Below are positions 1-64,000 of a stretch of 64,000 bases of DNA, one piece after another. Every line of letters begins with the position of its first letter. The first letter of the stretch is position 1. The stretch covers positions 2,046,001 through 2,110,000 of the forward strand of contig NZ_CP136920.1 in assembly GCF_033100135.1 (NCBI RefSeq), written 5' to 3'. This stretch comes from Rubellicoccus peritrichatus (lineage in GTDB: Bacteria; Verrucomicrobiota; Verrucomicrobiia; Opitutales; Cerasicoccaceae). A program made the translations under genes and the position numbers. The notes beneath the pieces were generated by a model. It did not search any database. It was not told where the DNA came from and saw only the letters and a list, made by a program, of their open reading frames with translations.

Positions 1-1
1 G

Positions 2-577
2 GAGGTCTCACCCGAGGGAATCGCACGGGCAGAACGTCTTGCTCGATTGTTGGCAGAGAAGGATTTCGTAGTTGTATCAGGGCTTGCTCGTGGTGTCGAT
101 ACTGCTGCAATGACTTCAGCAATTCGGTCTGGAGGAAACGTTGTTGGAGTCATTGGCACACCTATCGATTCTTTCTATCCTAAGGAGAATAAGAAACTTC
201 AGGAATATGTGGCTACGCACAATTTATTGATATCTCAGGTCCCATTTCTTAGGTATTCGATGCAAGATTATCGAATAAATAGATTTTATTTCCCTGAGCG
301 CAATGAGACGATGAGCGCTCTTTCTGAGGCGACAATTATTGTTGAGGCCTCAGACAAATCAGGAACATTAACTCAGGCGAGAGCGGCTCTTAAGCAGGGG
401 CGAAAGTTATTTATACTTAATAGTTGCTTTGAGAATCCTCGTATTACTTGGCCCGCAAAATATGAAAAGCGTGGAGCAATAAGAGTCAAAAGTGTTGATG
501 AAATTGTTGAGCGTTTAGCTGAGGATGATTCAGAACCATTTAGTTTAGAAAGTGAGTGGACGGTGGACCAGGATTGA
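2..577 (+). CDS. DprA/Smf-like SLOG protein, 5' truncated by window edge (ShosA-like)
   Basis: The reading frame is open from base 2, so the gene begins outside the window. The translation carries the hallmark DprA Rossmann core: a helix ending in LARLLAEKDFVVVSGLARGVDTAA, shown here as VVSGLARGVDTAA at about residues 24-36 of the visible part, then GGNVVGVIGTPID, and later ATIIVEASDKSGTLTQARAAL, which matches the family's (V/I)VEA-xx-SGsLiTAxxA motif. The gene overlaps the following phosphoribosyltransferase gene by 26 bp, implying coupled translation. DprA normally loads RecA on incoming DNA, but a DprA-like gene paired with a PRTase gene is the arrangement of the ShosTA toxin-antitoxin phage-defence system, where the DprA-like partner is the antitoxin. 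The family call is firm; the ShosA assignment is inference. Confidence 0.85.
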   Translation, partial: EVSPEGIARAERLARLLAEKDFVVVSGLARGVDTAAMTSAIRSGGNVVGVIGTPIDSFYPKENKKLQEYVATHNLLISQVPFLRYSMQDYRINRFYFPERNETMSALSEATIIVEASDKSGTLTQARAALKQGRKLFILNSCFENPRITWPAKYEKRGAIRVKSVDEIVERLAEDDSEPFSLESEWTVDQD

Positions 578-1190
578 GCGTGGTGTCACGCAGGCTTTTC
601 CAAATGCTTTATCTGATGAGGATGTTTGTTGGTATGCTCGTGAGTATGTAAAGTCTGGTGGGTATTCTGCATCAGATGGAAATCAGCTGATTGCTAATTT
701 CAAAATGAGTCCGAATTCTGCGAATTACGCGTCGCGTCAGTTTTACAAAGACAGAGCGTGCAGTCACTTTGCTAAAGAAGTCGCAAACGCTCTTTTGGAT
801 AATGTGTCGTTGTGTGTAATACCAACTTCAAAGAAGCCTGATTCACCAGAATTCGATCCTAGGTGGATGATGTTTATTCGAGAGTTAAGAAGAATTCGTT
901 CTGATTTAATAATTGAAAGCCCATTTGAGATAATAGAAAGCCACCAATGCGCACATCATGGTGGAGACAGGGGAACAAATGTATTTTATAATAAGCTTCG
1001 TTGGTTGGGGCTTACCCAGATGTCAGATTCTATAGTTGTTATAGATGATGTCATCACATCAGGAAATCACTTCGTGGATTGCAAGCGGATGCTGCTAGAA
1101 AATTCAACGGTTCGGAGTGTGTATGGCCTTTTTTGGGCACTTGCAATAGATCCACCTGATGACGATCAATTGGAACTTCTCGAGTTCTAA
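552..1190 (+). CDS. Phosphoribosyltransferase-fold protein (ShosT-like toxin candidate)
   Basis: Protein of 212 residues with a type I PRTase PRPP-binding loop, VVIDDVITSG, at residues 162-171 preceded by a hydrophobic strand. The residues upstream (VIPTSKKPDSP near 89-99) resemble the flexible-loop part of ComF-like PRTases. The start is GTG at 552 inside the end of the DprA-like gene (26-bp overlap), with no other good in-frame start before the conserved part. ComF-like PRTases normally act with DprA in competence, but the tight pairing within an accessory region fits ShosTA, in which the PRTase is toxic and the DprA-like protein neutralises it. The specific system name is inference from domain pair and order; the substrate cannot be told. 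Confidence 0.75.
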   Translation: MSGRWTRIERGVTQAFPNALSDEDVCWYAREYVKSGGYSASDGNQLIANFKMSPNSANYASRQFYKDRACSHFAKEVANALLDNVSLCVIPTSKKPDSPEFDPRWMMFIRELRRIRSDLIIESPFEIIESHQCAHHGGDRGTNVFYNKLRWLGLTQMSDSIVVIDDVITSGNHFVDCKRMLLENSTVRSVYGLFWALAIDPPDDDQLELLEF

Positions 1191-1200
1191 TTACTGACTT

Positions 1201-1235
1201 AGGCCTTAAGGAGCCTGCCGATCTCTAAGGCTTTT
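1201..1235 (+). terminator. Rho-independent terminator candidate after the PRTase gene
   Basis: AGGCCTTA at 1201-1208 pairs with TAAGGCTT at 1226-1233 (eight pairs, one G-T) across a 17-base loop, and the 3' arm runs into TTTT. It lies 11 bases after the stop of the PRTase gene. Confidence 0.5.
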
Positions 1236-1270
1236 CAATTATGGGTTAGAGAAGGTTTCGGTGAGGGATT

Positions 1271-1834
1271 CTAGTAAGCCTGATATGCAAAAACCTTAAT
1301 GGGCAGATCATAGTTTTTGATAATGCTGTTCACGCGGATGAAATACTTAAGGTCACTTTCGCTTTTTAGAATAAGGTAAATGGCCGGAGTCTTATTGGAC
1401 TGAAAACCATAGTTTAGACTTTGTCCGATAGCCTCTCCCCATTTATTGCCCCAATCAACCTCGATTGCCATATCGTCAGTAACAATGTCACAATAGGTTC
1501 CATCGTCCATTTTGACTTCTGTTTGCCCGCCCAATTCTTTTGCAATTAGATCTCTGTAGTAAGCTTCGTTTTTGACAACAGGTGTTGTAGCTTGATGTGT
1601 TGTTGTTGCTGGTGGCTTGTAGGAGGATGCTGGAGGTGTGTAAGTTGTAGTGCTCTGGCGAGAGTAGCCACTAGAGTAACTGGAAGATGAGGAAGATGAT
1701 CCTGAGTTGTGATAGTGGTATTCGCCCGTCTTCCTGTTTGTGTGCCCGCCGCTGGAGTCTGTCCGGCCTGGATGAGCATGAACAAGTAGGGGCAGGATGC
1801 AGAGGGCGATTGTCAGATACTTTAGATTGAGCAT
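1271..1834 (-). CDS. Exported YHYH-motif protein with possible PD-(D/E)XK-like C-terminal domain
   Basis: 187 residues. The N-terminus is a signal peptide (MLNLKYLTIALCILPLLVHA). It is followed by the YHYH segment HPGRTDSSGGHTNRKTGEYHYH, with key positions HPG-T-GGH-N-TGEYHYH at residues 21-42, then a Ser/Thr/Pro-rich linker (about 44-85) and a C-terminal domain (about 90-187). That domain reads DGTYCDIVTDD-AIEVDWGNKW-GQSLNYG, a D...ExD...K...QxxxY pattern reminiscent of restriction-like nuclease folds, although the usual ExK is EVD here. This architecture occurs as a conserved exported family of unknown role. Secretion is well supported; nuclease activity is only a suggestion. Confidence 0.75.
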   Translation of the reverse strand: MLNLKYLTIALCILPLLVHAHPGRTDSSGGHTNRKTGEYHYHNSGSSSSSSSYSSGYSRQSTTTYTPPASSYKPPATTTHQATTPVVKNEAYYRDLIAKELGGQTEVKMDDGTYCDIVTDDMAIEVDWGNKWGEAIGQSLNYGFQSNKTPAIYLILKSESDLKYFIRVNSIIKNYDLPIKVFAYQAY

Positions 1835-1915
1835 ATTGTTTTAGAAGCTCACAGAGTAGTAATTGCAATCCTCATTGCCCCCAAATTTTAGGGGTAACTT
1901 CGGTTTTCTGGCTAA

Positions 1916-2029
1916 AAAAAGAACTTTCGCGAAATACGAGCATTGTTCGCTGACTTTGATTTCTTCCATGAATTACCTGATGACCATGAAAACAGGCTTG
2001 AAGACATCCAGCGCAATCGAGTTTGGTAG
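1916..2029 (+). pseudogene. Possible C-terminal remnant of a lost gene
   Basis: After an in-frame stop at 1913-1915, the frame stays open for 37 codons to TAG at 2027-2029. The translation is rich in charged residues and protein-like (FADFDFFHELPDDHE, then NRLEDIQRNRVW). There is no good ATG in frame, so it cannot be a complete gene. It may be the tail of a gene deleted when the DUF4062 gene arrived. I do not recognise the family. Weak evidence. Confidence 0.25.
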
Positions 2030-2065
2030 TAAAGTCTACTTTTTTACCTTAATTATTTTAAGAAT

Positions 2066-3118
2066 ATGGATAAAAAATACCAAATATTTATCAGTTCAAC
2101 ATATAGTGATCTTAAAGAGCAACGAGATCAGGTAATAAAGTCTGTTCTAGAGATGGGGCACATTCCGGTTGGGATGGAAATGTTTAGTGCAGCTGATGAG
2201 GAACAGTGGAAGATAATTCAGAGAACGATTGATGAATGTGATTACTACATTGTTATCGTTGCACATCGATATGGTTCTGAGGTTGATGGGATTGGATATA
2301 CAGAGAAGGAGTATGATTATGCATTAGAATGCAATATCCCCATCATGGGCTTTATAATTGATGATAAAACGGAATGGAATGCTCAATATATTGATCAAGA
2401 GGCTGGTAAGGTTGAAAAGCTGAAAAAATTTAAGCATAAAGTTAAGGAGAAGCCAGTTGGATTTTGGAAAAATACTGAAGACGTTTATGGGAAAGCATCT
2501 ATTGCATTGATGAAGCAATTCAATGTAAATCCTCGTGTCGGTTGGATCAAGGCAGATCGGGTGACAAGTGAGCAGTCTACCAGTGAGTTGCTTAGACTTC
2601 GTAGTGAGATTGATGAGTATAAAGCAAAGATCCAATTAATGGAGGAAAAGATTGGATCGCGTTCAGAGGAGTATGCTCATTCTACTGAGCGTGTTTCATT
2701 GGAAGGACTTTGTGATGTTCTAGATGTGCTCAATTCAAAAACATACAAGAAAGTTATGAAACATAAGAACGTTCAGCTGGAAGTTGATCTTAGTTGGGCT
2801 ACGATATTGGGCCATATTCTTCCTGCACTTGTTACAAATCCGACTGAACAGATTCTAAAAAATACGATAGGATTATTGATTAAAGAGTCTTTACCAGATG
2901 CATGCCACAAGAAATATGAACCAGATTATGTTGATGTGGTAAAACCTTCTAGGGAAACATATGATACAATTAAAATTCAGCTGCTTGCACTTGGCTATGG
3001 AGATCTTCAGGCTGATCTTGAATCCAAGCAAAGAGCTGGTCGATGGATATTGAGCGATTTAGGCCGTAAACGTATGTATGAACTGAAGGCACAGAAATCT
3101 GGAATAGTAGAGGCATGA
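2066..3118 (+). CDS. DUF4062-domain protein, candidate defence effector/sensor
   Basis: 350 residues. The N-terminal 1-85 matches DUF4062: KYQIFISSTYSDLKEQRD, HIPVGMEMFSAADEEQW and CDYYIVIVAHRYGS. This is a TIR/SLOG-like Rossmannoid fold often found at the N-terminus of STAND-type and other conflict-system proteins. A coiled-coil stretch follows at about 175-205 (RLRSEIDEYKAKIQLMEEKIGS), then an alpha-helical C-terminal part that I cannot assign and that ends with a winged-helix-like segment (about 305-345). It stands alone on the + strand between minus-strand genes in the accessory end of the prophage. No Walker motifs are seen, so it is not a STAND ATPase itself. A role in anti-phage defence is inference from family and place. 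Confidence 0.75.
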   Translation: MDKKYQIFISSTYSDLKEQRDQVIKSVLEMGHIPVGMEMFSAADEEQWKIIQRTIDECDYYIVIVAHRYGSEVDGIGYTEKEYDYALECNIPIMGFIIDDKTEWNAQYIDQEAGKVEKLKKFKHKVKEKPVGFWKNTEDVYGKASIALMKQFNVNPRVGWIKADRVTSEQSTSELLRLRSEIDEYKAKIQLMEEKIGSRSEEYAHSTERVSLEGLCDVLDVLNSKTYKKVMKHKNVQLEVDLSWATILGHILPALVTNPTEQILKNTIGLLIKESLPDACHKKYEPDYVDVVKPSRETYDTIKIQLLALGYGDLQADLESKQRAGRWILSDLGRKRMYELKAQKSGIVEA

Positions 3119-3164
3119 AAACTACTAAGGATCAAATCACCAAATTTGTGCAAAAGCTGAATTG

Positions 3165-3692
3165 CTATAGCTTATCAAGAGTTTTTCTTTCTTCAGAAAA
3201 ATCCAGATCTGGTTCAAATTCTTTGGTCTGATAAACAATCAAGTGATTTGAAAAGTCATCAGAAATAAAGAGAGCATTCGAAATTGTGGAAGAATCCGTT
3301 TCTCTGGTTGATATGGTGTCTGTTTTTTTGGTTGTGCTTTTGTTTGCTACTTTTGCTGGTCCATGTTTTTTATCCAGAAGTGCCTCGACTTTATCAAATG
3401 AGATCTTTGGCTTCATGGTTTTGCCATCATACTCTTTGAGGTAAGTTCCTTCGTAGAGTCGACCATTTGAATCGAAGCGATAGGTGACATCCATATTAAC
3501 TCCGGCGATTGTATCGTTTAAGATAAGCCAGTGTTCATCTTTTCGTTCAGATGTTGGAGTCTTTTCAAGTTCCCAAACCTCTTCAATGGTCATTCCCCAA
3601 GAAGCATTACGAAAATCAGACTCATGGGCTCCTTTTTCAGCTCTTAGACATAGCGTTGCAATGAGTAGGAAGCAAGAAACGGCATTTCTCAT
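3165..3692 (-). CDS. Exported protein of unknown function
   Basis: 175 residues with an N-terminal signal peptide (MRNAVSCFLLIATLCLRA). The mature part opens with SDFRNASWGMTIEEVWELE, the FR..xWGMs.eeV motif seen in many short secreted or periplasmic bacterial proteins of unknown role. A beta-rich stretch and a segment FDKVEALLDKKHGPA follow, typical of the same family. It is convergent with the DUF4062 gene (46-bp gap), and the next minus-strand gene starts 57 bp upstream. No function can be proposed. Confidence 0.65.
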   Translation of the reverse strand: MRNAVSCFLLIATLCLRAEKGAHESDFRNASWGMTIEEVWELEKTPTSERKDEHWLILNDTIAGVNMDVTYRFDSNGRLYEGTYLKEYDGKTMKPKISFDKVEALLDKKHGPAKVANKSTTKKTDTISTRETDSSTISNALFISDDFSNHLIVYQTKEFEPDLDFSEERKTLDKL

Positions 3693-3749
3693 ACCGTCAA
3701 AAAAACACCAAGAATCAGTGTTTGCCAGCCTAAATCAAGGTCTGATTAT

Positions 3750-4028
3750 CTAGCAATCACCATATGTAATATACATTCCGATACCAACAAATACAGCTAT
3801 AGTCACGATACCCGCAAAGATGTTTGTGGTTATGACTCCAGCAAAGACTCCAGCTATGATTCCCACAAAAGCTATGGCACCACCCAAGTCCTTTTTTAAA
3901 CGAGATTTAGTAACTCCTCTTTCTACATGTGCCTGAGCTACTCCTTTTATCGGATTCCCACAATTAGGGCATGATGCGGCATTGCTTGAGACCCTCTTCC
4001 CACAATCTGAACAACTAATTAATGCCAT
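3750..4028 (-). CDS. Zinc-ribbon membrane protein
   Basis: 92 residues. An N-terminal zinc ribbon has four cysteines in two CxxC pairs (C6, C9, C20, C23: CSDCGKR...CPNCGNP). Two closely spaced hydrophobic segments follow at about 50-70 and 73-88 (IAFVGIIAGVFAGVI, IFAGIVTIAVFVGIGMYI), predicted to span the inner membrane. Small zinc-ribbon plus TM proteins are common in bacteria with no uniform role. It lies between the exported protein gene and the repressor gene on the same strand and may be part of the prophage lysogeny cluster or an accessory gene. Confidence 0.65.
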   Translation of the reverse strand: MALISCSDCGKRVSSNAASCPNCGNPIKGVAQAHVERGVTKSRLKKDLGGAIAFVGIIAGVFAGVITTNIFAGIVTIAVFVGIGMYITYGDC

Positions 4029-4095
4029 TTTACTAAGGGAGGTTATTCGTTAGGTCTCGTCAATATCATAGTCACTCCCAATTTATGCAGGCACA

Positions 4096-4665
4096 TCAGC
4101 CAGCCTTCTTAGCCTTTTTCCGAGCTGCCTTGACTATTTCTTCCATCTCACTGGCTTTTTGAGATGCTCCCGGTTGCTCCTTCATCGTCTTAGTTTGATC
4201 CTCAGATAATTTCAAAATGGAATCACCATTTTCTTCCATATTTTCATTTTTGGAAGCTGCTGAAGCTTCATAGAGGTCTATATTGGCCTGCATCAGTTCA
4301 TGCATTTCAGGGATTTTTGCAGCAATTTGAGCTAGGCGAACTACAGTTTTATATACGGAAACTGGGACATCTTCAAAATCTGAACCTTCATTTAATGAAG
4401 GTTGACTGATTTTGACTAAGTTCGCAGGTAAGCCAGAATCTTCAATTATATCTTCAAGGCGAGCTATTAGCAATTGTGCCTTAGCATTAGGATCTTTGGA
4501 TGCATTATGACATAGGGCACGTAGGACTTTAGGCGATGGATCAAGCGTTCCCTTTGTGAGTCGTGACATAGTGGCGGAATCTATTTTCGCGGCTTCGCCA
4601 ATTTCAAGTTTGGTCGAATTTTCCTGAAAGAGAATTTGTTGGAGTGTGGATCCAAATGAGTTCAT
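4096..4665 (-). CDS. Prophage repressor-like HTH protein
   Basis: 189 residues from the ATG chosen here; a TTG 36 bases further upstream would add 12 residues, but the conserved part begins with MNSFGSTLQQILF. The N-terminal helix-turn-helix is clear: TKLEIGEAAKIDSATMSRLTKG, XRE/Cro type, at about 18-40. The middle is acidic, and the C-terminus is strongly basic (AARKKAKKAG) after a helical stretch. It has no LexA/CI-type Ser-Lys protease signature, so autocleavage is not indicated. It faces away from the early operon, across about 90 bp containing a TTGAC/GTCAA inverted repeat. That position is typical of the lysogeny repressor. Confidence 0.7.
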   Translation of the reverse strand: MNSFGSTLQQILFQENSTKLEIGEAAKIDSATMSRLTKGTLDPSPKVLRALCHNASKDPNAKAQLLIARLEDIIEDSGLPANLVKISQPSLNEGSDFEDVPVSVYKTVVRLAQIAAKIPEMHELMQANIDLYEASAASKNENMEENGDSILKLSEDQTKTMKEQPGASQKASEMEEIVKAARKKAKKAG

Positions 4666-4708
4666 GAACTGCTTTAAAAGAAAAAATTGAGAAAAAGTCA
4701 AATTTCTT

Positions 4709-4736
4709 ATTGACCCGATTCTGATTATATGTCAAT
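4709..4736. promoter_or_regulatory. Divergent operator/promoter between repressor and early operon
   Basis: ATTGAC at 4709-4714 and GTCAAT at 4731-4736 form a perfect 6-bp inverted repeat with a 16-bp spacer. On the minus strand TTGACA is a consensus -35 box, with an AT-rich -10-like CAATAA 17 bp away leading to the repressor. The spacer holds TTCTGATTAT (4719-4728), which recurs at 5445-5454 on the other strand beside another TTGACA. This looks like the repressor operator region. Confidence 0.5.
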
Positions 4737-4756
4737 TTCGTCTCAAAAATCAGAAG

Positions 4757-4939
4757 ATGAGTGTAATCGAAGCAACAAAGAAAAATATCCAGCGAGTATT
4801 CCGCTCGGCAATTAAGCTAAATGGGTCGAGTCCAAGGGTAGTAGCTGAATTAGAAAAATTTCAGAAACACGTGGATGCTTTCGTAGAGAAGAAGGAAGAC
4901 AATTCAAGCAACTCTATCAAAAACCAACCAGCCGCCTAA
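4757..4939 (+). CDS. Small early phage protein
   Basis: 60 residues and the first gene rightwards from the repressor operator, where phages carry Cro/CII-like or antirepressor proteins. The sequence is mostly helical and basic at the N-terminus (MSVIEATKKNIQRVFRSAIKLNG), then acidic/Asn-rich, ending QPAA. I see no clear helix-turn-helix. The 15 bases across its stop (4931-4945) are identical to those at 5747-5761, before the ParB-like gene. Function unknown. Confidence 0.55.
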   Translation: MSVIEATKKNIQRVFRSAIKLNGSSPRVVAELEKFQKHVDAFVEKKEDNSSNSIKNQPAA

Positions 4940-5024
4940 GTCATGAACGCAAAAGGACACCAACTCAGTTTACGATCATTTATTCCAGAATGGTGCCAAC
5001 ATGAAAACACAAGTGCAAGCAGCA

Positions 5025-5414
5025 TCAGAATCCATGGTTCTTATAAAACTTACGCTCTTCTTCGGACATGTCATCTGGAGGACTAATAACCATACGATAT
5101 GAACGATCAGAATTCATCAACATTTGGACAGCTTCCTGTATCTCTTCGTCATCTGGAGGATTATGTGGATCTAGTGGAAGAAGCATATCCGGATCGCACT
5201 CAGCGTAAGCATTCTCCTTCAGGCATGTATTCCATAGATGTTTTACCTGATTCAAAATCAGTGATTCAGGGGGTTGTTTCTTATGTCCTCCGACCATGTG
5301 GAGTTGAATGCAGCAAACAAAGAAGCCATCGCCGGTATGCTTGTATCTTGGCCAAAGGAAATGTCCCTCTGCAGTTGGGAGTGATTCGTAAGGGCTAATA
5401 AACCAATATTCCAC
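5025..5414 (-). CDS. Small acidic phage protein of unknown function (antisense)
   Basis: 129 residues on the minus strand inside the rightward early operon. The GTG start at 5414 is preceded by AGGA (8-9 bases upstream) and, further up, by TTGACA plus the TTCTGATTAT motif seen at the repressor operator. The C-terminal half is acidic and proline-rich (LLPLDPHNPPDDEEIQEAV, SPPDDMSEEERKF), which reads like real protein. An overlapping + strand frame of 99 codons has poorer composition and is taken as its shadow. The segment holding this gene and the next is flanked by 15-bp direct repeats, suggesting it was inserted. Function unknown. Confidence 0.55.
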   Translation of the reverse strand: MEYWFISPYESLPTAEGHFLWPRYKHTGDGFFVCCIQLHMVGGHKKQPPESLILNQVKHLWNTCLKENAYAECDPDMLLPLDPHNPPDDEEIQEAVQMLMNSDRSYRMVISPPDDMSEEERKFYKNHGF

Positions 5415-5444
5415 GATAATTCCTATCCAAAATATTCATTTTAA

Positions 5445-5461
5445 ATAATCAGAACTGTCAA
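5445..5461 (-). promoter_or_regulatory. Second copy of repressor-operator-like motif
   Basis: Read on the minus strand, TTGACA (5461-5456) is followed after one base by TTCTGATTAT (5454-5445). The same ten bases follow TTGACC at the repressor operator (4710-4728). Here they lie 31 bp upstream of the GTG of the antisense gene and 25 bp before the + strand gene at 5486. Confidence 0.4.
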
Positions 5462-5485
5462 CTTACAAAATAGGCAATCAAAGAT

Positions 5486-5755
5486 ATGAACGTTCTAATC
5501 GAAACTTTTCTTGAAAACGAATCTCTCTATCTAGACGTCATTGTAGAGGTCAAATTAGACTATGATCTCGAAGAGGGTGACATGGTAAATGTCTACGATG
5601 CTGAAACCCAGAAAATCATTCCACAACTGATTTGGGACGATCTGATCGATGATGGAAAATATGAAGAGATCGTAGAATCTGCATTTGCTGGTGAAAGCTA
5701 TTATGCAGGAAAGCTTATTCCAGAATCCACAACTGAAACTCTGAAAGCCGCCTAA
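5486..5755 (+). CDS. Small acidic early phage protein
   Basis: 89 residues and strongly acidic (many Asp and Glu, for example LDYDLEEGDMVNVYDAETQ and DDLIDDGKYEEIVES). Such highly acidic small early proteins can be DNA mimics or inhibitors of host proteins, but nothing specific is recognised. It ends LKAA. Its stop and the next start are only three bases apart, within a 15-bp sequence repeated at 4931-4945. It is divergent from the antisense gene across 71 bp. Confidence 0.6.
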   Translation: MNVLIETFLENESLYLDVIVEVKLDYDLEEGDMVNVYDAETQKIIPQLIWDDLIDDGKYEEIVESAFAGESYYAGKLIPESTTETLKAA

Positions 5756-5758
5756 GTC

Positions 5759-6607
5759 ATGGGTTACAAAGATCAGTATCCTCTTACTTCTATCACTGCT
5801 GATTCTGCCTTTCAGATACGGGCGAAGATGGATAGTAAATGGATTAAAGAGCTGTCAGAACTTTATAAAGCTGGTGCAACTATTGATCCTGTTACGGTTT
5901 ATGTAACTAACAGGAGAGATCCAGACTTTCTTTTGGTTGATGGTTTTCATCGATTTGAAGCTGCGAAAAAAGCAGGACAGAAAAGCATCTCAGTAAAAGT
6001 CATTGAAGGTTCAAGGGCTGATGCAATGAAAGCAGCTTTGGGTGCAAACGTTCGTCATGGAATTCAAAGGACAAACGCTGACAAACGTAGGGCAGCAGAG
6101 GTCGCTATTAAAGAATTTCCAGATCTATCAACTGCAGAATTAGCACGAATTTGTGGTGTTTCCTGGACATGTATTGATAATACTAAACAAGAATTTCAAT
6201 CTTCTTCGATTGAGGGTTCAGAATCAGAAAAGGCAATTGGTCGAGATGGGAAATCGAGACCTCGAAGACTCAAAGTAAAGAAGCCAATTTCTTCATCCAA
6301 ACGGGATGATGTAAAACATGATAATCAGGTTAGTAGCAGTAGTAAGGCCTCGTCCGGTCGAGCCACCGGGCGGGGTTCTGCTAAGAAACCAGCAGCTGAC
6401 AAAAATGAAGTCGATGAATGTCCAGTTCCGCCACGGCTTGAGCTGAGACCTTCACCTCCAGCATCAGAGCGCACAGTAATTTCTTTTAAAGAAGCAGCGG
6501 TCCTATCAATCCCGCTATTAGAAAAAAGCCTCCCGCACCTCACGAAAGACGAAGAAGCACAAGCCCGTCTCGTGATCTCTACATTCAAAAACGGATACGC
6601 TGCTTAA
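5759..6607 (+). CDS. ParB-like nuclease/DNA-binding protein
   Basis: 282 residues. Residues 1-90 form a ParB/sulfiredoxin-like domain: an N-terminal SITADSAFQIR box, then VTVYVTNRRDPDFLLVDGFHRFEAAKKAG (the conserved DGxHRxxAa core at about 62-72). A helix-turn-helix follows at about 120-140 (STAELARICGVSWTCIDNTKQ), then a long low-complexity Ser/Lys/Pro linker and a short C-terminal helix ending GYAA. Phages use such proteins as nucleases, transcription regulators or partition proteins. No ParA partner is next to it, so chromosome-style partitioning is unlikely. It sits in the early operon and probably binds phage DNA. Confidence 0.8.
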   Translation: MGYKDQYPLTSITADSAFQIRAKMDSKWIKELSELYKAGATIDPVTVYVTNRRDPDFLLVDGFHRFEAAKKAGQKSISVKVIEGSRADAMKAALGANVRHGIQRTNADKRRAAEVAIKEFPDLSTAELARICGVSWTCIDNTKQEFQSSSIEGSESEKAIGRDGKSRPRRLKVKKPISSSKRDDVKHDNQVSSSSKASSGRATGRGSAKKPAADKNEVDECPVPPRLELRPSPPASERTVISFKEAAVLSIPLLEKSLPHLTKDEEAQARLVISTFKNGYAA

Positions 6608-6611
6608 TGCC

Positions 6612-6944
6612 ATGAACGACCTGGTCCTCAAAGAAACCATACGCGAGACTGTGCGTGATACCTTCAGCAAGATGCTGATGGAGTCTGCTAGGCCTTGGGT
6701 TTCTGGGGACCAGGAAGCGGCATTGTATGTTGGTTTCAAATCACGGGATAAGTTCAAAACATGGGCTGATAAATGGGGCGTAGTGCCTCGCCGTGAAGAT
6801 GGAATCAATCTCTGGAAACGCAGTGATTTAAACAAAGCAGCTGAGAAAGCACACAGACCAACTCTAAAGGAAGCCATGGGGTTAGAGCCTTGGCAGTATC
6901 TCTACAAAAAATCCAAAGATAAGAAAAAGGGAAAAGCAGCATGA
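6612..6944 (+). CDS. Small basic DNA-binding protein, excisionase-like
   Basis: 110 residues. After an N-terminal helix, residues 30-75 (SGDQEAALYVGFKSRDKFKTW, then VVPRREDGINLWKRSDL) resemble the MerR/Xis-type winged helix-turn-helix, in which a helix-turn-helix is followed by a basic hairpin and a W-KRSDL ending. The C-terminus is highly basic (KKSKDKKKGKAA). It begins four bases after the ParB-like gene and overlaps the next gene by four bases (ATGA). An excisionase or regulatory role is plausible; there is no integrase in the window to test the link. Confidence 0.6.
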   Translation: MNDLVLKETIRETVRDTFSKMLMESARPWVSGDQEAALYVGFKSRDKFKTWADKWGVVPRREDGINLWKRSDLNKAAEKAHRPTLKEAMGLEPWQYLYKKSKDKKKGKAA

Positions 6945-7315
6945 ACAACAACCATCATTGGATAGAAAGATTTGGTAGCCCCAAGGCACCAAGACTACAG
7001 CCTATCGACTTCATCACTTTTCTCATACTGGTGATTCTTATAACGCTTGCCAGTGTTGTGATCGTATCAGCCTTCAATACACCCAAGGCAGATATCGAAG
7101 ACTTTCAATCTGTTGCCTGCATGGTGTTTGGGGAGATCCCAGAACGGCCAGCAGTAGGGTTTCATGAAACACAGGCAGCAGATGATTTTCATGAAAACCA
7201 AATCTGCCTCTGGGCGAAAATGATAGCCACAGAGACGTATGCTGACGACACGACACAACCCGGTTCAAGCCGTGGAAACACTCATCAGCAGCCAGAGGCA
7301 GAGTTACTTTCTTAA
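6941..7315 (+). CDS. Single-pass membrane protein of unknown function
   Basis: 124 residues with one hydrophobic helix at about 23-45 (FITFLILVILITLASVVIVSAF), followed by a hydrophilic part with two cysteines and several histidines. It overlaps the preceding gene by ATGA, so it is translationally coupled. It is not recognisable as a holin. It is one of few early proteins that do not end in Ala-Ala. Confidence 0.55.
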   Translation: MNNNHHWIERFGSPKAPRLQPIDFITFLILVILITLASVVIVSAFNTPKADIEDFQSVACMVFGEIPERPAVGFHETQAADDFHENQICLWAKMIATETYADDTTQPGSSRGNTHQQPEAELLS

Positions 7316-7363
7316 TTCAAGCCACGATTATTCCTTCGTTTGTTTGTTGTTTAGTTAGTTAGC

Positions 7364-7393
7364 GACAGGAGCGGGTGCAATTCCCGCCCTGTC
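7364..7393 (+). other. Strong hairpin resembling a tRNA acceptor/T-arm minihelix
   Basis: GACAGG (7364-7369), a bulged A, and GCGGG (7371-7375) pair fully with CCCGC (7383-7387) and CCTGTC (7388-7393) around a seven-base loop TGCAATT. The 11 pairs and seven-base loop mimic a tRNA acceptor stem stacked on a T arm (loop consensus TTCRANY with one change). There is no T tract after it, so it is not a simple terminator. It sits in the 100-bp gap before the gene at 7416. Confidence 0.45.
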
Positions 7394-7415
7394 CGACTGA
7401 ACGCAGTATTTCACT

Positions 7416-7889
7416 ATGAATAAACCAAAGATTACCTATCTCCGGGAAAAGGGAGAGTTTGTCGTCATTCGCTATTTAGTGGATGGAGACGAACACCAAA
7501 TCAAGTCATCGGATATTGTATCTGAAGGCTTTGCTGAAGCTCTTGATGAATTAGCTGAAGCCGTTTGCCGTGTCTGTCAGTTTCCCATCGAAGACGCTGA
7601 TAAAATCAGTGTTCTGGGATTCACTGTCAGCAAGAAAGGCGACAATGATCAAGTAACCTTCCAGGCCAAGAAAGATCTTGGTTGTGGAACACCATTAAAC
7701 ATCCCAACGCCAAATCGTCTACTCGAAGAAGACAGTGGAGATTCATCCATACTGCTTGATGCAAAGAGCAGAGAATCTCTCAAGAAGCTTCAAGCTGAAG
7801 CAGCAAGCTACATCGAGAACAGTCGGACACTTCGCCAGATCTTCCTTCCTCTTTTTGAAGAAGAGCAAGAGCACGAAGAAGCAGCTTAA
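7416..7889 (+). CDS. Early phage protein of unknown function
   Basis: 157 residues. The N-terminal half is a small beta-rich domain (ITYLREKGEFVVIRYLVDGDEHQIKS, SVLGFTVSKKGDNDQVTFQAKK), followed by an acidic helical C-terminal part ending QEHEEAA. It directly precedes the SSB-like and exonuclease genes, and proteins with this layout are commonly found next to phage recombination genes. I cannot name the family. A stem-loop at about 7903-7924 (AGGCCCTC...GAGGACCT, one mismatch) lies in the gap before the next gene. Confidence 0.6.
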   Translation: MNKPKITYLREKGEFVVIRYLVDGDEHQIKSSDIVSEGFAEALDELAEAVCRVCQFPIEDADKISVLGFTVSKKGDNDQVTFQAKKDLGCGTPLNIPTPNRLLEEDSGDSSILLDAKSRESLKKLQAEAASYIENSRTLRQIFLPLFEEEQEHEEAA

Positions 7890-7962
7890 CCTTTAACAAT
7901 AAAAAAGGCCCTCGTGCAAGAGGACCTAAACTTAACTAAAACTAAAAAACGGAAATCATAAT

Positions 7963-8634
7963 ATGTCACTAACAGCAAGAGAAAATAAAAGCGATAGCAT
8001 TGAACCAATCTCAGTCGGGATCCATCAAGCCGTTTGTTACGGTGTTTACGATCTGGGTGAGCAATGGCAGGAATGGCAGGGCAAGGGCAAATGGAGCCGC
8101 AAAGTCTGTGTTGTCTGGGAGCTGCCTGAAGAACGTATTGAATTTGAAGACAAAGAAACAGGTGAACCAGTCAATATTCCTCGTTCTGCAAGTCAGATTT
8201 ATACGCTGAGTCTTGATCCTAAATCACGCCTGCGTAAAGACCTGGAAAGCTGGAGAGGTCGACCATTTACACAGGATGAACTGGAAGGCTTTGATCTAAA
8301 ACAATTGCTTGGTGTGAACTGCCAGTTACAGATTGTTCATAATCAAGGTTCCGGAAAGCACGCTGGAAAGGTGTTTGCCAACATCCAGAACATCATGGCT
8401 TTGGGACGAGGTGCATCAAAGCTCACACCAGAAAACAAAGTCGCTTTCTTTTCCTTTGAGGAATGTGAAGAAGGCGAAGCACCAATCTTCCCTGAGAAGA
8501 TGCCTGAGTGGCTTCAGAACAAGGTCAAGGACAGTAAGACCTGGAAAGATGTCACTGGAACATCACCACAGGATGAAGAGCCACCAGCCACACCAGAAGC
8601 TGAAATCGTGGAAGACGAAGACGTTCCTTTCTAA
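7963..8634 (+). CDS. Phage single-stranded-DNA-binding-like protein
   Basis: 223 residues, an OB-fold-type phage protein. Its first 150 residues resemble phage ssDNA-binding/replication proteins (ISVGIHQAVCYGVYDLGEQ, KVCVVWELPEERIEFED, GVNCQLQIVHNQGSGKHAGKVFANIQNIMAL). The C-terminus is low-complexity and acidic and ends VEDEDVPF, matching the SSB tip (DDxIPF type) that recruits SSB partners. It lies directly before the exonuclease gene, with a good ribosome binding site (AAAGGAGA) for that gene. It likely coats ssDNA in phage replication and recombination. Confidence 0.7.
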   Translation: MSLTARENKSDSIEPISVGIHQAVCYGVYDLGEQWQEWQGKGKWSRKVCVVWELPEERIEFEDKETGEPVNIPRSASQIYTLSLDPKSRLRKDLESWRGRPFTQDELEGFDLKQLLGVNCQLQIVHNQGSGKHAGKVFANIQNIMALGRGASKLTPENKVAFFSFEECEEGEAPIFPEKMPEWLQNKVKDSKTWKDVTGTSPQDEEPPATPEAEIVEDEDVPF

Positions 8635-8669
8635 GGGCTTCTAATCACCAGGAAAGGAGACTTTAAAGA

Positions 8670-9461
8670 ATGTTGGTATTTGATATAGAAACAAGGGCAT
8701 TGGCGTTGGGGCAAATTGAAAGGGTTTGCGGAGCTTTTGATAGTGAGAGCTTTGACCTTTCATCCCTAACCGTTGATGAGCTACGTCTTTATGCTGATAA
8801 AGCAGAAGGTGGAGCACCACCGAAAGGAGCTAGAAAGGATGTAATCATTCAGTTTGTTCAAGAACGTGATGAAGTCCTGGAAGCCGTTTTGCTTCATGCA
8901 AAAGCAAAGTATCTGGAATTCATTGTAGAGAAGGCAGCACTGCATGCTGAAACTTCAGAGGTTCTGGCTATTGGCTTTCAAACTCCGGAATGCGGTTTTG
9001 CTTGGCGTGGTCTTGATTCTGCCACTGAGAAAGAATTGATCGAAGGCTTCTGGCAGGATTGCTGGGCTGAGATTACACAAGGTGAGCAAATCATTGGTTT
9101 CAACATTCTTGAATTTGATCTTCCTTATCTTGTTCGCCGCTCATACATGCTCAGGGTTCCAGTCCCTGAGTGTGTGCGGGATGGTCGTTATTGGAGCAGC
9201 AACTTTGTTGATCTACTCAATGTATGGAGAGCTGGCCAATACCGCGAATGGATCACGCTTGATCGCATGGCGCGTGCCTTTGGTATTGGTAGCAAGAACG
9301 GTTCCGGAAAGGACTTTGCAAAGCTCTGGGATGACGACCGTGATCAAGCAAAAGTTTATCTGCAGAACGATTTATATCTCACTTATTCACTTGCTGAACG
9401 CATGGGCTTCAAGGCCTCTGTTAAGGAAAGCACGATCTTAGATGGAAAGGGTGTAGCATGA
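8670..9461 (+). CDS. PolB-type 3'-5' exonuclease (DEDD) with SAP-like insert
   Basis: 263 residues. Exo I motif is FDIET (D5, E7), Exo II is GFNILEFDLPYL (D150), and Exo III is LQNDLYLTYSLAERMGF (D234, a DEDDy-type pattern with Y236 or Y239 nearby). Between Exo I and Exo II lies an insertion (about residues 32-65: LSSLTVDELRLYADKAEGG, KGARKDVIIQFVQERD) that looks like a SAP DNA-binding motif. No polymerase domain follows, so it is a stand-alone predicted exonuclease acting with the SSB-like protein. It overlaps the next gene by ATGA. Confidence 0.75.
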   Translation: MLVFDIETRALALGQIERVCGAFDSESFDLSSLTVDELRLYADKAEGGAPPKGARKDVIIQFVQERDEVLEAVLLHAKAKYLEFIVEKAALHAETSEVLAIGFQTPECGFAWRGLDSATEKELIEGFWQDCWAEITQGEQIIGFNILEFDLPYLVRRSYMLRVPVPECVRDGRYWSSNFVDLLNVWRAGQYREWITLDRMARAFGIGSKNGSGKDFAKLWDDDRDQAKVYLQNDLYLTYSLAERMGFKASVKESTILDGKGVA

Positions 9462-9640
9462 GCATAATCGTAGCCATCATTACAGCTCTATTATTCCTCT
9501 TGGTTGGTGCTGTTGGAGTCTGTCTGCATATCAATGAAAAGCTGCAGGAATCGAAAGATTACAACAAACGTGTTTACCAGGAAGTCATGAAGCTTCGTAG
9601 GGAAGTTCAAATGAATCAAAAACTAAAGGAGGCGGCGTGA
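9458..9640 (+). CDS. Small membrane-anchored protein
   Basis: 60 residues: a transmembrane helix at about 3-25 (IIVAIITALLFLLVGAVGVCL) and a cytosolic coiled-coil-like tail ending KLKEAA. It overlaps both neighbours by four bases. The last codons encode KEAA and at the same time form the ribosome binding site (AAGGAGG) of the next gene. Function unknown; it could tether replication proteins to the membrane. Confidence 0.55.
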   Translation: MSIIVAIITALLFLLVGAVGVCLHINEKLQESKDYNKRVYQEVMKLRREVQMNQKLKEAA

Positions 9641-10089
9641 GTCATTACATAAAAATATCCATGCCTTGCTTAGCTTGGTTAGAGAGTTTGGCAAATATTC
9701 GAGAAATGAGCTCTGATGATTTGATCAGTGAATTTGTTGAGAAGCGTTTTAAAACTGAAGGAGACAGAGCAATTGAAGCAACCCTCTACATGAAAGCAGG
9801 TGCTGAAGTTGCAGGTGTTCCATATAAGCGGTTTATGGTGCTTTCGAAAGGCCCTAAGTCTGACTTGGTGCGCCAATGTGCGATCTACCTTGCAAACAAG
9901 GAAGCCAATATTCCACAGAAAGTAATCTCAAGTGTTGTTGGGTATGTTTATTACAATTCAGTTTTTCGACCTTGTAACCTCATTGCAGACTTGAAGGACC
10001 AAAACTCAAAAGATGGTGAATTGGTCAGAGAGCATCTTGATGCAATACGAACCAGGGTGCATCAGCTTAAACAGAAGGAGGCGGCGTAA
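9637..10089 (+). CDS. DnaA-domain-IV-like protein, paralogue 1 (degenerate signature)
   Basis: 150 residues, GTG start overlapping the preceding stop. The C-terminal part (about 77-120) follows DnaA domain IV: LVRQCAIYLANKEANIPQKVISSVVGY aligns with the helix bundle ending in the DnaA signature. The signature itself, normally DHTTV, reads YNSVF (106-110), so the key Asp-His-Thr contacts with the DnaA box are lost. The next gene is a clear paralogue, with the same layout and an intact signature. No AAA+ domain is present. It may act as a partner or modulator of its sister. Confidence 0.65.
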   Translation: MSHYIKISMPCLAWLESLANIREMSSDDLISEFVEKRFKTEGDRAIEATLYMKAGAEVAGVPYKRFMVLSKGPKSDLVRQCAIYLANKEANIPQKVISSVVGYVYYNSVFRPCNLIADLKDQNSKDGELVREHLDAIRTRVHQLKQKEAA

Positions 10090-10550
10090 TGACTGCAAAG
10101 TTTTTAAATGGCCAAGAGTGCCTCCTAAACGTTACAGATGACTGTTGGGAATGGTTGAAGACGCTTGCTGCAAAGCGTGAAATCAAAACTGAATCAGTCG
10201 TGACAGGTTTTCTGATGCAGCGTTTCTACGTTGAGGGAGATCAATCATACATTGTAACGGATTATATAAATGCAGGTGCAGCGATTGCTGGTCTTTCATT
10301 TAGTGATTTCATCAGTGGTGATAAGCGCCAGCCATTGGCTTTGATTCGTCAGTGTGTTATGTATCTCGCCTGTGTTGAGGCCAAGGTTTCACAGAAGGCA
10401 ATTGCAAGCATACTTGGGTATTATGACCACACAACGGTTCATTATGCCTGTAAGCAAATTCGTTCATTAAAAGATCAAGATTCAACCGATGGGAATGCGA
10501 CAAGAGGTTACCTCGAAGCAATACTATCTAATGTAAAGGAGGCTGCATAA
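10089..10550 (+). CDS. DnaA-domain-IV-like protein, paralogue 2
   Basis: 153 residues. Residues 85-127 match DnaA domain IV: LIRQCVMYLACVEAKVSQ, then ASILGYYDHTTVHYACKQI, with the box-binding DHTTV motif intact (113-117). The first 80 residues form a separate helical domain shared with the preceding gene (ECLLNVTDDCWEWLKTLA against YIKISMPCLAWLESLA). It starts one base into the preceding stop (TAATG) with AAGGAGG before it. It probably binds a DnaA-box-like site in the phage origin; which site is unknown. Confidence 0.7.
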   Translation: MTAKFLNGQECLLNVTDDCWEWLKTLAAKREIKTESVVTGFLMQRFYVEGDQSYIVTDYINAGAAIAGLSFSDFISGDKRQPLALIRQCVMYLACVEAKVSQKAIASILGYYDHTTVHYACKQIRSLKDQDSTDGNATRGYLEAILSNVKEAA

Positions 10551-10801
10551 TGGCTTACTTTTCAAATGGCTCAGAAGGTGCCTATTTGGATAATCAATGT
10601 GCTGAGTGCCCAATTGGTAAACACCATGATGCACCATGCCCAGTCTTACTGCAGACTCAATTATACAACTATGCTCAGTGTGGTAATGAGAATCTGGAAG
10701 CAGCGCTCAATGTCACAGTGAATAAACATGGTGACTGCCAGATGAAGAAAGTCTTGGAGGAATTCTTGCCTGACACTGAAGAAGAGGAAGGTGAATCATG
10801 A
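10550..10801 (+). CDS. Cysteine-rich small phage protein
   Basis: 83 residues with five cysteines, four in the N-terminal half (CAEC at 18-21, C30, C44) plus C60, and a His pair near C21. The pattern YFSNGSEGAYLDNQCAECPIG is found in many phage replication modules as a small conserved protein of unknown role, probably metal-binding. The C-terminus is acidic (EEEEGES). It starts at the TAATGG overlap with the preceding gene and overlaps the resolvase gene by ATGA. Confidence 0.6.
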   Translation: MAYFSNGSEGAYLDNQCAECPIGKHHDAPCPVLLQTQLYNYAQCGNENLEAALNVTVNKHGDCQMKKVLEEFLPDTEEEEGES

Positions 10802-11265
10802 AGGCTGGTCAGATCGTCATAGGAATTGATCCAGGCAAGTCAGGAGGGCTTTGTGCTCTTGGTGAGTCAACAGCTAGGTCTAGGCCAATGCCTGAGCCTA
10901 CAGCCGTCAAGGAATGGCTTGAATCGCTTATTGATCAGTTTGGGCGTGAATCACTCTTAGCCATCATTGAAGAGCCACCGCGCTTTGTTGCAGGTAACAG
11001 CAACACTGGTTCAACAATGATTGTATTAGGGGAGAATTACGGCCTCATGAAAGGGCTGATTATTGGTCTTGGAATACCAATGCGCAAAGTGCGTCCTCAA
11101 GAATGGCAGAAAGGCTTACCAGGCCTCAAAGGCCTCAAAGGTGCAGAGCGTAAGCGAGCACTCAAGAACTTGGCCAATGAGCGATTCCCTCAACTAGCAC
11201 CAACACTTAAGTCATGTGATGCCATTCTCATTGCTCAATGGGGCAGGCTGAAGGAGGTCATGTGA
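10798..11265 (+). CDS. RuvC-like Holliday junction resolvase
   Basis: 155 residues with an RNase H-fold resolvase pattern: IVIGIDPGKSGGLCAL (catalytic D11), AIIEEPP (E58 or E59), a central helical region, and SCDAILIAQW (D141, followed by Ala in the usual D-A-x-xIA context). Length is that of phage RuvC-like enzymes. It would resolve recombination or replication intermediates before packaging. It is the last gene before the antisense KAP insertion, and only nine bases separate its stop from the end of that gene. Confidence 0.8.
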   Translation: MKAGQIVIGIDPGKSGGLCALGESTARSRPMPEPTAVKEWLESLIDQFGRESLLAIIEEPPRFVAGNSNTGSTMIVLGENYGLMKGLIIGLGIPMRKVRPQEWQKGLPGLKGLKGAERKRALKNLANERFPQLAPTLKSCDAILIAQWGRLKEVM

Positions 11266-11274
11266 ATGAAGCTC

Positions 11275-12594
11275 TTATCCAAACATTTTCAGGAGATCAA
11301 TCGTTTCGGCCATATCTCGCGAAACGGGATCACGTCTATTGCGCAGGTCTACTGCATTTCTAACAACCTTCTTCATCTCATCTGTTTTAAGATACGTGAA
11401 CTGATAATTTATAAATTCTTCGCTTCTAATAGGGCTGTAAGCGAGAAGCCTTGCTGCAATTCGAATCAAGAGACCATTGTATTTAGGGCGATTATTGAGG
11501 CTCCCACCGAATATGCGAAAAGCTTCCAGCATTGCACTAACATCTGCCGTCAGTTGCTTATAAATCTTGGGATAAATATTAGCGAGATAGCAGAAGAAAA
11601 AGAGCAATTCGAAATCTTCAATTTCACGAACCTGCTTGATCTTAATTGTGATAATCAAGCGATCGATTATTCGCTTAACGGACCGGGCATTGAGGTCTCT
11701 CATGTTGTCAAATGTTTCGGATTTGTAAAACCACTCATGAAGCTGCATGAGCAAGACATCAGAGGGGTGTCGAGGTCTATTGTTCGCATCATCAATAATC
11801 TGCTGGATGTAAGAGAGAGCAAGACCATTACAACTGGATTCGGGCAATTTCAGTTGATAATCAAACAATCGATCGAGATAACGTATTCCGTCATAATTTT
11901 GACCATAAAGGCCTTTGATTGTGTTTCCGAGCTGGTCAGTGTCTATTCCCATAAGGAAGTGAACTCCATCGATCCCAAATATGTGTTTAATGCGTTCAAG
12001 CATATTGACAGCATATACAGGGCGACAGCGATCGAGCTCATCTATGATAATGATCAATCGCTTATTAGGAAATTGTTTAGCCCGTTTATTCAACGCTGTT
12101 TTGAAATCATGAATGGCAAGAGTAAGGGCCTGGTGATTATCAATAATCTGTCGAGCCATGGAGCGATTCTGCTCAGCTTCTGCTTCCAGTTCTTTGAGGT
12201 CAAAAAGTCCCATCGATGCCTTTTTTGCAGAATTGTAGGAAATATGACGTATAATCGTTCCTGCATCTGTGAGAATTCTATCTTTGGAGAAACTAACTTC
12301 TTCGATTTTAAGTGCTGTAAAAATCTCGGAAAAGAGTGGAGCAAATGGTTCTTCGCCATGATCATGTTCCCAGGCATTAAACAGAACAATATCAATATTA
12401 TTAGTGGATTGTTCACAGTGCTTCTTGAAACGTTCAAGAAACCAAGTTTTACCCATGCCCCAAGATGCATCCAGTGCTACCGTCAAGTGTGTTTGAGTTA
12501 CAGCAAACATCTTAAGCAGGTTATCGGCGAAAAACTTTCTGCCTCCTATATCATCATCACCAAATGCATTTTCTACAGTCTTTTCATCAGCCAT
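11275..12594 (-). CDS. KAP-family P-loop NTPase (antisense moron, candidate defence gene)
   Basis: 439 residues. Walker A is ASWGMGKT (43-50), followed by the KAP-typical VLFNAWEHDHGEEPFAPLF (about 70-88), a helical insertion, and Walker B IIIIDELDRCRP (181-192) then VNMLERIKHIF. KAP ATPases are STAND-related and frequent in bacterial defence islands. This copy lacks the usual membrane helices in the P-loop insertion, so it is probably soluble. It lies antisense in the replication operon, fitted between the resolvase stop (9 bp) and the replication initiator (62 bp), which is how superinfection-exclusion morons are placed. A TTGACA box lies about 30 bp before its start. Confidence 0.8.
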   Translation of the reverse strand: MADEKTVENAFGDDDIGGRKFFADNLLKMFAVTQTHLTVALDASWGMGKTWFLERFKKHCEQSTNNIDIVLFNAWEHDHGEEPFAPLFSEIFTALKIEEVSFSKDRILTDAGTIIRHISYNSAKKASMGLFDLKELEAEAEQNRSMARQIIDNHQALTLAIHDFKTALNKRAKQFPNKRLIIIIDELDRCRPVYAVNMLERIKHIFGIDGVHFLMGIDTDQLGNTIKGLYGQNYDGIRYLDRLFDYQLKLPESSCNGLALSYIQQIIDDANNRPRHPSDVLLMQLHEWFYKSETFDNMRDLNARSVKRIIDRLIITIKIKQVREIEDFELLFFFCYLANIYPKIYKQLTADVSAMLEAFRIFGGSLNNRPKYNGLLIRIAARLLAYSPIRSEEFINYQFTYLKTDEMKKVVRNAVDLRNRRDPVSRDMAETIDLLKMFG

Positions 12595-12656
12595 ATTGCA
12601 AGACAGTCATCTTGCCTCATTTCTGTCAACTCGTATCAGGGAAGGTGAATTTAGCT

Positions 12657-13106
12657 ATGAAATCAGATATTTGCTTCTTTCCAGAACCTTTCTGGTCAAA
12701 GACAAATGGCTGGTCTGTTTGTGATGTGGATATTCAGTCATGGGCCAAAGATTATCCAGGTATCGACGTTGAGATACAGCTTCGTCAGATGCACAATTGG
12801 CTGATCACCAATCCACGAAAGGCCAATAAAAAGGATTGGAGAAAGTTCATCTGTCATTGGCTAGGAAAAGCTTACAGCAAAGCACAGATTCCAGAGGATT
12901 ATAAAACAACGAGAACATTTAATAAGCCAAAGCCTGAAGAGTCACACACAGATAAAGAGCCAAAAGGATGGAAAGAAGCATTGAAGTTTGTCGTTGGCGA
13001 CCAACTCGCACGCTTCAAAGACATGCCTTGGACTCACTTGCCAATTTCCGTCCGGACAGAGATTCGCCAACTACTAAAGAAAATGGAGAATGCACAAAGT
13101 GTATAA
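12657..13106 (+). CDS. Phage replication initiator/helicase-loader-like protein
   Basis: 150 residues from ATG 12657, chosen because GGGAAGGTGA lies 8 bases upstream; an open extension further left would run into the KAP promoter region. The N-terminal part (FWSKTNGWSVCDVDIQSWAKDYPGIDVEIQLRQMHNWLITNP, seen as DVEIQLRQMHNWL...KKDWRKFICHWLGKA) is the conserved helical segment found in phage and plasmid initiator proteins of the DnaT/O type. The C-terminus overlaps the helicase gene by 17 bases. It probably recruits the DnaB-like helicase encoded next. Confidence 0.65.
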   Translation: MKSDICFFPEPFWSKTNGWSVCDVDIQSWAKDYPGIDVEIQLRQMHNWLITNPRKANKKDWRKFICHWLGKAYSKAQIPEDYKTTRTFNKPKPEESHTDKEPKGWKEALKFVVGDQLARFKDMPWTHLPISVRTEIRQLLKKMENAQSV

Positions 13107-14448
13107 TAAACCGCCTCATAACATTGAATTAGAACAAGCGCTGCTTGCATGTATTCTCTTAGAGGGTGGGAAAGAAACCATGCCTCTCTGTGTAGAATCT
13201 GACATTCACCAAGATGTGTTCTATAGCACGAAGCATCAGCTCATCTGGAATGCACTTCTTAGCCTCTACAAGGAAGGTGTTGAGCCTTTAAATGAAATCT
13301 TCCTAACAGAGCAGCTTAATAAGACCAATGAGCTAGATCAAGCAGGTGGTGATGTTTACTTTATCGAACTGACTAATCGAATTGATACACATATTGGTAT
13401 CCAGCATTACATTGATCAAGTTCGAGAGCATTATCTAGGGCGTCAGATCATTCGAGCAGGAACAAGGCTTATTGAATCCGTTTATGATGGTGTAGATGGG
13501 CAAGAGCTTGTCAGGAAAGCAGAGAAAGAAGTATTCGGACTCACCAGAAAAACCGTTGTCAGCCTCAACCCTATTGGTCCCTCAGTAACTCGTGTGATAG
13601 AAGCGATCAACGGAGCCAGGGTAAACAGACAAGGTGCTATATCAGGTGTAAGAACGGGCTTATACAGTCTTGATCGTGTGACAGGTGGTTTTCGTCCTGG
13701 ACAACTCATCGTGGCTGCAGCAGGCCCCAAGGAAGGCAAGAGCAGCCTAATGCTTAGATGTGTTGATAATACTGCATTACCAGAAGAGGGAGAACCAGGA
13801 GGCGTCTTGATCTTCTCAATGGAGATGCAGACAGATGAACTTACAGAACGCCTTATTGCCTATCGGGGATACATCAATCTCGAACACATAAAGGAAGGAT
13901 TCACAAATCAAGATGCTGAACTCGTTAAAGCAGCTCACGAAGTAGAAGCCGCGCCCATCTGGATAAACGATACAAACCTAGATGTATTCAAACTGAGGAC
14001 CATGGCACGCCGTCATATGTCACAGCACCCCAACACCAAGCTCATTTGCGTTGATTATCTAGGCCTGTTTGAACGCACAAGTAGAAAGCAGGAAGAACGA
14101 GACCGCTATGAAGAAGCCACTAGAGAGTGCAAGAAGATGGCTCAAGAGCTAAACGTGCCAGTTCTCCTATTAGCTCAGCTCAACAGGGCAGGGCGCAAGG
14201 AAGGCCAACGCCCCCACGGTTACGACATCAAGTTCGGCTCAGGAGCAGAAGCAGATGCTGATAAGGTCATCCTCATCTACACCAAGAAAGATGGCAGCAA
14301 ACAGGTCATCGTAGACTTCCAACGAAATGGAACCAAAGGAGACATAGACGTAGACTGGACAGACTACTGCACACGCTTCGATGACAAAGGACAATCACCA
14401 GCATCACTCGCAGCTAAGCAACCAGAACAAACAGAGGTAGATCTGTAG
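13090..14448 (+). CDS. DnaB-type replicative helicase
   Basis: 452 residues, the usual DnaB length. It has an N-terminal DnaB domain (NIELEQALLACIL...GVYFIELTNRI region, 10-110), a linker helix, and a RecA-fold C-terminal domain starting GVRTGLYSLDRVTGGFRPGQLIVAAAGPKEGKSSL, with Walker A AGPKEGKSS at 211-219. Sensor and DnaB motifs follow: FSMEMQTDELTERL, then LICVDYLGLF (Walker B) and LLAQLNRAGR. Walker A has KEGKS in place of the common xTGKT, as in several phage DnaBs. It would unwind the phage origin with the preceding initiator. Confidence 0.92.
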   Translation: MHKVYNKPPHNIELEQALLACILLEGGKETMPLCVESDIHQDVFYSTKHQLIWNALLSLYKEGVEPLNEIFLTEQLNKTNELDQAGGDVYFIELTNRIDTHIGIQHYIDQVREHYLGRQIIRAGTRLIESVYDGVDGQELVRKAEKEVFGLTRKTVVSLNPIGPSVTRVIEAINGARVNRQGAISGVRTGLYSLDRVTGGFRPGQLIVAAAGPKEGKSSLMLRCVDNTALPEEGEPGGVLIFSMEMQTDELTERLIAYRGYINLEHIKEGFTNQDAELVKAAHEVEAAPIWINDTNLDVFKLRTMARRHMSQHPNTKLICVDYLGLFERTSRKQEERDRYEEATRECKKMAQELNVPVLLLAQLNRAGRKEGQRPHGYDIKFGSGAEADADKVILIYTKKDGSKQVIVDFQRNGTKGDIDVDWTDYCTRFDDKGQSPASLAAKQPEQTEVDL

Positions 14449-14669
14449 ATATGTCATACATAACAAGTATCTATCTAAATGAGACATTCATTCTCAATAA
14501 GTTCTTGGTTTTTTATATCACAAAAAAAAGAAATCTATTTGTATCACAATACTGGATGCCGGTTCCGCGAGAGGGGCGTTGTTTCTTTATGAGACCCTTT
14601 TGAGACTGGTTTTACACTGAATATCAACAACTTAACCATCAACTAAGAATCAATCGGAGAGATATAATC
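14449..14669 (+). promoter_or_regulatory. Intergenic region before the late operon; TGAGAC repeats and possible cos
   Basis: 221 bp without a gene between the replication and packaging modules. TGAGAC occurs at 14480-14485, 14590-14595 and 14601-14606, the last two exactly 11 bp apart (one helical turn). A GC-rich patch (14555-14580, GCCGGTTCCGCGAGAGGGG) stands out in AT-rich DNA just upstream of the terminase genes, the place where lambda-type phages have cos. Late promoter and cos are inference from position. Confidence 0.35.
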
Positions 14670-14972
14670 ATGAAAGGTGAATACCTAGTATCAGTTACAG
14701 AGCAGTTTGATAATCCATTGCGCTTTACGGTGCAGTCATCCAGTCGACCTAATGAGGTTCACATGGTGGATGTTGGAGCTTATAAGGGAAATGGGCGTTG
14801 CTCGTGTGAGCATTTCAAGATCAGGCTTGAGAAGAAGCTTCATGCAGGTGCTAAACCGCGTGATGGTTTGAGATGTAAACACATACTTGCAGCGCGTCAT
14901 TATTTCTGCGATATACAGATTAAAGCCATGAAAACTGTAATTGGAGCAGAGCCTCAGAATTGCGAGGTTTAA
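14670..14972 (+). CDS. SWIM zinc-finger protein
   Basis: 100 residues. The metal-binding pattern CxCx(n)CxH is present as C44-S-C46 and C69-K-H71 (CSCEHF...LRCKHILAARHY), the SWIM signature, with the typical hydrophobic helix after the His. SWIM domains bind DNA or protein. Here the domain is almost the whole protein and is encoded immediately before the terminase genes, so it could be a late regulator or packaging accessory. The ribosome binding site GGAGAG lies about 10 bases upstream of ATG 14670. Confidence 0.65.
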   Translation: MKGEYLVSVTEQFDNPLRFTVQSSSRPNEVHMVDVGAYKGNGRCSCEHFKIRLEKKLHAGAKPRDGLRCKHILAARHYFCDIQIKAMKTVIGAEPQNCEV

Positions 14973-14979
14973 CCATGTG

Positions 14980-15495
14980 ATGAGTGCCCGGAAAGCCGCC
15001 AAGAAAGCTGTATCGAAGAAGAAGCGTCAATTAGTCGATTCGTATGTCGCGTTGGCAAAGGCCTTGGGCTACACCCGCCAGCAGGTTGATAACTGGAAGA
15101 AGGATCCTCGCTATAAGGATGAAGTTCCTCAACCAGAGGCAAATGGAAAGCATGATGTTGCTTCATGGAAGACGTTTATCAAACGGCACAATCTGAGGGG
15201 CGATGAGGTCTCTGAGGATGTGCTGCTTAAGCGCCGGAAAGAGGAATTGGCGATTGCGAGCCAGGAATTCAAGTTGGAGAGGGAACGAGGAAAGTATGTT
15301 GAGCGTGAGGCGGTGGCGAAGAGCTACAAGGAGAATCTTAGCATTCTTTTTCGAGAGCTTAGGCGACGTTTCGAGTCTACAGCTCCACCACAATACAAAG
15401 GACAACCAGAATCGGAATGTGCTCAGATTAATCGAAGGGAGTTGGATGAGCTCCAGGAGCAAATGCATGAAAGGGCGAAACGCATTACTGAATGA
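14980..15495 (+). CDS. Terminase small subunit-like protein
   Basis: 171 residues from the ATG at 14980 (MSARKAAKKAVSKK); an in-frame start 39 bases upstream lies inside the SWIM gene and is less likely. The N-terminal HTH (VALAKALGYTRQQVDNWKKDPRYKD) is like the phage Nu1/terminase-small DNA-binding domain. A long charged helix follows (KRRKEELAIASQEFKLERERGKYVEREAV), the arrangement seen in lambda-like small terminases. It overlaps the large terminase gene by four bases. It would recognise the packaging site. Confidence 0.75.
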   Translation: MSARKAAKKAVSKKKRQLVDSYVALAKALGYTRQQVDNWKKDPRYKDEVPQPEANGKHDVASWKTFIKRHNLRGDEVSEDVLLKRRKEELAIASQEFKLERERGKYVEREAVAKSYKENLSILFRELRRRFESTAPPQYKGQPESECAQINRRELDELQEQMHERAKRITE

Positions 15496-17390
15496 TTACT
15501 GAAGCAGAGAGTGATATTGAGTTTCTGGAGCGTGAATTCTGGCAAGGGGTTCCAAGGCCTCAGCGTATGCCAGTTTCCAAATGGGCAGAGAAGCACTTCA
15601 AGGCGGTTGGTTCGCCATTGTCATCTGATTTCAGGCTTACCTTTACACCATGGTTGCGAGAACCGCTTGATTGGTTGGATGATTTGAGCATTCACGAAAT
15701 CACCTTTGTTGGTCCAGCTCAGGATACGGGGAAGTCTGCCTTTGGTGAGATCGCGCTTTGTAACTGGATAGCAAATCGTGATGGCGGCGATGTTCAATAC
15801 AACTGGGAAACGGATGTTAAGACCAAGGCTCGTTACAAGAAGCGAGTTCAGAAGGTTTTGAAAGCTTGTGGCCCAGTTGCTAAGCTTTGGCCTCGTGGAT
15901 TAAGTCGGCATGATGCTACTAATGGTTTGGTGATCTTCCCGCATCTGAATTTCAGCATGCAAGGTGTGGAGACTCCGGGTAATCTGGAATCAGATACGAT
16001 TGCTATGCAGGTGAACGAAGAGCCGCATGCATGGGAAGCTGGACGTATGAATCTGGCAGAGCAGCGGCAGAAGCGCGTCTGGAATTGGTTTCGTCTAAAT
16101 CTTTCAACAGGCGGGGTTGTTGAGGATCAGTTGCATCGAAAGTTTTTCAATGGGACGGTTCAGTATTGGGAAGAGCAATGCCCATCTTGTAAGAAACGGT
16201 TTGTTCCGCAGGTCAGAATCAAGGAAGGAGAGTTGGGCGGCATTCATTATGATTCCAAGAAAGCCAAACGAGCTGATGGTTCATACGATTACAATATCAT
16301 AGAATCGACGCTTTACCTGGAATGTGGGCAATGTGGTCATCGGATGCATGATGACGCCGTAGAGAGGCAACAGAGAGCTTCTAAGGCACGTTGGGGAAAG
16401 CCAACCAACCCAGATGCTGACTTGTGGCATAGGAGCATACGGTTGACTGGTGCAGCAACTCCCAATCGTCCTTGGGTGGCATTGGTGAAGCGCAAGCATG
16501 AAGCCTTGAGGGCGCTTCGTTATGGAGACATTGAAGAATACAAAAATTACATCCAGCGAGATGAAGCAGATTTCTGGGATCCACGAGACAGGCCTTTAGC
16601 TCCGGAAGTAATTACCATCTCAAGTAATGTGACGAAAAATCGGGAAGGTTTACTGGATCGTGCTGTGCGTATCATGAAAGTCGACTTCCAGGAGGGTGAG
16701 GCGGCAAAAGGTGAAGTGCCACACTTCAAGGCAGTGATTCGAGATTTTCGAAGCAATCTGGATAGTCAGCTAGTATATGAAGGAATGATTGATCTTCCAG
16801 AGGACATTGAGCAGCTACGTGAAGAGTTTGAAGTGGAGCCGCGCTTTGTCTCAGTCGACTCAGGGCATAGAGCACGTTACATTTACCAGATATGTGCCCG
16901 ATATGGTTACAATGCACTCAAGGGCGAGGATAAGCCCAAACTTTACATTCATGAACGGCCTGATGAATCCAAAACCTATCGGATTTACTCTCCCATGCAG
17001 GATGTTGATCCATATTCTGGAGATCGTGAAGGGAAAGAAGGACTCTATGCGGTTCCTCTGATTCGCTATGACAAACAAAGCATTCGAGATTTACTGGATC
17101 TGATACGTGCACAGACTGAATGGGTTGTTCCTGGTGATGTATCCGATGCCTATAGAAAGGAAATGGCTTCTGAGGAGAGAAGAGAGTTCATTCATCCGAA
17201 AACTGAGGAAACATTCTGGCTCTGGTGCAAGGTAACCAGCCACATGGACAATGATTACTATGTCTGTGAGTGCTATATTGCCATGTTTGTGATGATCCTT
17301 ATTGATTCTGGCTATCTTGAGGTTGATTTCAGCTTTGAACCAAGTGAGAGACCAACAGATTTGAAGATCGAAAAATCAGGAGGGAACTAA
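15492..17390 (+). CDS. Terminase large subunit, GpA family
   Basis: 632 residues, typical of lambda GpA. The N-terminus (MPVSKWAEKHFKAVGSPLSSDFRLTFTPWLREPLDW) is the GpA signature. Walker A is VGPAQDTGKSA (73-83) and Walker B lies near DTIAMQVNEEPHAWEAG. The C-terminal nuclease half includes a zinc-binding CPSCKKR...CGQCGH segment (about 223-285) and ends in the nuclease/portal-binding part. The start at 15492 overlaps the small subunit. GpA-type terminases cut at cos, so packaging probably uses cohesive ends. This is one of the firmest calls in the window. Confidence 0.92.
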   Translation: MITEAESDIEFLEREFWQGVPRPQRMPVSKWAEKHFKAVGSPLSSDFRLTFTPWLREPLDWLDDLSIHEITFVGPAQDTGKSAFGEIALCNWIANRDGGDVQYNWETDVKTKARYKKRVQKVLKACGPVAKLWPRGLSRHDATNGLVIFPHLNFSMQGVETPGNLESDTIAMQVNEEPHAWEAGRMNLAEQRQKRVWNWFRLNLSTGGVVEDQLHRKFFNGTVQYWEEQCPSCKKRFVPQVRIKEGELGGIHYDSKKAKRADGSYDYNIIESTLYLECGQCGHRMHDDAVERQQRASKARWGKPTNPDADLWHRSIRLTGAATPNRPWVALVKRKHEALRALRYGDIEEYKNYIQRDEADFWDPRDRPLAPEVITISSNVTKNREGLLDRAVRIMKVDFQEGEAAKGEVPHFKAVIRDFRSNLDSQLVYEGMIDLPEDIEQLREEFEVEPRFVSVDSGHRARYIYQICARYGYNALKGEDKPKLYIHERPDESKTYRIYSPMQDVDPYSGDREGKEGLYAVPLIRYDKQSIRDLLDLIRAQTEWVVPGDVSDAYRKEMASEERREFIHPKTEETFWLWCKVTSHMDNDYYVCECYIAMFVMILIDSGYLEVDFSFEPSERPTDLKIEKSGGN

Positions 17391-17391
17391 C

Positions 17392-17601
17392 ATGCCAATA
17401 AAGGCTGAGTTTCGGCATGTAGAGATTGATCCAGAAAAGGATTTACTTACTCGTGAAGAGCTTGCTTGGACACTAAGGGTTCACAGGTCTTATATCGATG
17501 CTATGTGCAAGGCTGGTTTCTTTATGCCTGCTGGAACAGCTACTCTGAAAGAGGCTCGAGATTGGTTGAGGAAGAATAGGTGTTTTCGGAAAAGTTATTA
17601 G
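17392..17601 (+). CDS. Small HTH protein in the head operon
   Basis: 69 residues. LLTREELAWTLRVHRSYIDAMCKAGFFMPAGTATLKEARDWLRKN contains an HTH of the AlpA/excisionase type (REELAWTLRVHRSYIDAM). In lambda-like phages a small gene lies here between terminase and portal. It starts two bases after the terminase stop. Its last 62 bases overlap, antisense, the end of the AbiC-like gene, so the insertion of that cassette may have altered its C-terminus (NRCFRKSY). Confidence 0.6.
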   Translation: MPIKAEFRHVEIDPEKDLLTREELAWTLRVHRSYIDAMCKAGFFMPAGTATLKEARDWLRKNRCFRKSY

Positions 17602-18565
17602 TTAGTAGAAACAGAAAATTTGTTGACTCATCGTGATTCAAGTAACGCAAAAGATGATACCTTGGTATATACTCTTTGAGTAGAGAATCACTGTTAAAAG
17701 CATAGTCCATAGCCATTAGGAAATGCCCATTCTGATCTATTTGAGATAGTAGTATCTCAATATATATGCTAGTTGTTGAACTTGAATCATCTAAAGAATT
17801 ATAGTCTTCAATTAGTTGCATTGTGTTTCTAATTGTTCTTAAGTATCCATTTAGACTAGGTGTGTTTGCATTCTTGAATGAGAAGTAGCTTGACTGCATA
17901 TTATGCAAATAGGGCTTGATTTTATTAATGAACTCTTCTGGGGCATTTCTTTCCAATCTCAGGATTTCATTGAAAATCAACATGAACTCATTTACCTCAT
18001 TAGCTTCATCACTATTTAAGCGAATTTTTCCATCTATGCGCTCATTGCGTACATCATAGTGTAATGCTGTAAAATACTTACTGGCATAGGTTTCTGAGCC
18101 TTCCTGAGGGTTTGATATTGCGTTAAAGCTAAGTAATTTAAGGCAATTAAAAAATAGGTTTTCAAAAGTCTGCTTTCTGATGAGTTCCTGGTTCTCATCC
18201 ATCTCTAAACGCTGAAGCTTTAGTTCCTCACTTTGCATAGCTAGTTGCTCAGTCTGCATTGCAATCTGATCCGCTTGAGCTTGAAGGTCTTTTCTTTGAA
18301 GATAGATACTGAAAATCAATGCTGCTAACGCGACACCTGTAAATAATGCATTCAGAGCACCAAAGTAATCTCCGAACTGACCTCGTGTTTCGAAATCAGG
18401 ACCAGGGAAAAGCCAGAAGCTTAGATAGATTGATGTTATCCATAGGGCTATTGCCAGAAATAGTAAAACGATGAGCAATGAGTATTTAGCCTCATGCTTC
18501 GATGACTCTTTGGGTTTTGGCTTGGTGCTTGTTTCGACAGCCATATCAAATTTAACTTCTGGCAA
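17540..18565 (-). CDS. Putative AbiC-type phage abortive-infection membrane protein
   Basis: 341 residues (M8 at 18544 is an alternative start that removes the overlap). Two membrane helices (about 29-52 and 68-88) flank the family hallmark GQFGDYFGALNALFTGVALAALIFSIYLQRKDLQ, residues 62-95 (key part GQFGDYFGALNALF). An amphipathic coiled coil follows (97-130: QADQIAMQTEQLAMQSEEL), then ENLFFNCLKLL. This matches the putative phage abortive-infection family (putAbiC). It is antisense to the head operon and downstream of a DUF2806 gene that overlaps its start by 14 bases, so the two form an operon. Expected role: protecting the lysogen from other phages. Confidence 0.8.
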   Translation of the reverse strand: MPEVKFDMAVETSTKPKPKESSKHEAKYSLLIVLLFLAIALWITSIYLSFWLFPGPDFETRGQFGDYFGALNALFTGVALAALIFSIYLQRKDLQAQADQIAMQTEQLAMQSEELKLQRLEMDENQELIRKQTFENLFFNCLKLLSFNAISNPQEGSETYASKYFTALHYDVRNERIDGKIRLNSDEANEVNEFMLIFNEILRLERNAPEEFINKIKPYLHNMQSSYFSFKNANTPSLNGYLRTIRNTMQLIEDYNSLDDSSSTTSIYIEILLSQIDQNGHFLMAMDYAFNSDSLLKEYIPRYHLLRYLNHDESTNFLFLLTNNFSENTYSSSTNLEPLSE

Positions 18566-19460
18566 AACGGTCTGAGATTTTGCAGATGGCTTTAGGTGTG
18601 TGATTTTTCCATTTGTTTAGTACATATTCTTCAAAACCATCAACTATTTCAGTCTCAATGACCTTCAATATCTCCTCTCCAGGTTGCGTTAGTAATGTTT
18701 TGCCAATATTAAGGAAATATTCGCCCTTACCGTCCTTAGAGAGTGTCAGTGAATAAAGCTTTTCATCATACCCTACTTCAAACGAATCACTATTAGTCCA
18801 TCGCCCATAACCTGGTGAAGATGAAAGGCTAATTAGACCTATATTGTCTAAGTTTACTAATTTATTGAAGGATAGGCCATTATCTTTATATATGGTTTCT
18901 TCTGGATCGAAGATAATGGGTGAATAACTTGCTCCTACAATCCAACTGAAATTGCAAAGATCCCTAAATAATAGAGCATCTTCCTGACTGAGATCATTGA
19001 GAATACTTATCGTTTTTCGTGAGAAAGAACCAGATCTATTTGCCTCCCCAGCAAGTATTTTTGCCCATAGATCCTGCATTTGATCGTTAGATATATGTCG
19101 ACATTTGTTAAAGAAATTTGCCATCCAATCGTCGTCTATTTCTTTTGGGTTAGCAGATTCATCAAGATTTGGTATAGCTTTTTGTGTAATGCTTTCCATA
19201 TTCTCTTGGTGCTTACATTCTTCCGCTAGCATACGTTGTAAGGAACGTTCTTGAAGCTCACTTATCTCAATATCTGCCTTTGATAGTGTGATTTTTGCTT
19301 TTGCATCTGCATTTGCTTTCCATTTCCTCGTCCAAGTATAAGTTGCTGCTCCGATCGCACTCGAAACCTTTTCTATAAGCAACAATCCTGGTTCTTTTAA
19401 GCCAGAAGCATCTATGTTGAGGAGTGAGAATGAAATTTTCTTATTGGAATCTTCACTCAT
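18552..19460 (-). CDS. DUF2806-like protein, partner of AbiC-like protein
   Basis: 302 residues. The core DDDWMANFFNKCRHISNDQMQDLWAKILAGEANRSGSFSRKTISIL (key part DQMQDLWAKILAGE at about 133-146) matches the DUF2806/TIGR03899-like family, followed by LSQEDALLFRDLCNF. The N-terminus has LLIEKVSSAIGAA, a possible short amphipathic helix, and a helical region. It is the first gene of a two-gene antisense unit with the AbiC-like gene, between the small HTH gene and the head-tail gene. DNA here is more AT-rich than in the surrounding head genes, consistent with recent acquisition. Biochemical function unknown. Confidence 0.65.
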   Translation of the reverse strand: MSEDSNKKISFSLLNIDASGLKEPGLLLIEKVSSAIGAATYTWTRKWKANADAKAKITLSKADIEISELQERSLQRMLAEECKHQENMESITQKAIPNLDESANPKEIDDDWMANFFNKCRHISNDQMQDLWAKILAGEANRSGSFSRKTISILNDLSQEDALLFRDLCNFSWIVGASYSPIIFDPEETIYKDNGLSFNKLVNLDNIGLISLSSSPGYGRWTNSDSFEVGYDEKLYSLTLSKDGKGEYFLNIGKTLLTQPGEEILKVIETEIVDGFEEYVLNKWKNHTPKAICKISDRFARS

Positions 19461-19562
19461 TTTGCTTTCGGGATATTTTAGTTAGTGTTTTGGTGAAAAA
19501 AGCATATTTTGGGAAAAACTATCCACTAGGAAAAGTCGAGAATAATTCGGTAGTCTTTTGTT

Positions 19563-19844
19563 ATGGCGAAAGGCTACACAGCTACGGGTATCATTCATCG
19601 GCTTGGATTTGAGCAATCTGAGCTGGAATCTTGGCTGTCCGAGCTCAAGACGGAGCTGAGATCCGGTAATGGGCAAGTGATTGAGTGGGAATCTGCCTCT
19701 GAGAGTGCCAAGAAGGTGTTTTCCGGCTATTCTCTGAACACTATCGAGGCGATTGAGGAAGTGCTTTACGCGCTGGCTGAGCTCGATCCTGAAAACTACG
19801 GGAAATCTGACATCCCGCCTTACACGAGGGCTTCATTCGCATGA
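19563..19844 (+). CDS. gpW-like/head operon small protein
   Basis: 93 residues between terminase and portal, the place of gpW in lambda. The second half (NGQVIEWESASESAKKVFSG, then TIEAIEEVLYALAEL) resembles the gpW layout of beta hairpin followed by a helix. The first half is HTH-like (YTATGIIHRLGFEQSELESWLSELKTEL). It overlaps the portal gene by four bases. Weak family match; the call rests on gene order. Confidence 0.55.
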   Translation: MAKGYTATGIIHRLGFEQSELESWLSELKTELRSGNGQVIEWESASESAKKVFSGYSLNTIEAIEEVLYALAELDPENYGKSDIPPYTRASFA

Positions 19845-21391
19845 TCAGGGCACTCAGAACAGCGGCAACAAAGGGTTTTGGCTCCCTCTATTATTGGATG
19901 GGCGGCGGTAAGCTCTATGCGAAGCCTAGCAATGAGCGAAGCATTGAAAGACTGACTGCTGATCACAAAGACCTACTTTCTGAGCTGGATCATGAGGATA
20001 TCGTTTCTGCCACGCGCTTTCTTTACAATCGATTCCCAATGCTCTCTGGAGCAATTGACGATAAGGCCAATCATGTGGTTGGTAATGGTTGGGGAGCGCA
20101 GTTTGAAGGAACGGACCTGACCTGGGGCGAGCAGTCTGAGGCCTGGTTAAAAGATCACTTCCAAATCTGTGATGTGCGTGGTCGACCGTTCGATATGAAG
20201 AACGATCTGCATACAGGAGTGGTTACTCTGATGCGTGATGGCGAGTATTTCATCGTTCTGACCAAGAACAAGGCAGGCTATCCAATGTTTCAGTTTTTGG
20301 AGTCGCATCGGATCCGTTGCCGTAAGTTCACTCCGGAATACAGAGGCCTTCAGGTTCGCAATGGGATTGCTTACAGTGCTCAAGGAAGACCGCTTTTCTA
20401 TCATTTCTTTGGAGATTCATCTGCTGATGATCGTTGGATCAGTGCGCGTGATATCATTCATGTGTTTGATCCAAAGTGGTTTTCGCAGGGCAGGGGAGTT
20501 TCACCGCTGGTTACTGGGATCCTTGATTGGCTGGATGTCTTGGATGTCCGGGAGAATGAAAAGTATGCTCAGCGGTTGTTCTCGATGCTGGCGTTGAAAC
20601 ACAAGAACGAGTCAGGTAAGCCAGACAGTTTTGCACAGCGATTTGGTAAGAGTGGAAATACTCGAACAGCAACTTCCAGCGATGCAGATAACGACTTTGA
20701 AGCGGAAGAACTGGTTCAGGAATTCCGTAAGGGGCAAATCCGCTGGCTAAAGATTGGTTCGGAAGATGTGGAGTCATTTCTCTCCAATCGTCCCACCTCG
20801 AATCAACAGGCTTTTGAGCAAGCAATTCTGCGAGGTGCCTTTGCAGGAATCAATTGGAGCTATGAGCAGTCTTATGATGGCGGGAAGCTGTCAGGTGCTC
20901 CTGTGCGTCGGGATATTGCCAAGAATCAGCGATCTGTTGAGCGGATGCAGTGCATTTTGTTTTATCCATGGTTTCGGCAGGTTGGTTTCAGTGTGTCGGT
21001 TGCGATTGAGCTTGGTTTTCTGACTGCACATTCAGAGTGGTTCCGGTTCACACCTCAGTTGCCAGCCAAGATGACGGTCGACGCTGGAAACGAATCCAAG
21101 ATTGAACTGGAAGAATACCGTATCGGCTTTTCCACCCTCAAAAAGATTACTGGAAGCAAAGGCGACTGGTGGCAGGAAGTCAGGCAGCAACGTGAGATCG
21201 AAGCTGATGATTTGCTGACTCGCGGAAAGCGCCTTGCTGAGAATCACGAGATCCCACTCGCCGCTGCAATATCACTTTTGGAGATGCGAACCTCCAGCGG
21301 CAATCCTGGTATGGTTGAGCCACAACCTGAACAGGAAGAAGAACCCGAAAACGAAGACGAAGAAGCTGAAAAGGAAGAACAAGCAGCATGA
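19841..21391 (+). CDS. Portal protein, lambda family
   Basis: 516 residues. It follows the lambda portal pattern: N-terminal RLTADHKDLLSELDHEDIVSATRFLYNRFPMLSGAIDDKANHVVG (key part RARxLYRNxPxxxGAI-like), FQFLESHRIR, DIIHVFDPKWFSQGRGVSPL, then DVLDVRENEKYAQ and the C-terminal clip/wing region. The C-terminal tail is a Glu-rich stretch (EQEEEPENEDEEAEKEEQAA), which also ends in Ala-Ala. It would form the dodecameric DNA channel at one capsid vertex. It overlaps the next gene by ATGA. Confidence 0.88.
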   Translation: MIRALRTAATKGFGSLYYWMGGGKLYAKPSNERSIERLTADHKDLLSELDHEDIVSATRFLYNRFPMLSGAIDDKANHVVGNGWGAQFEGTDLTWGEQSEAWLKDHFQICDVRGRPFDMKNDLHTGVVTLMRDGEYFIVLTKNKAGYPMFQFLESHRIRCRKFTPEYRGLQVRNGIAYSAQGRPLFYHFFGDSSADDRWISARDIIHVFDPKWFSQGRGVSPLVTGILDWLDVLDVRENEKYAQRLFSMLALKHKNESGKPDSFAQRFGKSGNTRTATSSDADNDFEAEELVQEFRKGQIRWLKIGSEDVESFLSNRPTSNQQAFEQAILRGAFAGINWSYEQSYDGGKLSGAPVRRDIAKNQRSVERMQCILFYPWFRQVGFSVSVAIELGFLTAHSEWFRFTPQLPAKMTVDAGNESKIELEEYRIGFSTLKKITGSKGDWWQEVRQQREIEADDLLTRGKRLAENHEIPLAAAISLLEMRTSSGNPGMVEPQPEQEEEPENEDEEAEKEEQAA

Positions 21392-22545
21392 AAAACTGGT
21401 TTGAAATAAAGAACACTGCCAAGAGCGATACTGCAGAGATTTATATCTTTGATGAGATTGGTCTCTGGGGAATCACGGCCAAGGATTTCATCTCTGAGTT
21501 GAAGCAGGTTAAGGCCTCCAACATTCATCTGCATATCAATTCACCAGGAGGCAGTGTCTTTGATGGTCAGGCAATTCACAATGCGATCAAGAATAACTCG
21601 GCACATGTTACGACTTATGTTGATGGAATTGCTGCCTCTATTGCTTCTGTGATCGCTCTAGCGGGTGACACGGTGTTCATGCCAGAGAATGCCTTACTGA
21701 TGATTCATAATCCATCAGGCGGTTGCCTTGGTGAATCTCAGGACATGCGAAAGCTGGCTGATGCTCTGGATAAGATCCGAGATTCTATTGCTACGGTTTA
21801 CATGAACAAGACAGGAAAGTCTGAGGAGGAAATCATTGAGATGATGGATGCTGAGACATGGCTGACTGCAGCAGAAGCACTGGAAGCAGGTTTCATTGAT
21901 ACAGTTTCTGATCCTGTCGAGATGGCAGCAAATTTTTCATCGGAGCACTTCAAGAATGCACCGGTTAGACTTCACGAAGCGGTAAGCCGCTTCACCAACC
22001 TCAATACTAATCATTCCATTATGGATAAAGAAATCGAAAATAAGAATAAAGAGATTGAGCGGCTTACCAATGAGAATAAGCAGCTCTTGAAGGATGCAGA
22101 AAATCATACCTCTGCAATCGAAGCAGCTAAGGCTGAAGTTCCGGAAGCAACTGCGACTGAACTTGCTGAAGCCAAGAATCAAGTTACCACGCTGACAAAG
22201 GAACGTGACACTGAGAAGACACGTGCTGATGCCGCTGAGAAATCAGTAACAGATATTTCAGCTACTCTTGCTGAAGCTGGTATCAAAGCTGAAGAAGGCA
22301 AGAGTCTTACTTCTGATCAGGTCAGAGCTGGTATCGACACAAGAGCCAGTGCCAAAGCTCAACAAATCTGTGCTCAACAGGGCGTGGATTATGAACTGCC
22401 AACTCAAGCTGCTGAGAACGCTGGTAACTCTGAGCAAGAACCCAATTCCAAGCTGGAAGGCATCGATCAAACCAAAGCGATTTTCCGCAAGCAACTGCAA
22501 GCAATCCAGAAAGCACAATTTAGCGTATCACCGCCTAACTCATAA
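21388..22545 (+). CDS. ClpP-type head maturation protease fused to scaffold region
   Basis: 385 residues. Residues 15-190 are a ClpP/S14-like protease: HLHINSPGGSVFDGQAI, the nucleophile S84 in GIAASIASVIALAGD, and catalytic H107 in LMIHNPSGG. The last third (about 212-385) is a coiled-coil, Ala/Glu/Lys-rich scaffold-like part (MDKEIENKNKEIERLTNEN, ETEKTRADAAEKSV). An internal ATG at 22021 begins exactly the coiled-coil part and could give a separate scaffold as in lambda C/Nu3, although no ribosome binding site precedes it. It lies between portal and capsid genes, as expected. Confidence 0.85.
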   Translation: MKNWFEIKNTAKSDTAEIYIFDEIGLWGITAKDFISELKQVKASNIHLHINSPGGSVFDGQAIHNAIKNNSAHVTTYVDGIAASIASVIALAGDTVFMPENALLMIHNPSGGCLGESQDMRKLADALDKIRDSIATVYMNKTGKSEEEIIEMMDAETWLTAAEALEAGFIDTVSDPVEMAANFSSEHFKNAPVRLHEAVSRFTNLNTNHSIMDKEIENKNKEIERLTNENKQLLKDAENHTSAIEAAKAEVPEATATELAEAKNQVTTLTKERDTEKTRADAAEKSVTDISATLAEAGIKAEEGKSLTSDQVRAGIDTRASAKAQQICAQQGVDYELPTQAAENAGNSEQEPNSKLEGIDQTKAIFRKQLQAIQKAQFSVSPPNS

Positions 22546-22568
22546 TCGAAATTCAACACATTTAGAAA

Positions 22569-23582
22569 ATGCCAAAACAATTTATAACTCTACAAGACAT
22601 TCATTCCTTGAATGGCACGGTTGGACCTCTCATTGAAGAAAACATTGAGGTGGCACCAGTCGTTGCACGAACACCGGTCAAACGTATGGACGGGCTCGAA
22701 TACACTCAGCCAGTGCGTAAGACTCGCCCTTCTGGCGGCTTCACGAACGTTGGTGAAGGTATCCAGGTCACTGCTGGTTCCTATGATAACATCAAGTTCA
22801 ACTGTAAGCACATGGAAGCACAGTTGGAAGTTATCGAGTCCGTTATTAAAGCTCACCAAGCGAATGGAACACCTGTTGAAGACATCCTTACTGGTGAAGC
22901 CAGCGCATTGATGAAGGATCAGTTGGTTGACCTTGATCTGCAGTTCTTCAAGGGGGCGCTCTCAGGTGTGACCGGTGCCAACAAGGGCTTTCCTGGACTT
23001 CAACAGATGGTTGATGACTCCATGACCTTTGGTGCCGGTGGAACAAGTAGCACGCTGACCAGTGCTTACATTGTCTTTGAAGATATTGATCATGGTGTGT
23101 CATTCCTGATGCCCAATGGTCATGAGATCAGCTTGTCACCTTGGCAATTCGGTCAGTTGGTTGTTTTGGGAAGCCGAACCAACGGAACCTTGCAGAAGAC
23201 CAATGGTTACAGCTCTGGCCTTACTGGTTATCTTGGCCTCAAAGCTGTAAAACCAGAACGCTGCATTGCTCGTGTCTGCAACATGGACAAGAACAACCCG
23301 CTCGATGACACCATCGGTGAACTGGTCCGTTCGATGTTTAAGGCCGGTTACAAGCCAACGGTATGTTACATGAACCCAATGTCTGTCTTCTGGTTGCAGA
23401 AGGGACGTTCTGCCACGGTTGTTCATAACAACCCAGGTGCGAAAACTGAATCCGGAGGGCGCGATCTTATTTCTCCACGTCCGACTGATGTTGGAGGAAT
23501 TCCAATTGTTGAAACGGATTCACTGACTCAGGACGAAAGCGAAGTCGCTGACGCTAACGCTCGCACCTCTGACTTGCTCTAG
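22569..23582 (+). CDS. Major capsid protein
   Basis: 337 residues, directly after the protease/scaffold gene, the standard place. The sequence is consistent with an HK97-fold capsid: an N-terminal arm, a central region (LTGEASALMKDQLVDLDLQFFKGALSG, ANKGFPGLQQMVDD), and a C-terminal A-domain (VCYMNPMSVFWLQKGRSA, GGIPIVETDSL). The segment GGIPIVETDSL is like the usual end of these capsid proteins. The call rests on length, position and overall pattern; no narrower family is claimed. Confidence 0.8.
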   Translation: MPKQFITLQDIHSLNGTVGPLIEENIEVAPVVARTPVKRMDGLEYTQPVRKTRPSGGFTNVGEGIQVTAGSYDNIKFNCKHMEAQLEVIESVIKAHQANGTPVEDILTGEASALMKDQLVDLDLQFFKGALSGVTGANKGFPGLQQMVDDSMTFGAGGTSSTLTSAYIVFEDIDHGVSFLMPNGHEISLSPWQFGQLVVLGSRTNGTLQKTNGYSSGLTGYLGLKAVKPERCIARVCNMDKNNPLDDTIGELVRSMFKAGYKPTVCYMNPMSVFWLQKGRSATVVHNNPGAKTESGGRDLISPRPTDVGGIPIVETDSLTQDESEVADANARTSDLL

Positions 23583-23626
23583 TAGCTAACGCTTAACCCA
23601 TTTCTAAAACTTAAATCATTCTTAAA

Positions 23627-24079
23627 ATGGAAAAAGGACTTAAAGACGTAAATCTTCTAACCACTACAAACTTCCCAGCAGCAGCAGCTTCCAATCAGTC
23701 TGCTGGTCTGGAAATCGGTGGTGACGAATTCTTCAAAGGGAACGAACTCTTTGTTGATATTCCTGCGAGTGTCGGACTGGCAGAAAACACCGATATCGAC
23801 ATTCATATTGAGCATTCAGCTGACAATGGCGCTTTGGATGCCTTTGCGGATGTGCCTCAACTTGCACCTGTCAAAATCACCGGCATTGTTGGTGATGCAC
23901 TTCCAACTTCAGGCACCTACGGGGAGAACGGATATGAAGTTCTCGATGATGGCACTGTTCGTGTCGTCTTTCCGGTTCCTCGTGGCCTCAAGGCCTTCGT
24001 CCGAGTGGATGTGACTGTGGAAACTGGCGCTGGTGATTTTATCACGCTTTCATACGAATTTGGCTTGCTCGTCTATTAA
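23627..24079 (+). CDS. Capsid decoration/stabilising protein candidate
   Basis: 150 residues and beta-rich (ELFVDIPASVGLAENTDIDIHIEHSADNG, KAFVRVDVTVETGAG). It is placed right after the capsid gene, where phages encode head decoration proteins. A pattern of alternating hydrophobic strands and GDALPTSG-type turns fits an immunoglobulin- or lectin-like sandwich. The exact family is not recognised. It starts 44 bases after the capsid stop. Confidence 0.55.
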   Translation: MEKGLKDVNLLTTTNFPAAAASNQSAGLEIGGDEFFKGNELFVDIPASVGLAENTDIDIHIEHSADNGALDAFADVPQLAPVKITGIVGDALPTSGTYGENGYEVLDDGTVRVVFPVPRGLKAFVRVDVTVETGAGDFITLSYEFGLLVY

Positions 24080-24112
24080 GACGGGCAGGTTACATCCCTT
24101 TAACGCCCTCTA

Positions 24113-24442
24113 ATGCCTAAGCTCTCTGATATCGTGGCCGCAGACTTTGAGAAAATGCTCAAAGACGCAGGCGTTACGTTTACCCAATCAGTCGATGGTG
24201 CTGATGACGTAACGTTTGCGGCCATTGTTGAAGAGGTCTCCATTGATGATCCTGAATGGGATGGTTATGGAGATCAGGGAGCTGTTTTTATTCGAGCACT
24301 GAAGTCTCATTTCACTGAAGGTATTCCATCTCAGAATACTGAATTCAAAGATGAATATTTCAGTGATTATCGTTTAGCAGATCGGCCAAGAACGAAGCCA
24401 GGAAATCCAATCGTTAAAATGCTTTTGCTTCCAGCGTCATGA
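24113..24442 (+). CDS. Head-tail connector protein candidate
   Basis: 109 residues, located between decoration and tail-completion genes. The sequence (SDIVAADFEKMLKDAGVTFT at the N-terminus, then a beta segment and DRPRTKPGNPIVKMLLLPAS) fits the size and place of lambda gpFII-like head-tail joining proteins. A clear family signature is not visible. It overlaps the next gene by ATGA. Confidence 0.5.
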   Translation: MPKLSDIVAADFEKMLKDAGVTFTQSVDGADDVTFAAIVEEVSIDDPEWDGYGDQGAVFIRALKSHFTEGIPSQNTEFKDEYFSDYRLADRPRTKPGNPIVKMLLLPAS

Positions 24443-25296
24443 TCTCAGTTGAAACCAAAGAAAATCTAGGTGCCTTCAATAAGGTGCTTAAGGAGTATGG
24501 TGAGAAGTATCCTAAGCGAGCTTCAGAAATCATTGCGACCAAGGGCAAGCAATTGGTTCTGGGTAATACCAATCCAAAGTTTGGGGCCACTTTTCCAGGG
24601 CTGTATGATGTAATGCGTGAGCGTGCTCCAAAAGAAGGAGAGATCACAGAAGAGCGTCAGAACGCAATTGAACAAGCTCAGCGTGGAAGATTTCCAATCA
24701 AGATCCGTGATCGTGTTAGAAAGCGTTCCAAGCAAATCATGGAAGGAGAAGAATCTGGTGTATTCAAACTGGATTACTATGGGCGTGGTGGAAGCCGAGT
24801 TCGTTTGACTCCAGTTCGCACTTTTCAAAAAGGCAAACGTAAGGGACAGCGTGCAAAGTCCAAGAGAGCGAAAACTGCTAAGCTACTAAGTGGCGAAACA
24901 ACTGAAAAATTGGGAGCAAATGAAGTTGTTTTAAATCAACTTCAAGTCGCAGCTTTTCTTGAAATGCAAGCTCGTGAAAGCGGACGTGGTTATGCTGGTG
25001 CTCCATTTTGGCGAAGGCGCTATCGTCGGATTCGTCCAAAGAGTGAGACACATCAGCGAATTGGTGTCGTTAACAAAAAGGGACACACACTTGCGAAAGT
25101 GAATTTCAGACCGAACGCACAAGGTGCATCCTTTCACCTTACTGCAACACCTCCTGTATTGGCTGAACCCTGGGCGCAGAGAAGGGTAAATGAAGTCATT
25201 GCTGATGTTCATGCAGATACAGTTACCTTTCTGCTTCGAAAAGAAATTGATGCCATCGAAAAGGGCTTCAAGAGAGGCGTAAGGAGGCTGCGATGA
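24439..25296 (+). CDS. Tail completion/minor head-tail protein candidate
   Basis: 285 residues and very basic, with runs such as KGKRKGQRAKSKRAKTAKL near 133-150. The N-terminus (NLGAFNKVLKEYGEKYPKRASEIIATKGKQL) is like HK97 gp10/lambda gpZ-type tail completion proteins. The expanded basic middle makes it larger than the usual 110-190 residues. It overlaps its neighbours on both sides (ATGA type). Assigned mainly by position between connector and tail terminator. Confidence 0.5.
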   Translation: MISVETKENLGAFNKVLKEYGEKYPKRASEIIATKGKQLVLGNTNPKFGATFPGLYDVMRERAPKEGEITEERQNAIEQAQRGRFPIKIRDRVRKRSKQIMEGEESGVFKLDYYGRGGSRVRLTPVRTFQKGKRKGQRAKSKRAKTAKLLSGETTEKLGANEVVLNQLQVAAFLEMQARESGRGYAGAPFWRRRYRRIRPKSETHQRIGVVNKKGHTLAKVNFRPNAQGASFHLTATPPVLAEPWAQRRVNEVIADVHADTVTFLLRKEIDAIEKGFKRGVRRLR

Positions 25297-25760
25297 CTTT
25301 TGCTGAAGCATACGAAGCCGCCAAAGCCGTTCCTGCCAATGATGATTGGCTTTCTGATTCTGCCAATGATGTAAGTGCCATTGATGGGGTTCAGGCTGAT
25401 GTGGAGTTGGATGATCTCTCAAAGAAGTTCAACGAGAGCTTTAAGAATCACAAGTTCACTGTGATGATTGAGTTACCAGGAGCAGCTAATCTCGGAGACA
25501 ATAATAATTTTGCAGCTCTTAGCACACGAATAGGCGTCTGGCTTGTCGAGAATCCCAAGAAGTCACGATCTGATACTGATCATTCAGTCGTGTCTTTAGA
25601 TGCCCTTCAGAAGCTCGCAGAAGCCTTTGTCGGACAACCTGGAGGCAAGAGTAAAAACAACTTCAAGCCCTCTCAGAAATTCATGGAGTTCAAGCAAAGC
25701 AAAGACGGCATGATTTATTACCGCCTTTCATTTCAAATAACCACCCATCTTAAAAGTTAA
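25293..25760 (+). CDS. Tail terminator-like protein
   Basis: 155 residues between tail-completion and major tail genes, the place of lambda gpU. The central part (FTVMIELPGAANLGDNNNFAALSTRIGVWLVENPK) and the end (YYRLSFQITTHLKS, a final beta strand) resemble the gpU-like alpha/beta fold of terminators. Family identity not certain. It overlaps the preceding gene by four bases. Confidence 0.5.
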   Translation: MTFAEAYEAAKAVPANDDWLSDSANDVSAIDGVQADVELDDLSKKFNESFKNHKFTVMIELPGAANLGDNNNFAALSTRIGVWLVENPKKSRSDTDHSVVSLDALQKLAEAFVGQPGGKSKNNFKPSQKFMEFKQSKDGMIYYRLSFQITTHLKS

Positions 25761-25772
25761 CCAAGTATTATA

Positions 25773-26321
25773 ATGCCAAGATCTATTCTAATCGGAAACC
25801 ACCTCTTCTTTGCACGGGAAGGTGATTCAATTGACGGCGTGACTGTTGCGCGCGATGCCAAACCTGACACGGATCCAGAAGCAAACTGGACAGACGTCGG
25901 AATCATTTCTTCTGCTTCAATTGAGAACAGTAAGAATGAGCTGGAAATCTGGGGACCGTCTCCAGGTCGACTGGCTTTGCAGGATGTTCTTCTCAGCCGC
26001 CAAGACTTGATGATTCGAGCCACACTTGAAGAAGCTTCTCCTATGCTCTGGGAATTACTCTTTGGAGCAGTTGGTGCAATTGATACCAGCGGAACTGGCG
26101 CCTTTGTGCCTCTTGCTAAGCGAGGTTTCGTCAAAGGCTGGTGGAAGTTCCAGCAATACGATCAAAACGACGTAGCAATCAACCTCGTGGATGTATGGGG
26201 CCGTGCTGATATCACTGGTGCAGTTGATTTCGGTGACCAGCAGCAAGTTATCACCTACGAGCTGGAAATCAGACTTCTCAACAGTGCTCTGAACTCTGGC
26301 GTATTGAGCAACATTATCTAA
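25773..26321 (+). CDS. Major tail protein
   Basis: 182 residues and beta-rich, located before a tail cassette and the tape-measure gene. The sequence has the feel of siphovirus tail-tube proteins: an N-terminal strand, WTDVGIISSASIENSKNELEIWGPSPGRLALQDVL (alternating strands), then a C-terminal part QQVITYELEIRLLNSAL. Lambda gpV and similar proteins are of this size. Position is the main evidence. Confidence 0.65.
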   Translation: MPRSILIGNHLFFAREGDSIDGVTVARDAKPDTDPEANWTDVGIISSASIENSKNELEIWGPSPGRLALQDVLLSRQDLMIRATLEEASPMLWELLFGAVGAIDTSGTGAFVPLAKRGFVKGWWKFQQYDQNDVAINLVDVWGRADITGAVDFGDQQQVITYELEIRLLNSALNSGVLSNII

Positions 26322-26328
26322 ACTGGCT

Positions 26329-28530
26329 ATGCTCCAGATTGATACAGATACGAAGATCACTATCTTCTTTGATTCCAGCGGATCAATGGACACTACCTTG
26401 GCTCCGTTGCAGACCATGCGGGACACGCTCCTGCAGGATCTTCTCATTGGTTACTACGGTGGCAATACCACAATTTATGATGCTCAAGTCACCATTATTG
26501 AAGATACCAGTGAGCGAACCTTTGACTGGTTGAACAATCAGGGTAGTGCGCTTGGAACGAAGCACATCATTCTGGTTTTTCAGGATGAAGCATCAAGTAT
26601 CTACACGGGAGGATCACAGCCAACATCACAGTTTCAGACTGACATGGTTGCACTTCGAACGGTGCTAGCTGGAAGAACTGAAGAAGATTATCAGGCAATT
26701 GTCTTTCAGGTGCAGGGAGATGCAAACACACCTGCATTCACTACACTCCTGGAGAATGTCGTTGCTGGAACCTCGCCTTATGATGCAGCTGCTGACAACT
26801 TGAGTGATCATCCGGATCTTTTTGGAGTTACTTATGATGTTCTGGAAGCAGATACAGCAGCTTATTACGCACAGACCATTCAGACTGCATTGTTTGCTGC
26901 TGATGTCAGTGTGCCTCCACCTGGATCCATTAATTTATCACCAGCTGCTAATCCCGCTCTGCCAACAGGTATTTCATTAACGGGACCTTCAGCACCTGCA
27001 GTACCAACATCCGTTGCTCCAACACCCAGCACACCATCAACTCCACCAGAACCAGAAGAACTTGCACCACAGCCAACTCCAACGCCGCCTACTCCAATAG
27101 GAATCAGTCCGGAGGCCACTCCAACACCAGACACACCAGCATCCGTTGCTCCAGGCAATCCAGGAAGTCCGTTTCCTGTTGCGATTACTGAGGATGGGGC
27201 AACTGCTCTTGTTAATTCAATTCTTGCTGATTATAGCCCTGCAATAGAGCTTGGGACTAACGCACCAAACGGAACAGTCACGGCAAAACAAAAAAGCTTT
27301 GGTCAAGACCTTGATGGAAACATCTGGTTTAAGAGAACTGGTGACGATAATAAGGGCTGGGAGCAGTTTCTGATCTCTGAAGATGGTAAATTCCTGGTTG
27401 CTTTTGAATTGGCTGATTCCGGAGACATTGTCGTTGAGGATAATGTATTGTCCCAGCTTAACCGTCGACCACAACTTGGTGATGAGCCACTTGCATATGC
27501 TTATCAGCCAAGGTGGGCAACAAGACGAAACCCGCCAGGAGTAGCCAAGTTCGTAGTAGGGAAACCATCTGGCGCAAACATCACGGGTAATATCAGAACT
27601 TCTACGGGATATGTCTGCGTTACTTGGTGGGATGAGCCGCCACTTGTCTACGGGTCCGGGGTGCCTGACAGTAGCACGGTTATCTCGCACCCGGTTCCAG
27701 GCTTCCCATCGGCGTATTGTGATTATGCCGACAAGCCTGTTACCATGTGGTCCTGCACTGGCTCTTCTGATGCTACCTTATCAGGTGATATAACGAACAT
27801 TAGCTTTGGAGGACAGCAAGTATATGAGGCTTATATAGCTGGCTTACCAGCTCTGACAAATCTGAGTCTACTGGGCAGTAACCTGCATCACATCAACCTG
27901 GATGATTTGCCAGCCCTCGAAACTTTGAGTTTACAATCTTGTGACTTGCTTCGTGAGGTCGTGTTGAGAGACCTGCCAGCATTACAAACGCTCAGTGTCT
28001 ATCGAAGTGATAACTTAGAGCGTGTTGAACTCAAAAACCTGCCAGCTCTACAGCATTTCAGCGGCTATGGTCTGCCAAAGCTAAAGTATTTGGACCTTCG
28101 AGAAGCACCCATTCTCGAGAATGCTTTATGCCAAGACAACCCGCTGCTCGAGGAAGTCATACTTGATGGCTTGAGTCAGCTGCGAGAGCCAAGGTTTAAC
28201 CTTTGCACGAACCTTGCTCGGGTCAGTGCAGTTGGCGCTCAGATCGGTAACGGTATTGGCACATACTACTCTTATGCACTCCATTCGACCGGGCCTTACA
28301 CAAATGTAAATCAGACAGGTGCATTTGGCTCTACATCCATGACGACCGATGCACTTTACGAGATGATCGATGGAGCGCTATTTGATCCTACGAATGGATG
28401 GATAACCATTTATAACACACCTGCATCTGTTGGAGGTGTCCTCCAAGACGGCGTTAATCATACTGCGGCAGAAGTTAGTGCACTGGCTGCAAGTAAGAAC
28501 CTGACAATTGTAATTCCAGCAGCTCCATGA
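26329..28530 (+). CDS. vWA-like, proline-rich, leucine-rich-repeat tail-region protein
   Basis: 733 residues with an unusual three-part plan. Residues 1-195 resemble a von Willebrand A domain with the metal site DSSGS (D15, S17, S19) in ITIFFDSSGSMD. Residues about 205-285 are proline/threonine-rich (PTPTPPTPIG, TPSTPSTPPEPEE). Residues about 300-390 are a small beta domain, and about 490-650 are leucine-rich-like repeats of roughly 22 residues (LPALTNLSLLGSNLHHINLDD, LPALETLSL, LPALQTLSVYRSDNLERVEL). It starts eight bases after the major tail gene and overlaps the sulfotransferase-like gene by four bases. A role in host recognition or tail decoration is inference. Confidence 0.75.
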   Translation: MLQIDTDTKITIFFDSSGSMDTTLAPLQTMRDTLLQDLLIGYYGGNTTIYDAQVTIIEDTSERTFDWLNNQGSALGTKHIILVFQDEASSIYTGGSQPTSQFQTDMVALRTVLAGRTEEDYQAIVFQVQGDANTPAFTTLLENVVAGTSPYDAAADNLSDHPDLFGVTYDVLEADTAAYYAQTIQTALFAADVSVPPPGSINLSPAANPALPTGISLTGPSAPAVPTSVAPTPSTPSTPPEPEELAPQPTPTPPTPIGISPEATPTPDTPASVAPGNPGSPFPVAITEDGATALVNSILADYSPAIELGTNAPNGTVTAKQKSFGQDLDGNIWFKRTGDDNKGWEQFLISEDGKFLVAFELADSGDIVVEDNVLSQLNRRPQLGDEPLAYAYQPRWATRRNPPGVAKFVVGKPSGANITGNIRTSTGYVCVTWWDEPPLVYGSGVPDSSTVISHPVPGFPSAYCDYADKPVTMWSCTGSSDATLSGDITNISFGGQQVYEAYIAGLPALTNLSLLGSNLHHINLDDLPALETLSLQSCDLLREVVLRDLPALQTLSVYRSDNLERVELKNLPALQHFSGYGLPKLKYLDLREAPILENALCQDNPLLEEVILDGLSQLREPRFNLCTNLARVSAVGAQIGNGIGTYYSYALHSTGPYTNVNQTGAFGSTSMTTDALYEMIDGALFDPTNGWITIYNTPASVGGVLQDGVNHTAAEVSALAASKNLTIVIPAAP

Positions 28531-29114
28531 GTCATTCAAATACAGCTCTACGTCATAACGCAGGCGTTCCTCGTTATTATAAAACGAAAAGTAAGAAGTC
28601 ATTTGTTGCCATGATTGGCAAGAGTGGGTCTTCTTCGTTGGGCAAGGCATTACTTGAGCAACACTTCCCTGAGAGGATGCCGAAGTTTTATGGTGCTGAT
28701 CCGGGTAATCGCCCTGGCTGGCAGTCTTTCGTTCCAACCACTGATAAGCCAAGTGGTAAGGTCTACATATTGGTTCGAGATCCTGTTGAGCGGTTTATCT
28801 CCGCGTGTGCTCAGATGCGTTGTTCAGATAGAGTGGACAAGCTTCTTGATCGTATGGAACAAGGAGAAGATATCGCAGTGAAGAACTTTCACTTAATGAA
28901 GGTTGTTCAATACGTCAGAGAGGATTGTGACTGTAAGTTCATTCAATTTCCAACGGGTATTTCAAAGCTGACCAAAGCTCTAAAGCTATCCAGTCCGATT
29001 GATACAGTTAATGATGCCAGTAACAATCCGCCCAAGCCGAATCTAACAGATGAGCAAGTGCAGCGAGTATCTGCATACTACAAGGAAGACCTGAAACTCT
29101 ACCTTTCCCTATGA
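28527..29114 (+). CDS. Sulfotransferase-like protein
   Basis: 195 residues. The PAPS-binding 5'-phosphosulfate loop is IGKSGSSSLGKAL (30-42), and the 3'-phosphate motif is ILVRDPVERFISAC (81-94), both in the right order and spacing for sulfotransferases. The C-terminus has NLTDEQVQRVSAYYKEDLKLY, the usual last helix region of this family (xxYxxDxxxY). It is a little short but plausibly complete. It is encoded between the vWA-LRR gene and the protease gene with ATGA overlaps. The acceptor is unknown; it may be the tail protein's glycan, a host surface glycan, or a small molecule. Confidence 0.75.
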   Translation: MSHSNTALRHNAGVPRYYKTKSKKSFVAMIGKSGSSSLGKALLEQHFPERMPKFYGADPGNRPGWQSFVPTTDKPSGKVYILVRDPVERFISACAQMRCSDRVDKLLDRMEQGEDIAVKNFHLMKVVQYVREDCDCKFIQFPTGISKLTKALKLSSPIDTVNDASNNPPKPNLTDEQVQRVSAYYKEDLKLYLSL

Positions 29115-31066
29115 AGATAATCGGTTATTCAGGTAGCGCTCCCAAAGCTCGTTTAAAGCTTCGGTCGGACATACCTGGCCTAATGACTGACTACGAGAGC
29201 GAACCCAAATACACCGCGCCAAATCTTCAGCGAACAGAACAGCAGGATGATGCTATCTTTGAGATCCATGCACCAGCAAGTTATTACAATGATGGGCGTA
29301 TCCTGGTGTCTGGCGTCCTTTCAGCATCGATTGAAAGCCTTACCCCGGAAGTGGCCATCGCCGATGAGCTTGGTAACGTGACTCGTATTACTCCAGGGCG
29401 GGCCAAGTTTGCGATTCGCACTAAGAGAGCAAGAATTTTGCTGACTCTAGATCTTACTGACAAGACTGACATGCCTGAAGTTAAGGAGTATATTTCTCCA
29501 ACCTCTGGTTCCTTGCTTGCACACATGGCAGATCAGGTTGACTCACGGATTAACTCTGGAATGTCGATAGCTGAGAACGGTTATCTCTATACCAGTCAAG
29601 ATCCCAGCGGCAGCTACACTCGCAATCCAAATTTCTGGGCATCAGGCTTAGACCTAACTTGCATCAGTCCGTGGAACTCCAACGGTGGTGTTCGCAAGGC
29701 GGGGACTCTAATTACTCCACGGCACGTATTACTCGCTGCACACTACGAAGTTCCAGTTGGAACGAATTTTGTGTTTGTGAATATGGCAGGCAATGTGGTC
29801 AAGCGCACAGCTATTGGTAAGCAACGCCATCCTCAATACTCAGTCTTTGGTGCCGACATTACTGTCTACACTTTAAATTCTGATGTTCCATCGAGTATCA
29901 CACCCTGTAAGGTATTGCCGCAGGACTACTATGAGCAGATAGTAAACGAGAAGTTTGTTCGACCTGGTGCGCTTGGCCTAGATCAGGAGGAAAAGGGGCT
30001 AATCATTGATTGGTTTCGGGACGGTTACTTTGAATACCCAACAGATTCGGACCGTGCAATTTTTGATGAGAAGAAAATTTCCGGAGACAGTGGAAATCCC
30101 GCATTTGTTTTAATTAACGACGAGCTTGTTTTGATAACCGTCTGGACTTTTGGTGGTGCTGGTAGTGGCACATTCGTCACTGATGAGCTCGCCACCCTAA
30201 ATCAAATGATCATGGATTCAGATGCTGACGCAGGCATCACACCGACTGGTTACACGATGCAAGAGATCGACCTCAGTAGCTTTCCAAGTTACACGCCTGA
30301 TCCAGATGTTGAGTCGTTTGTCAGCAGCACCGGTGCGACTAACACTAATGGTCTGACTAACTTGTCCCGCTACCTGAAGCAGGAGAACTTGTGGGACAGC
30401 TTTGGAATCTACCCATACGCCAGTAATCAGAATTTCCCAAGCGGTAGTTTTATGTTTGGCCTTGGCGGTCTGGTCTCTGGCTTCTCGGGGCTGGTTGGAT
30501 CTCCACCGAGAGACACCTATGGTGTGGACCTCACGGCTAATGGTTTTGTAACTGTCCCAATACCTGATTTCCAAAACTGGACCGAGGGAGCCATTGGCGT
30601 TCGATTCAAGCCCGCCGATGCTGCCGCTACCGATGTTCACAATAAACATCGATGGTGGTTTGGCGACACGGTCCAAAATCGTTATCTGGTAACGAGCAGT
30701 GGATCAAGCGTCTTATCGGGAGAGCAGTTTATGGCACGTTACAACGACGGAGCTACCCATTCCGCAGGCTCTACCACGGCCACGTGGGCTGCTGATGAAG
30801 ACATGCAGGAGGTTTCAGTGTTTGGGAGTGCCCATGCGATCTATAAAAATAAAACTCCCTACGTCTTTGATCTATCTCCGGGCGACGCGTTTAACCCTGC
30901 TGCTACGGGTTACACGGTGAATGATACACTTTATTTGAGCGCACAATACAGCAACCCAAGTGCAACGGCTCAGAACACAGGTGTCTTTAACTGCATCTGG
31001 TTCTGTTCTGTTGCTTTAACCGATAATCAACGCGAGGTCATAACGGATCTCGTCAACCTATTATAG
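29111..31066 (+). CDS. Chymotrypsin-fold serine protease-like tail protein with lectin-like C-terminus
   Basis: 651 residues. The middle has a trypsin-like triad in order: H211 in LITPRHVLLAAHYE, D249 in FGADITVYTL, and S327 in KKISGDSGNPAF (GDSGxP). The N-terminal 1-150 is a beta-rich domain, and about 470-650 (GVDLTANGFVTVPIPDFQNWTEGAIGVRF..., a strand-rich region) resembles a concanavalin-like module. No signal peptide is seen, which fits a virion protein. It is encoded in the tail cassette next to the sulfotransferase. Tail-associated trypsin-fold proteins are unusual; possible roles are virion maturation by cleavage or attack on surface proteins. Confidence 0.7.
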   Translation: MKIIGYSGSAPKARLKLRSDIPGLMTDYESEPKYTAPNLQRTEQQDDAIFEIHAPASYYNDGRILVSGVLSASIESLTPEVAIADELGNVTRITPGRAKFAIRTKRARILLTLDLTDKTDMPEVKEYISPTSGSLLAHMADQVDSRINSGMSIAENGYLYTSQDPSGSYTRNPNFWASGLDLTCISPWNSNGGVRKAGTLITPRHVLLAAHYEVPVGTNFVFVNMAGNVVKRTAIGKQRHPQYSVFGADITVYTLNSDVPSSITPCKVLPQDYYEQIVNEKFVRPGALGLDQEEKGLIIDWFRDGYFEYPTDSDRAIFDEKKISGDSGNPAFVLINDELVLITVWTFGGAGSGTFVTDELATLNQMIMDSDADAGITPTGYTMQEIDLSSFPSYTPDPDVESFVSSTGATNTNGLTNLSRYLKQENLWDSFGIYPYASNQNFPSGSFMFGLGGLVSGFSGLVGSPPRDTYGVDLTANGFVTVPIPDFQNWTEGAIGVRFKPADAAATDVHNKHRWWFGDTVQNRYLVTSSGSSVLSGEQFMARYNDGATHSAGSTTATWAADEDMQEVSVFGSAHAIYKNKTPYVFDLSPGDAFNPAATGYTVNDTLYLSAQYSNPSATAQNTGVFNCIWFCSVALTDNQREVITDLVNLL

Positions 31067-31068
31067 CC

Positions 31069-31536
31069 ATGGGATCTCAACTGATATTCGCATTACTGGG
31101 AATCGCCGGACGTATCGGAGGATTTCTAATAACCAACTGGCTTGAAAGCCGGGAAAACGACAAGGAAAGACGTCATGAATACGACCTCGCAAAACTCGAA
31201 ATGGAAAGCGAGCCTTTCGATGCTGGCTTTGATAATGCTAGCGACCACACCCGTTGGACTCGGCGTAGCCTTGCACTGGTATTCGCCATCGCTGCTGTCA
31301 CCGTCCAGGTCTTCTGCATCTACAACGCAGGAATCACCTTCCCAATACCAGTATCAAAAGACGGAGGATTCTTTGACTGGATCTTCGGAGGACCGAGCGA
31401 GACGACCCTCGAAATTTCGTTAGGTTACATCGCTTACAAGATCCTCGATATTCAGACGATGGTCGCGAGTTTCTACTTCACTCCAGTTGGTAATCCTAAA
31501 CGTGCGGCCAAGCACTTGAAGCACACTAATGCCTGA
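31069..31536 (+). CDS. Holin-like membrane protein
   Basis: 155 residues. There are two or three hydrophobic segments, at about 4-22 (LIFALLGIAGRIGGFLI), 66-85 (RSLALVFAIAAVTVQVFCIY) and a weaker one at 118-133. A charged amphipathic stretch lies between the first two. This is like 3TM phage/GTA holin-family proteins. It is the first of two consecutive small membrane-protein genes; overlapping lysis genes are common in phages. No lysozyme gene is nearby, so the holin call is tentative. Confidence 0.5.
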   Translation: MGSQLIFALLGIAGRIGGFLITNWLESRENDKERRHEYDLAKLEMESEPFDAGFDNASDHTRWTRRSLALVFAIAAVTVQVFCIYNAGITFPIPVSKDGGFFDWIFGGPSETTLEISLGYIAYKILDIQTMVASFYFTPVGNPKRAAKHLKHTNA

Positions 31537-31744
31537 TAATATATCAAACCTTGGTTGGAAGTTTTTCTTTGGAGTTCTGACCTTCCTGCAAGCAATCGTC
31601 ATCTATTTGGGAGTGGATACGTTATCCACCTTGAAGGCTCTGAGTGCTGATATCCAGGAAGTGAAACAGAGGCAGACAGAAGTCATCATCGTGAAGCTGA
31701 ATGAGCATGATAAAGAAATTGATTCATTAATAAATAAGCCATGA
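31529..31744 (+). CDS. Small membrane protein, possible second lysis component
   Basis: 71 residues: one transmembrane helix (about 12-32, FFFGVLTFLQAIVIYLGV) followed by a coiled coil (LKALSADIQEVKQRQTEVIIVKLNEHDKEI). This is the plan of many phage haemolysin XhlA-like or Rz/antiholin proteins. It overlaps the previous membrane-protein gene by eight bases and the next gene by four. Confidence 0.5.
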   Translation: MPDNISNLGWKFFFGVLTFLQAIVIYLGVDTLSTLKALSADIQEVKQRQTEVIIVKLNEHDKEIDSLINKP

Positions 31745-32157
31745 AAGAGTTAACACAGAAAGATATTGATCAAGCGGCGCTAGTTGGTGCCCAGAAGTTG
31801 AACTTAAAACTGCGTGATGGTAGCGAGATTACTGTCACTATTCGTTGCATCAAGACGAGTGAAGCGGAAACATTTCTCGATGCTGCAATGGAAGAAACAA
31901 AAGCCTTGGAAATGGTGGTTGTTGAACCTGAAGATTTCGATCCGGATGTTCTGGAAGATGAGAGTTATGATCAGTTGGTTGAAGCGAATCTTAGCCTAAA
32001 TTTTACGCGCGCCCAGTCCATTTTCGAAAAGCGTCTTCAGCGAAGCGAACAAACCGGACTGGGCATAAAGCAAGTGGCAGCAACAGCGGAGAAATTCTTT
32101 CAGAAGTTTGTGCCCGCCTCAGCGTCGTCACCGGCCAAGGCAGAGAGCAAATCCTGA
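31741..32157 (+). CDS. Tail assembly chaperone, first part
   Basis: 138 residues, before the tape-measure gene at the place of lambda gpG. The N-terminal DIDQAALVGAQKLNLKLRDGSEITVTIRCIKTSEAETFLDAAME contains the beta/helix layout typical of tail chaperones, followed by a helical region and a linker (PASASSPAKAESKS). A second frame (-1 relative to this one) stays open across the stop and continues to 32333, as in the G/GT arrangement. No canonical slippery heptamer was found in the overlap, so either a non-standard -1 shift or coupled re-initiation is possible. Confidence 0.6.
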   Translation: MKELTQKDIDQAALVGAQKLNLKLRDGSEITVTIRCIKTSEAETFLDAAMEETKALEMVVVEPEDFDPDVLEDESYDQLVEANLSLNFTRAQSIFEKRLQRSEQTGLGIKQVAATAEKFFQKFVPASASSPAKAESKS

Positions 32158-32177
32158 ATGAACCCTATTGCTGGGTG

Positions 32178-32333
32178 ATGCTGCAATGGCGCCAATTGCA
32201 AAAAGAGCGGGTAAGGGATCAGCTGGATCGATTACAAGCTGCTGGTTTAGGTGCTGCCGCTACTGTAAGCAAATCAGGATCAAGGGCTTGGGAGAAATTA
32301 CAGAGAAATCTGCTGAATGCTCTGGAGGATTAG
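32178..32333 (+). CDS. Tail assembly chaperone, second part (-1 frame)
   Basis: The frame is -1 to the chaperone gene and opens well before its stop. It runs as NEPYCWVMLQWRQLQKERV and ends LLNALED at 32333. The ATG at 32178 would give 51 residues, helical and charged. There is no ribosome binding site at that ATG, which favours a fused -1 product (lambda GT-like) over a separate protein. It ends four bases into the end of a small antisense gene. Confidence 0.5.
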   Translation: MLQWRQLQKERVRDQLDRLQAAGLGAAATVSKSGSRAWEKLQRNLLNALED

Positions 32334-32518
32334 TAAAGGCCCTTTGCAAAACCTTCTTCCGCCCGTTCCAGGTCTTCTTCGCTCATCGGAGCAGTGAAGC
32401 AATAGGCGGCAATAGCTATAGGAATCCCATGGCACAGCACTGCTGCCCCAACAAGTAACCATCCTAATACATCTATCATAACGGCTGAGAAAAATATTAC
32501 TAAACATGCCCAGGTCAA
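32330..32518 (-). CDS. Small antisense membrane protein
   Basis: 62 residues from TTG at 32518 (or 49 from ATG at 32479). The sequence has two hydrophobic segments (ACLVIFFSAVMIDVLGWLL and LCHGIPIAIAAYCF) and a charged end, MSEEDLERAEEGFAKGLY, that looks like real protein. It fits the gap between the chaperone stop and the tape-measure start on the opposite strand. No clear ribosome binding site is visible, so the call is tentative. If real it is a third antisense moron, perhaps a superinfection-exclusion membrane protein. Confidence 0.4.
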   Translation of the reverse strand: MTWACLVIFFSAVMIDVLGWLLVGAAVLCHGIPIAIAAYCFTAPMSEEDLERAEEGFAKGLY

Positions 32519-34947
32519 TAATAGATATTATGCTCAAAACCAAGGCAGATTTAACTGCCTTGAAGAAGTTCCGTGAAGAAGCCAAGCGCTCTGTTCAGTT
32601 GATGGCTGATGGTTTTCGGACCCGTATTGGCCAGCGAGCGTTTGATTCTTTTGCCAGACTTCCTGGTATGATCACCCAGGCGGCAAAAGCTGGAATTGAT
32701 TTCAATGCGGAGATGGAGCAGCTGCAAATCTCCTTTGGAACACTTTTGGGAAATGCGGATAAGGCGAAAGATCGTATTCAGGATTTAGTTAATTTCTCTG
32801 CATCGACTCCATTTCAGATACGAGACATTGCTGGTGCTTCAAGGTTGCTTCAGGCACTGACAGGTGATGCCCTGGCAAGTGGTGAGGGGCTAAGGTTGGT
32901 TGGTGATGCTGCAGCTGCAGTTGGAGCACCATTTCAAGCTGCTGCGATGTGGATAGGTCGACTTTATGCAGGGCTTAAAACTGGGACACCTGTAGGTGAG
33001 GCAACCATGCGATTGACTGAGCTTGGTTTGGTTACTGGTGAATCGAAGCGAGAGCTTGAAGAATTGGCAAAGACTGCAAGAAGTGAAGAAGAGGCATTTG
33101 ATATCATACAGAAGACTTTCGCCAATACTTCAGGTGCAATGGCCAAGCAGGCTGAGAGTTTTTCAGGTATGGTATCCACGCTGAAGGATAATCTTAGTAT
33201 TCTTGCAGGTGAGCTTACTCGTGGACCTTTTGAGCAGTTAAGTGCTAGTTTGGAGACTATCCTTATCTTGATGGGAAAACTTGATACGTCTGTTGAACAG
33301 CAGCTAAAAGCAAGTTTGTCTGAGATTCAGTTTCTACATGCATCAGTAGCAAACGCAACTTCTGAGACTGCTGGCCCATTATTAGAGCATATTGAGAAAC
33401 GTATAGCTACAGAACGAGGAGTGCTGCTTAAGCTACAGAGTGACTTTAACCGTTTCCGTGAATTACAAGATCAATCAAGCTTAAGCCCCACAGGTCAGAT
33501 GACTATTTCAAAACCTGGCTTTATGGGAAGTGTAGATAGAAATGCTACCGCTGAATTGGAGAATTTTAATTCATTTTTTGGTGATTTCGATCAGGGGCTG
33601 GTAATGATTAAGCAGCAGCAGTCACAGCTTGCCAAGTTACAATCATTATTACGTGAACTAGCCTCCAAGAGCAAAGGTGAATTGGATGCTACTGCTGATC
33701 GTATTGAAGCAGAAAAACAACACACTATAGCACAAAAAATACTGCAGACCATTGAAGCTCGATCAGAAAAGACAGCTAAGGAATTAGAGAAAGCTAAGGA
33801 AGCTCGTAGGACAGATGCCCAGCGTCTTAAGATTCTCAAAGACCAAAGAGCCACTGTATTTGGACGTGCGATAGAAGCGGAAATGTTTGGTGGTCTTTCA
33901 CCAGAAGAATTGGATCGCTTGAATGCAGCAACCAAGCAACAAGTTGATCTGCTTAACCTAATGATTGAAGCATTAGAATCCAAGGAGCTTCAATCAAGAG
34001 CCAAGCAGGAAGCAGCAGTCACATCAGAGCTTATCCAGCAGACTCGGATGGAACGTGAAATTGCTGCAGAGCAAAAGGATCGTGCCAAAGTCGAAGGGCT
34101 TGTCATCCGTGAGAAGGAATTACTTGGGCAACTGATTGAACAATACCGTAAACTTGCTTCCGCCATACGAGAGACAGATCCAGCAAGAGCAGCATCACTG
34201 GATACCGCGATTGCAGGCCTTGAGCAGCAGAGAGAAACCGTTGGTGGAAATGATACGGGAGGAGCCAATACCATAGGTGGTGGTTTCGAACAATTGCAGG
34301 AGAATCTTGAATCAGCTCAGGGTATTGCCAATCAAACTTTCAATACGCTGAACACAGGAATCAATGCATTTAGCAGCAACATGGTTTTGGCCGTCAATGG
34401 TGCTCAGTCACTCGAACAGACATTCTCTAATGTAGGGAAAGCAATCATTGATCAGCTTGTCGCAATGACAGCACAAGCACTGGCCTTTGCTGCAATATCA
34501 GCAGTGCTTGGTGTTGCGACTGGTGGAGCCAGCACATTGGCTGGTGGATTCATGGGAGGGCTCAGTGGGTTCTTTGGCTTTGCAAATGGTGGCATTATGG
34601 ATCCAGGTAGGGGGCCAAGAAAGCTCTCACGATTTGCATCAGGAGGGGTTTCAAATACGGCAGCCATTTTTGGTGAAGCAGGCCCTGAAGCTGCTGTTCC
34701 CCTTCCTGATGGTAGAAGTATTCCTGTGACTATTTCACAAGCTTTTCCGCAGCCTGCTTTACAAAGTCTTAGCTCCTCATTTTTTGATGACTCTGCTAGA
34801 GGCTGGGGCTCAGCACGAAGTGAAAAACCTGATCGTGTTGTCATCGTAGATGATCGAAGAGATGCGATGAGATATCGCAGAGATCCGGAATTCAGAAACA
34901 CATTTCATGACATGTCCAGGCGTGAGGCAGGAAAGCTTCGTCGATGA
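32506..34947 (+). CDS. Tape measure protein
   Basis: 813 residues. The N-terminal region (AGIDFNAEMEQLQISFGTLLGNADKAKDRIQDLVNFSASTPFQIRDIAGASRLLQ) is the conserved tape-measure domain. A long coiled-coil middle follows (for example LEKAKEARRTDAQRLKILKD and AASLDTAIAGLEQQRE), then a Gly/Ala membrane-like stretch (about 648-690) and the C-terminal GGIMDPGRGPRKLSRFASGGV...IFGEAGPEAAVPL (key part GEAGPEAAVPL), the usual tape-measure ending. Its length suggests a tail of roughly lambda size. The M9 codon (32530) is an alternative start. Confidence 0.88.
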   Translation: MPRSIIDIMLKTKADLTALKKFREEAKRSVQLMADGFRTRIGQRAFDSFARLPGMITQAAKAGIDFNAEMEQLQISFGTLLGNADKAKDRIQDLVNFSASTPFQIRDIAGASRLLQALTGDALASGEGLRLVGDAAAAVGAPFQAAAMWIGRLYAGLKTGTPVGEATMRLTELGLVTGESKRELEELAKTARSEEEAFDIIQKTFANTSGAMAKQAESFSGMVSTLKDNLSILAGELTRGPFEQLSASLETILILMGKLDTSVEQQLKASLSEIQFLHASVANATSETAGPLLEHIEKRIATERGVLLKLQSDFNRFRELQDQSSLSPTGQMTISKPGFMGSVDRNATAELENFNSFFGDFDQGLVMIKQQQSQLAKLQSLLRELASKSKGELDATADRIEAEKQHTIAQKILQTIEARSEKTAKELEKAKEARRTDAQRLKILKDQRATVFGRAIEAEMFGGLSPEELDRLNAATKQQVDLLNLMIEALESKELQSRAKQEAAVTSELIQQTRMEREIAAEQKDRAKVEGLVIREKELLGQLIEQYRKLASAIRETDPARAASLDTAIAGLEQQRETVGGNDTGGANTIGGGFEQLQENLESAQGIANQTFNTLNTGINAFSSNMVLAVNGAQSLEQTFSNVGKAIIDQLVAMTAQALAFAAISAVLGVATGGASTLAGGFMGGLSGFFGFANGGIMDPGRGPRKLSRFASGGVSNTAAIFGEAGPEAAVPLPDGRSIPVTISQAFPQPALQSLSSSFFDDSARGWGSARSEKPDRVVIVDDRRDAMRYRRDPEFRNTFHDMSRREAGKLRR

Positions 34948-36755
34948 CTTACCTAGAAAATATTACAGTTAACACTGAGAATTTGAATTTGCTGATGTTG
35001 CCTCCTGCATGGGAGACACCGCCAACCATCGTGTATCGAATGGAAAGCGAAGTCAGTGAAAGTGTCACTGGTGTTGAGCATCGTCGAAAGCAGCGCCTTA
35101 CACCAAGAATGACACTGCGTTATGATTCTGTAGTGAGTTCATCAGACGCACAGACTTTACGTGGTTTTCTTGGGTCCATGGATTCCACACGAACGATCAT
35201 TCCATTTTGGCCTGATTGGATGGATGCCGGAACATGGAATAATCGCATACATGATTCACAGATTTCTGTTGGTTGGAATGATGACTACGATTTTGAAAAT
35301 GTGCAGGTTAATTCATCCAATGGATTACCTCCAGGCTTTAATAAGGCACCTTGCTTAGTTGGTCGACTGGATAGGCCAGATCTATTGGCTCTGGATGGTG
35401 AAACTTGCAGGGTCAGCTTACGCCTTGAAGAGGATGGAGATTACCCTGTAACGCTACGAGGGACTGCACCTAGTGCGTGGGAATGGGAACCTGATTGGGT
35501 GGAGCCACCGACAGAATCAACTCGTGATCTGCTAGCATACGAACGCATGGGGCGAGGCCGTAAGAAGCAGGTTCAAGGCACGGCTGCAATACGCTATGAA
35601 CAAACAGCAATGTTTACTTTGGAACGGGAGGCGCTGACCTCATTACTGGCTTTCTGGTTCGCGAGGGCAGGGGCCTATGAAGCTTTTGATGCACCAGCCT
35701 GGTTTACACCTGGTGAAGTTGGAACACCGTTTTCACCAATTTCATTTAATGAAATTGCTAGCACTGGTCAGGCTCGTTTTTCTGGCGATTTATCAGTAGA
35801 GTATATAGATCCAGATATTTGCAAAGTTGAGATCACACTTGAGCAAGTCTTTGATGATGCCAGCAGTGGTGAGCGCCCGGACTATGCATTTCTCTATAAG
35901 CTAGAACGTGGTGATTCTGTTTATCGATTAACAGAATGGGAAGAGGATGTTTCAACCATTGATGGCACATTCACACCTGCTCGTATTACTCATGATGAAG
36001 TTCGAACGAGTCTTGATCCTGTTCAGGATAGCACACGCATATCTGTATCTTTGGACGATTGCCCGATACTTTTCAAACTGGCTCAAGGTGAGCATGAAGA
36101 ACCTGTTAAAGTCACGATCTATGAAGCCAATTTGGATGATACTCCACCAATAACTCCCAAAGTGCTTTATCTTGGGCGCTTACGTCGACCAACATTCATT
36201 CAGAATGTTATGGATGCGGAAGTGTCATGGCTGGGTGGAATGCTTAACAAATCAACACCAGCATTCAATCTAACCACAACCTGCAATTATCCATTCCTCA
36301 GTGAAGGTTGCACACGCCGTCGACCAACTGACATGACTCAAGCCAAGTGGAAAACAACCGGCACGATTCACGAGCATGGCAGTATTCGAAATGCGGTTAT
36401 CCTTCGCAGTGTCTCAACACCCACTTTGCCTGGAAGTGTAACCATCCAACCAACGCAGGATGATTACTATCTTGGTGGTTGGTTTGTATGTGGCTCTGGT
36501 GATGACAAGCAAAGCCGGATGGTGATTCAAAGTGAATGGCAGGGTAGTGATCTTGTGCTATGGTTGTCTCGTCCCTTGCTTTGGTCGGTTCTAACCGAAG
36601 GCTCAACCGGTGAAGCCTTCCCAGGTTGCAATGGTGCTTACTCAACCTGCCGTGATAAGTTTACCAATGATGAAAGCTTTGGTGGTTGTCCTCAAATGCC
36701 AAGTCATCTGTTGGTTCAGAATGCAAGTTCACCAAGTAGAGGTGCGGGCAAATGA
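34944..36755 (+). CDS. Minor tail/hub protein with DUF2163-BR0599 C-terminal part
   Basis: 603 residues. The C-terminal half (about 300-600) has the DUF2163/phage BR0599 signature: VLYLGRLRRPTF, STPAFNLTTTCNYPFLSEGCT, and the end CNGAYSTCRDKFTNDESFGGCPQMPSH (Cys pairs at the end). The N-terminal half is a distal-tail-type beta domain (RKQRLTPRMTLRYDSV...FWPDWMDAG). In GTA and GTA-like siphophages these are two proteins; here they are fused. It overlaps the NlpC/P60 gene by four bases. Confidence 0.75.
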   Translation: MTYLENITVNTENLNLLMLPPAWETPPTIVYRMESEVSESVTGVEHRRKQRLTPRMTLRYDSVVSSSDAQTLRGFLGSMDSTRTIIPFWPDWMDAGTWNNRIHDSQISVGWNDDYDFENVQVNSSNGLPPGFNKAPCLVGRLDRPDLLALDGETCRVSLRLEEDGDYPVTLRGTAPSAWEWEPDWVEPPTESTRDLLAYERMGRGRKKQVQGTAAIRYEQTAMFTLEREALTSLLAFWFARAGAYEAFDAPAWFTPGEVGTPFSPISFNEIASTGQARFSGDLSVEYIDPDICKVEITLEQVFDDASSGERPDYAFLYKLERGDSVYRLTEWEEDVSTIDGTFTPARITHDEVRTSLDPVQDSTRISVSLDDCPILFKLAQGEHEEPVKVTIYEANLDDTPPITPKVLYLGRLRRPTFIQNVMDAEVSWLGGMLNKSTPAFNLTTTCNYPFLSEGCTRRRPTDMTQAKWKTTGTIHEHGSIRNAVILRSVSTPTLPGSVTIQPTQDDYYLGGWFVCGSGDDKQSRMVIQSEWQGSDLVLWLSRPLLWSVLTEGSTGEAFPGCNGAYSTCRDKFTNDESFGGCPQMPSHLLVQNASSPSRGAGK

Positions 36756-37213
36756 AGTATTACTTTAATAATCCTGAACGTATTGAAGCACTTCATTCTG
36801 AGTGTGAATCATGGTTAGGCACTCGCTTTGCTCAAGGGCTGAGTGAAAAGGGTGAGGGTGTTGATTGTGTGCGTTTCGTTATTGCGGTTTTAAATGCCTC
36901 TGGTGTGCCTGTTTCACAGTTGGGCACCTTACCGGCCTATTCAGTTCATGAAGGCCGTCACAGCGAGCATACAGCGCTTCTAAGATGGCTTGCTGAAGAT
37001 GATAATGCAAAGCAACACCTTGAACATGTAGAAGACATACAAGCAGGTGATTTATTAGCCTGTAAGATTCGCCGTGGAGCAAATCACCTTGGTATCGCTC
37101 ATGATAAAAAGACAATGTGGCATTGTGATATGAGATCAGGAGTTCGCCATATTTCCCTAATGCCTTTCAAACACATTTACGCGTATCGCCTACTCAACAA
37201 TTTTGACCAATGA
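36752..37213 (+). CDS. NlpC/P60-family tail peptidase
   Basis: 153 residues. The catalytic Cys is in GVDCVRFV (C39), and His is in GANHLGIAHD (H112), giving the usual Cys-His NlpC/P60 order. The early SECESWLGTRFAQG and the late IYAYRLL match GTA-type tail peptidases (gp14). It probably cuts peptidoglycan at infection as part of the tail tip. It lies between the hub protein and the J-like protein, overlapping both by four bases. Confidence 0.8.
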   Translation: MKYYFNNPERIEALHSECESWLGTRFAQGLSEKGEGVDCVRFVIAVLNASGVPVSQLGTLPAYSVHEGRHSEHTALLRWLAEDDNAKQHLEHVEDIQAGDLLACKIRRGANHLGIAHDKKTMWHCDMRSGVRHISLMPFKHIYAYRLLNNFDQ

Positions 37214-40155
37214 GTTTTCTCGGAGCAACAGACACACCATCAACTGGATCCAATGAGGCAGAGAGGCAGTCTTATGATCCAGGCGGACCTTTGCCCTTGG
37301 GTTGGGGATGGAATCGGATTGCAGTCAAGTGGATCGATCAAACTTGGAACGAGATCGAATACACACATGGTAGGACTGGGAAATCTAAAGCTGTTTCTGC
37401 TGTTGGTGTGCTTTGTGTTGGAGCAGTTGATTGGTTGCAAGGTGTGTGTCTGGTCAATGAGACGCTGATTCACTTTGATGAAGGCGGTGTGCATTCGCGT
37501 GGATCTAACCATTACATCGAATTGACGGATTCCAAATGGGCTGAGCAAACACAGAGGCTGAGGTTCTACTTTGGGACTATTGATCAACCCCGTGATACTT
37601 GGTTATCAGATCAACGCAAAGATGACCAAGGCAGGCCCTTACATCCACCATATTCAGGAATGGCTTATGTTGTGCTTGAGCATTGGAATCTTTCTTATCC
37701 AGGTGATCCAACTGGAACAGGTCGCTTGCCTCAGCTAGAGTTCTTCGTTCGTCGTGATTCTTCACTTGGTGGCAGTTGGGATGATCAAAACACGGGAGCT
37801 GACGATGATATTGATTTAGGCAATATGCCTATTGGGCCAACCTATGATTTGCTTACAGATAAAGTCACTGGTGCTGGTTTAGGTAGTGACATTATTGTTC
37901 AGTCGGAATGGCAGGCCAAGTGGGATGAGATGACTTCTATTGGTTATCATTGGAATCATGGAAACCAAATTGCAGCTGCTAATATTGCTCCTGTGCTTGC
38001 TGAACATGGACCAATTGAAAATCACCTTGCTGACATACTCTCATACTTCGATGGCTTTCTGAGGTTGAATGATTCCGGACACATCGAACCAGGATGGAAA
38101 CTCAATCGCGATTTTGACCCACCAGTCAACACACCAACCCTTACACGGGATGACTTCATTGAAGAACCAGAGATTGAATCCGATTCTGGTGATACATTGA
38201 CTGATAAAGTTACAGTTACTTTCAAGGAATTGGCTTCTGAAAATTGGGCTGATGAGGAAGGGCTGATGGATGAGGTTTCTGTCAGCGCCCGTAATCCGCA
38301 TAGACGCGATCTGCATGATGGGGAAACTGAAGCAACCAATCTTGATGCACATTATGCAACTCGTAACGATACAGCCAATGCTTTGGCTAATCGCCATCTG
38401 CAGCAACATGCAGAACCGCTCTTCAAGGTTCGTGGTAAGCTATTCAGAGATCGTGGCATAAAGATTGATGGTTCTTTGCTGCGCCCTGGTGATCTTGTTT
38501 GGTTTGATTATGACCCGCATGGAACCACAACACTTTTCAGAGTTATTGAACGGGCAGATAAAGACACTGAAGAAGTAGAGCTTCTGCTTGAACGTGAGCC
38601 ATTCTTTACAGGCAACATTGTTGAAGAGCCTGAAGACTCACGTGTGTTACCAACACCACCTGATGTCACTGCTTTGATTGATGCTGAGATCATCGAGATT
38701 CCCGCAGGATTGTATAATGATGGTGTAACCTACATGCAGCCCTTTGCGGGCCGTGGTGACCTGTTTACGACAGGATATGAGGCATATATGTCATTCTCAG
38801 ACTTCACGGTATCAGGACCTGAAGCAAGATTGGATGATGGTTTCTTTTTCCCTGTTAGAATCAGTGTAACGAATACCAATACGAATCGCTATGAATTTGA
38901 ATTCACAGATGGTCGGGCGCTCCAATGGTTAGGAACCAGCTTTGGTGCAACAGATAGCAACAACGGAACAGTTGTGCTTTATCTGAATGGTGAATGGATG
39001 GGCTTAGGCACATTGCACAGCTCAACAACTTCAAGTAGTCCTTATCGTTTTGATTACAGTGTCTCACGTGCATTGTTTGGAAGTGAGCAACAAGTTCATG
39101 CTACAAATGATGAAGGCTGGGTTTTTCTCAAAGCTGATTTACGACCCTATTCAGATACTCGCTGGGTGACTGGTGAAGAGATATTCTGGAAGCTAGTTCC
39201 TTATGGGATTTACGGTTCTGGTCCAGCAACAGGAATTATCTCTCATACGATTGGTGCATTCGTTCAGGCTCCTAGCTTTGTGAATGGTGAAGAACCGCAG
39301 GTTGATAATTGTGATATCCTCATACGAATCAACCGACCTTCATTGTCAGATTACATACTCGTGCTTTGGACTGTCGATACTGACAACAACGCAAACACGC
39401 CAGCTCCGGAAGCTCAGGCACTTTGGATAGAGAAGGGCGAGGAACTGCGTTTGCCGATTCGTCAAAAAGGCTGGTATTGGATCAGTGTTTATAACTGGTA
39501 TTGTGGGATACTCTCGCCGCCAATGGATAACCTTGATGCAGATCCAAATACAGAAGGGTGGTGGATCGATGCAACTGATCCTATTCCTCAAGTTGCGAGT
39601 GGATGGATTGAATATGCGTTTGCAGGTGGTAAGAGCCGGGTTCATACGCCTGCTTCAAATATCCATTATTCAGATCAGCTCTGGAATGGAGTTGCTGAAG
39701 TTGCAACTGCAGTTACGGCTGCTAGTGGTGACCCAATTGATGTTCAAGGCGAATTAGGACATCCAATTGTAATCGAATCAGCAGGTGGAGCCACCAGTAA
39801 TCCGGATGCCAGCAACAATCCTCATTTTCACTTTCGATTAGAGAAGCACGCCACTTTTCCACATGATGGTTATGCAATCTTCTGGTGGGATGCCGGTATG
39901 TCAGCGAGCAGATCAGATGACGGTGAGTTCGGCGTGATCTACTTGGATAATGTCTATTCGTCTGAAAGTAATATCCGAGGGAAGGTGCAGATTCCAAGAG
40001 CATCAACGTGGTATTATATCATGGTTCTCAGCTACAAGAACGGCTTATTCAGTCCAGTGTCTACAGCTCCTCAAGGCTGGGTTTATTCAAATCCTGGTAT
40101 TGATGGGATTATTGACGGTCTGGATTTGAGAGTGGTGGCTTTGGAGGGGGCGTGA
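37210..40155 (+). CDS. Tail tip/host specificity protein, gpJ-like
   Basis: 981 residues and the last gene of the tail operon. An N-terminal region of about 450 residues is like GTA/gpJ proteins: DPGGPLPLGWGWNRIAVKWIDQTWNEI, then GPTYDLLTDKVTGAGLG and DILSYFDGFLRLNDSGHIEPGW, with LTRDDFIEEPEIESDSGDTLTDKVTVTF. The C-terminal half (about 480-980) consists of beta-sandwich modules with Asp/Asn-rich loops, such as DTNNNANTPAPEAQALW and GVIYLDNVYSSESNIRGKV. These C-terminal modules probably recognise the receptor. It is followed by about 560 bp without a gene. Confidence 0.8.
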   Translation: MSFLGATDTPSTGSNEAERQSYDPGGPLPLGWGWNRIAVKWIDQTWNEIEYTHGRTGKSKAVSAVGVLCVGAVDWLQGVCLVNETLIHFDEGGVHSRGSNHYIELTDSKWAEQTQRLRFYFGTIDQPRDTWLSDQRKDDQGRPLHPPYSGMAYVVLEHWNLSYPGDPTGTGRLPQLEFFVRRDSSLGGSWDDQNTGADDDIDLGNMPIGPTYDLLTDKVTGAGLGSDIIVQSEWQAKWDEMTSIGYHWNHGNQIAAANIAPVLAEHGPIENHLADILSYFDGFLRLNDSGHIEPGWKLNRDFDPPVNTPTLTRDDFIEEPEIESDSGDTLTDKVTVTFKELASENWADEEGLMDEVSVSARNPHRRDLHDGETEATNLDAHYATRNDTANALANRHLQQHAEPLFKVRGKLFRDRGIKIDGSLLRPGDLVWFDYDPHGTTTLFRVIERADKDTEEVELLLEREPFFTGNIVEEPEDSRVLPTPPDVTALIDAEIIEIPAGLYNDGVTYMQPFAGRGDLFTTGYEAYMSFSDFTVSGPEARLDDGFFFPVRISVTNTNTNRYEFEFTDGRALQWLGTSFGATDSNNGTVVLYLNGEWMGLGTLHSSTTSSSPYRFDYSVSRALFGSEQQVHATNDEGWVFLKADLRPYSDTRWVTGEEIFWKLVPYGIYGSGPATGIISHTIGAFVQAPSFVNGEEPQVDNCDILIRINRPSLSDYILVLWTVDTDNNANTPAPEAQALWIEKGEELRLPIRQKGWYWISVYNWYCGILSPPMDNLDADPNTEGWWIDATDPIPQVASGWIEYAFAGGKSRVHTPASNIHYSDQLWNGVAEVATAVTAASGDPIDVQGELGHPIVIESAGGATSNPDASNNPHFHFRLEKHATFPHDGYAIFWWDAGMSASRSDDGEFGVIYLDNVYSSESNIRGKVQIPRASTWYYIMVLSYKNGLFSPVSTAPQGWVYSNPGIDGIIDGLDLRVVALEGA

Positions 40156-40302
40156 TGTTGCATTTTGTATCGTAATACTAAGCTCTCTAAGTCGCCATAT
40201 TTAACGATTTTTTTTCTTACACTGTCGATTCGCAAGATTTGACGAAATGTCATTATTACACAGTAATAACAACTTTTCCAGCGATTCGCCCCCTGAGTGT
40301 GA

Positions 40303-40323
40303 AAACTTTACCTAGTAAAGTTT
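40303..40323. terminator. Perfect 9-bp hairpin with three-base loop
   Basis: AAACTTTAC at 40303-40311 and GTAAAGTTT at 40315-40323 are exact complements around CTA. Located 148 bp after the tail-tip gene. Could act as a terminator or operator; it is not GC-rich, so termination is uncertain. Confidence 0.35.
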
Positions 40324-40462
40324 ATGTTCTGAACCGGCATTCTCGATTTTGCCATTATTAATTAATGATCGTGACTAGATGGATTTTTCCAGATTTCAGT
40401 TTATAAAAAAGCCAAGTCTATGTGTGGATTTGACAATGGATAGTCCTTTGTGTCTAAAAACA

Positions 40463-40498
40463 TTCGCCCCACATTGCTGTTTGCGAATGTGGGGCGAA
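40463..40498 (-). terminator. Strong 13-bp inverted repeat, terminator-like
   Basis: TTCGCCCCACATT (40463-40475) pairs perfectly with AATGTGGGGCGAA (40486-40498) around a 10-base loop. On the minus strand the stem is followed by GTTTTTAG, so it can terminate the minus-strand TPR gene; the + strand side is less T-rich. Confidence 0.55.
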
Positions 40499-40717
40499 AT
40501 AGAGAATTATGTTGAAGAACGAAGAGTTAAGCTCCTCTGTCAGATAGGAAAAATTTGATCATAGTGTTTTTTTTTTGATTACTTAGTTGAATAACGAAAG
40601 CAATCAGATTAGCGCGTTAGTTCAGGTTTTTATATAGACCCCAGTTATGGAGTTTTGTTCATATTTTCTTGTTTTTTGATCTAAGCAAGCAATTTTTTTG
40701 CATTAAAAATGTAAAAA

Positions 40718-41665
40718 CTAGTTTTTTGCATGTTTCAGACCAAATTCAGTTTCGAGAATCTCACTGACAAATTCAAGATCGCTGTCTTCAATAGAAGCAT
40801 CTTTGTTTGCAGGATTACCTTCGAAAGCTTGTTTTAATAGTACAATTGTTTCTTGTTCAAGCCTATAAACTTCGTCTTTAAGCGACTTCTGGGACATTTC
40901 TTTGGCCTTTAAGGCATGATAACAGGCTATATTGTAGTAGGCGTCTGCAATATTGATTTTTCTCTGTATATTGTCATCAGGATTGTCTTTTGAGTTTGAG
41001 TTATCAATATATTTCTTCAAAACGTGGATTGCGTTGTCCCAGTCTCCTTTTCGTCTGTATAGACGTCCTAGGTAAATATGAAGAACTCTATCGAATGGGT
41101 ATTCGCCTTGTATCGCTTTTAGGTGTTCAATTGCAGGATCTATATCAAAGGCGCTAGATCGCCCCAATGCCGTTTCTGCGAAGCTCATTGACTCAAAATA
41201 GTCTTTTACCCTTAAATTGTCCTCTTTTGCCTGTCCTGCTATTTCTCTAGCCTCATTTGCAGCCTCACTAGCATTATTTATTTGGCCTTTGAGTAAGTCC
41301 TGCTCAAGGCGGCGCCCAATTCCAGGCACAAGCTTATGTGCAACAGTCCCGGCCACAATACTGAGTGAGATCATGACAAGTATATTTTCAGTACTAGTGT
41401 CGAAGGATATTTTTCCGATCCAGATTCCACCAAGAATTGCAGCGAAAGCACCTCCAATGCCAACTAGAGCTTTGCCTACGAAAAACCAAGGAGATTGTAT
41501 TCGCTTGCATGTGTTCTGGAAAGATTTCCATTCGACTGCATCTTTTTTGAAGTCTGGAACTTGTTCAAATGCCAATCTGACCGCGTAGAGTGTTGCCGCA
41601 ATTAATCCACCCATTGCCCCTGATGCAGATATTAGTAAGGCCCATTTTAACCATATTGGAATCAT
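40718..41665 (-). CDS. Membrane-anchored TPR protein
   Basis: 315 residues from ATG 41665; an upstream TTG at 41698 would add 11. There are hydrophobic segments at about 5-24 (LKWALLISASGAMGGLIAATL), 61-82 (LVGIGGAFAAILGGIWIG) and 95-110 (LVMISLSIVAGTVAHKL). The C-terminal part (about 155-300) contains TPR-like helices (FDRVLHIYLGRLYRRKGDWDNAIHVLKKYI and DAYYNIACYHAL). A membrane-anchored TPR scaffold of unknown partner. It lies at the right end of the prophage, next to HicAB; prophage ends often carry such cargo genes. No enzyme motif seen. Confidence 0.6.
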   Translation of the reverse strand: MIPIWLKWALLISASGAMGGLIAATLYAVRLAFEQVPDFKKDAVEWKSFQNTCKRIQSPWFFVGKALVGIGGAFAAILGGIWIGKISFDTSTENILVMISLSIVAGTVAHKLVPGIGRRLEQDLLKGQINNASEAANEAREIAGQAKEDNLRVKDYFESMSFAETALGRSSAFDIDPAIEHLKAIQGEYPFDRVLHIYLGRLYRRKGDWDNAIHVLKKYIDNSNSKDNPDDNIQRKINIADAYYNIACYHALKAKEMSQKSLKDEVYRLEQETIVLLKQAFEGNPANKDASIEDSDLEFVSEILETEFGLKHAKN

Positions 41666-41757
41666 TCTGTAGGTTCGATCTTGGGGGGTTATCCTCAATG
41701 TAGCTGAAGAATTGGCAAAACCTTGTTCCCCTCAAATATTGGGGCATTAGTTAATTG

Positions 41758-41806
41758 CGCTAAAAGCGTAATTATGTCTTGCATTTTAACTACGCTTAAA
41801 GCATAG
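41758..41806 (+). promoter_or_regulatory. hicAB promoter/operator with two palindromes
   Basis: CGCTAAAAGCG (41758-41768) and CTACGCTTAAAGCATAG (41790-41806; 8-bp arms with one mismatch) share the CGCTTAAAGC-like core. They lie 46 and 8 bp before the hicA start. HicB proteins with an HTH bind such inverted repeats to repress their own operon. Confidence 0.5.
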
Positions 41807-41813
41807 TCGAATC

Positions 41814-42014
41814 ATGCCAAGGAAAGTCAGAGAGTTACTAAAAGCCTATCGCAAAGCTGGTGCAGCTATTGACACTGCTTCTGGAAAGGGTAGTCATCGC
41901 AAGATAACACACTCTGACTATTCAGGCATGGTAATCGTAAGCGGTAAGGATGGCGAAGACGCAAAGCCTTATCAGGAGAAAGACCTTAAGAAATTCTTGG
42001 AGGACATAAAATGA
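41814..42014 (+). CDS. hicA: HicA-type mRNA interferase toxin
   Basis: 66 residues. It has the HicA fold pattern: an N-terminal helix (PRKVRELLKAYRKAGAAI), the catalytic His in GKGSHRKITH (H28), VIVSGKDGEDAKPYQEKDLKKFLEDI, with length typical of HicA toxins (about 60). It overlaps hicB by four bases. It is the first gene of a toxin-antitoxin pair at the prophage's right end. HicA cuts mRNA; HicB counteracts it. Confidence 0.85.
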   Translation: MPRKVRELLKAYRKAGAAIDTASGKGSHRKITHSDYSGMVIVSGKDGEDAKPYQEKDLKKFLEDIK

Positions 42015-42409
42015 AAGACCAATACCAACGAGAAATCAAATGGAGCGAGGAAGATGGATGCTTTCTCGGGCGTTGCCCTGATCTGTTTCTTGGTGGTTGC
42101 CACGGCGACACCGAGGAAGAGGTGAGAGAGCAGCTTGACGAGATCATTGCAGATGCAATAAAGGACTATCAGAAGAAGGGTAAACCACTGCCAGAACCCA
42201 GCAAGAGACCAGCCAGGGCTTCTGGGGCGTTACCTGCACGTGAAGCAGTAGGAGTGAACCAAGTTAAGTTCGCTGAAGCAATTGGTGTCCCTGTGGCAAC
42301 TATTCGCAATTGGGAGCAGGAGAGAACCAAACCTTCTGGGGCGGCAAAGACGCTCCTACATGTCTTGGAAAAGCATCCTGAAATTACACGAGAGTTAGTC
42401 GTGAAATAA
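42011..42409 (+). CDS. hicB: HicB-type antitoxin with HTH domain
   Basis: 132 residues. The N-terminal HicB domain has KWSEEDGCFLGRCPDLFLGGCHGDTEEEVREQLDEIIADAI (key part EEDGCFLGRCPDL at 13-25). The C-terminal HTH (VNQVKFAEAIGVPVATIRNWEQERTKPSGAA, about 86-116) binds DNA, so it probably autoregulates through the palindromes upstream of hicA. It ends 145 bp before the tmRNA-like fragment, which marks the end of the prophage. Overlaps hicA by ATGA. Confidence 0.85.
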   Translation: MKDQYQREIKWSEEDGCFLGRCPDLFLGGCHGDTEEEVREQLDEIIADAIKDYQKKGKPLPEPSKRPARASGALPAREAVGVNQVKFAEAIGVPVATIRNWEQERTKPSGAAKTLLHVLEKHPEITRELVVK

Positions 42410-42481
42410 GGATAGTTTGACATTACATGTCCCTAGTGGTTACTATTTAGCCATTCAGTTGAAAAGCAGAGATACGGCGGT

Positions 42482-42503
42482 TTGAACTGCCATTGAACTG
42501 CCA
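42482..42503 (+). repeat. Two adjacent 11-bp direct repeats near the attachment site
   Basis: TTGAACTGCCA occurs twice without a gap, at 42482-42492 and 42493-42503, about 50 bp before the tmRNA-like fragment. Iterated short repeats next to an att core are typical arm sites for integrase or excisionase. Confidence 0.45.
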
Positions 42504-42553
42504 CTGTTTCAACTAATCGGACTCTATCCCTTTATTGATCAATGCAATAGAAT

Positions 42554-42579
42554 GGGTTCGACTCCCGCCACCTCCACCA
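42554..42579 (+). repeat. tmRNA (ssrA) 3'-end fragment, probable prophage attR core
   Basis: The 26 bp from GGGTTCGACTCCC to CACCTCCACCA include a T arm (loop TTCGACT), the acceptor 3' strand, discriminator A and encoded CCA. CCTCCACCA with A at the discriminator fits tmRNA better than tRNA-Ser, which has G. The third acceptor pair (T opposite an expected G) fits the G-U of tmRNA. The upstream part does not complete a tRNA or tmRNA, so this is a 3' fragment. The identical 26 bp recur at 51058-51083. Confidence 0.7.
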
Positions 42580-42637
42580 TTTGACTATCCGTGCCAGGGC
42601 GCGACTGATCATGCCTAACTGGTTCACTCTGCACAGC

Positions 42638-43222
42638 CTAGCAGCATCGACGCAGCGCCAGACAAGCGACAGCCAGTAAACTGGCCACCAATGCATAAGA
42701 AGAAGGTTCTGGCACGGTCATGACCTGGATCGAATCATCGGCCCATGAAAAGGTGATCGACTCACCAGCCACCATGCCAAGGCTGCTCAAAGTAACGCCA
42801 TTGAACGTAGCCGTGTTGTCAATGCCTGCTATTGTCTTGGGCGATCCAGGGGGCACGTAGACAAAGACATTGTTGCTCATGGCGTCGCCAATCACTGCAA
42901 ACGGGGTTGTCGTGCCTACGGCATCAGCTGGGTTGTTGGTCTGGCCCATTCCTGTGAGCGTTCCAGAGACGCTAACCGCATAGCGGTCTCCGCCGTCAGC
43001 ACCATAGTCCCAACCATAGACCTTAAAACCAGGCGACACGTAGGCATTGGCCCCGAGAGGAGTACTTGAATCGACGGGCGTCAAGCTGCTAAAGTCGAGG
43101 CTGCCTTGGGCGGTCATGGTCAAGTTGACCCCATCATCGGATAGCACAATGTTCACTATGGCCATAGCTGTTTGTGTCCATAACAAGAAGCCAAGGAATA
43201 TAAATGTAATAGATAGTTTCAT
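42638..43222 (-). CDS. PEP-CTERM exported protein
   Basis: 194 residues from the ATG at 43222 (a start 48 bases earlier is possible but precedes the signal peptide). The signal peptide is MKLSITFIFLGFLLWTQTAMA. The mature part is beta-rich, with SLDFSSLTPVDSSTPLGANAYVSPGF and GDRYAVSVSGTLTG. The C-terminus is the classical PEP-CTERM tail: VPEPSSYALVASLLAVACLALRR (VPEP, a hydrophobic helix and Arg-rich end). PEP-CTERM proteins are exported and sorted by exosortase; this is a common feature of Verrucomicrobiota. No specific function. Confidence 0.8.
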   Translation of the reverse strand: MKLSITFIFLGFLLWTQTAMAIVNIVLSDDGVNLTMTAQGSLDFSSLTPVDSSTPLGANAYVSPGFKVYGWDYGADGGDRYAVSVSGTLTGMGQTNNPADAVGTTTPFAVIGDAMSNNVFVYVPPGSPKTIAGIDNTATFNGVTLSSLGMVAGESITFSWADDSIQVMTVPEPSSYALVASLLAVACLALRRCC

Positions 43223-43502
43223 AGAATTAATTAATCGTCCTTTAAATGAAGTGGTTATGTCAACGCGCATATAGACTGATCCTTTTATTTCGAATTTAAG
43301 TCTTTATCCTGGTACTCGACAGGCAATGCTACCGGAGGCTACTCAATGCGACCCAGTATGCGAAAGCAACGCATGCTGTTCGCTGGGATTCCATCTACTC
43401 CGTCCACATAAGCATGAAGGTGAATGCAGCATCCTGCTGGTTATTATTGTGACTATTGATCTCAACCGCAAACATCACTATCAAGCTTTTAGTCAACACA
43501 CC

Positions 43503-46500
43503 CTAGTAACCGATTGCCATGAAACTAAAGCCAGCATTTTGAGCGTTACCGTTTAGGCTTCGGATTCTAATTGTGGCAGAAGAGTTTGTTTTGTTGATGA
43601 TAGTCGCGACACGTGTATCTCCGTCAGTTTCTGGAGTTATGACTAAAGTGTAATCTGAAAGAGTTCCAACGAATGGTGTAGACCATGTTATTACATATTG
43701 GCCCGTAGTGTTTGCAGTCCTGCTAATGGAGTATCCATGACCCGTTGAAAAAACAGTATTGGTATCGATGGATCCATGGATTATGTGTGTGGGACGGCTA
43801 GTAGCTAAAGTCGGAACATTATCTGCTAATTTATCCAAAGTCACTGCATCATCAGCAATCTTATTTGTTGTGATAGCATTATCAGCGATATCGGTAGCTA
43901 CGATGGTTCCATCAGCAACCGCTGAACTAGAAATGCTTCCTGCCGGAAGTGAAGCCGTGCCGGTCACACTAAGGTTGTTGATCTCAACTTCGCCGGCTTC
44001 CTTCGCAATTAGGATATCCGTGCCATCCGACGTTTCGATACGTAGAATATTGGCATAAGGATCTGGCGGTATCAAAGGCGGAGCCTCAAGACCCCTCGGC
44101 AAATAATTTCTTCCGCGAATATTGACCAAAGTATCATCATCGCTCGTATGGGCGCCAAATGAAGCGCGATGACCAGTATACCAACGAAAAGCAGCGGATT
44201 CCTCATACTGAGTGAAATTACTATCACGAGTACCTAAGACACCACCATCATCGCCAAATAAAGAGACACCTGCAAACGACAGACCAGCAAAGCTTCCATC
44301 GCCATTTGCACTTTGGACAGTCTCCAAGCCCTTATGATACATTGGCCTTTCCCCAGCAATAGGAGGGGTTGTATTTGAGCTAAGATATAGACCTTCATTC
44401 GGCGATATGTGTAGCGGTCGCGTATACGCAAACTGCGCCAGGTCTACTTGCTCAATCGAGCCGTTCTCAATCGCAGACCCATCGACACTGCCCACGGTAA
44501 TCGCAGCTCCATCGAGACTGCCTGCGGCAATCGTAGATCCATCGAGGCTGCCTGCGGTAATCGCGGAACCATCGAGACTACCCGCAGTAATCGCAGCCCC
44601 ATCGATACTGCTCGCAGTAATCGCAGCTCCATCGAGACTGCCCGCGGCAATCACGGAACCATCGATACTGCCAGCCGGTAGCGTGGCCGTGCCCGTTACA
44701 TTCAGATTCGTTATATCGACTGTGTTATCCTCGTTGACAACTAAGACTTCGGTGAGATTAGAGGTCCGGACGTTCAGCAAGTGATCGGCAAGGTCATTAG
44801 TGGTGCCGACAGTGGTGGGGAAAGCTTGGCCCGTGATCGTAACGATCGTCTGGGCGGCGACGAGGTCGTCTCCGAAACTGACCCGAGCATTTTCCCACCA
44901 GCGCATGGCGATCGCTTCAGTGGAGCCATTATCGGTTCCAATAATCCCCCCTTGTTTGCCGACCAGGAGCATGCCTCCATTACCATTTTCGATTCCGGGC
45001 GAGTGATCGCCAAAGGGATTGTCCCGAGTCAGCCAACGAATGTAGGTTCGACTAAAACCATTATTCAGGCGAATCGCGTTGCCTTGGAAGAAGGCGTCTC
45101 CGTTGAAGACGCTGTCTCCTTCGATGACAACCAGAGGCTCCACGCCCGAATGCCCCTTCGATTGCCACCGCAGCGCCACGAGACGATTGCCTCCGATGGT
45201 AGTTCCCAAAGCACCCCCAAAAGGACTGTAGAGAACCGGCCCGGTAACGGTGCTATCTCCGAACTTCCGTGTGGCATTGTCATACATGCCCAGGCCGCCG
45301 CCATGTTGTTTCGAATGCAAGATCAAATCGGACTCGATATTGCGTAATTCAATATTCCCATAAAAGTTGACATTGCCACTGTTGGACCACGAAAGTGCCG
45401 GTATTTCATTTCCTCCAGTAATTGCGCCTAAGATACCTCCAGCGCCACTGGTTAATGCAACCTGATTGATTGCGTTGAAATTAGAAGCATCCGGATTGTT
45501 GGCCGTATTACCCTTCAGATTGGGAGCATTACCAAAAGTGACACCCGAAGGGGAACCATCCAAATTTAGCTGAGGCAGCGCAAAGAGCCCATTTTCGGTT
45601 TCCCATTCCTGCACATTCAACTTTTGAAAGCGATTGAGCCGAATATTACCATCGTTGGCAAAAGTCCCCGCGCCGATGTTGGATATGTTTAGATTGGCCC
45701 ACTCGGTGCCAGTGCCGCTGGTGGTCAGCACTTGGCCACTGGTTCCTGCTTGTTGGCTGGAATCAAGCAGGCTTCCTGTTACGAAAGCATCACCAGCTAC
45801 GTGTAGTTGCGCGGAAGGCTCGCTAGTGCCGATGCCGATGCGGTTTTGGGCAATCAGATCAACTGGAACCCTCCAAGGCGCATAATTCAGGGTAACAATC
45901 CCACCTAAAGAGAGGTCACTAATGAAGATTAACCCATCGCCCAGCTCAACATCAACCGGACCACCAAGAGACCTTGAGCCATCCAAATCACGAATAACCT
46001 CAATTAACTGAGGATTACCAGGAGTGGTCACATCAATAATGTTGAGAGCACCATCAGTTTCAGCCACAACGTAGGCCGTGTCTCCGAGCACTGCGACATT
46101 TCTTACCCCGTCCAGATCGTTGAATCCGCCGGTACCATCTTCCAGAACTGCGGCCAGGGCTGGCGCTGTTGGATCAGTGACATCGATAATGGTGAGTTGG
46201 TCATGCCCAATATTTGGAAGGTAGACGAATCCGTTGGCCAAATCCATTTGAGGAATACTACTTAATGTGTTGAATGTGCCATCGCCATTGTAGACTTCAG
46301 TAACAAATGCAGGGTTGATTGGGTCAGACACATCCAAGACTATGAATGCATCAGTAGCAGCGACAAAGGCGTAGTTGCCCACAATTTTAAGACCCCGCGG
46401 ATTGATCAGCCTGCCAAACCCAGGGTCAGTGCTCTCAATAGTCGTTACAAAACTGGGTGCATTGGGGACACTAAAATCCATAACCGTAATCCCGCTGTCA

Positions 46501-49031
46501 CTATTTGCTGATACAACATACAGGTAATTTCCCGTAACAGCTACATCGTAAGCATCATTCAAAAGGTCAAACCCTGGATCCCCATCCCTCAGTACGACTT
46601 CGGAAAATACAGCAGTGGGATCAGCGATGTTCAGGATACTGAGGGTTCCACCTTGACTTGATATAAACAGGTGGTCACCAACGACGCTTACTTCGCGTAA
46701 TAAACTGTTAGAGTTCGACGCTTGATCAATATAATCGACCTCTACAGGCCCGGCTCCATTCAGGTCATTCACATCGAAAACCCATAAATCTCCGCTAAGA
46801 TTTACCGCATAGAGATACCCATCTTTAATCTCTATCCGCAAAGTGCCGCCAAGCCCATTTGTCGAGGTGACAGAATCATCAATAAACGAAATCAAAGAAT
46901 TTGTGGGGATGTCGTAGCCGGTGCCACTATTAATCTGCAAACCCGCATCAGGGTCAACATTACCCAATCCAATTCCCAAACCGGAACTGCCATCGAGAAT
47001 CGTATTCACCGCACTCGATAGATCCACATTGGTGGCGCCACCATCAATTGAAAGAGCGCCTCCATTCAAACTAAGCGTTTGCAGCTCGTTAGTTGGGTCA
47101 GAGTCGGCATCATTGACGTTCAATGTGGTCCACTCAGTGCCAGAGCCAGTAGTCGTCAAGATTTGACCAGTGGTTCCTGCTTGTTGACTGGAATCAAGCA
47201 GGCTTCCCGTTACGAAAGCATCACCGGCCACATGGAGTTCAGCAGAGGGTTCGGACGTGCCGATGCCAATACGATTTTGGGCGATCAGATCTACAGTGAT
47301 AGTGTCAAAAGTCTGCTCGATAATAGTCACAGTCGGGTTGGTTTCCGAAAAAGATGCGACATAGATATTATTTCCGTCTACATCGATACTGTAGAGTTCT
47401 TCCAGTTGATTGAAACCATTCACACCGTCGATCGCCTCAGCGACCAAGACCGGGTTGGCTTTATCACTCACATCAATAACAGTTAGTGCGTTATCACCTT
47501 GGGAGACAACATAGACAAGTTCATCAATGAGTCGTATTCTTCGAATGCTATTAAGATTATTAAACCCGGCGACATCATCTCGTATCACTGAGACCAGTTG
47601 AGGCGATGCAGGCGTTGAGATATCGATGATATTGAGTGCACCCTCATTGAAGGCTGCGACATAGGCATAGTCACCAGCAATCTCTACGTCCGTGGCCGTC
47701 CAGAGGAAATCGAAACCGCCACTTCCGTCCACTACACTACTAACGAGCTGCGGAGACGCTGGATTTGATATATCAATAATGTTTAAAGAATCATCCCCAA
47801 ATGCAGTTGCATACAAAAGGTCCCCGGAAACTTTAAGGTCGATTACGAAACCTAGATTATTGAATCCATTCACACCATCTCGGATAACGCCGATTAGTTG
47901 CGGACTCGCTGGGCCCGAAATATCTACGATCGAAATAGCTCCATCAGATACGCCTGCCACATAAAGCAGATCGTCATCAATCTCAGAATTGAAGCACCCT
48001 GACAAGAAATCAAAGCCACCCACACCGTCTTGGATTTTCGAGACGAAGCTAGGGTTTGTCGGATCACTCACATCAATAATAGTTAGTGCGCTATCCGCAA
48101 AAGAGCTGACGTAAGCATAATCACCTTCAATTTCGATGCCCCGGACATCTGCTAAACTATCAAAATCAGCACTGTCTCCATCTTCAATCCTCGCTACCTC
48201 AACTGGTCCAATGCCGCCAAGGTCACTCACATCAAAAATAATTAAACCGATGGTCGTTCCGAAGTAGGCATAACCGCCACTGACTTCGATAATTCTTGTC
48301 GCGCCTAAAGGAGCCGTCGCAAAAGAACCATCTAATATCTCAGCGCGATTGCTTAGCCCTTGAAGTGTACCATCATACCCAGTGTTGCTATTAATATGTA
48401 GGGCAGCATCTGGAGTGTTCCCGCTCAAGCCAACACCCAAACCGGAACTGCCATCCAGGATAGTATTCACCGCATTGGATAGATCCACATTGGTGACGCC
48501 ACCATCGATTGAAAGAGCACCTCCATTAACACTAAGCGTTTGCAGCTCGTTCGTGGGGTCTGAGTCGGCGTCATTGACGCTCACTCCGGTAGCCAAGCTG
48601 TCGGCCACTGTCGCGCGGTGCGCATGAGCCACCGGAAGAATTGGAACGCTATCAATTGAGCTGAAGGTTCCCGGTGCACCTGTTTCGCTATACCAGACTT
48701 GGAGGATCAGGTTATCATTGCTCCAGACTGTTGATGGGATCGCCGCGTTTGATGCACCGCCTTCGCCCAACGTGACATTGAACAATCCATTGGTGATCGC
48801 GATGACATGGCTCGTCGATGGCTCGGAACCCGTCGTCGAGGTCAAGTCGTTAGACCAATAACTGACCGTTGGCGTCGTCGCATGATCGACGATGGCAAAC
48901 TTGAAGTGATGGCTTCCAGTGGGCAGCGAACCGTTGTTCGAGATGCGACCTTGGTAGGGCAAGGTGCTTGGGATCGCGCCGATGGCAGTGGCGCAACACA
49001 GTAGGTAGACGATAGTGAGTATCGTTTTCAT
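43503..49031 (-). CDS. Giant secreted LVIVD beta-propeller protein with duplicated modules
   Basis: 1842 residues from the ATG at 49031 (an upstream ATG at 49061 adds 10 residues but precedes the signal peptide MKTILTIVYLLCCATAIGA). An N-terminal LPYQGRISNNGSLPTG-type segment opens it. Two large copies of a unit made of DSDPTNELQTLS-GGALSIDGG, LVIVD-repeat blades (ALTIIDVSDPTNPSFV, ALNIIDISTPASPQLV) and NRIGIGTSEPSAELHVAGD follow. Later come tail-fibre-like IGIG/NVGIG-type segments, eight GS(L/I/V)DG(A/S)xI units (44.46-44.69 kb), NAITTNKIADDAVTLDKLADNV and a C-terminal beta domain. Probably a surface adhesin or sheath. It lies in the older island. Confidence 0.75.
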   Translation of the reverse strand: MKTILTIVYLLCCATAIGAIPSTLPYQGRISNNGSLPTGSHHFKFAIVDHATTPTVSYWSNDLTSTTGSEPSTSHVIAITNGLFNVTLGEGGASNAAIPSTVWSNDNLILQVWYSETGAPGTFSSIDSVPILPVAHAHRATVADSLATGVSVNDADSDPTNELQTLSVNGGALSIDGGVTNVDLSNAVNTILDGSSGLGVGLSGNTPDAALHINSNTGYDGTLQGLSNRAEILDGSFATAPLGATRIIEVSGGYAYFGTTIGLIIFDVSDLGGIGPVEVARIEDGDSADFDSLADVRGIEIEGDYAYVSSFADSALTIIDVSDPTNPSFVSKIQDGVGGFDFLSGCFNSEIDDDLLYVAGVSDGAISIVDISGPASPQLIGVIRDGVNGFNNLGFVIDLKVSGDLLYATAFGDDSLNIIDISNPASPQLVSSVVDGSGGFDFLWTATDVEIAGDYAYVAAFNEGALNIIDISTPASPQLVSVIRDDVAGFNNLNSIRRIRLIDELVYVVSQGDNALTVIDVSDKANPVLVAEAIDGVNGFNQLEELYSIDVDGNNIYVASFSETNPTVTIIEQTFDTITVDLIAQNRIGIGTSEPSAELHVAGDAFVTGSLLDSSQQAGTTGQILTTTGSGTEWTTLNVNDADSDPTNELQTLSLNGGALSIDGGATNVDLSSAVNTILDGSSGLGIGLGNVDPDAGLQINSGTGYDIPTNSLISFIDDSVTSTNGLGGTLRIEIKDGYLYAVNLSGDLWVFDVNDLNGAGPVEVDYIDQASNSNSLLREVSVVGDHLFISSQGGTLSILNIADPTAVFSEVVLRDGDPGFDLLNDAYDVAVTGNYLYVVSANSDSGITVMDFSVPNAPSFVTTIESTDPGFGRLINPRGLKIVGNYAFVAATDAFIVLDVSDPINPAFVTEVYNGDGTFNTLSSIPQMDLANGFVYLPNIGHDQLTIIDVTDPTAPALAAVLEDGTGGFNDLDGVRNVAVLGDTAYVVAETDGALNIIDVTTPGNPQLIEVIRDLDGSRSLGGPVDVELGDGLIFISDLSLGGIVTLNYAPWRVPVDLIAQNRIGIGTSEPSAQLHVAGDAFVTGSLLDSSQQAGTSGQVLTTSGTGTEWANLNISNIGAGTFANDGNIRLNRFQKLNVQEWETENGLFALPQLNLDGSPSGVTFGNAPNLKGNTANNPDASNFNAINQVALTSGAGGILGAITGGNEIPALSWSNSGNVNFYGNIELRNIESDLILHSKQHGGGLGMYDNATRKFGDSTVTGPVLYSPFGGALGTTIGGNRLVALRWQSKGHSGVEPLVVIEGDSVFNGDAFFQGNAIRLNNGFSRTYIRWLTRDNPFGDHSPGIENGNGGMLLVGKQGGIIGTDNGSTEAIAMRWWENARVSFGDDLVAAQTIVTITGQAFPTTVGTTNDLADHLLNVRTSNLTEVLVVNEDNTVDITNLNVTGTATLPAGSIDGSVIAAGSLDGAAITASSIDGAAITAGSLDGSAITAGSLDGSTIAAGSLDGAAITVGSVDGSAIENGSIEQVDLAQFAYTRPLHISPNEGLYLSSNTTPPIAGERPMYHKGLETVQSANGDGSFAGLSFAGVSLFGDDGGVLGTRDSNFTQYEESAAFRWYTGHRASFGAHTSDDDTLVNIRGRNYLPRGLEAPPLIPPDPYANILRIETSDGTDILIAKEAGEVEINNLSVTGTASLPAGSISSSAVADGTIVATDIADNAITTNKIADDAVTLDKLADNVPTLATSRPTHIIHGSIDTNTVFSTGHGYSISRTANTTGQYVITWSTPFVGTLSDYTLVITPETDGDTRVATIINKTNSSATIRIRSLNGNAQNAGFSFMAIGY

Positions 49032-49215
49032 TGTTTGATCTAGGTCTTGGTTCTTAAACATTCAGGTTGTGTTCCTGAAATTAGGCAAAGCACAGCCTGG
49101 CGTTGAAACGAGCCGCTTGTGTCGACTGGCGTTTCAGCTTAGGAAAAACGGTGCGATGAGATTATATTTTGTTAGATGTTAATAGTGGTATTTTAGAAGT
49201 TCTAGTGAGTGAAAA

Positions 49216-50175
49216 TTAAAGATTGTTGAAGGCGACATCAACCAGACCAAACCTTGTCGCACTGATCGGAGTCGCATCGCGCCAAACTTCGGTTACAGTG
49301 CCATCTGGATTGTCTGTATTGTAGACCAGCACTCCATTAGCGACTCCATTGGCGACCGGAACGTCATCGCCAAATCGAACTGCGAAAGAAAGGCTCGTGG
49401 GCAAGTCTTTACGCCTGTTGATCTCCAGCCCAAGGTATCGCTGATTATTATGTTCAACAACAACGCTTGCGGCTGCTCCCGAAGTGTTCAGCTGTGTTGG
49501 GTCTAAGTCGAAAAAGTAGTAGAAGTAATTCTCTCGTCGCCCATCGATTGAAAGCGCCATCGGATCAGCATTCGTTGAACCTGCGGGATAATACTGAAGT
49601 TGCCAGTCGTCAGGAATGCCATCTCCCGCGAAATTGTATGGAGCGGTAGAAAAGTTGTCCGCAATGGTATTGAGAACCGTCAGGTCGCGGCTCGCGGTTT
49701 TGCCGAACCAGGTAACCGAAACTGGCGCTATCGTATCTAGGCCGACCACGTCTGCTTGTAGCAAGCCAGCACTCAAATTAGCGATAGCGGGACTCGTCTC
49801 GGTCCAGTTTGCCTGGTCGGTCACCTCGTAAAACGTGCCGTCTTGATTTATCGTGTGTGCTTCCAACTGCACACTGCCGGTTTCCGGCACTTCAGCGAGC
49901 CCAGCACCTACTACATCTATGTTGACAAAAGCAGCGTCGTAACGCTGTGCAATGTAGCCGGACCTAAGCTCTTGGACGCCCACATTTGAAAAACTAATAA
50001 GGGGTGCAACCGAGCTTTGTAGTTCGGTCAATGATAGTGAATTTAAACTACCAGAATAAAAACTACTGCTTACTAGCGAAGCAGCGGTGAGGCATCCAGG
50101 GGATGCCAGGATGCTGGCAAGCAGCATCCTCAGGACGACGTCGCGATTGCACGGCGCCTGAATTGATGAGTTCAT
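49216..50175 (-). CDS. Secreted protein with TSP3-like calcium motif
   Basis: 319 residues. The N-terminus has a hydrophobic segment (VVLRMLLASILASPGCLTAASL); a start at M17 would leave a cleaner signal peptide. The middle contains AGDGIPDDWQLQYYP (about 182-196), the thrombospondin type-3-like D-x-D-G-x-x-D-D-W repeat that is very frequent at the C-terminal region of Verrucomicrobiota secreted proteins. The tail RRENYFYYFFDLDPTQLNTSG ... RRKDLPTSLSFAVRFG also fits that group. Its family is otherwise unknown. It lies upstream of the LVIVD gene on the same strand. Confidence 0.6.
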   Translation of the reverse strand: MNSSIQAPCNRDVVLRMLLASILASPGCLTAASLVSSSFYSGSLNSLSLTELQSSVAPLISFSNVGVQELRSGYIAQRYDAAFVNIDVVGAGLAEVPETGSVQLEAHTINQDGTFYEVTDQANWTETSPAIANLSAGLLQADVVGLDTIAPVSVTWFGKTASRDLTVLNTIADNFSTAPYNFAGDGIPDDWQLQYYPAGSTNADPMALSIDGRRENYFYYFFDLDPTQLNTSGAAASVVVEHNNQRYLGLEINRRKDLPTSLSFAVRFGDDVPVANGVANGVLVYNTDNPDGTVTEVWRDATPISATRFGLVDVAFNNL

Positions 50176-51212
50176 GGGTATTGTCTAGCAAGAGTGGAGT
50201 GGGTATTATTGTTGGTTCGTACATGTATACGTAAGTTTTGGAGGATCGTCCGGCTTGTGCGCCTGGCGGAGTAATTAAGTCGCTTTTACCAAACCTTTTA
50301 GCTACAGTAAGAACCTGGTTCCCAGGTGATTCATACACGCTTTGCCGTAGCACCGAGCTACTGCATTCGGTGTATGTTCTAAATGGGATAATCATGGTTT
50401 TGGGTCGTACGCTAAATGGTCGTAACGCTTCTTATTTGTTTTTGCTCCAGAATTGCGTTAATAAACATTTTCTGAACAAGAACAAATTCATCTTCTCCAA
50501 TAATCGGACTATTTGTATGTTTATTAATACAGTATTTGTAAAAAAAAGGCCTATATGCAATTCCCTGCAGGATAGAAACTTTTTCCACTTAGGGCACATG
50601 TAATTACACTCAAATAAGAGGGGCTTTGTGCCTAGGTTAGGCGCTATCAGGGCAGTTTACTCAAATTTTGGAAAAACTGATTCAAACTAGAGTAGCGTAT
50701 GCTAAATCGGATGAGAAATTTGTTGTATTCGGCAGACTTATTGCCCCAAAAATACATTAACGATGAATGACTTGAAACGTCCAAACCGATGCCTTGATTC
50801 CACTTGGCTGATTGTGATCTTAAAGATAGGATTTCGTCATCGCAATAATCGCCTCTCGAATGTGATCGAGTAATGAGTTAGCCGATGATTGCTTCAATTG
50901 CTGTTTTTAGATTTTAAGGAATTTTCGTCCATTTGTCGATGATACGAGCCAGACGAGGACAGGCTGTGTCAGTCGTTTGTGTGTCTATTTGTGAGTTTTT
51001 GACTGATCGATTGCTGGAGGAACATTGATTATCAATGCCTTGCGACGACTCTTTCCCGGGTTCGACTCCCGCCACCTCCACCAGTTTTAGGGGCGCCTAG
51101 AATACACTTCGAATAGTTGTTAAGTATATTCATCTTGATATGTGTTTACGTCGGTGCAATTTCTGTGTGTCGTGTTTGCATCACAGCTACGTTGAAACTT
51201 TGACACGCTACA
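50176..51212. other. Gene-poor region with the second tmRNA-like fragment
   Basis: About 1 kb, AT-rich, with no convincing gene; a 121-codon + strand frame at 50238-50603 overlaps the 5' end of the neighbouring gene's control region and has an odd composition. A palindromic patch near 50219-50232 (CGTACATGTATACG) lies just upstream of the secreted-protein gene. The 26-bp tmRNA-like repeat at 51058-51083 ends the region. Confidence 0.5.
51058..51083 (+). repeat. tmRNA (ssrA) 3'-end fragment, second copy (older island boundary)
   Basis: The 26 bp are identical to 42554-42579. No 5' acceptor strand (GG-GGTG-like) lies at the right distance upstream, so it is again only a 3' end. The two copies delimit an 8.5-kb segment, as expected if two elements entered the same ssrA gene one after the other. 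Confidence 0.65.
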
Positions 51213-52925
51213 ATGTATAAAGATAATCCGGCTATGCACATAATGGACTGGCTTATTGTTGCGATTTACTTCTTTGGTCTGGTTTGGATCGTTAAGCGAT
51301 CATCTGGCCATATGGAGTCGACTTCCGATTATTTTCTCGCCGGTCGTCATGCGAGTTGGTTTGTTGTTGGTGCTTCGCTTTTTGCATCTAATATTGGTTC
51401 TGAGCACATTGTTGGGCTTGCTGGCAATGGTGCCTCTTCCGGGATGGCAATGGCCCACTGGGAGCTGCATGCCTGGGTAATGGTTCTCTTGGCCTGGGTT
51501 TTTGTGCCATTCTATTACCGCAGTGGGGTATTTACCATGCCGGAGTTTCTTGAGCGTCGTTTTGATTCGAGAACCCGTTGGGTGCTTTCAATTGTCAGTT
51601 TGCTGGCCTATGTTTTTACGAAGGTTTCGGTCACGGTCTATGCGGGAGCTCTTGTCTTTATGACCTTACTGCCGGATACTTTTGGAACGCCTGAGAATGC
51701 TTTCTGGGTTGGAGCGATCACGACAGTGGTGTTGACTGGGATTTACACCGTTTTTGGTGGTTTACGTGCGGTGTTATACACTGAAGTAGCCCAAAGTGTG
51801 GTGCTGCTTCTTGGCTCCTTCTTTATTACCTGGTTCGGGCTGAGCAAGCTGGGAGGATGGGGTGAGTTGCAGGCTGCGGCAACTGATGCAAAGGAGCAAT
51901 TTGCATTTTGGCGTCCGCTGGTTCATGACGGTTTGCCGTGGTGGAAGAATGGAGACTTTCCCTGGCTTGGCATTCTTATCGCTTCGCCGGTTATTGGTAT
52001 CTGGTATTGGTGTACGGATCAGTACATTGTGCAGCGGACTTTGGCTGCTAAGGATTTGAAGTCGGCCCGGCGCGGTGCTCTTTTTGGGGGCTTTCTGAAG
52101 GTCTGGCCTGTGATGATTTTCCTGGTTCCCGGTATGATTGGTTGGGCCTTACACCACAAAGGAATCATTTCAATCCCATTGCGGGTTGAGGGTGGCATTG
52201 ATGGTGATCGGGTGTTTGCAACGATGGTTGCAGAGTTGCTTCCGGTTGGCTTGCGTGGACTTGTGGTGGCTGGGCTAATGTCAGCCTTGATGAGTTCGCT
52301 GGCCTCTCTTTTTAATTCGTGCGCCACACTTTTTACTGTGGATATCTATGAAAAACTGAAGCCAGGCCAGACTGAGAAGCATTACGTTTTTGTCGGGCGG
52401 CTGGCCACGGTTTGCGTGGTAATTGCTGGCTTGATATGGATTCCAATCATGAAAGGTATGGCCGGCGGCGGCATTTATAAATACTTGCAAGGGGTGCAGG
52501 GCTATTTAGCTCCCCCGATTACAGCAGTATTTTTGTTGGGCTTGTTTTGGCGCCGGATTAACGCAAACGGAGCTTTCTGGGGGTTGATCTCTGGTTTTGT
52601 GCTGGGAATGGCCAAGCTTTCGATTGAGGCCATTGTTTCCGCTCAAGGTATTACCGATGGTCCTCTTGCCGATATTGCCCAGTTTAATTTTCTGTACTAT
52701 TCAGGTGTGTTATTTTTAATTAGCATTATATTGGTGATCAGTATTTCGATGATGACCTCTGCTCCTGATGAATCCAAAATCAAGGGTATTACATGGGCTG
52801 GGCTTTCTGGTGAAGATCGTATCGCTATCCGTGAGAGTTGGGATAAGTGGGACATCCTTGGGACTCTGATCGTGTTGGGGCTCGTGATTGGCATGTATCT
52901 CTATTTCAGTTTCTGGTTGGGTTAG
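51213..52925 (+). CDS. Sodium:solute symporter (SSS/SLC5 family)
   Basis: 570 residues with about 13-14 membrane segments. It has the SSS signature: YFLAGRHASWFVVGASLFASNIGSEHIVGLAGNGASSGMA (key part SNIGSEHIVGLAG at about 68-80), GVFTMPEFLERRFDSRTR, SVTVYAGALVF, GGLRAVLYTEVAQS, and SALMSSLASLFNSCATLFTVDIY (part of the Na+ site, at about 355-378). These are features of the sodium/glucose or galactose type (SGLT-like). It imports a sugar with Na+. The stop overlaps by four bases the end of the convergent AraC gene, and the GH2 gene lies beyond, suggesting one glycan-use locus. Confidence 0.88.
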   Translation: MYKDNPAMHIMDWLIVAIYFFGLVWIVKRSSGHMESTSDYFLAGRHASWFVVGASLFASNIGSEHIVGLAGNGASSGMAMAHWELHAWVMVLLAWVFVPFYYRSGVFTMPEFLERRFDSRTRWVLSIVSLLAYVFTKVSVTVYAGALVFMTLLPDTFGTPENAFWVGAITTVVLTGIYTVFGGLRAVLYTEVAQSVVLLLGSFFITWFGLSKLGGWGELQAAATDAKEQFAFWRPLVHDGLPWWKNGDFPWLGILIASPVIGIWYWCTDQYIVQRTLAAKDLKSARRGALFGGFLKVWPVMIFLVPGMIGWALHHKGIISIPLRVEGGIDGDRVFATMVAELLPVGLRGLVVAGLMSALMSSLASLFNSCATLFTVDIYEKLKPGQTEKHYVFVGRLATVCVVIAGLIWIPIMKGMAGGGIYKYLQGVQGYLAPPITAVFLLGLFWRRINANGAFWGLISGFVLGMAKLSIEAIVSAQGITDGPLADIAQFNFLYYSGVLFLISIILVISISMMTSAPDESKIKGITWAGLSGEDRIAIRESWDKWDILGTLIVLGLVIGMYLYFSFWLG

Positions 52926-53749
52926 AGGGCTTCCTTAAGTTGCTGACGGTAGGCATTCGGGGTTATGCCCATGATTGATTTGAATAACTTGGAAAAATGA
53001 AATCCGTCGCTACAGCCGAAGCAGTCAGCCAGCTGTTCATTGGATAAGGCTGATCGTGTCATCATCAAGGCAGCTTGCTCCATGAGGTGCTTTCTTCGGT
53101 ATTGTGCCGGTGCGATATCAAAGTGAGCACGAAATGCTTTGCGCCAGGTTTCATAACTGCATCCACATTCGGCTGCCAATATATTCCAGTCCGGCGTTTG
53201 CGCGGATGGCCATGATTGGAGGTGATGTTTACTGGCTTCAAGACGTTCTTGAAAAGACCAATCTTGCTGGTCTGCTGCATTTATATCATTTAGTAATAGA
53301 TGTATCTTAGCTAAAGTGGATACTGCTTCAGCATGGTTGCGGGGTGAGCTTTTCAATATACGGCTCCAGCGCGGAAACCAGATATTCGGATCTCCCAAAT
53401 GAAAGACAGGTCTTTCTTTCAAGGCTCGCTTGGTCCACTGTTGGAATGGCTCTCCTTTGAAGCAAAGATAGAGCTCTGTCCATGTGTCGCCCTGTTCGCA
53501 TCCGTACATGTGCTTAACACCAGGGGTTACCCAAATACAGTCACCTGCACGTAAGCGTATATCATGGCCTTGCTCATCCCGGTAGCGCCCACCTCCTTCA
53601 ATCAGAATACTGAAAGAAAAGAATTCCAATCGTCTGAACTCTTCCATCCAAATTTGCTCCGTATATAGGCTGCCACAGTAGACTAGTGTTCCGAGTGGAG
53701 TTTCTATGTCGATCCAGTTTATAATACGGTTTTCTCGTGGGATATTCAT
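52922..53749 (-). CDS. AraC-family transcription regulator
   Basis: 275 residues. The N-terminal cupin-like sensor domain has a FFSFSILIEGGGRYRD-like strand and LRAGDCIWVTPGVKHMYGC (about 48-84). The C-terminal AraC HTH pair (about 177-270) includes WNILAAECGCSYETWRKAFRAHFDIAPAQYRRKHLMEQAALMM and LADCFGCSDGFHFSKLFKSIMGITPNAYRQQ (key part DGFHFSKLFK). It is divergent from the GH2 gene and convergent with the transporter. It probably senses a sugar and controls both neighbours through the inverted repeat at 53758-53790. Confidence 0.85.
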   Translation of the reverse strand: MNIPRENRIINWIDIETPLGTLVYCGSLYTEQIWMEEFRRLEFFSFSILIEGGGRYRDEQGHDIRLRAGDCIWVTPGVKHMYGCEQGDTWTELYLCFKGEPFQQWTKRALKERPVFHLGDPNIWFPRWSRILKSSPRNHAEAVSTLAKIHLLLNDINAADQQDWSFQERLEASKHHLQSWPSAQTPDWNILAAECGCSYETWRKAFRAHFDIAPAQYRRKHLMEQAALMMTRSALSNEQLADCFGCSDGFHFSKLFKSIMGITPNAYRQQLKEAL

Positions 53750-53757
53750 GACGTGTC

Positions 53758-53790
53758 AGGTTTTGGGATCCATTTTTAATACCAAAACCT
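53758..53790. promoter_or_regulatory. Inverted repeat operator between araC-like and GH2 genes
   Basis: AGGTTTTGG (53758-53766) and CCAAAACCT (53782-53790) are perfect 9-bp complements separated by 15 bp. The repeat starts 9 bp upstream of the AraC-like gene in the divergent promoter region. It is a probable binding site of that regulator. Confidence 0.5.
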
Positions 53791-53872
53791 ACATGGCTGA
53801 GTCCATTGCGTCTATACACATTTTTCCTATTAATGTTATCATGTTCCGCTTTCTTTTTCGGAAATCAGAATT

Positions 53873-56254
53873 ATGTCGCAACAAGCTATTAAGGCCGTGA
53901 CTGAGATTGATCTCAGTGGAAATCATTGGAAGATGCAGGGCATTCGTCCCGGCGCTGGTATTGAGCAGGGTTTCCCAGAGATGGCATCGGAGTATCAGGG
54001 CACTTTTTTCAACTGGAATCAGGCCACAGTGCCTGGTGACGTATACACCGACCTGCAACGTAATGGTGAGATTGATGATCCCTATTTTGGCCGCAATTTC
54101 GGTAAGGCGAAATGGGTGCAGGAACTGGAGTTCTGGTATTTCACAAAATTCAATGCTCCTAAATCGATGGAGGGCAGGCGCCTTAGCATCACCTTTGAAG
54201 GCGTTGATTACAGCTGTGAAGCATGGCTCAACGGCCACTATCTTGGTTCCCATGAAGGTATGTTTTCGAAATTTGAATGCGATATCACAGATGTTGTTCG
54301 TTTCGATGAATGGTATGAGGGTTGCAATATTTTGATGGTAAAGCTCGACCCTCCGCCAAGAAATCACCGGCAGGTGGCCGGGCGTAAGTTCTGTTTTGGC
54401 GGTGATTATATGCCGGATGTTGTGCCTTTTGGGATATGGCGCCCGGTCAAGTTGAGAGCGACTGGAGACATCCGGATTGAAGCGACGCGTGTCGAGTCCA
54501 GGTTGGATGGTGCCGATGCCATTGTTTGCGTTGAAGTCGAGTTACATAATCCGTTAGATGCAGATGTTGGGGTTGGCCTGGACGCAGTGCTTCAAGGTGA
54601 GAATTTTGGCTCGCAGCGATACGACAAGCAACTGACGGTTAGAGCGTCATCGGGTTTATCATACCATAACTTTGAGATGCAGGTTAAGCAGGCGAAACTT
54701 TGGTGGCCCTGGGATATGGGGGAGCAGCATCTCTACCAGCTGGACCTTACTGCCCAATATAATGGAACTATTGAAGACAGTCGTAGTGAGGTGATTGGCA
54801 TCCGGGAAATCGCGATGGAAATGAATCCCGGTTTCACTGAGGACGAGGTGGAATACCCGTGGACTTTTGTCATCAATGGTAAACCGGCCTTTTTACGTTC
54901 AGCTTGTTGGGGTGGGCAGCCGTCGATGCTCTACGGCCGTAATACTGACGAAAAGTATCGCGCCCGGCTTGAGATGGTGCTCGAGGCGAACATCAATAAC
55001 CTGCGCATCTTTGGCTGGCATCCACCCGAAGTTCCTTACTTCTATGAACTGTGTGACCGGCTTGGGATTACGGTATGGACGAATTTCAGTTTCGCTACTC
55101 AGGCATACTCTGCAGCTCCTCAGTATCTGGAGCCTGCGGTTGAAGAATGTGTTGAGATTGTGAAGGACCGCCGCAACCACCCATCCTGCATCTTTTTCAT
55201 GGGTGGTGAGGAAGTTTATTTTTCTCAAGCTCATGTCGAGAGTGGCAATAAGCAAATCATGCAGGCGATTGGCGCTGCGCTGGAACACGTCACCAATATT
55301 CCTTATGGTGACGCATCGCCATTAAGTGGTGAGTTTGGTCAGGCGCTTGGTTATAAACCCAAAGAGTCTTCTCACGCCAACGAACACTATTATGCTGCGG
55401 GTTTGAATCTGATGGAGGAATACTACACTGCACTGGATTACTGTGTTATTCCCGAACTTACGGCTGCTTCTGCACCTGCGGTTGAAAGCCTGCGCAAATT
55501 TATCCCGGAAGATGAATTATGGCCTATGGGGCCGAGTTGGGGTTATCATTGGGCGGATATCGACATTTTGAAAAACCTTAATGTGGAAGTCTTTGGAGAC
55601 GAGTGCACGGGATCACTTGAGGAATTTGTAGAAGCCACTCAGATCGCTCAGGGGATGATTTTTCAATTTGCTCTTGAGCACTTCCGTCGTCGCAAACCAC
55701 GTGTGAGTGCGGTTGCCCTTTGTCATTTCATGACGCATATGCCCGATATCAAGTGGGGCATTATTGATTACTATGGAAACAAAAAGCTTTCCTTTGATGA
55801 CGTGGCTCGTGCTTATCAGCCGCTGCTCGTCAGCCTGGAGTACAGTAAACGGCGTTGGCTTCCAGGTGAAAAATTCACTGCTGGTCTTTTTATCGTTAAC
55901 GACTTTCACCAGGACTACAGAAATCTTCTGCTGAGCTGGAAGATCACAGACAGTGAAGGACAATGCGTCTTGGAGGATAGTATGTCTGTTGATGTTGAAA
56001 CAAACAGCTCTTGTGAGTTTCAACAGTTGCAATGGAAGGTTGATGGAGTTGAAAACGCACAGTTCGTTGTGTCAATGCGTCTGGAAACTCCAGAAGGAGA
56101 GCTTCTCAGTTGCAATCATCACACTCTCTTAATTGGTGATCAGAAGAAGGCGAAAGAGATGCTGTTCAAGCGATGGCAAAATACTGTTGAGCGTAAGGAC
56201 ATGCATGGGAAAAGCTACTATCGTTATTTTCCGGAACTGCAGAACTTTGAATAA
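53873..56254 (+). CDS. Glycoside hydrolase family 2, beta-mannosidase-like
   Basis: 793 residues, no signal peptide, so probably cytoplasmic. It has the GH2 order: an N-terminal sugar-binding domain ([23 protein letters not shown], then [27 protein letters not shown], 54-141), an Ig-like domain (about 195-310), and a TIM barrel from about 325 ([46 protein letters not shown], the latter key part LRIFGW). The acid/base segment reads [10 protein letters not shown] (E447, with E446 in place of the usual Asn), and the nucleophile is probably in VFGDECTGS near residue 590. It belongs to the mannosidase-like GH2 group (the start of the protein is like beta-mannosidase). Faces the AraC gene. Confidence 0.85.
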
Positions 56255-56326
56255 GAGACCTCTTACAGGGATTCGGTTCGTTTCTAAAAGATGGTAGGCA
56301 CAATGATTTGTGCTGGGTAACTGGTT

Positions 56327-57742
56327 TTACTCTACAGCGGGTAAGACTAAATCCATCTGGTTGCTTTCAGCGACTACTTGCGAAAGCAGCCTGTTCTTTT
56401 CATGCCGAGTTAGTAACGGGTCTCCTTCGATTGCTTCATAGACTGCACTGGAATCAACCTCATGCCACACTCTTGCGGCATAACGCATCAATCCGTAACG
56501 GGACTTTTCGTCCATACTTGCGGCGAGGTAAAAGGCAATATCCGGAGAGTGCTTCACCATTGGATAAACTGCACCATTGATTGCCTGTTGATGCTCAGGC
56601 GAACCATACAGGCTGGTTATCCAGTTCGCTACGCCGACTGGATCCTGCGTTGCCCATGCAATAGCAACTTCTTTTGCTGCATCAGGACGTGCTTCTTCTG
56701 GAAAACGATGAAGAGAGTTTGCGGCTGCAACAGGATCTTCGTTGGCAATCTGGACGGCAACATTCCTGAGCAAGCTGGCCTGAGTTTCGCCATTAGTTTT
56801 GAGGACATATTGAAACGCGCCTTCAAGGTCAACTTCGAGCCATGCATTGACAGCCTCAGCAAGTGCCTGGGTCCTGGCTTTTTCGTCAGCCAATTGTCCA
56901 GCCCATGCCAGGGCTTCGCCTATGTTACTCTCGGCTAGCAAATGGGAGTATTGGCACGCTAAGGCAGTTTTTTGACTTCCTGTAACCATGGCTTCGATTA
57001 TATGGCCGGCCTCAGCGGGTTCCTGCTGCATGTATTGGACCATGACTATCCCATATAAATCCTGTAGACTACGATCAACAGGTTGTGTTTCGATCCAGTC
57101 GAATACAGAGGATGCATCGGTTTGCGCCCATGTTTCTACAACTTTGGAAAGAGTCAGGTCGCGGCCATAACCATAAGGAAGAGCTTCCGCTGCCTGAATG
57201 GCACCTATCGGATCGACTTTTGCGTATCCGGAATAAATAGATGCGATTAAAATATCCTGTTTGTCTTTGCTTTCGATTTCCTGAACCCAATTCAGCGCTG
57301 CATCAAGATCCGTTCTGGCCAGGTTTCCAAGGGCTATCGCCAGAAAATCAAGACGCCCTTTTGATGGTTCCATTTCCATAGCGTAAGCAACCGCTGCTAT
57401 TGGATCGTCTTCCGCCCAATATTGTATAAGCAGTTCCAGAAGGTCGTGACTATAAGTGTTGGTAGTCGAGTCTAATTTATTGGCGATACTTTTAGGATTC
57501 GCTTCATGGATGAGATTAATTATGCTCTGATCCAAGTGGTTACCAGGCTGATATGTGCTGGTTTTGCCTGAATCTGACTTCATCTCATCCGTCGATGCGA
57601 TCGCTTCGAATTGATGAATGTTCAGTGAGTGCTCGGATGTGCTGCGCCCTTTCTCTCGGCCCCAATAATGCCCTACGCCGGTCCCTGCAATAAAGCACAC
57701 AATCGCGATGCCGGCAATAATCTGCCAATGTTTTAAGCTCAT
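56327..57742 (-). CDS. Membrane-anchored helical-repeat protein
   Basis: 471 residues. One N-terminal transmembrane helix (about 5-25, HWQIIAGIAIVCFIAGTGVG) is followed by tandem helical repeats of about 30-35 residues (LNWVQEIESKDKQDILIASIYSGYAKVDPIGAIQAAEAL, ALAWAGQLADEKARTQALAEAVNAWLEVDLEGAFQYVL), with the W-A-x-x-DP-x-x-A pattern found repeatedly in Verrucomicrobiota and Planctomycetota proteins. Function unknown; likely a periplasmic scaffold. It is convergent with the GH2 gene (72-bp gap). Confidence 0.6.
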   Translation of the reverse strand: MSLKHWQIIAGIAIVCFIAGTGVGHYWGREKGRSTSEHSLNIHQFEAIASTDEMKSDSGKTSTYQPGNHLDQSIINLIHEANPKSIANKLDSTTNTYSHDLLELLIQYWAEDDPIAAVAYAMEMEPSKGRLDFLAIALGNLARTDLDAALNWVQEIESKDKQDILIASIYSGYAKVDPIGAIQAAEALPYGYGRDLTLSKVVETWAQTDASSVFDWIETQPVDRSLQDLYGIVMVQYMQQEPAEAGHIIEAMVTGSQKTALACQYSHLLAESNIGEALAWAGQLADEKARTQALAEAVNAWLEVDLEGAFQYVLKTNGETQASLLRNVAVQIANEDPVAAANSLHRFPEEARPDAAKEVAIAWATQDPVGVANWITSLYGSPEHQQAINGAVYPMVKHSPDIAFYLAASMDEKSRYGLMRYAARVWHEVDSSAVYEAIEGDPLLTRHEKNRLLSQVVAESNQMDLVLPAVE

Positions 57743-57789
57743 GTCGTAATGCAGTTCGGGTGAGGCTGTCGGTTCATTTCAGGGTAAGG

Positions 57790-57818
57790 CAGGCACCCCG
57801 ATACGAACGGAGTGCCTG
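57790..57818 (-). terminator. Hairpin after the CBM6/DNRLRE gene
   Basis: CAGGCAC (57790-57796), a C-A mismatch, then CCG pair with CGG and GTGCCTG (57808-57818) around a seven-base loop ATACGAA. Positioned 22 bp after the minus-strand gene's stop. It lacks a clear T tract, so the terminator call is modest. Confidence 0.4.
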
Positions 57819-57839
57819 CGCAAGCGAGTATAGCAAAAT

Positions 57840-60449
57840 TTACTGATAAGTAACTTCAAGGCGTGGGCTGTTGACTCCTTCTGAAGAAGAGAACCAGACG
57901 TCATTGCCGCCGCCGTCCATTGTTATGACCAGCGTGATTTCACCGTTTCCAATAGACGTTCCAAGGTCAATTTCCAGTGTGCTGCCGTTTGCGTACGATC
58001 CAGTGTCACTACCCAATTGGGCACCTTGGCCTGGCGCGTTACCTGAATTGATAGTAGCTTCTGTCCAGCCTGGGTTACTATTGCCTTGGTAGACGCGCAC
58101 TGTGCCATTACCTGCTTCAGTTAACTGGACGATGAGCTTGGCACCTGTTACCGTTCCACTGATGCCGTTCACATCAAACTTCAGGTAAGAGGTCCGGACG
58201 CTGGGTTCAACCTTTAGATTGCTATCATTGAATACCGTAGTGTTCTGTATGAACACATCCTGGGTTGGCGTTTCAACAACGGTGCCGCCGATACTGCTGC
58301 TTGCACTTGCACCTGGTGCCGTTACGGTGAACTGAATTTGTGAGCAGTTGTCATAAGCGGTTCCATTGGACCAATTCTCACCGACATTATACATACCGGA
58401 AGTGAACTTGTAATTACCGGGATTCTGCGTTCCAAAGTTGAGTGCAAAATTCGCTGTATTCACACCGGCACTTACGGTTACAGTCTGGGCGGTAATCCAT
58501 GCATTGTCTGAGACTCTACGGATTTCAAGATAGATGTCACGCGAGGCGGTCGCTTCGTAGTCGAGGCCGACGTTCAAGGTGGTGGCATTGCTTAGTGCGG
58601 ACGGCAGCGATGAGCATATTAATGCATTGGTAGTACTGCCACCACCGGCGTTGAACTTGAAATCTTGCACATTCAGCAAGTAAAAGGGGCTGCCGGTATT
58701 CGCAACGAAAACCAGATACAGATCATGTACTCCAGTGGCTCCAGTGACGTTTGCACTGAAAGTTTCATAAGTGTTCCAACCTGCAGTACCAGTAACATTG
58801 ACAGTGGAGATTAATGTCCCAGTGGTTGATCCAAGGCGGAACTCAATTCTACCTCCTGGGCTTGAGGCATCTGTTGATGCTGACACATCAACGGAACCTG
58901 CACCTGTATCAAAGTTGAATGAATCGTAGCGGATCCAATTCCCTGCTCGGACATAGCCAACGACATTACCAATCACGCGGATTTGATTAGCATCCGATGG
59001 ATGGGATTCTGCATCGAAACTAGGACCGGGAATCGTGACACCAACGTCACTTCCTCCACCTGGTGCCGTTACGGTGAACTGGATTTGCGAGCAGTTGTCA
59101 TAGGCAGTTCCATTGGTCCAATTCTCACCAACATTATACATGCCGGCAGTGAACTTGTATGCGCCTAGGCTCTGTGTTCCAAAGTTGAATGAAAAATTCG
59201 CTGTGTTCACACCGGCACTTACGGTTACTGTCTGAGCAGTGATCCACGCGTTGTCTGACACTCTGCGGATTTCCATATAGATGTCACGCGCACCTGTGGC
59301 TTCATAGTCCAGGCTTACGTTCAGGGTCGTTGCGTTCTCTAATGTCGATGGCAGTGATGAACATACCAATGCATTGGTACCGCCTCCACCTGAGGGGCCG
59401 GGAACCGGACCACTGGCGCTATCAGTATTGACCACGTAGCGATTCCAGAACTTTTGGATCGTATCAGCATTGGTTCCAACGTTAAAAATGTACCACGCTT
59501 CCGATGCGTCTGAATAGTCTACACCACCAACGGAGATATTTGAGTAACTCGGGAAGAAACCGTGAGCAGCAAGAACACTGTCCGCTTCCAGCCACAAATT
59601 ACGCGCATGTGTATTTGGATTACTGCTGGCTTCTGCTTGGTTTTGCCAGGTGGTGTTTGAGCTGTTGTAGCCTGGTGTGGAGTTATTCGAACCATTGCCG
59701 TCTTCTATTCTGCGGTAGTCCGTATTATTGCGAACCCACTCCAGGATCGTTGCTTCTCCTGCCGGGACGGTACCATTTCCACTAATACCTCTCTTGGGAG
59801 TCGTTGTCGTATTGTTTTCATTCCAGTTACTGTGTTGGACGACTACAATACGGGTTTGCGTATCGGTGGTTGTATAAGAAGTGGTGTTCACGAGGGACTG
59901 GACCCAGTCATAGGTGAAATCCGAGTTACCCGCTTCCATTATGTAAATCATACCGCCGCGATCCAGCGCAGTTTTAGCCTTGTTAACTACTGCATTGACT
60001 GCAGGAGTCCAATTGGTGTTCAGGCCCCAAAAATTATTGGGGAATGAGCTTCCATTGGGATAGTTGGAATTTTGAGGGAAGGTATTTCGATTGTTGAAAC
60101 CTGCCTGAGACCAGCGATCTTGACCAAAAGCCAGATTCATTAAGGTGGGAGCAGGGATGAAATTATTATTTTCACCAGTGCCTGCGTTATACCCTTGCAT
60201 GCCAACGGTGCCTTGGACTGCGTAAAAGTCCACACCGTGCAGGTCAGGGTGGGCTAGCATGCAGCCCACAGCTGCAATTGCCTGGATGTCATCCGGGTCC
60301 GGCTTGCTGTCGAACTGAGCAATGAATAAATCTCTCGTCTTATTGAAGTTGATGGTGAGTGGGTTGCTGCTTGGCGCCGTTGGAGATTGTGCCTGGGACA
60401 CAGTCGCCACGATAAAAGACACCACTATGGTGAGTAAGTGTTTTTTCAT
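57840..60449 (-). CDS. Secreted multi-domain protein with DUF1593-like, CBM6 and DNRLRE domains
   Basis: 869 residues. Signal peptide [20 protein letters not shown]. An N-terminal domain (about 30-345; [47 protein letters not shown]) resembles nucleoside-hydrolase-like DUF1593 proteins (the DPDD motif is the calcium/ribose site). Two near-identical copies of a beta domain follow ([42 protein letters not shown], then a second copy), with a CBM6-like module between ([45 protein letters not shown], about 490-600). The C-terminus is a DNRLRE-type stretch ([21 protein letters not shown]). Probably glycan-binding. Domain calls good; activity unproven. Confidence 0.65.
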
Positions 60450-60953
60450 AACATGGGTTCTTTTAGGTTAACGTAGGGTTCGAGTATAGAGTCGAAATCA
60501 GCCAGGGTTGAAGAAGGCAGATATGGCTTGCATTAACGCTAGCTATTGAAGGGGATAAGTTTGGTTTTACACGATAAAGTTTTTAGCGTGTGTATCGGGT
60601 TTTTGAAAAGGGTTTAGAAAATTAATAGAAAATGGTCATATTGGATAAAATTTAGAGAGATTGCTTCTGAATACTAAGCATTTAGCCTTTTCAAGGAAAA
60701 AAACAAACTGAGAGATAATCGAAATGTAATTAGGGTGTAGGTTCTAATTACACGTGTAAATTAATGCCTGATAAATGCATCTCCTTGATTCATTTTGCGC
60801 ACTGATCAGACCGGTCTGTGTCTGCAAATTATGGAACGAGAAGCCGAAGCCGATTTTTCGTCTGCAAGCAGGACATGGATAAACATGGAATCCTGAATAT
60901 TTTAGCAGGCATTACTTGCAAATAGAGCCCTGTAGGGTCTACTCGCAATCAAC
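60450..60953. other. Gene-free region with palindromic operator candidate
   Basis: 504 bp, AT-rich, upstream of the CBM6 gene and after the beta-helix gene (both minus strand). It contains a perfect 12-bp palindrome TTACACGTGTAA at 60748-60759, LacI-family-like with a central CG, about 300 bp upstream of the CBM6 gene. No ORF is convincing. Confidence 0.45.
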
Positions 60954-63155
60954 TTATTGACGAACCAACTTGAGCGCATCAGCTCGCAAAATAGTATTCG
61001 CATTCTCTTTGGTCAGTTTTATGTATTCATCGCCTGTCTGACCACTAAAGCGGAACGAGCCCAGTGTATGCCAATCCGTAGGTCCCACGGTGAAGTCCAT
61101 CTTGCGGGTATGTCGCTGACCATCGGCGAATATCTCAACTTGAATGTTGGAGTCAGCATTTGTCGGACTGAAAATCTTAAATACTGATACCTTATACTCA
61201 CCAGCTTCAGGTAATTCAGGTGTGTATTTAACATACGAACCAGAGGCGCCACGGGTATATCGACTGTTGGATCTATTATACCCAAGCAACGAAGAGTCAG
61301 ACCAGCGTCCCTCTGACTCCAGATAGCCTGGGTCGCCAAAATTGATAATCGTAGTTCCAGCCCCTGATTCTGTGATGATAATCTCATTTTTCTCAATGAC
61401 TATATTGCGAGTACTTGCTTCATTGATTTGCCAAGGAACCGTTACGTTCTCAAAAATGTTGTCTTTAATAAGCATATCCTGACCACGAACAATGTCGATG
61501 CCCAGATGGTTATCCTTGAAAACGTTATTCGTGATTTTAATGTCGCTTATTCGAAAAGAGGAATCATCACTTTTATGCTGTCCGCCAATGCCGATGAGTC
61601 CTTTAACGCCGTCACGCTCGATCCATCCACTATCACTGAATATGTTGTCTCGAATAACGAAATGCCTTGGATAGGTTCCTTCTTGCCACTCGGTTCCCAA
61701 TACGATTGCTGGATGCTGGATATTATCGAAGGTGCACCCTTCGATAAGCACATTTTCGTTTTTAATAATACTCATCGCACCAGCAATTCTCTGGCATGTC
61801 GTGTTTCTTAAAATATATCGGTCTATATCAAAGCAATAAACTGCGCAGCGTGTATCCTTCTTTACGAAAGATGGCACCTCTGTCTCGAACGTAATCGATA
61901 GGATATGATCATGCTCGCGAAGTTTGTTCGGCACTTTTCCTTCATATGACCAGTCGGCAATTCGCCTCTTAACAAGTTGATCTCCGCTCCAAAAGCCAAT
62001 CTCAGACCCCCTCTTGAGTGGCGCTATTCTTCCTCCCTCTTTTTTGAACTTAACGGTTTTATCACTCTCTCGATCGACAACGATAAACCATGGGCCGTGG
62101 GTGTTCTGACCGTCCCAACGTACGCCTTCAAAGTGGCTGTTTTCGATAAGCACTTCGCCATCATTCCAGGCTAGCTTCCAGGCATCTCTTGGTGTTACCG
62201 GGAAGTGATCGTTCTCGGATTTAAAGACCACTTTGTTTCCGTAAACATTGGTGCAACTGAAAGTATTGAATCCAAAGCCAGGCACATTCGCGATACGGAC
62301 ATTTTCTACGCGAACATCTTTGGAAGCCGCCATGATGACTTGAAATGTCCTCAGGCTGAACCACCATGAGATGCCATAGCCTTCCCTCAGCTTACTGGCA
62401 TAGGGGACGTTATCAATACGCACACGACGGCCATCTCCGCGATCAATGGTTCGCCAGTAGGATGGCGAAGATCCGAAAGTGAGACTGTTGATATTGTTAA
62501 TCAAGCGATGCGATTCCATATCCCAGGCATTCGCACAATAAGTAGGCATATTGTCAAAGCGGGGTAAGCCTTCGAAAATATCAACCTCGACCCAGTCTGG
62601 GCCTAGGGCAGTTACGATACCACTTGTGCCATGGATAGGACCGTAGGTTAGACACAGGTTTTCCAGCAATAGGCCATCGCAACCTGCAAATAAGAACAAA
62701 CCTCTGACTTGTTCATCTGAGATAAAAGGGCTTTCGTTCACAATGCGCGTTGCAGGATCTCCATTACGGTCAACAGCTCCGTGAAGCTTTAGTCCAGTTG
62801 CCCCCGAAGCAGTAATCTTGGCGTATTCAGCGTAATAATTGAACTCGCTTGGATCGTAATTGCCCGGTCCAAAGATTTTTCTGATGTTATTGATAAAGCG
62901 CGGAGAGGTTTGATCCAGGGGATTTGCCGTTGCCTTGACCAAGTAATCGCCCGCCTCAAATTGAACAGTCGCATTTCCCGCATCAACCGCCCTGGAAACT
63001 GTATTCTGGATCGCAAGCGAATCATCTTTTCCGTCATTCGGAATCGCACCAAAATCTCTGACATGGAATATGTTTTCCGACACATCTGCTCCTGCTGCAT
63101 GATGTGTTATTAGCAAACATGCTAATAGTGCTAGTGGGATACATTTCTTAATCAT
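60954..63155 (-). CDS. Secreted right-handed beta-helix glycan-active protein with golvesin-like C-terminus
   Basis: 733 residues. Signal peptide MIKKCIPLALLACLLITHHAAGA. The N-terminus (NIFHVRDFGAIPNDGKDDSLAIQNTVSRAV, about 27-60) is the pectate-lyase-3 signature. A long parallel beta-helix runs from about 80 to 590 (RNTTCQRIAGAMSIIKNENVLIEGCTFDNIQ and DIKITNNVFKDNHLGIDIVRGQDMLIKDNIFENV). This could be a lyase or a GH110-like glycosidase; catalytic residues cannot be named. The C-terminus (FGDPGYLESEGRWSDSSLLGYNRSNS ... LRADALKLVRQ) matches the golvesin-type carbohydrate-binding domain. It belongs to the glycan-use region. Confidence 0.75.
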   Translation of the reverse strand: MIKKCIPLALLACLLITHHAAGADVSENIFHVRDFGAIPNDGKDDSLAIQNTVSRAVDAGNATVQFEAGDYLVKATANPLDQTSPRFINNIRKIFGPGNYDPSEFNYYAEYAKITASGATGLKLHGAVDRNGDPATRIVNESPFISDEQVRGLFLFAGCDGLLLENLCLTYGPIHGTSGIVTALGPDWVEVDIFEGLPRFDNMPTYCANAWDMESHRLINNINSLTFGSSPSYWRTIDRGDGRRVRIDNVPYASKLREGYGISWWFSLRTFQVIMAASKDVRVENVRIANVPGFGFNTFSCTNVYGNKVVFKSENDHFPVTPRDAWKLAWNDGEVLIENSHFEGVRWDGQNTHGPWFIVVDRESDKTVKFKKEGGRIAPLKRGSEIGFWSGDQLVKRRIADWSYEGKVPNKLREHDHILSITFETEVPSFVKKDTRCAVYCFDIDRYILRNTTCQRIAGAMSIIKNENVLIEGCTFDNIQHPAIVLGTEWQEGTYPRHFVIRDNIFSDSGWIERDGVKGLIGIGGQHKSDDSSFRISDIKITNNVFKDNHLGIDIVRGQDMLIKDNIFENVTVPWQINEASTRNIVIEKNEIIITESGAGTTIINFGDPGYLESEGRWSDSSLLGYNRSNSRYTRGASGSYVKYTPELPEAGEYKVSVFKIFSPTNADSNIQVEIFADGQRHTRKMDFTVGPTDWHTLGSFRFSGQTGDEYIKLTKENANTILRADALKLVRQ

Positions 63156-63383
63156 CTTATCGTATTTTAAACATGCAACTATGCTTGAAGTTTCATTTCA
63201 CAAGCTACTGCAGGCGCATTTTCGCAATCAAATCAGCAAAGCATAGTAAGGTAATTTTGACGAATCCTATTCAGTTCACGGCGAGCGAAAGCAGTTTTCA
63301 AATAACGAAATGGACGGCCTTTCGACTTTACATATTTGATGCAGGTGGCTTGTTTAAATACCATTGATACAATCGTATACTCA

Positions 63384-64000
63384 ATGAAAATTCAGCACCC
63401 CAATAATGTGAAATCGATTAATACCATACTTAGCCTCATCGCCCTGGGCTTGGCTGCACCTACGCTACAAGCTGCTACTCTGGCGCAGTGGGATTTCCAA
63501 AACATTACTGCGCCTTCTGGTGCGCTAACATCTGCTGATGCCTCATTCGTAGACAGCAATGTCACGATTACCGACAACGATCTGGAATTGGATCTAACTC
63601 TTGCAGGAACTGATTCCCTCGTGGTCCTTGGCACATCGTCAGCGACCAACGGTGGTGGCGCAATATCTCTTGGCAGCAATCAATTGCAAATCAGTCCGGC
63701 ACAAATTGGTGTGATCTCCGCCGGCCTGGACCCAGGTATCGACTTTTTGGAATTCGAAGTGACGCCTGGTACCGGATTGCAAATTGAGAATGCAAGTATA
63801 ACCTATGATCAGCGGATAGTTACTGGTTCGAGTTCAACCGGTGGCCTTGTAGCCTTTTCTGGAGTCTTCTATTCTACGGATGGCGGCAGCAACTGGACGC
63901 AATCATCAACCGGCAGCCAGCGTATCGCGACAAATCCCGGCCTACAGGATAAGACTGAAAGCGCATCTCAAGATTTGCCGACCATCGTTGGCACAACGCT
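63384..64000 (+). CDS. Exported beta-rich protein, 3' truncated by window edge (PEP-CTERM-like)
   Basis: The frame from ATG 63384 stays open to the end of the window (205 codons visible). The N-terminus has a signal peptide (ILSLIALGLAAPTLQAA). The mature part starts with TLAQWDFQNITAPSGALTSAD, the pattern (A-xW-F, Asp/Asn-rich) of the Verrucomicrobiota PEP-CTERM exported proteins, and continues with GTDSLVVLGTSSATNGGG and IDFLEFEVTPGTGLQIENASI. The C-terminus is outside the window. It is divergent from the beta-helix gene (228 bp). A minus-strand frame over the same DNA is a shadow. Confidence 0.7.
   Translation, partial: MKIQHPNNVKSINTILSLIALGLAAPTLQAATLAQWDFQNITAPSGALTSADASFVDSNVTITDNDLELDLTLAGTDSLVVLGTSSATNGGGAISLGSNQLQISPAQIGVISAGLDPGIDFLEFEVTPGTGLQIENASITYDQRIVTGSSSTGGLVAFSGVFYSTDGGSNWTQSSTGSQRIATNPGLQDKTESASQDLPTIVGTT

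What the first reader, a model, noticed from the sequence alone, without database searches (positions are those of the whole stretch)
4757..10550. Early phage proteins repeatedly end in Ala-Ala
Eight of the twelve + strand genes from 4.7 to 10.8 kb end in AA (QPAA, LKAA, GYAA, GKAA, EEAA, and KEAA three times); the portal ends QAA. Codons differ (GCCGCC, GCTGCT, GCAGCA, GCAGCT, GCGGCG, GCTGCA), so the dipeptide rather than the DNA is repeated, although KEAA also doubles as a ribosome binding site in three cases. A C-terminal AA is what ClpXP reads on ssrA-tagged proteins. The phage may time the removal of early proteins with ClpXP or mimic tmRNA tags.
Basis: partly seen in the sequence, partly recalled or inferred. 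Interest (0 to 1): 0.7.

Follow-up and report, generated by a model that had tools for sequence, protein, structure and literature searches.

The report
Phage proteins ending in two alanines
A run of early genes in a bacterial prophage does end in Ala-Ala far more often than chance; part of this comes from ribosome-binding sites and repeated DNA at the gene junctions, and whether the rest marks the proteins for destruction is untested.

Summary
Eight of 12 + strand ORFs at 4757-10801 end in AA, against 1 of 23 later phage genes, 13 of 1052 host genes, 36 of 2219 ORFs in 159 viral loci and 11 of 447 ORFs in 20 loci beside related portal genes.

The eight are not independent. Two share an identical 16-nt junction. 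Three are AAGGAGGC(G/T)GC(G/A)T, a Shine-Dalgarno (SD) sequence running into the next start. In other viral DNA, GGAGG in frame at the last codons goes with AA in 8 of 34 ORFs, against 18 of 1913 without SD, so the KEAA trio is best read as a translational-coupling by-product. Counting the repeated junction once, 4 of the 8 other ends are AA (P 1.6e-6 at the host rate, before post hoc choice); these are unexplained.

ClpXP turnover remains open. For: the host tag ends MAA, host ClpX keeps the tag-reading residues, and three prophages linked by the exonuclease have 9 AA ends of 48 genes against 7 of 255 in one of their hosts. Against: no AA depletion in the host, host ClpX itself ends in AA, 0 of 14 distant homologs of the AA-ending proteins end in AA, and no tag likeness beyond AA.

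The parts
4757..4939 (+). g1, 60 aa, first + strand gene after the divergent HTH gene; ends QPAA, followed by TAAGTCATG
   Evidence: not kept by the strict caller
4930..4945 (+). junction repeat AGCCGCCTAAGTCATG, copy 1
   Evidence: family D16
5486..5755 (+). g3, 89 aa, ends LKAA
   Evidence: no Pfam or PHROG match
5746..5761 (+). junction repeat AGCCGCCTAAGTCATG, copy 2, identical to 4930-4945
   Evidence: family D16
5759..6607 (+). g4, 282 aa, ParB-like, ends GYAA
   Evidence: phrog_1033 E 1.2e-17; PF02195 E 1.5e-5, just under its cut-off; 3 distant homologs do not end in AA; not kept by the strict caller
6612..6944 (+). g5, 110 aa, ends GKAA in an ATGA overlap with the next ORF
6941..7315 (+). 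g6, 124 aa, ends LLS (not AA)
   Evidence: not kept by the strict caller
7416..7889 (+). g7, 157 aa, ends EEAA; next gene starts after 73 nt, so no junction explanation
   Evidence: phrog_9403 E 3.3e-6
7963..8634 (+). g8, 223 aa, ends DVPF (not AA); tail resembles the SSB acidic tip and is kept in the 5 homologs looked at
   Evidence: (phrog_862)
8670..9461 (+). g9, 263 aa, 3'-5' exonuclease-like, ends GVA (not AA)
   Evidence: PF10108 E 1.1e-8
9458..9640 (+). g10, 60 aa, ends KEAA; AAGGAGGCGGCGTGA, SD for the GTG start at 9637
   Evidence: not kept by the strict caller
9637..10089 (+). g11, 150 aa, paralog of g12 (38% identity), ends KEAA; AAGGAGGCGGCGTAATG
10089..10550 (+). g12, 153 aa, DnaA C-terminal HTH domain, ends KEAA; AAGGAGGCTGCATAATG
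   Evidence: PF08299 E 1.4e-10
10550..10801 (+). g13, 83 aa, ends GES (not AA)
   Evidence: not kept by the strict caller
19841..21391 (+). portal protein, ends EEQAA in an ATGA overlap; only AA end among the 23 later + strand genes
   Evidence: PF05136 E 4.6e-35

Best explanation
The AA run is a composite that arises largely at gene junctions. In g10-g12 the Shine-Dalgarno sequence of the next gene, AAGGAGG, lies in frame in the last codons, so Lys-Glu and a GNN codon are set by the ribosome-binding site, and Ala-Ala fills the spacer before the overlapping start (the layout is shown by the sequence; coupling is inferred). g11 and g12 are also paralogs. In g1 and g3 one 16-nt junction sequence is present twice, so these ends are probably one DNA event, by duplication or recombination at a gene boundary (inferred). 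The ends of g4, g5 and g7 remain unexplained; some of these may be degrons. No coordinated degradation programme is needed for most of the pattern.
For: GGAGG in frame at codons -4 to -2: AA in 8 of 34 viral ORFs, against 18 of 1913 without an SD and 2 of 216 with an SD elsewhere in the last 20 nt; 56 ORFs matching the scan pattern set apart (8 AA). Fisher P 4.5e-9, or 2.1e-4 (4 of 28) with locus L189 taken out of the SD class. KEVA (11) and KEAA (9) are the two commonest ends of 78 open AAAGGAGG-N5-TAATGA junctions in viral contigs, some of them related to each other. Viral locus L189 has ORFs at 9851-10970 ending KEAA, EEAA, KEAA, KEAA, all on GGAGGCTGC. The one AA end among 9 exonuclease homologs (L069) also sits on GGAGG, and the helicases ending RRAA in L064 and L065 sit on CGGAGGGCCGCCTGATG. 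Repeats at the junctions. Paralogy. That an SD inside an overlapping gene constrains the C-terminus is stated in PMC6728339 (passages).
Against: The SD forces only K, E and the first base of codon -2; Ala at -1 is commoner than that explains (GC at the codon -1 place in 24 of 86 in-frame TAATG junctions, 5 of 20 not matching the scan pattern, against 7 of 123 other GGAGG-7-ATG starts; P 0.014 for 5 of 20). Five of the eight ends have no strong SD and g7 is not at a tight junction. Counting g1 and g3 once, 4 of the 8 non-SD ends are AA (P 1.6e-6 at the host rate, 1.1e-5 at 2%). Coupled host genes show no AA excess (2 of 135). In exonuclease-linked prophages most AA ends have no SD, and the integrases keep LAA at 55-56% identity.
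Confidence: 0.58

Rival explanations
1. C-terminal degrons: the early proteins carry an Ala-Ala tail that host ClpXP reads like an ssrA tag, so they are cleared when early transcription stops.
For: AA excess over host and late genes. Host tag ends MAA; clpP and clpX adjacent; all six tag-contacting ClpX residues kept. Terminal Ala-Ala is the most important element of the E. coli tag and changing the antepenultimate Leu has only a modest effect (PMC7652416 passages). Three exonuclease-linked prophages: 9 AA ends of 48 genes against 7 of 255 in one host (P 1.5e-4; 6 ends and P 0.006 after dropping two SD helicases and a probable flank gene), with integrases ending PLAA, ALAA, ALAA although two of the three pairs are only 55-56% identical. 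Several tails here look disordered (by eye).
Against: Three ends have an SD cause and two share DNA. No AA depletion in the host; host ClpX ends DDAA. 0 of 14 distant homologs end in AA, while the tail of g8 is kept in 5 of 5 looked at. The portal, a late protein, also ends in AA. Class-wide loci show no cluster (11 of 447, at most 3 in 12). Six of eight tails have K or E at -3; in S. mutans charged residues within the last three places (ADL, DEL) stopped ClpX-dependent decay, though a charge at -3 alone was not among the variants I saw (PMC10782952 passages).
Confidence: 0.2
2. Modular boundary sequences: short junction sequences are reused because new genes enter the early operon by recombination at them, carrying the AA codons along.
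For: Identical 16 nt at 4930 and 5746, 816 bp apart; the three-copy 19-nt family at g10-g12; g11 and g12 are paralogs.
Against: g4, g5 and g7 have different codons and contexts. No relative without the 816-bp unit was found, so an insertion is not shown.
Confidence: 0.12
3. Chance and selective reading: one striking run among very many windows and dipeptides.
For: The dipeptide and the window were chosen after the fact; only 4 independent non-SD ends need explaining.
Against: 4 of 8 at 1.24% gives P 1.6e-6; no comparable run in 717 viral runs of 12 ORFs or 235 host runs.
Confidence: 0.1

Closest known systems
Termination-reinitiation at overlapping genes with an intragenic Shine-Dalgarno motif (PMC6728339, passages)
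   Same: SD lies in the last codons of the upstream gene; stop and start overlap (GTGA, TAATG) at g10/g11, g11/g12, g12/g13; the C-terminus is constrained.
   Different: Coupling was not measured here; g1, g3, g4 and g5 lack a strong SD and g7 has no adjacent gene.
ssrA/tmRNA tag and ClpXP C-terminal degrons (PMC7652416, passages)
   Same: Free C-terminal Ala-Ala; the host has tmRNA with a tag ending AA and a ClpX with the tag-reading residues.
   Different: Residues before AA do not resemble the tag; -3 is mostly charged; no degradation data.
C-terminal composition biases of bacterial proteins (PMC7246954, passages and one section)
   Same: Terminal residues and the last codon are biased, partly through overlapping start codons.
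   Different: That work reports Lys and Arg enrichment, depletion of most hydrophobic residues at the last place, and NNA codons before UGA; an AA run in one operon is not described in the parts I read.

Membership tests
SD-coupled overlapping gene junctions | Stop of the upstream gene overlaps the next start | tested here: met
   g10/g11 GTGA, g11/g12 and g12/g13 TAATG
SD-coupled overlapping gene junctions | SD motif inside the end of the upstream gene | tested here: met
   AAGGAGG in g10, g11, g12; not met for g1, g3, g4, g5, g7
SD-coupled overlapping gene junctions | Translation of the downstream gene depends on the upstream gene | not testable with these tools
   needs reporter assays
ClpXP C-terminal degron (ssrA-like) | Free C-terminal Ala-Ala | tested here: met
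   8 of 12 ORFs
ClpXP C-terminal degron (ssrA-like) | Leu or the host's Met at -3, as in LAA or MAA | tested here: not met
   -3 is P, K, Y, K, E, E, E, E; host tag. The cited work calls the -3 effect modest, so this counts against tag likeness more than against degradation
ClpXP C-terminal degron (ssrA-like) | A ClpX able to read Ala-Ala, with ClpP | tested here: met
   GYVG, TRDV and GRKH loops identical to chain 8e91_A in the alignment; clpP beside clpX, E 5.5e-89, 298.5 bits, just under the NCBI cut-off of 308.6. By sequence only
ClpXP C-terminal degron (ssrA-like) | ClpX-dependent turnover | not testable with these tools
   needs pulse-chase or reporter decay
ClpXP C-terminal degron (ssrA-like) | Tail kept in homologs | tested here: inconclusive
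   0 of 14 homologs end in AA (3 of g4, 1 of g5, 1 of g12, 9 of the portal; 27-35% identity), too distant to decide, and only part of the portal homologs were looked at

The most novel reading that the evidence does not exclude
The phage marks a set of early proteins (at least g1, g3, g4, g5 and g7) with encoded Ala-Ala degrons that host ClpXP reads, so that early replication and regulatory proteins are cleared together without tmRNA; the LAA-ending integrases of exonuclease-linked prophages would be a second case of the same habit.
Probability: 0.16. Interest if true: 0.65.

Novelty: new member of a known kind. Interest (0 to 1): 0.3.

Why it matters
It shows how a ribosome-binding site placed inside a gene end can write a protein tail: KEAA and KEVA recur as phage C-termini where AAGGAGG precedes an overlapping start. 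Anyone counting C-terminal degrons in phage genomes should set such junctions apart first. If the residual AA ends turn out to be ClpXP signals, this would be an encoded clearance signal shared by a whole early operon.

Tried and rejected
Conservation of the AA ends in close relatives could not be tested. The early proteins are nearly orphan: viral scans with g9, g12, the terminase and g4 gave one distant locus in all; the genome scan with the terminase gave none; g7 was found in 0 of 87 other genomes, g11 in 0 of 272, g5 weakly in 1 of 285. Against annotated phages, g4 had 4 records, g7 none, g12 2, g8 40; I fetched 3 of 4, 1 of 2 and 2 of 40 of these. The exonuclease g9 was found in 7 other genomes of 285; it does not end in AA here, and 1 of 9 homologs looked at does (L069, on an SD).

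Portal homologs lie in 40 other genomes; 9 were looked at.

Exonuclease-linked prophage loci were first listed without a total (by hand 13 AA of 166 longest ORFs in 7 loci, G+C 52-66%). L062 and L065 lie in that host; L064 is from another genome of the same genus and has no host count of its own. The three share genes (helicase and 195-aa protein 95-98% identical), so these are not independent counts.

Idea that AA at the SD junction is only spacer DNA: not sufficient, since GC at the codon -1 place is rarer at other SD starts.

Idea that coupling in general favours AA: rejected. Viral coupled ORFs without an SD gave 2 of 495, coupled host genes 2 of 135. The 'conditioned' class was mis-built (context too short to see the pattern); one search replaces it for the SD comparison.

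A tRNA-like look of 7360-7400: no tRNA, no Rfam match there. A fold of g8 without an alignment was useless (mean pLDDT 37) and was not searched.

Limits: host gene calls come from my own hexamer scorer, viral and most prophage-side calls from longest-ORF picking, so all backgrounds hold some false ORFs. The 20 loci (two of them only 3.5 kb) may hold host DNA. The 23 late genes were counted by eye and typed into.
Full report
What is there. The window is 2,046,001-2,110,000 of a 5.8-Mb single-contig bacterial genome. Between about 4 and 40 kb it holds what I read as a prophage (ends and integrase were not sought): a divergent gene with a weak HTH/repressor match (4096-4701, minus), an early block, a DnaB-type helicase (13090-14448), a GpA-type terminase (15492-17390), a lambda-type portal (19841-21391) and a ClpP-like protease gene (21388-22545). 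The early block runs from g1 (4757) to g13 (10801).

Observation. A stricter coding-score caller kept 7 of the 12, and 5 of these end in AA; g1, g4, g6, g10 and g13 were not kept, so the status of the short g1 and g10 rests on position and context. In 80 host stretches (1.6 Mb) 13 of 1052 called genes end in AA, with 9.8 expected. Among the 23 later + strand phage genes only the portal does. In 159 viral loci 36 of 2219 ORFs end in AA (33 of 1674 and 3 of 545), and no run of 12 ORFs has more than 4. In 20 loci next to related portal genes of the same class, 11 of 447 ORFs end in AA, at most 3 in a run of 12. The naive probability of 8 of 12 at the host rate is 2.6e-13.

The ends are not independent. 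AGCCGCCTAAGTCATG is present at 4930-4945 and 5746-5761 without a mismatch, spanning the last two codons, the stop and the next ATG. The ends of g10, g11 and g12 form a second repeat family, AAGGAGGC(G/T)GC(G/A)T, and g11 and g12 are paralogs with 38% identity.

Shine-Dalgarno cause of KEAA. AAGGAGG, read in frame, gives Lys-Glu and fixes the first base of the next codon; the spacer before an overlapping GTGA or TAATG start is then the last two codons. I tested this on other viral DNA. Of 78 open AAAGGAGG-N5-TAATGA junctions the commonest ends were KEVA (11) and KEAA (9); some contigs are related to each other. Leaving out ORFs that match the scan pattern (8 AA of 56), AA ended 8 of 34 ORFs with GGAGG at codons -4 to -2, 2 of 216 with an SD elsewhere in the last 20 nt, and 18 of 1913 with none. 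Four of the eight come from one locus, L189, which itself shows KEAA, EEAA, KEAA, KEAA; with L189 taken out of the SD class it is 4 of 28, Fisher P 2.1e-4. The SD does not explain everything: at in-frame TAATG junctions the codon -1 place reads GC in 24 of 86 cases (5 of 20 not matching the pattern), against 7 of 123 at other GGAGG-7-ATG starts, so Ala at the last codon seems itself preferred there, for a reason I cannot give.

What is left. Outside the SD trio, and counting g1 and g3 once, 4 of 8 ends are AA (g1/g3, g4, g5, g7 against g6, g8, g9, g13). This has P 1.6e-6 at the host rate and 1.1e-5 at 2%, before allowing for the choice of dipeptide and window after the fact. I regard it as probably real and unexplained.

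Related prophages. Three prophages that carry a relative of the exonuclease (L062 and L065 in one genome, L064 in another of the same genus) have 9 AA ends among 48 called genes, against 7 of 255 in sampled stretches of the first genome, where 8.3 are expected (Fisher P 1.5e-4). The three share genes, so the counts are not independent. Two of the nine are helicases ending RRAA on CGGAGGGCCGCCTGATG, an SD junction again, and one is a probable flank gene; without these three P is 0.006. The integrases (phrog_1) end PLAA, ALAA and ALAA; the first is 55-56% identical to the other two, whose tails differ from it. This is the best sign found for protein-level selection of AA ends, though these tails are rich in Ala and Pro.

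Degron reading. The preconditions are met. The host has a tmRNA with tag GENKIVEFAPQGELMAA, clpX and next to it clpP. ClpX has the GYVG, TRDV and GRKH loops that hold Tyr153, Val154, Thr199, Val202, Arg228 and His230 in E. coli (residue roles from passages of PMC7652416; Thr199, Val202, Arg228 and His230 counted out on the alignment to 8e91_A, which I take from its length and numbering to be the E. coli chain; Tyr153 and Val154 placed by the GYVG motif). The same paper says that terminal Ala-Ala is the most important element and that changing the antepenultimate Leu raises KM modestly. Against it, AA ends are not avoided in the host, host ClpX itself ends DDAA, the portal, a late protein, also ends in AA, and no tail resembles the tag beyond AA. 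Passages of PMC10782952 report that GFP fusions ending ADL and DEL were not degraded in S. mutans, while EAAL was; six of the eight tails here have K or E at -3, a case those passages do not cover. Homologs of g4 (3), g5 (1, a short match), g12 (1) and the portal (9) do not end in AA, 0 of 14, at 27-35% identity. As a contrast, the tail of g8 (DEDVPF) is kept: five distinct homologs end VPF, IPF, TPY, IPY and VPY.

Literature seen. PMC6728339 (passages) states that an SD inside an overlapping gene constrains the C-terminus. PMC7246954 (passages and one section) describes general C-terminal biases. A search asking for 5 of 6 terms (phage, early proteins, ClpXP, degradation, C-terminal degron, lytic) gave no paper; two other searches gave listings only, from which the papers named here were picked in part. 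This covers only the held open-access library.

Verdict. The timed-degradation reading is possible for about five proteins; it has circumstantial support and points against it, and no direct test.

Noticed in passing
7963-8634: g8 (phrog_862, unknown function) ends DEDVPF, and the five distinct homologs looked at end in [VIT]-P-[FY]. This resembles the DIPF acidic tip of bacterial SSB (PMC10143822 passages), so g8 may be a phage ssDNA-binding protein. A fold without an alignment was too poor to test this.
   Followed up: partly
L062:3952-5178, L065:16199-17404, L064:14753-15958: Integrases of three prophages of the same order end PLAA, ALAA, ALAA, like the end of the E. coli ssrA tag; the first is 55-56% identical to the others. 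A possible integrase degron.
   Followed up: partly
L009:1462-2766 (minus): Host ClpX itself ends in DDAA, the dipeptide its tag-reading loops would bind.
   Followed up: no
47-1190: Adjacent ShosA-like (DprA family, E 2.2e-59) and ShosT-like (E 1.1e-25) genes by PADLOC. The ShosA ORF starts close to the window edge and matches only the C-terminal half of the model.
   Followed up: no
11275-12594 (minus): KAP-family P-loop NTPase in reverse orientation inside the early module; matches PADLOC candidate PDC-S20 (E 3.5e-70), so a possible defence or exclusion cargo gene.
   Followed up: no
17540-19460 (minus): Two reverse-strand genes between terminase and portal: a putAbiC-like protein and a DUF2806/Abi_alpha-like protein; no PADLOC match. 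Possible abortive-infection cargo.
   Followed up: no
4946-5745: The stretch between the two 16-nt junction copies holds a minus-strand ORF (5025-5414, no Pfam match) and g3; it may be an insertion into the early operon.
   Followed up: no
L189:9851-10970: A viral contig with ORFs ending KEAA, EEAA, KEAA, KEAA, each with GGAGGCTGC at the end: an independent case of the same junction pattern.
   Followed up: partly
28527-31066: A weak sulfotransferase-like ORF (E 7e-4, under its cut-off) and a 651-aa ORF with a trypsin-like SGDSGNP stretch seen by eye and not confirmed by Pfam.
   Followed up: no
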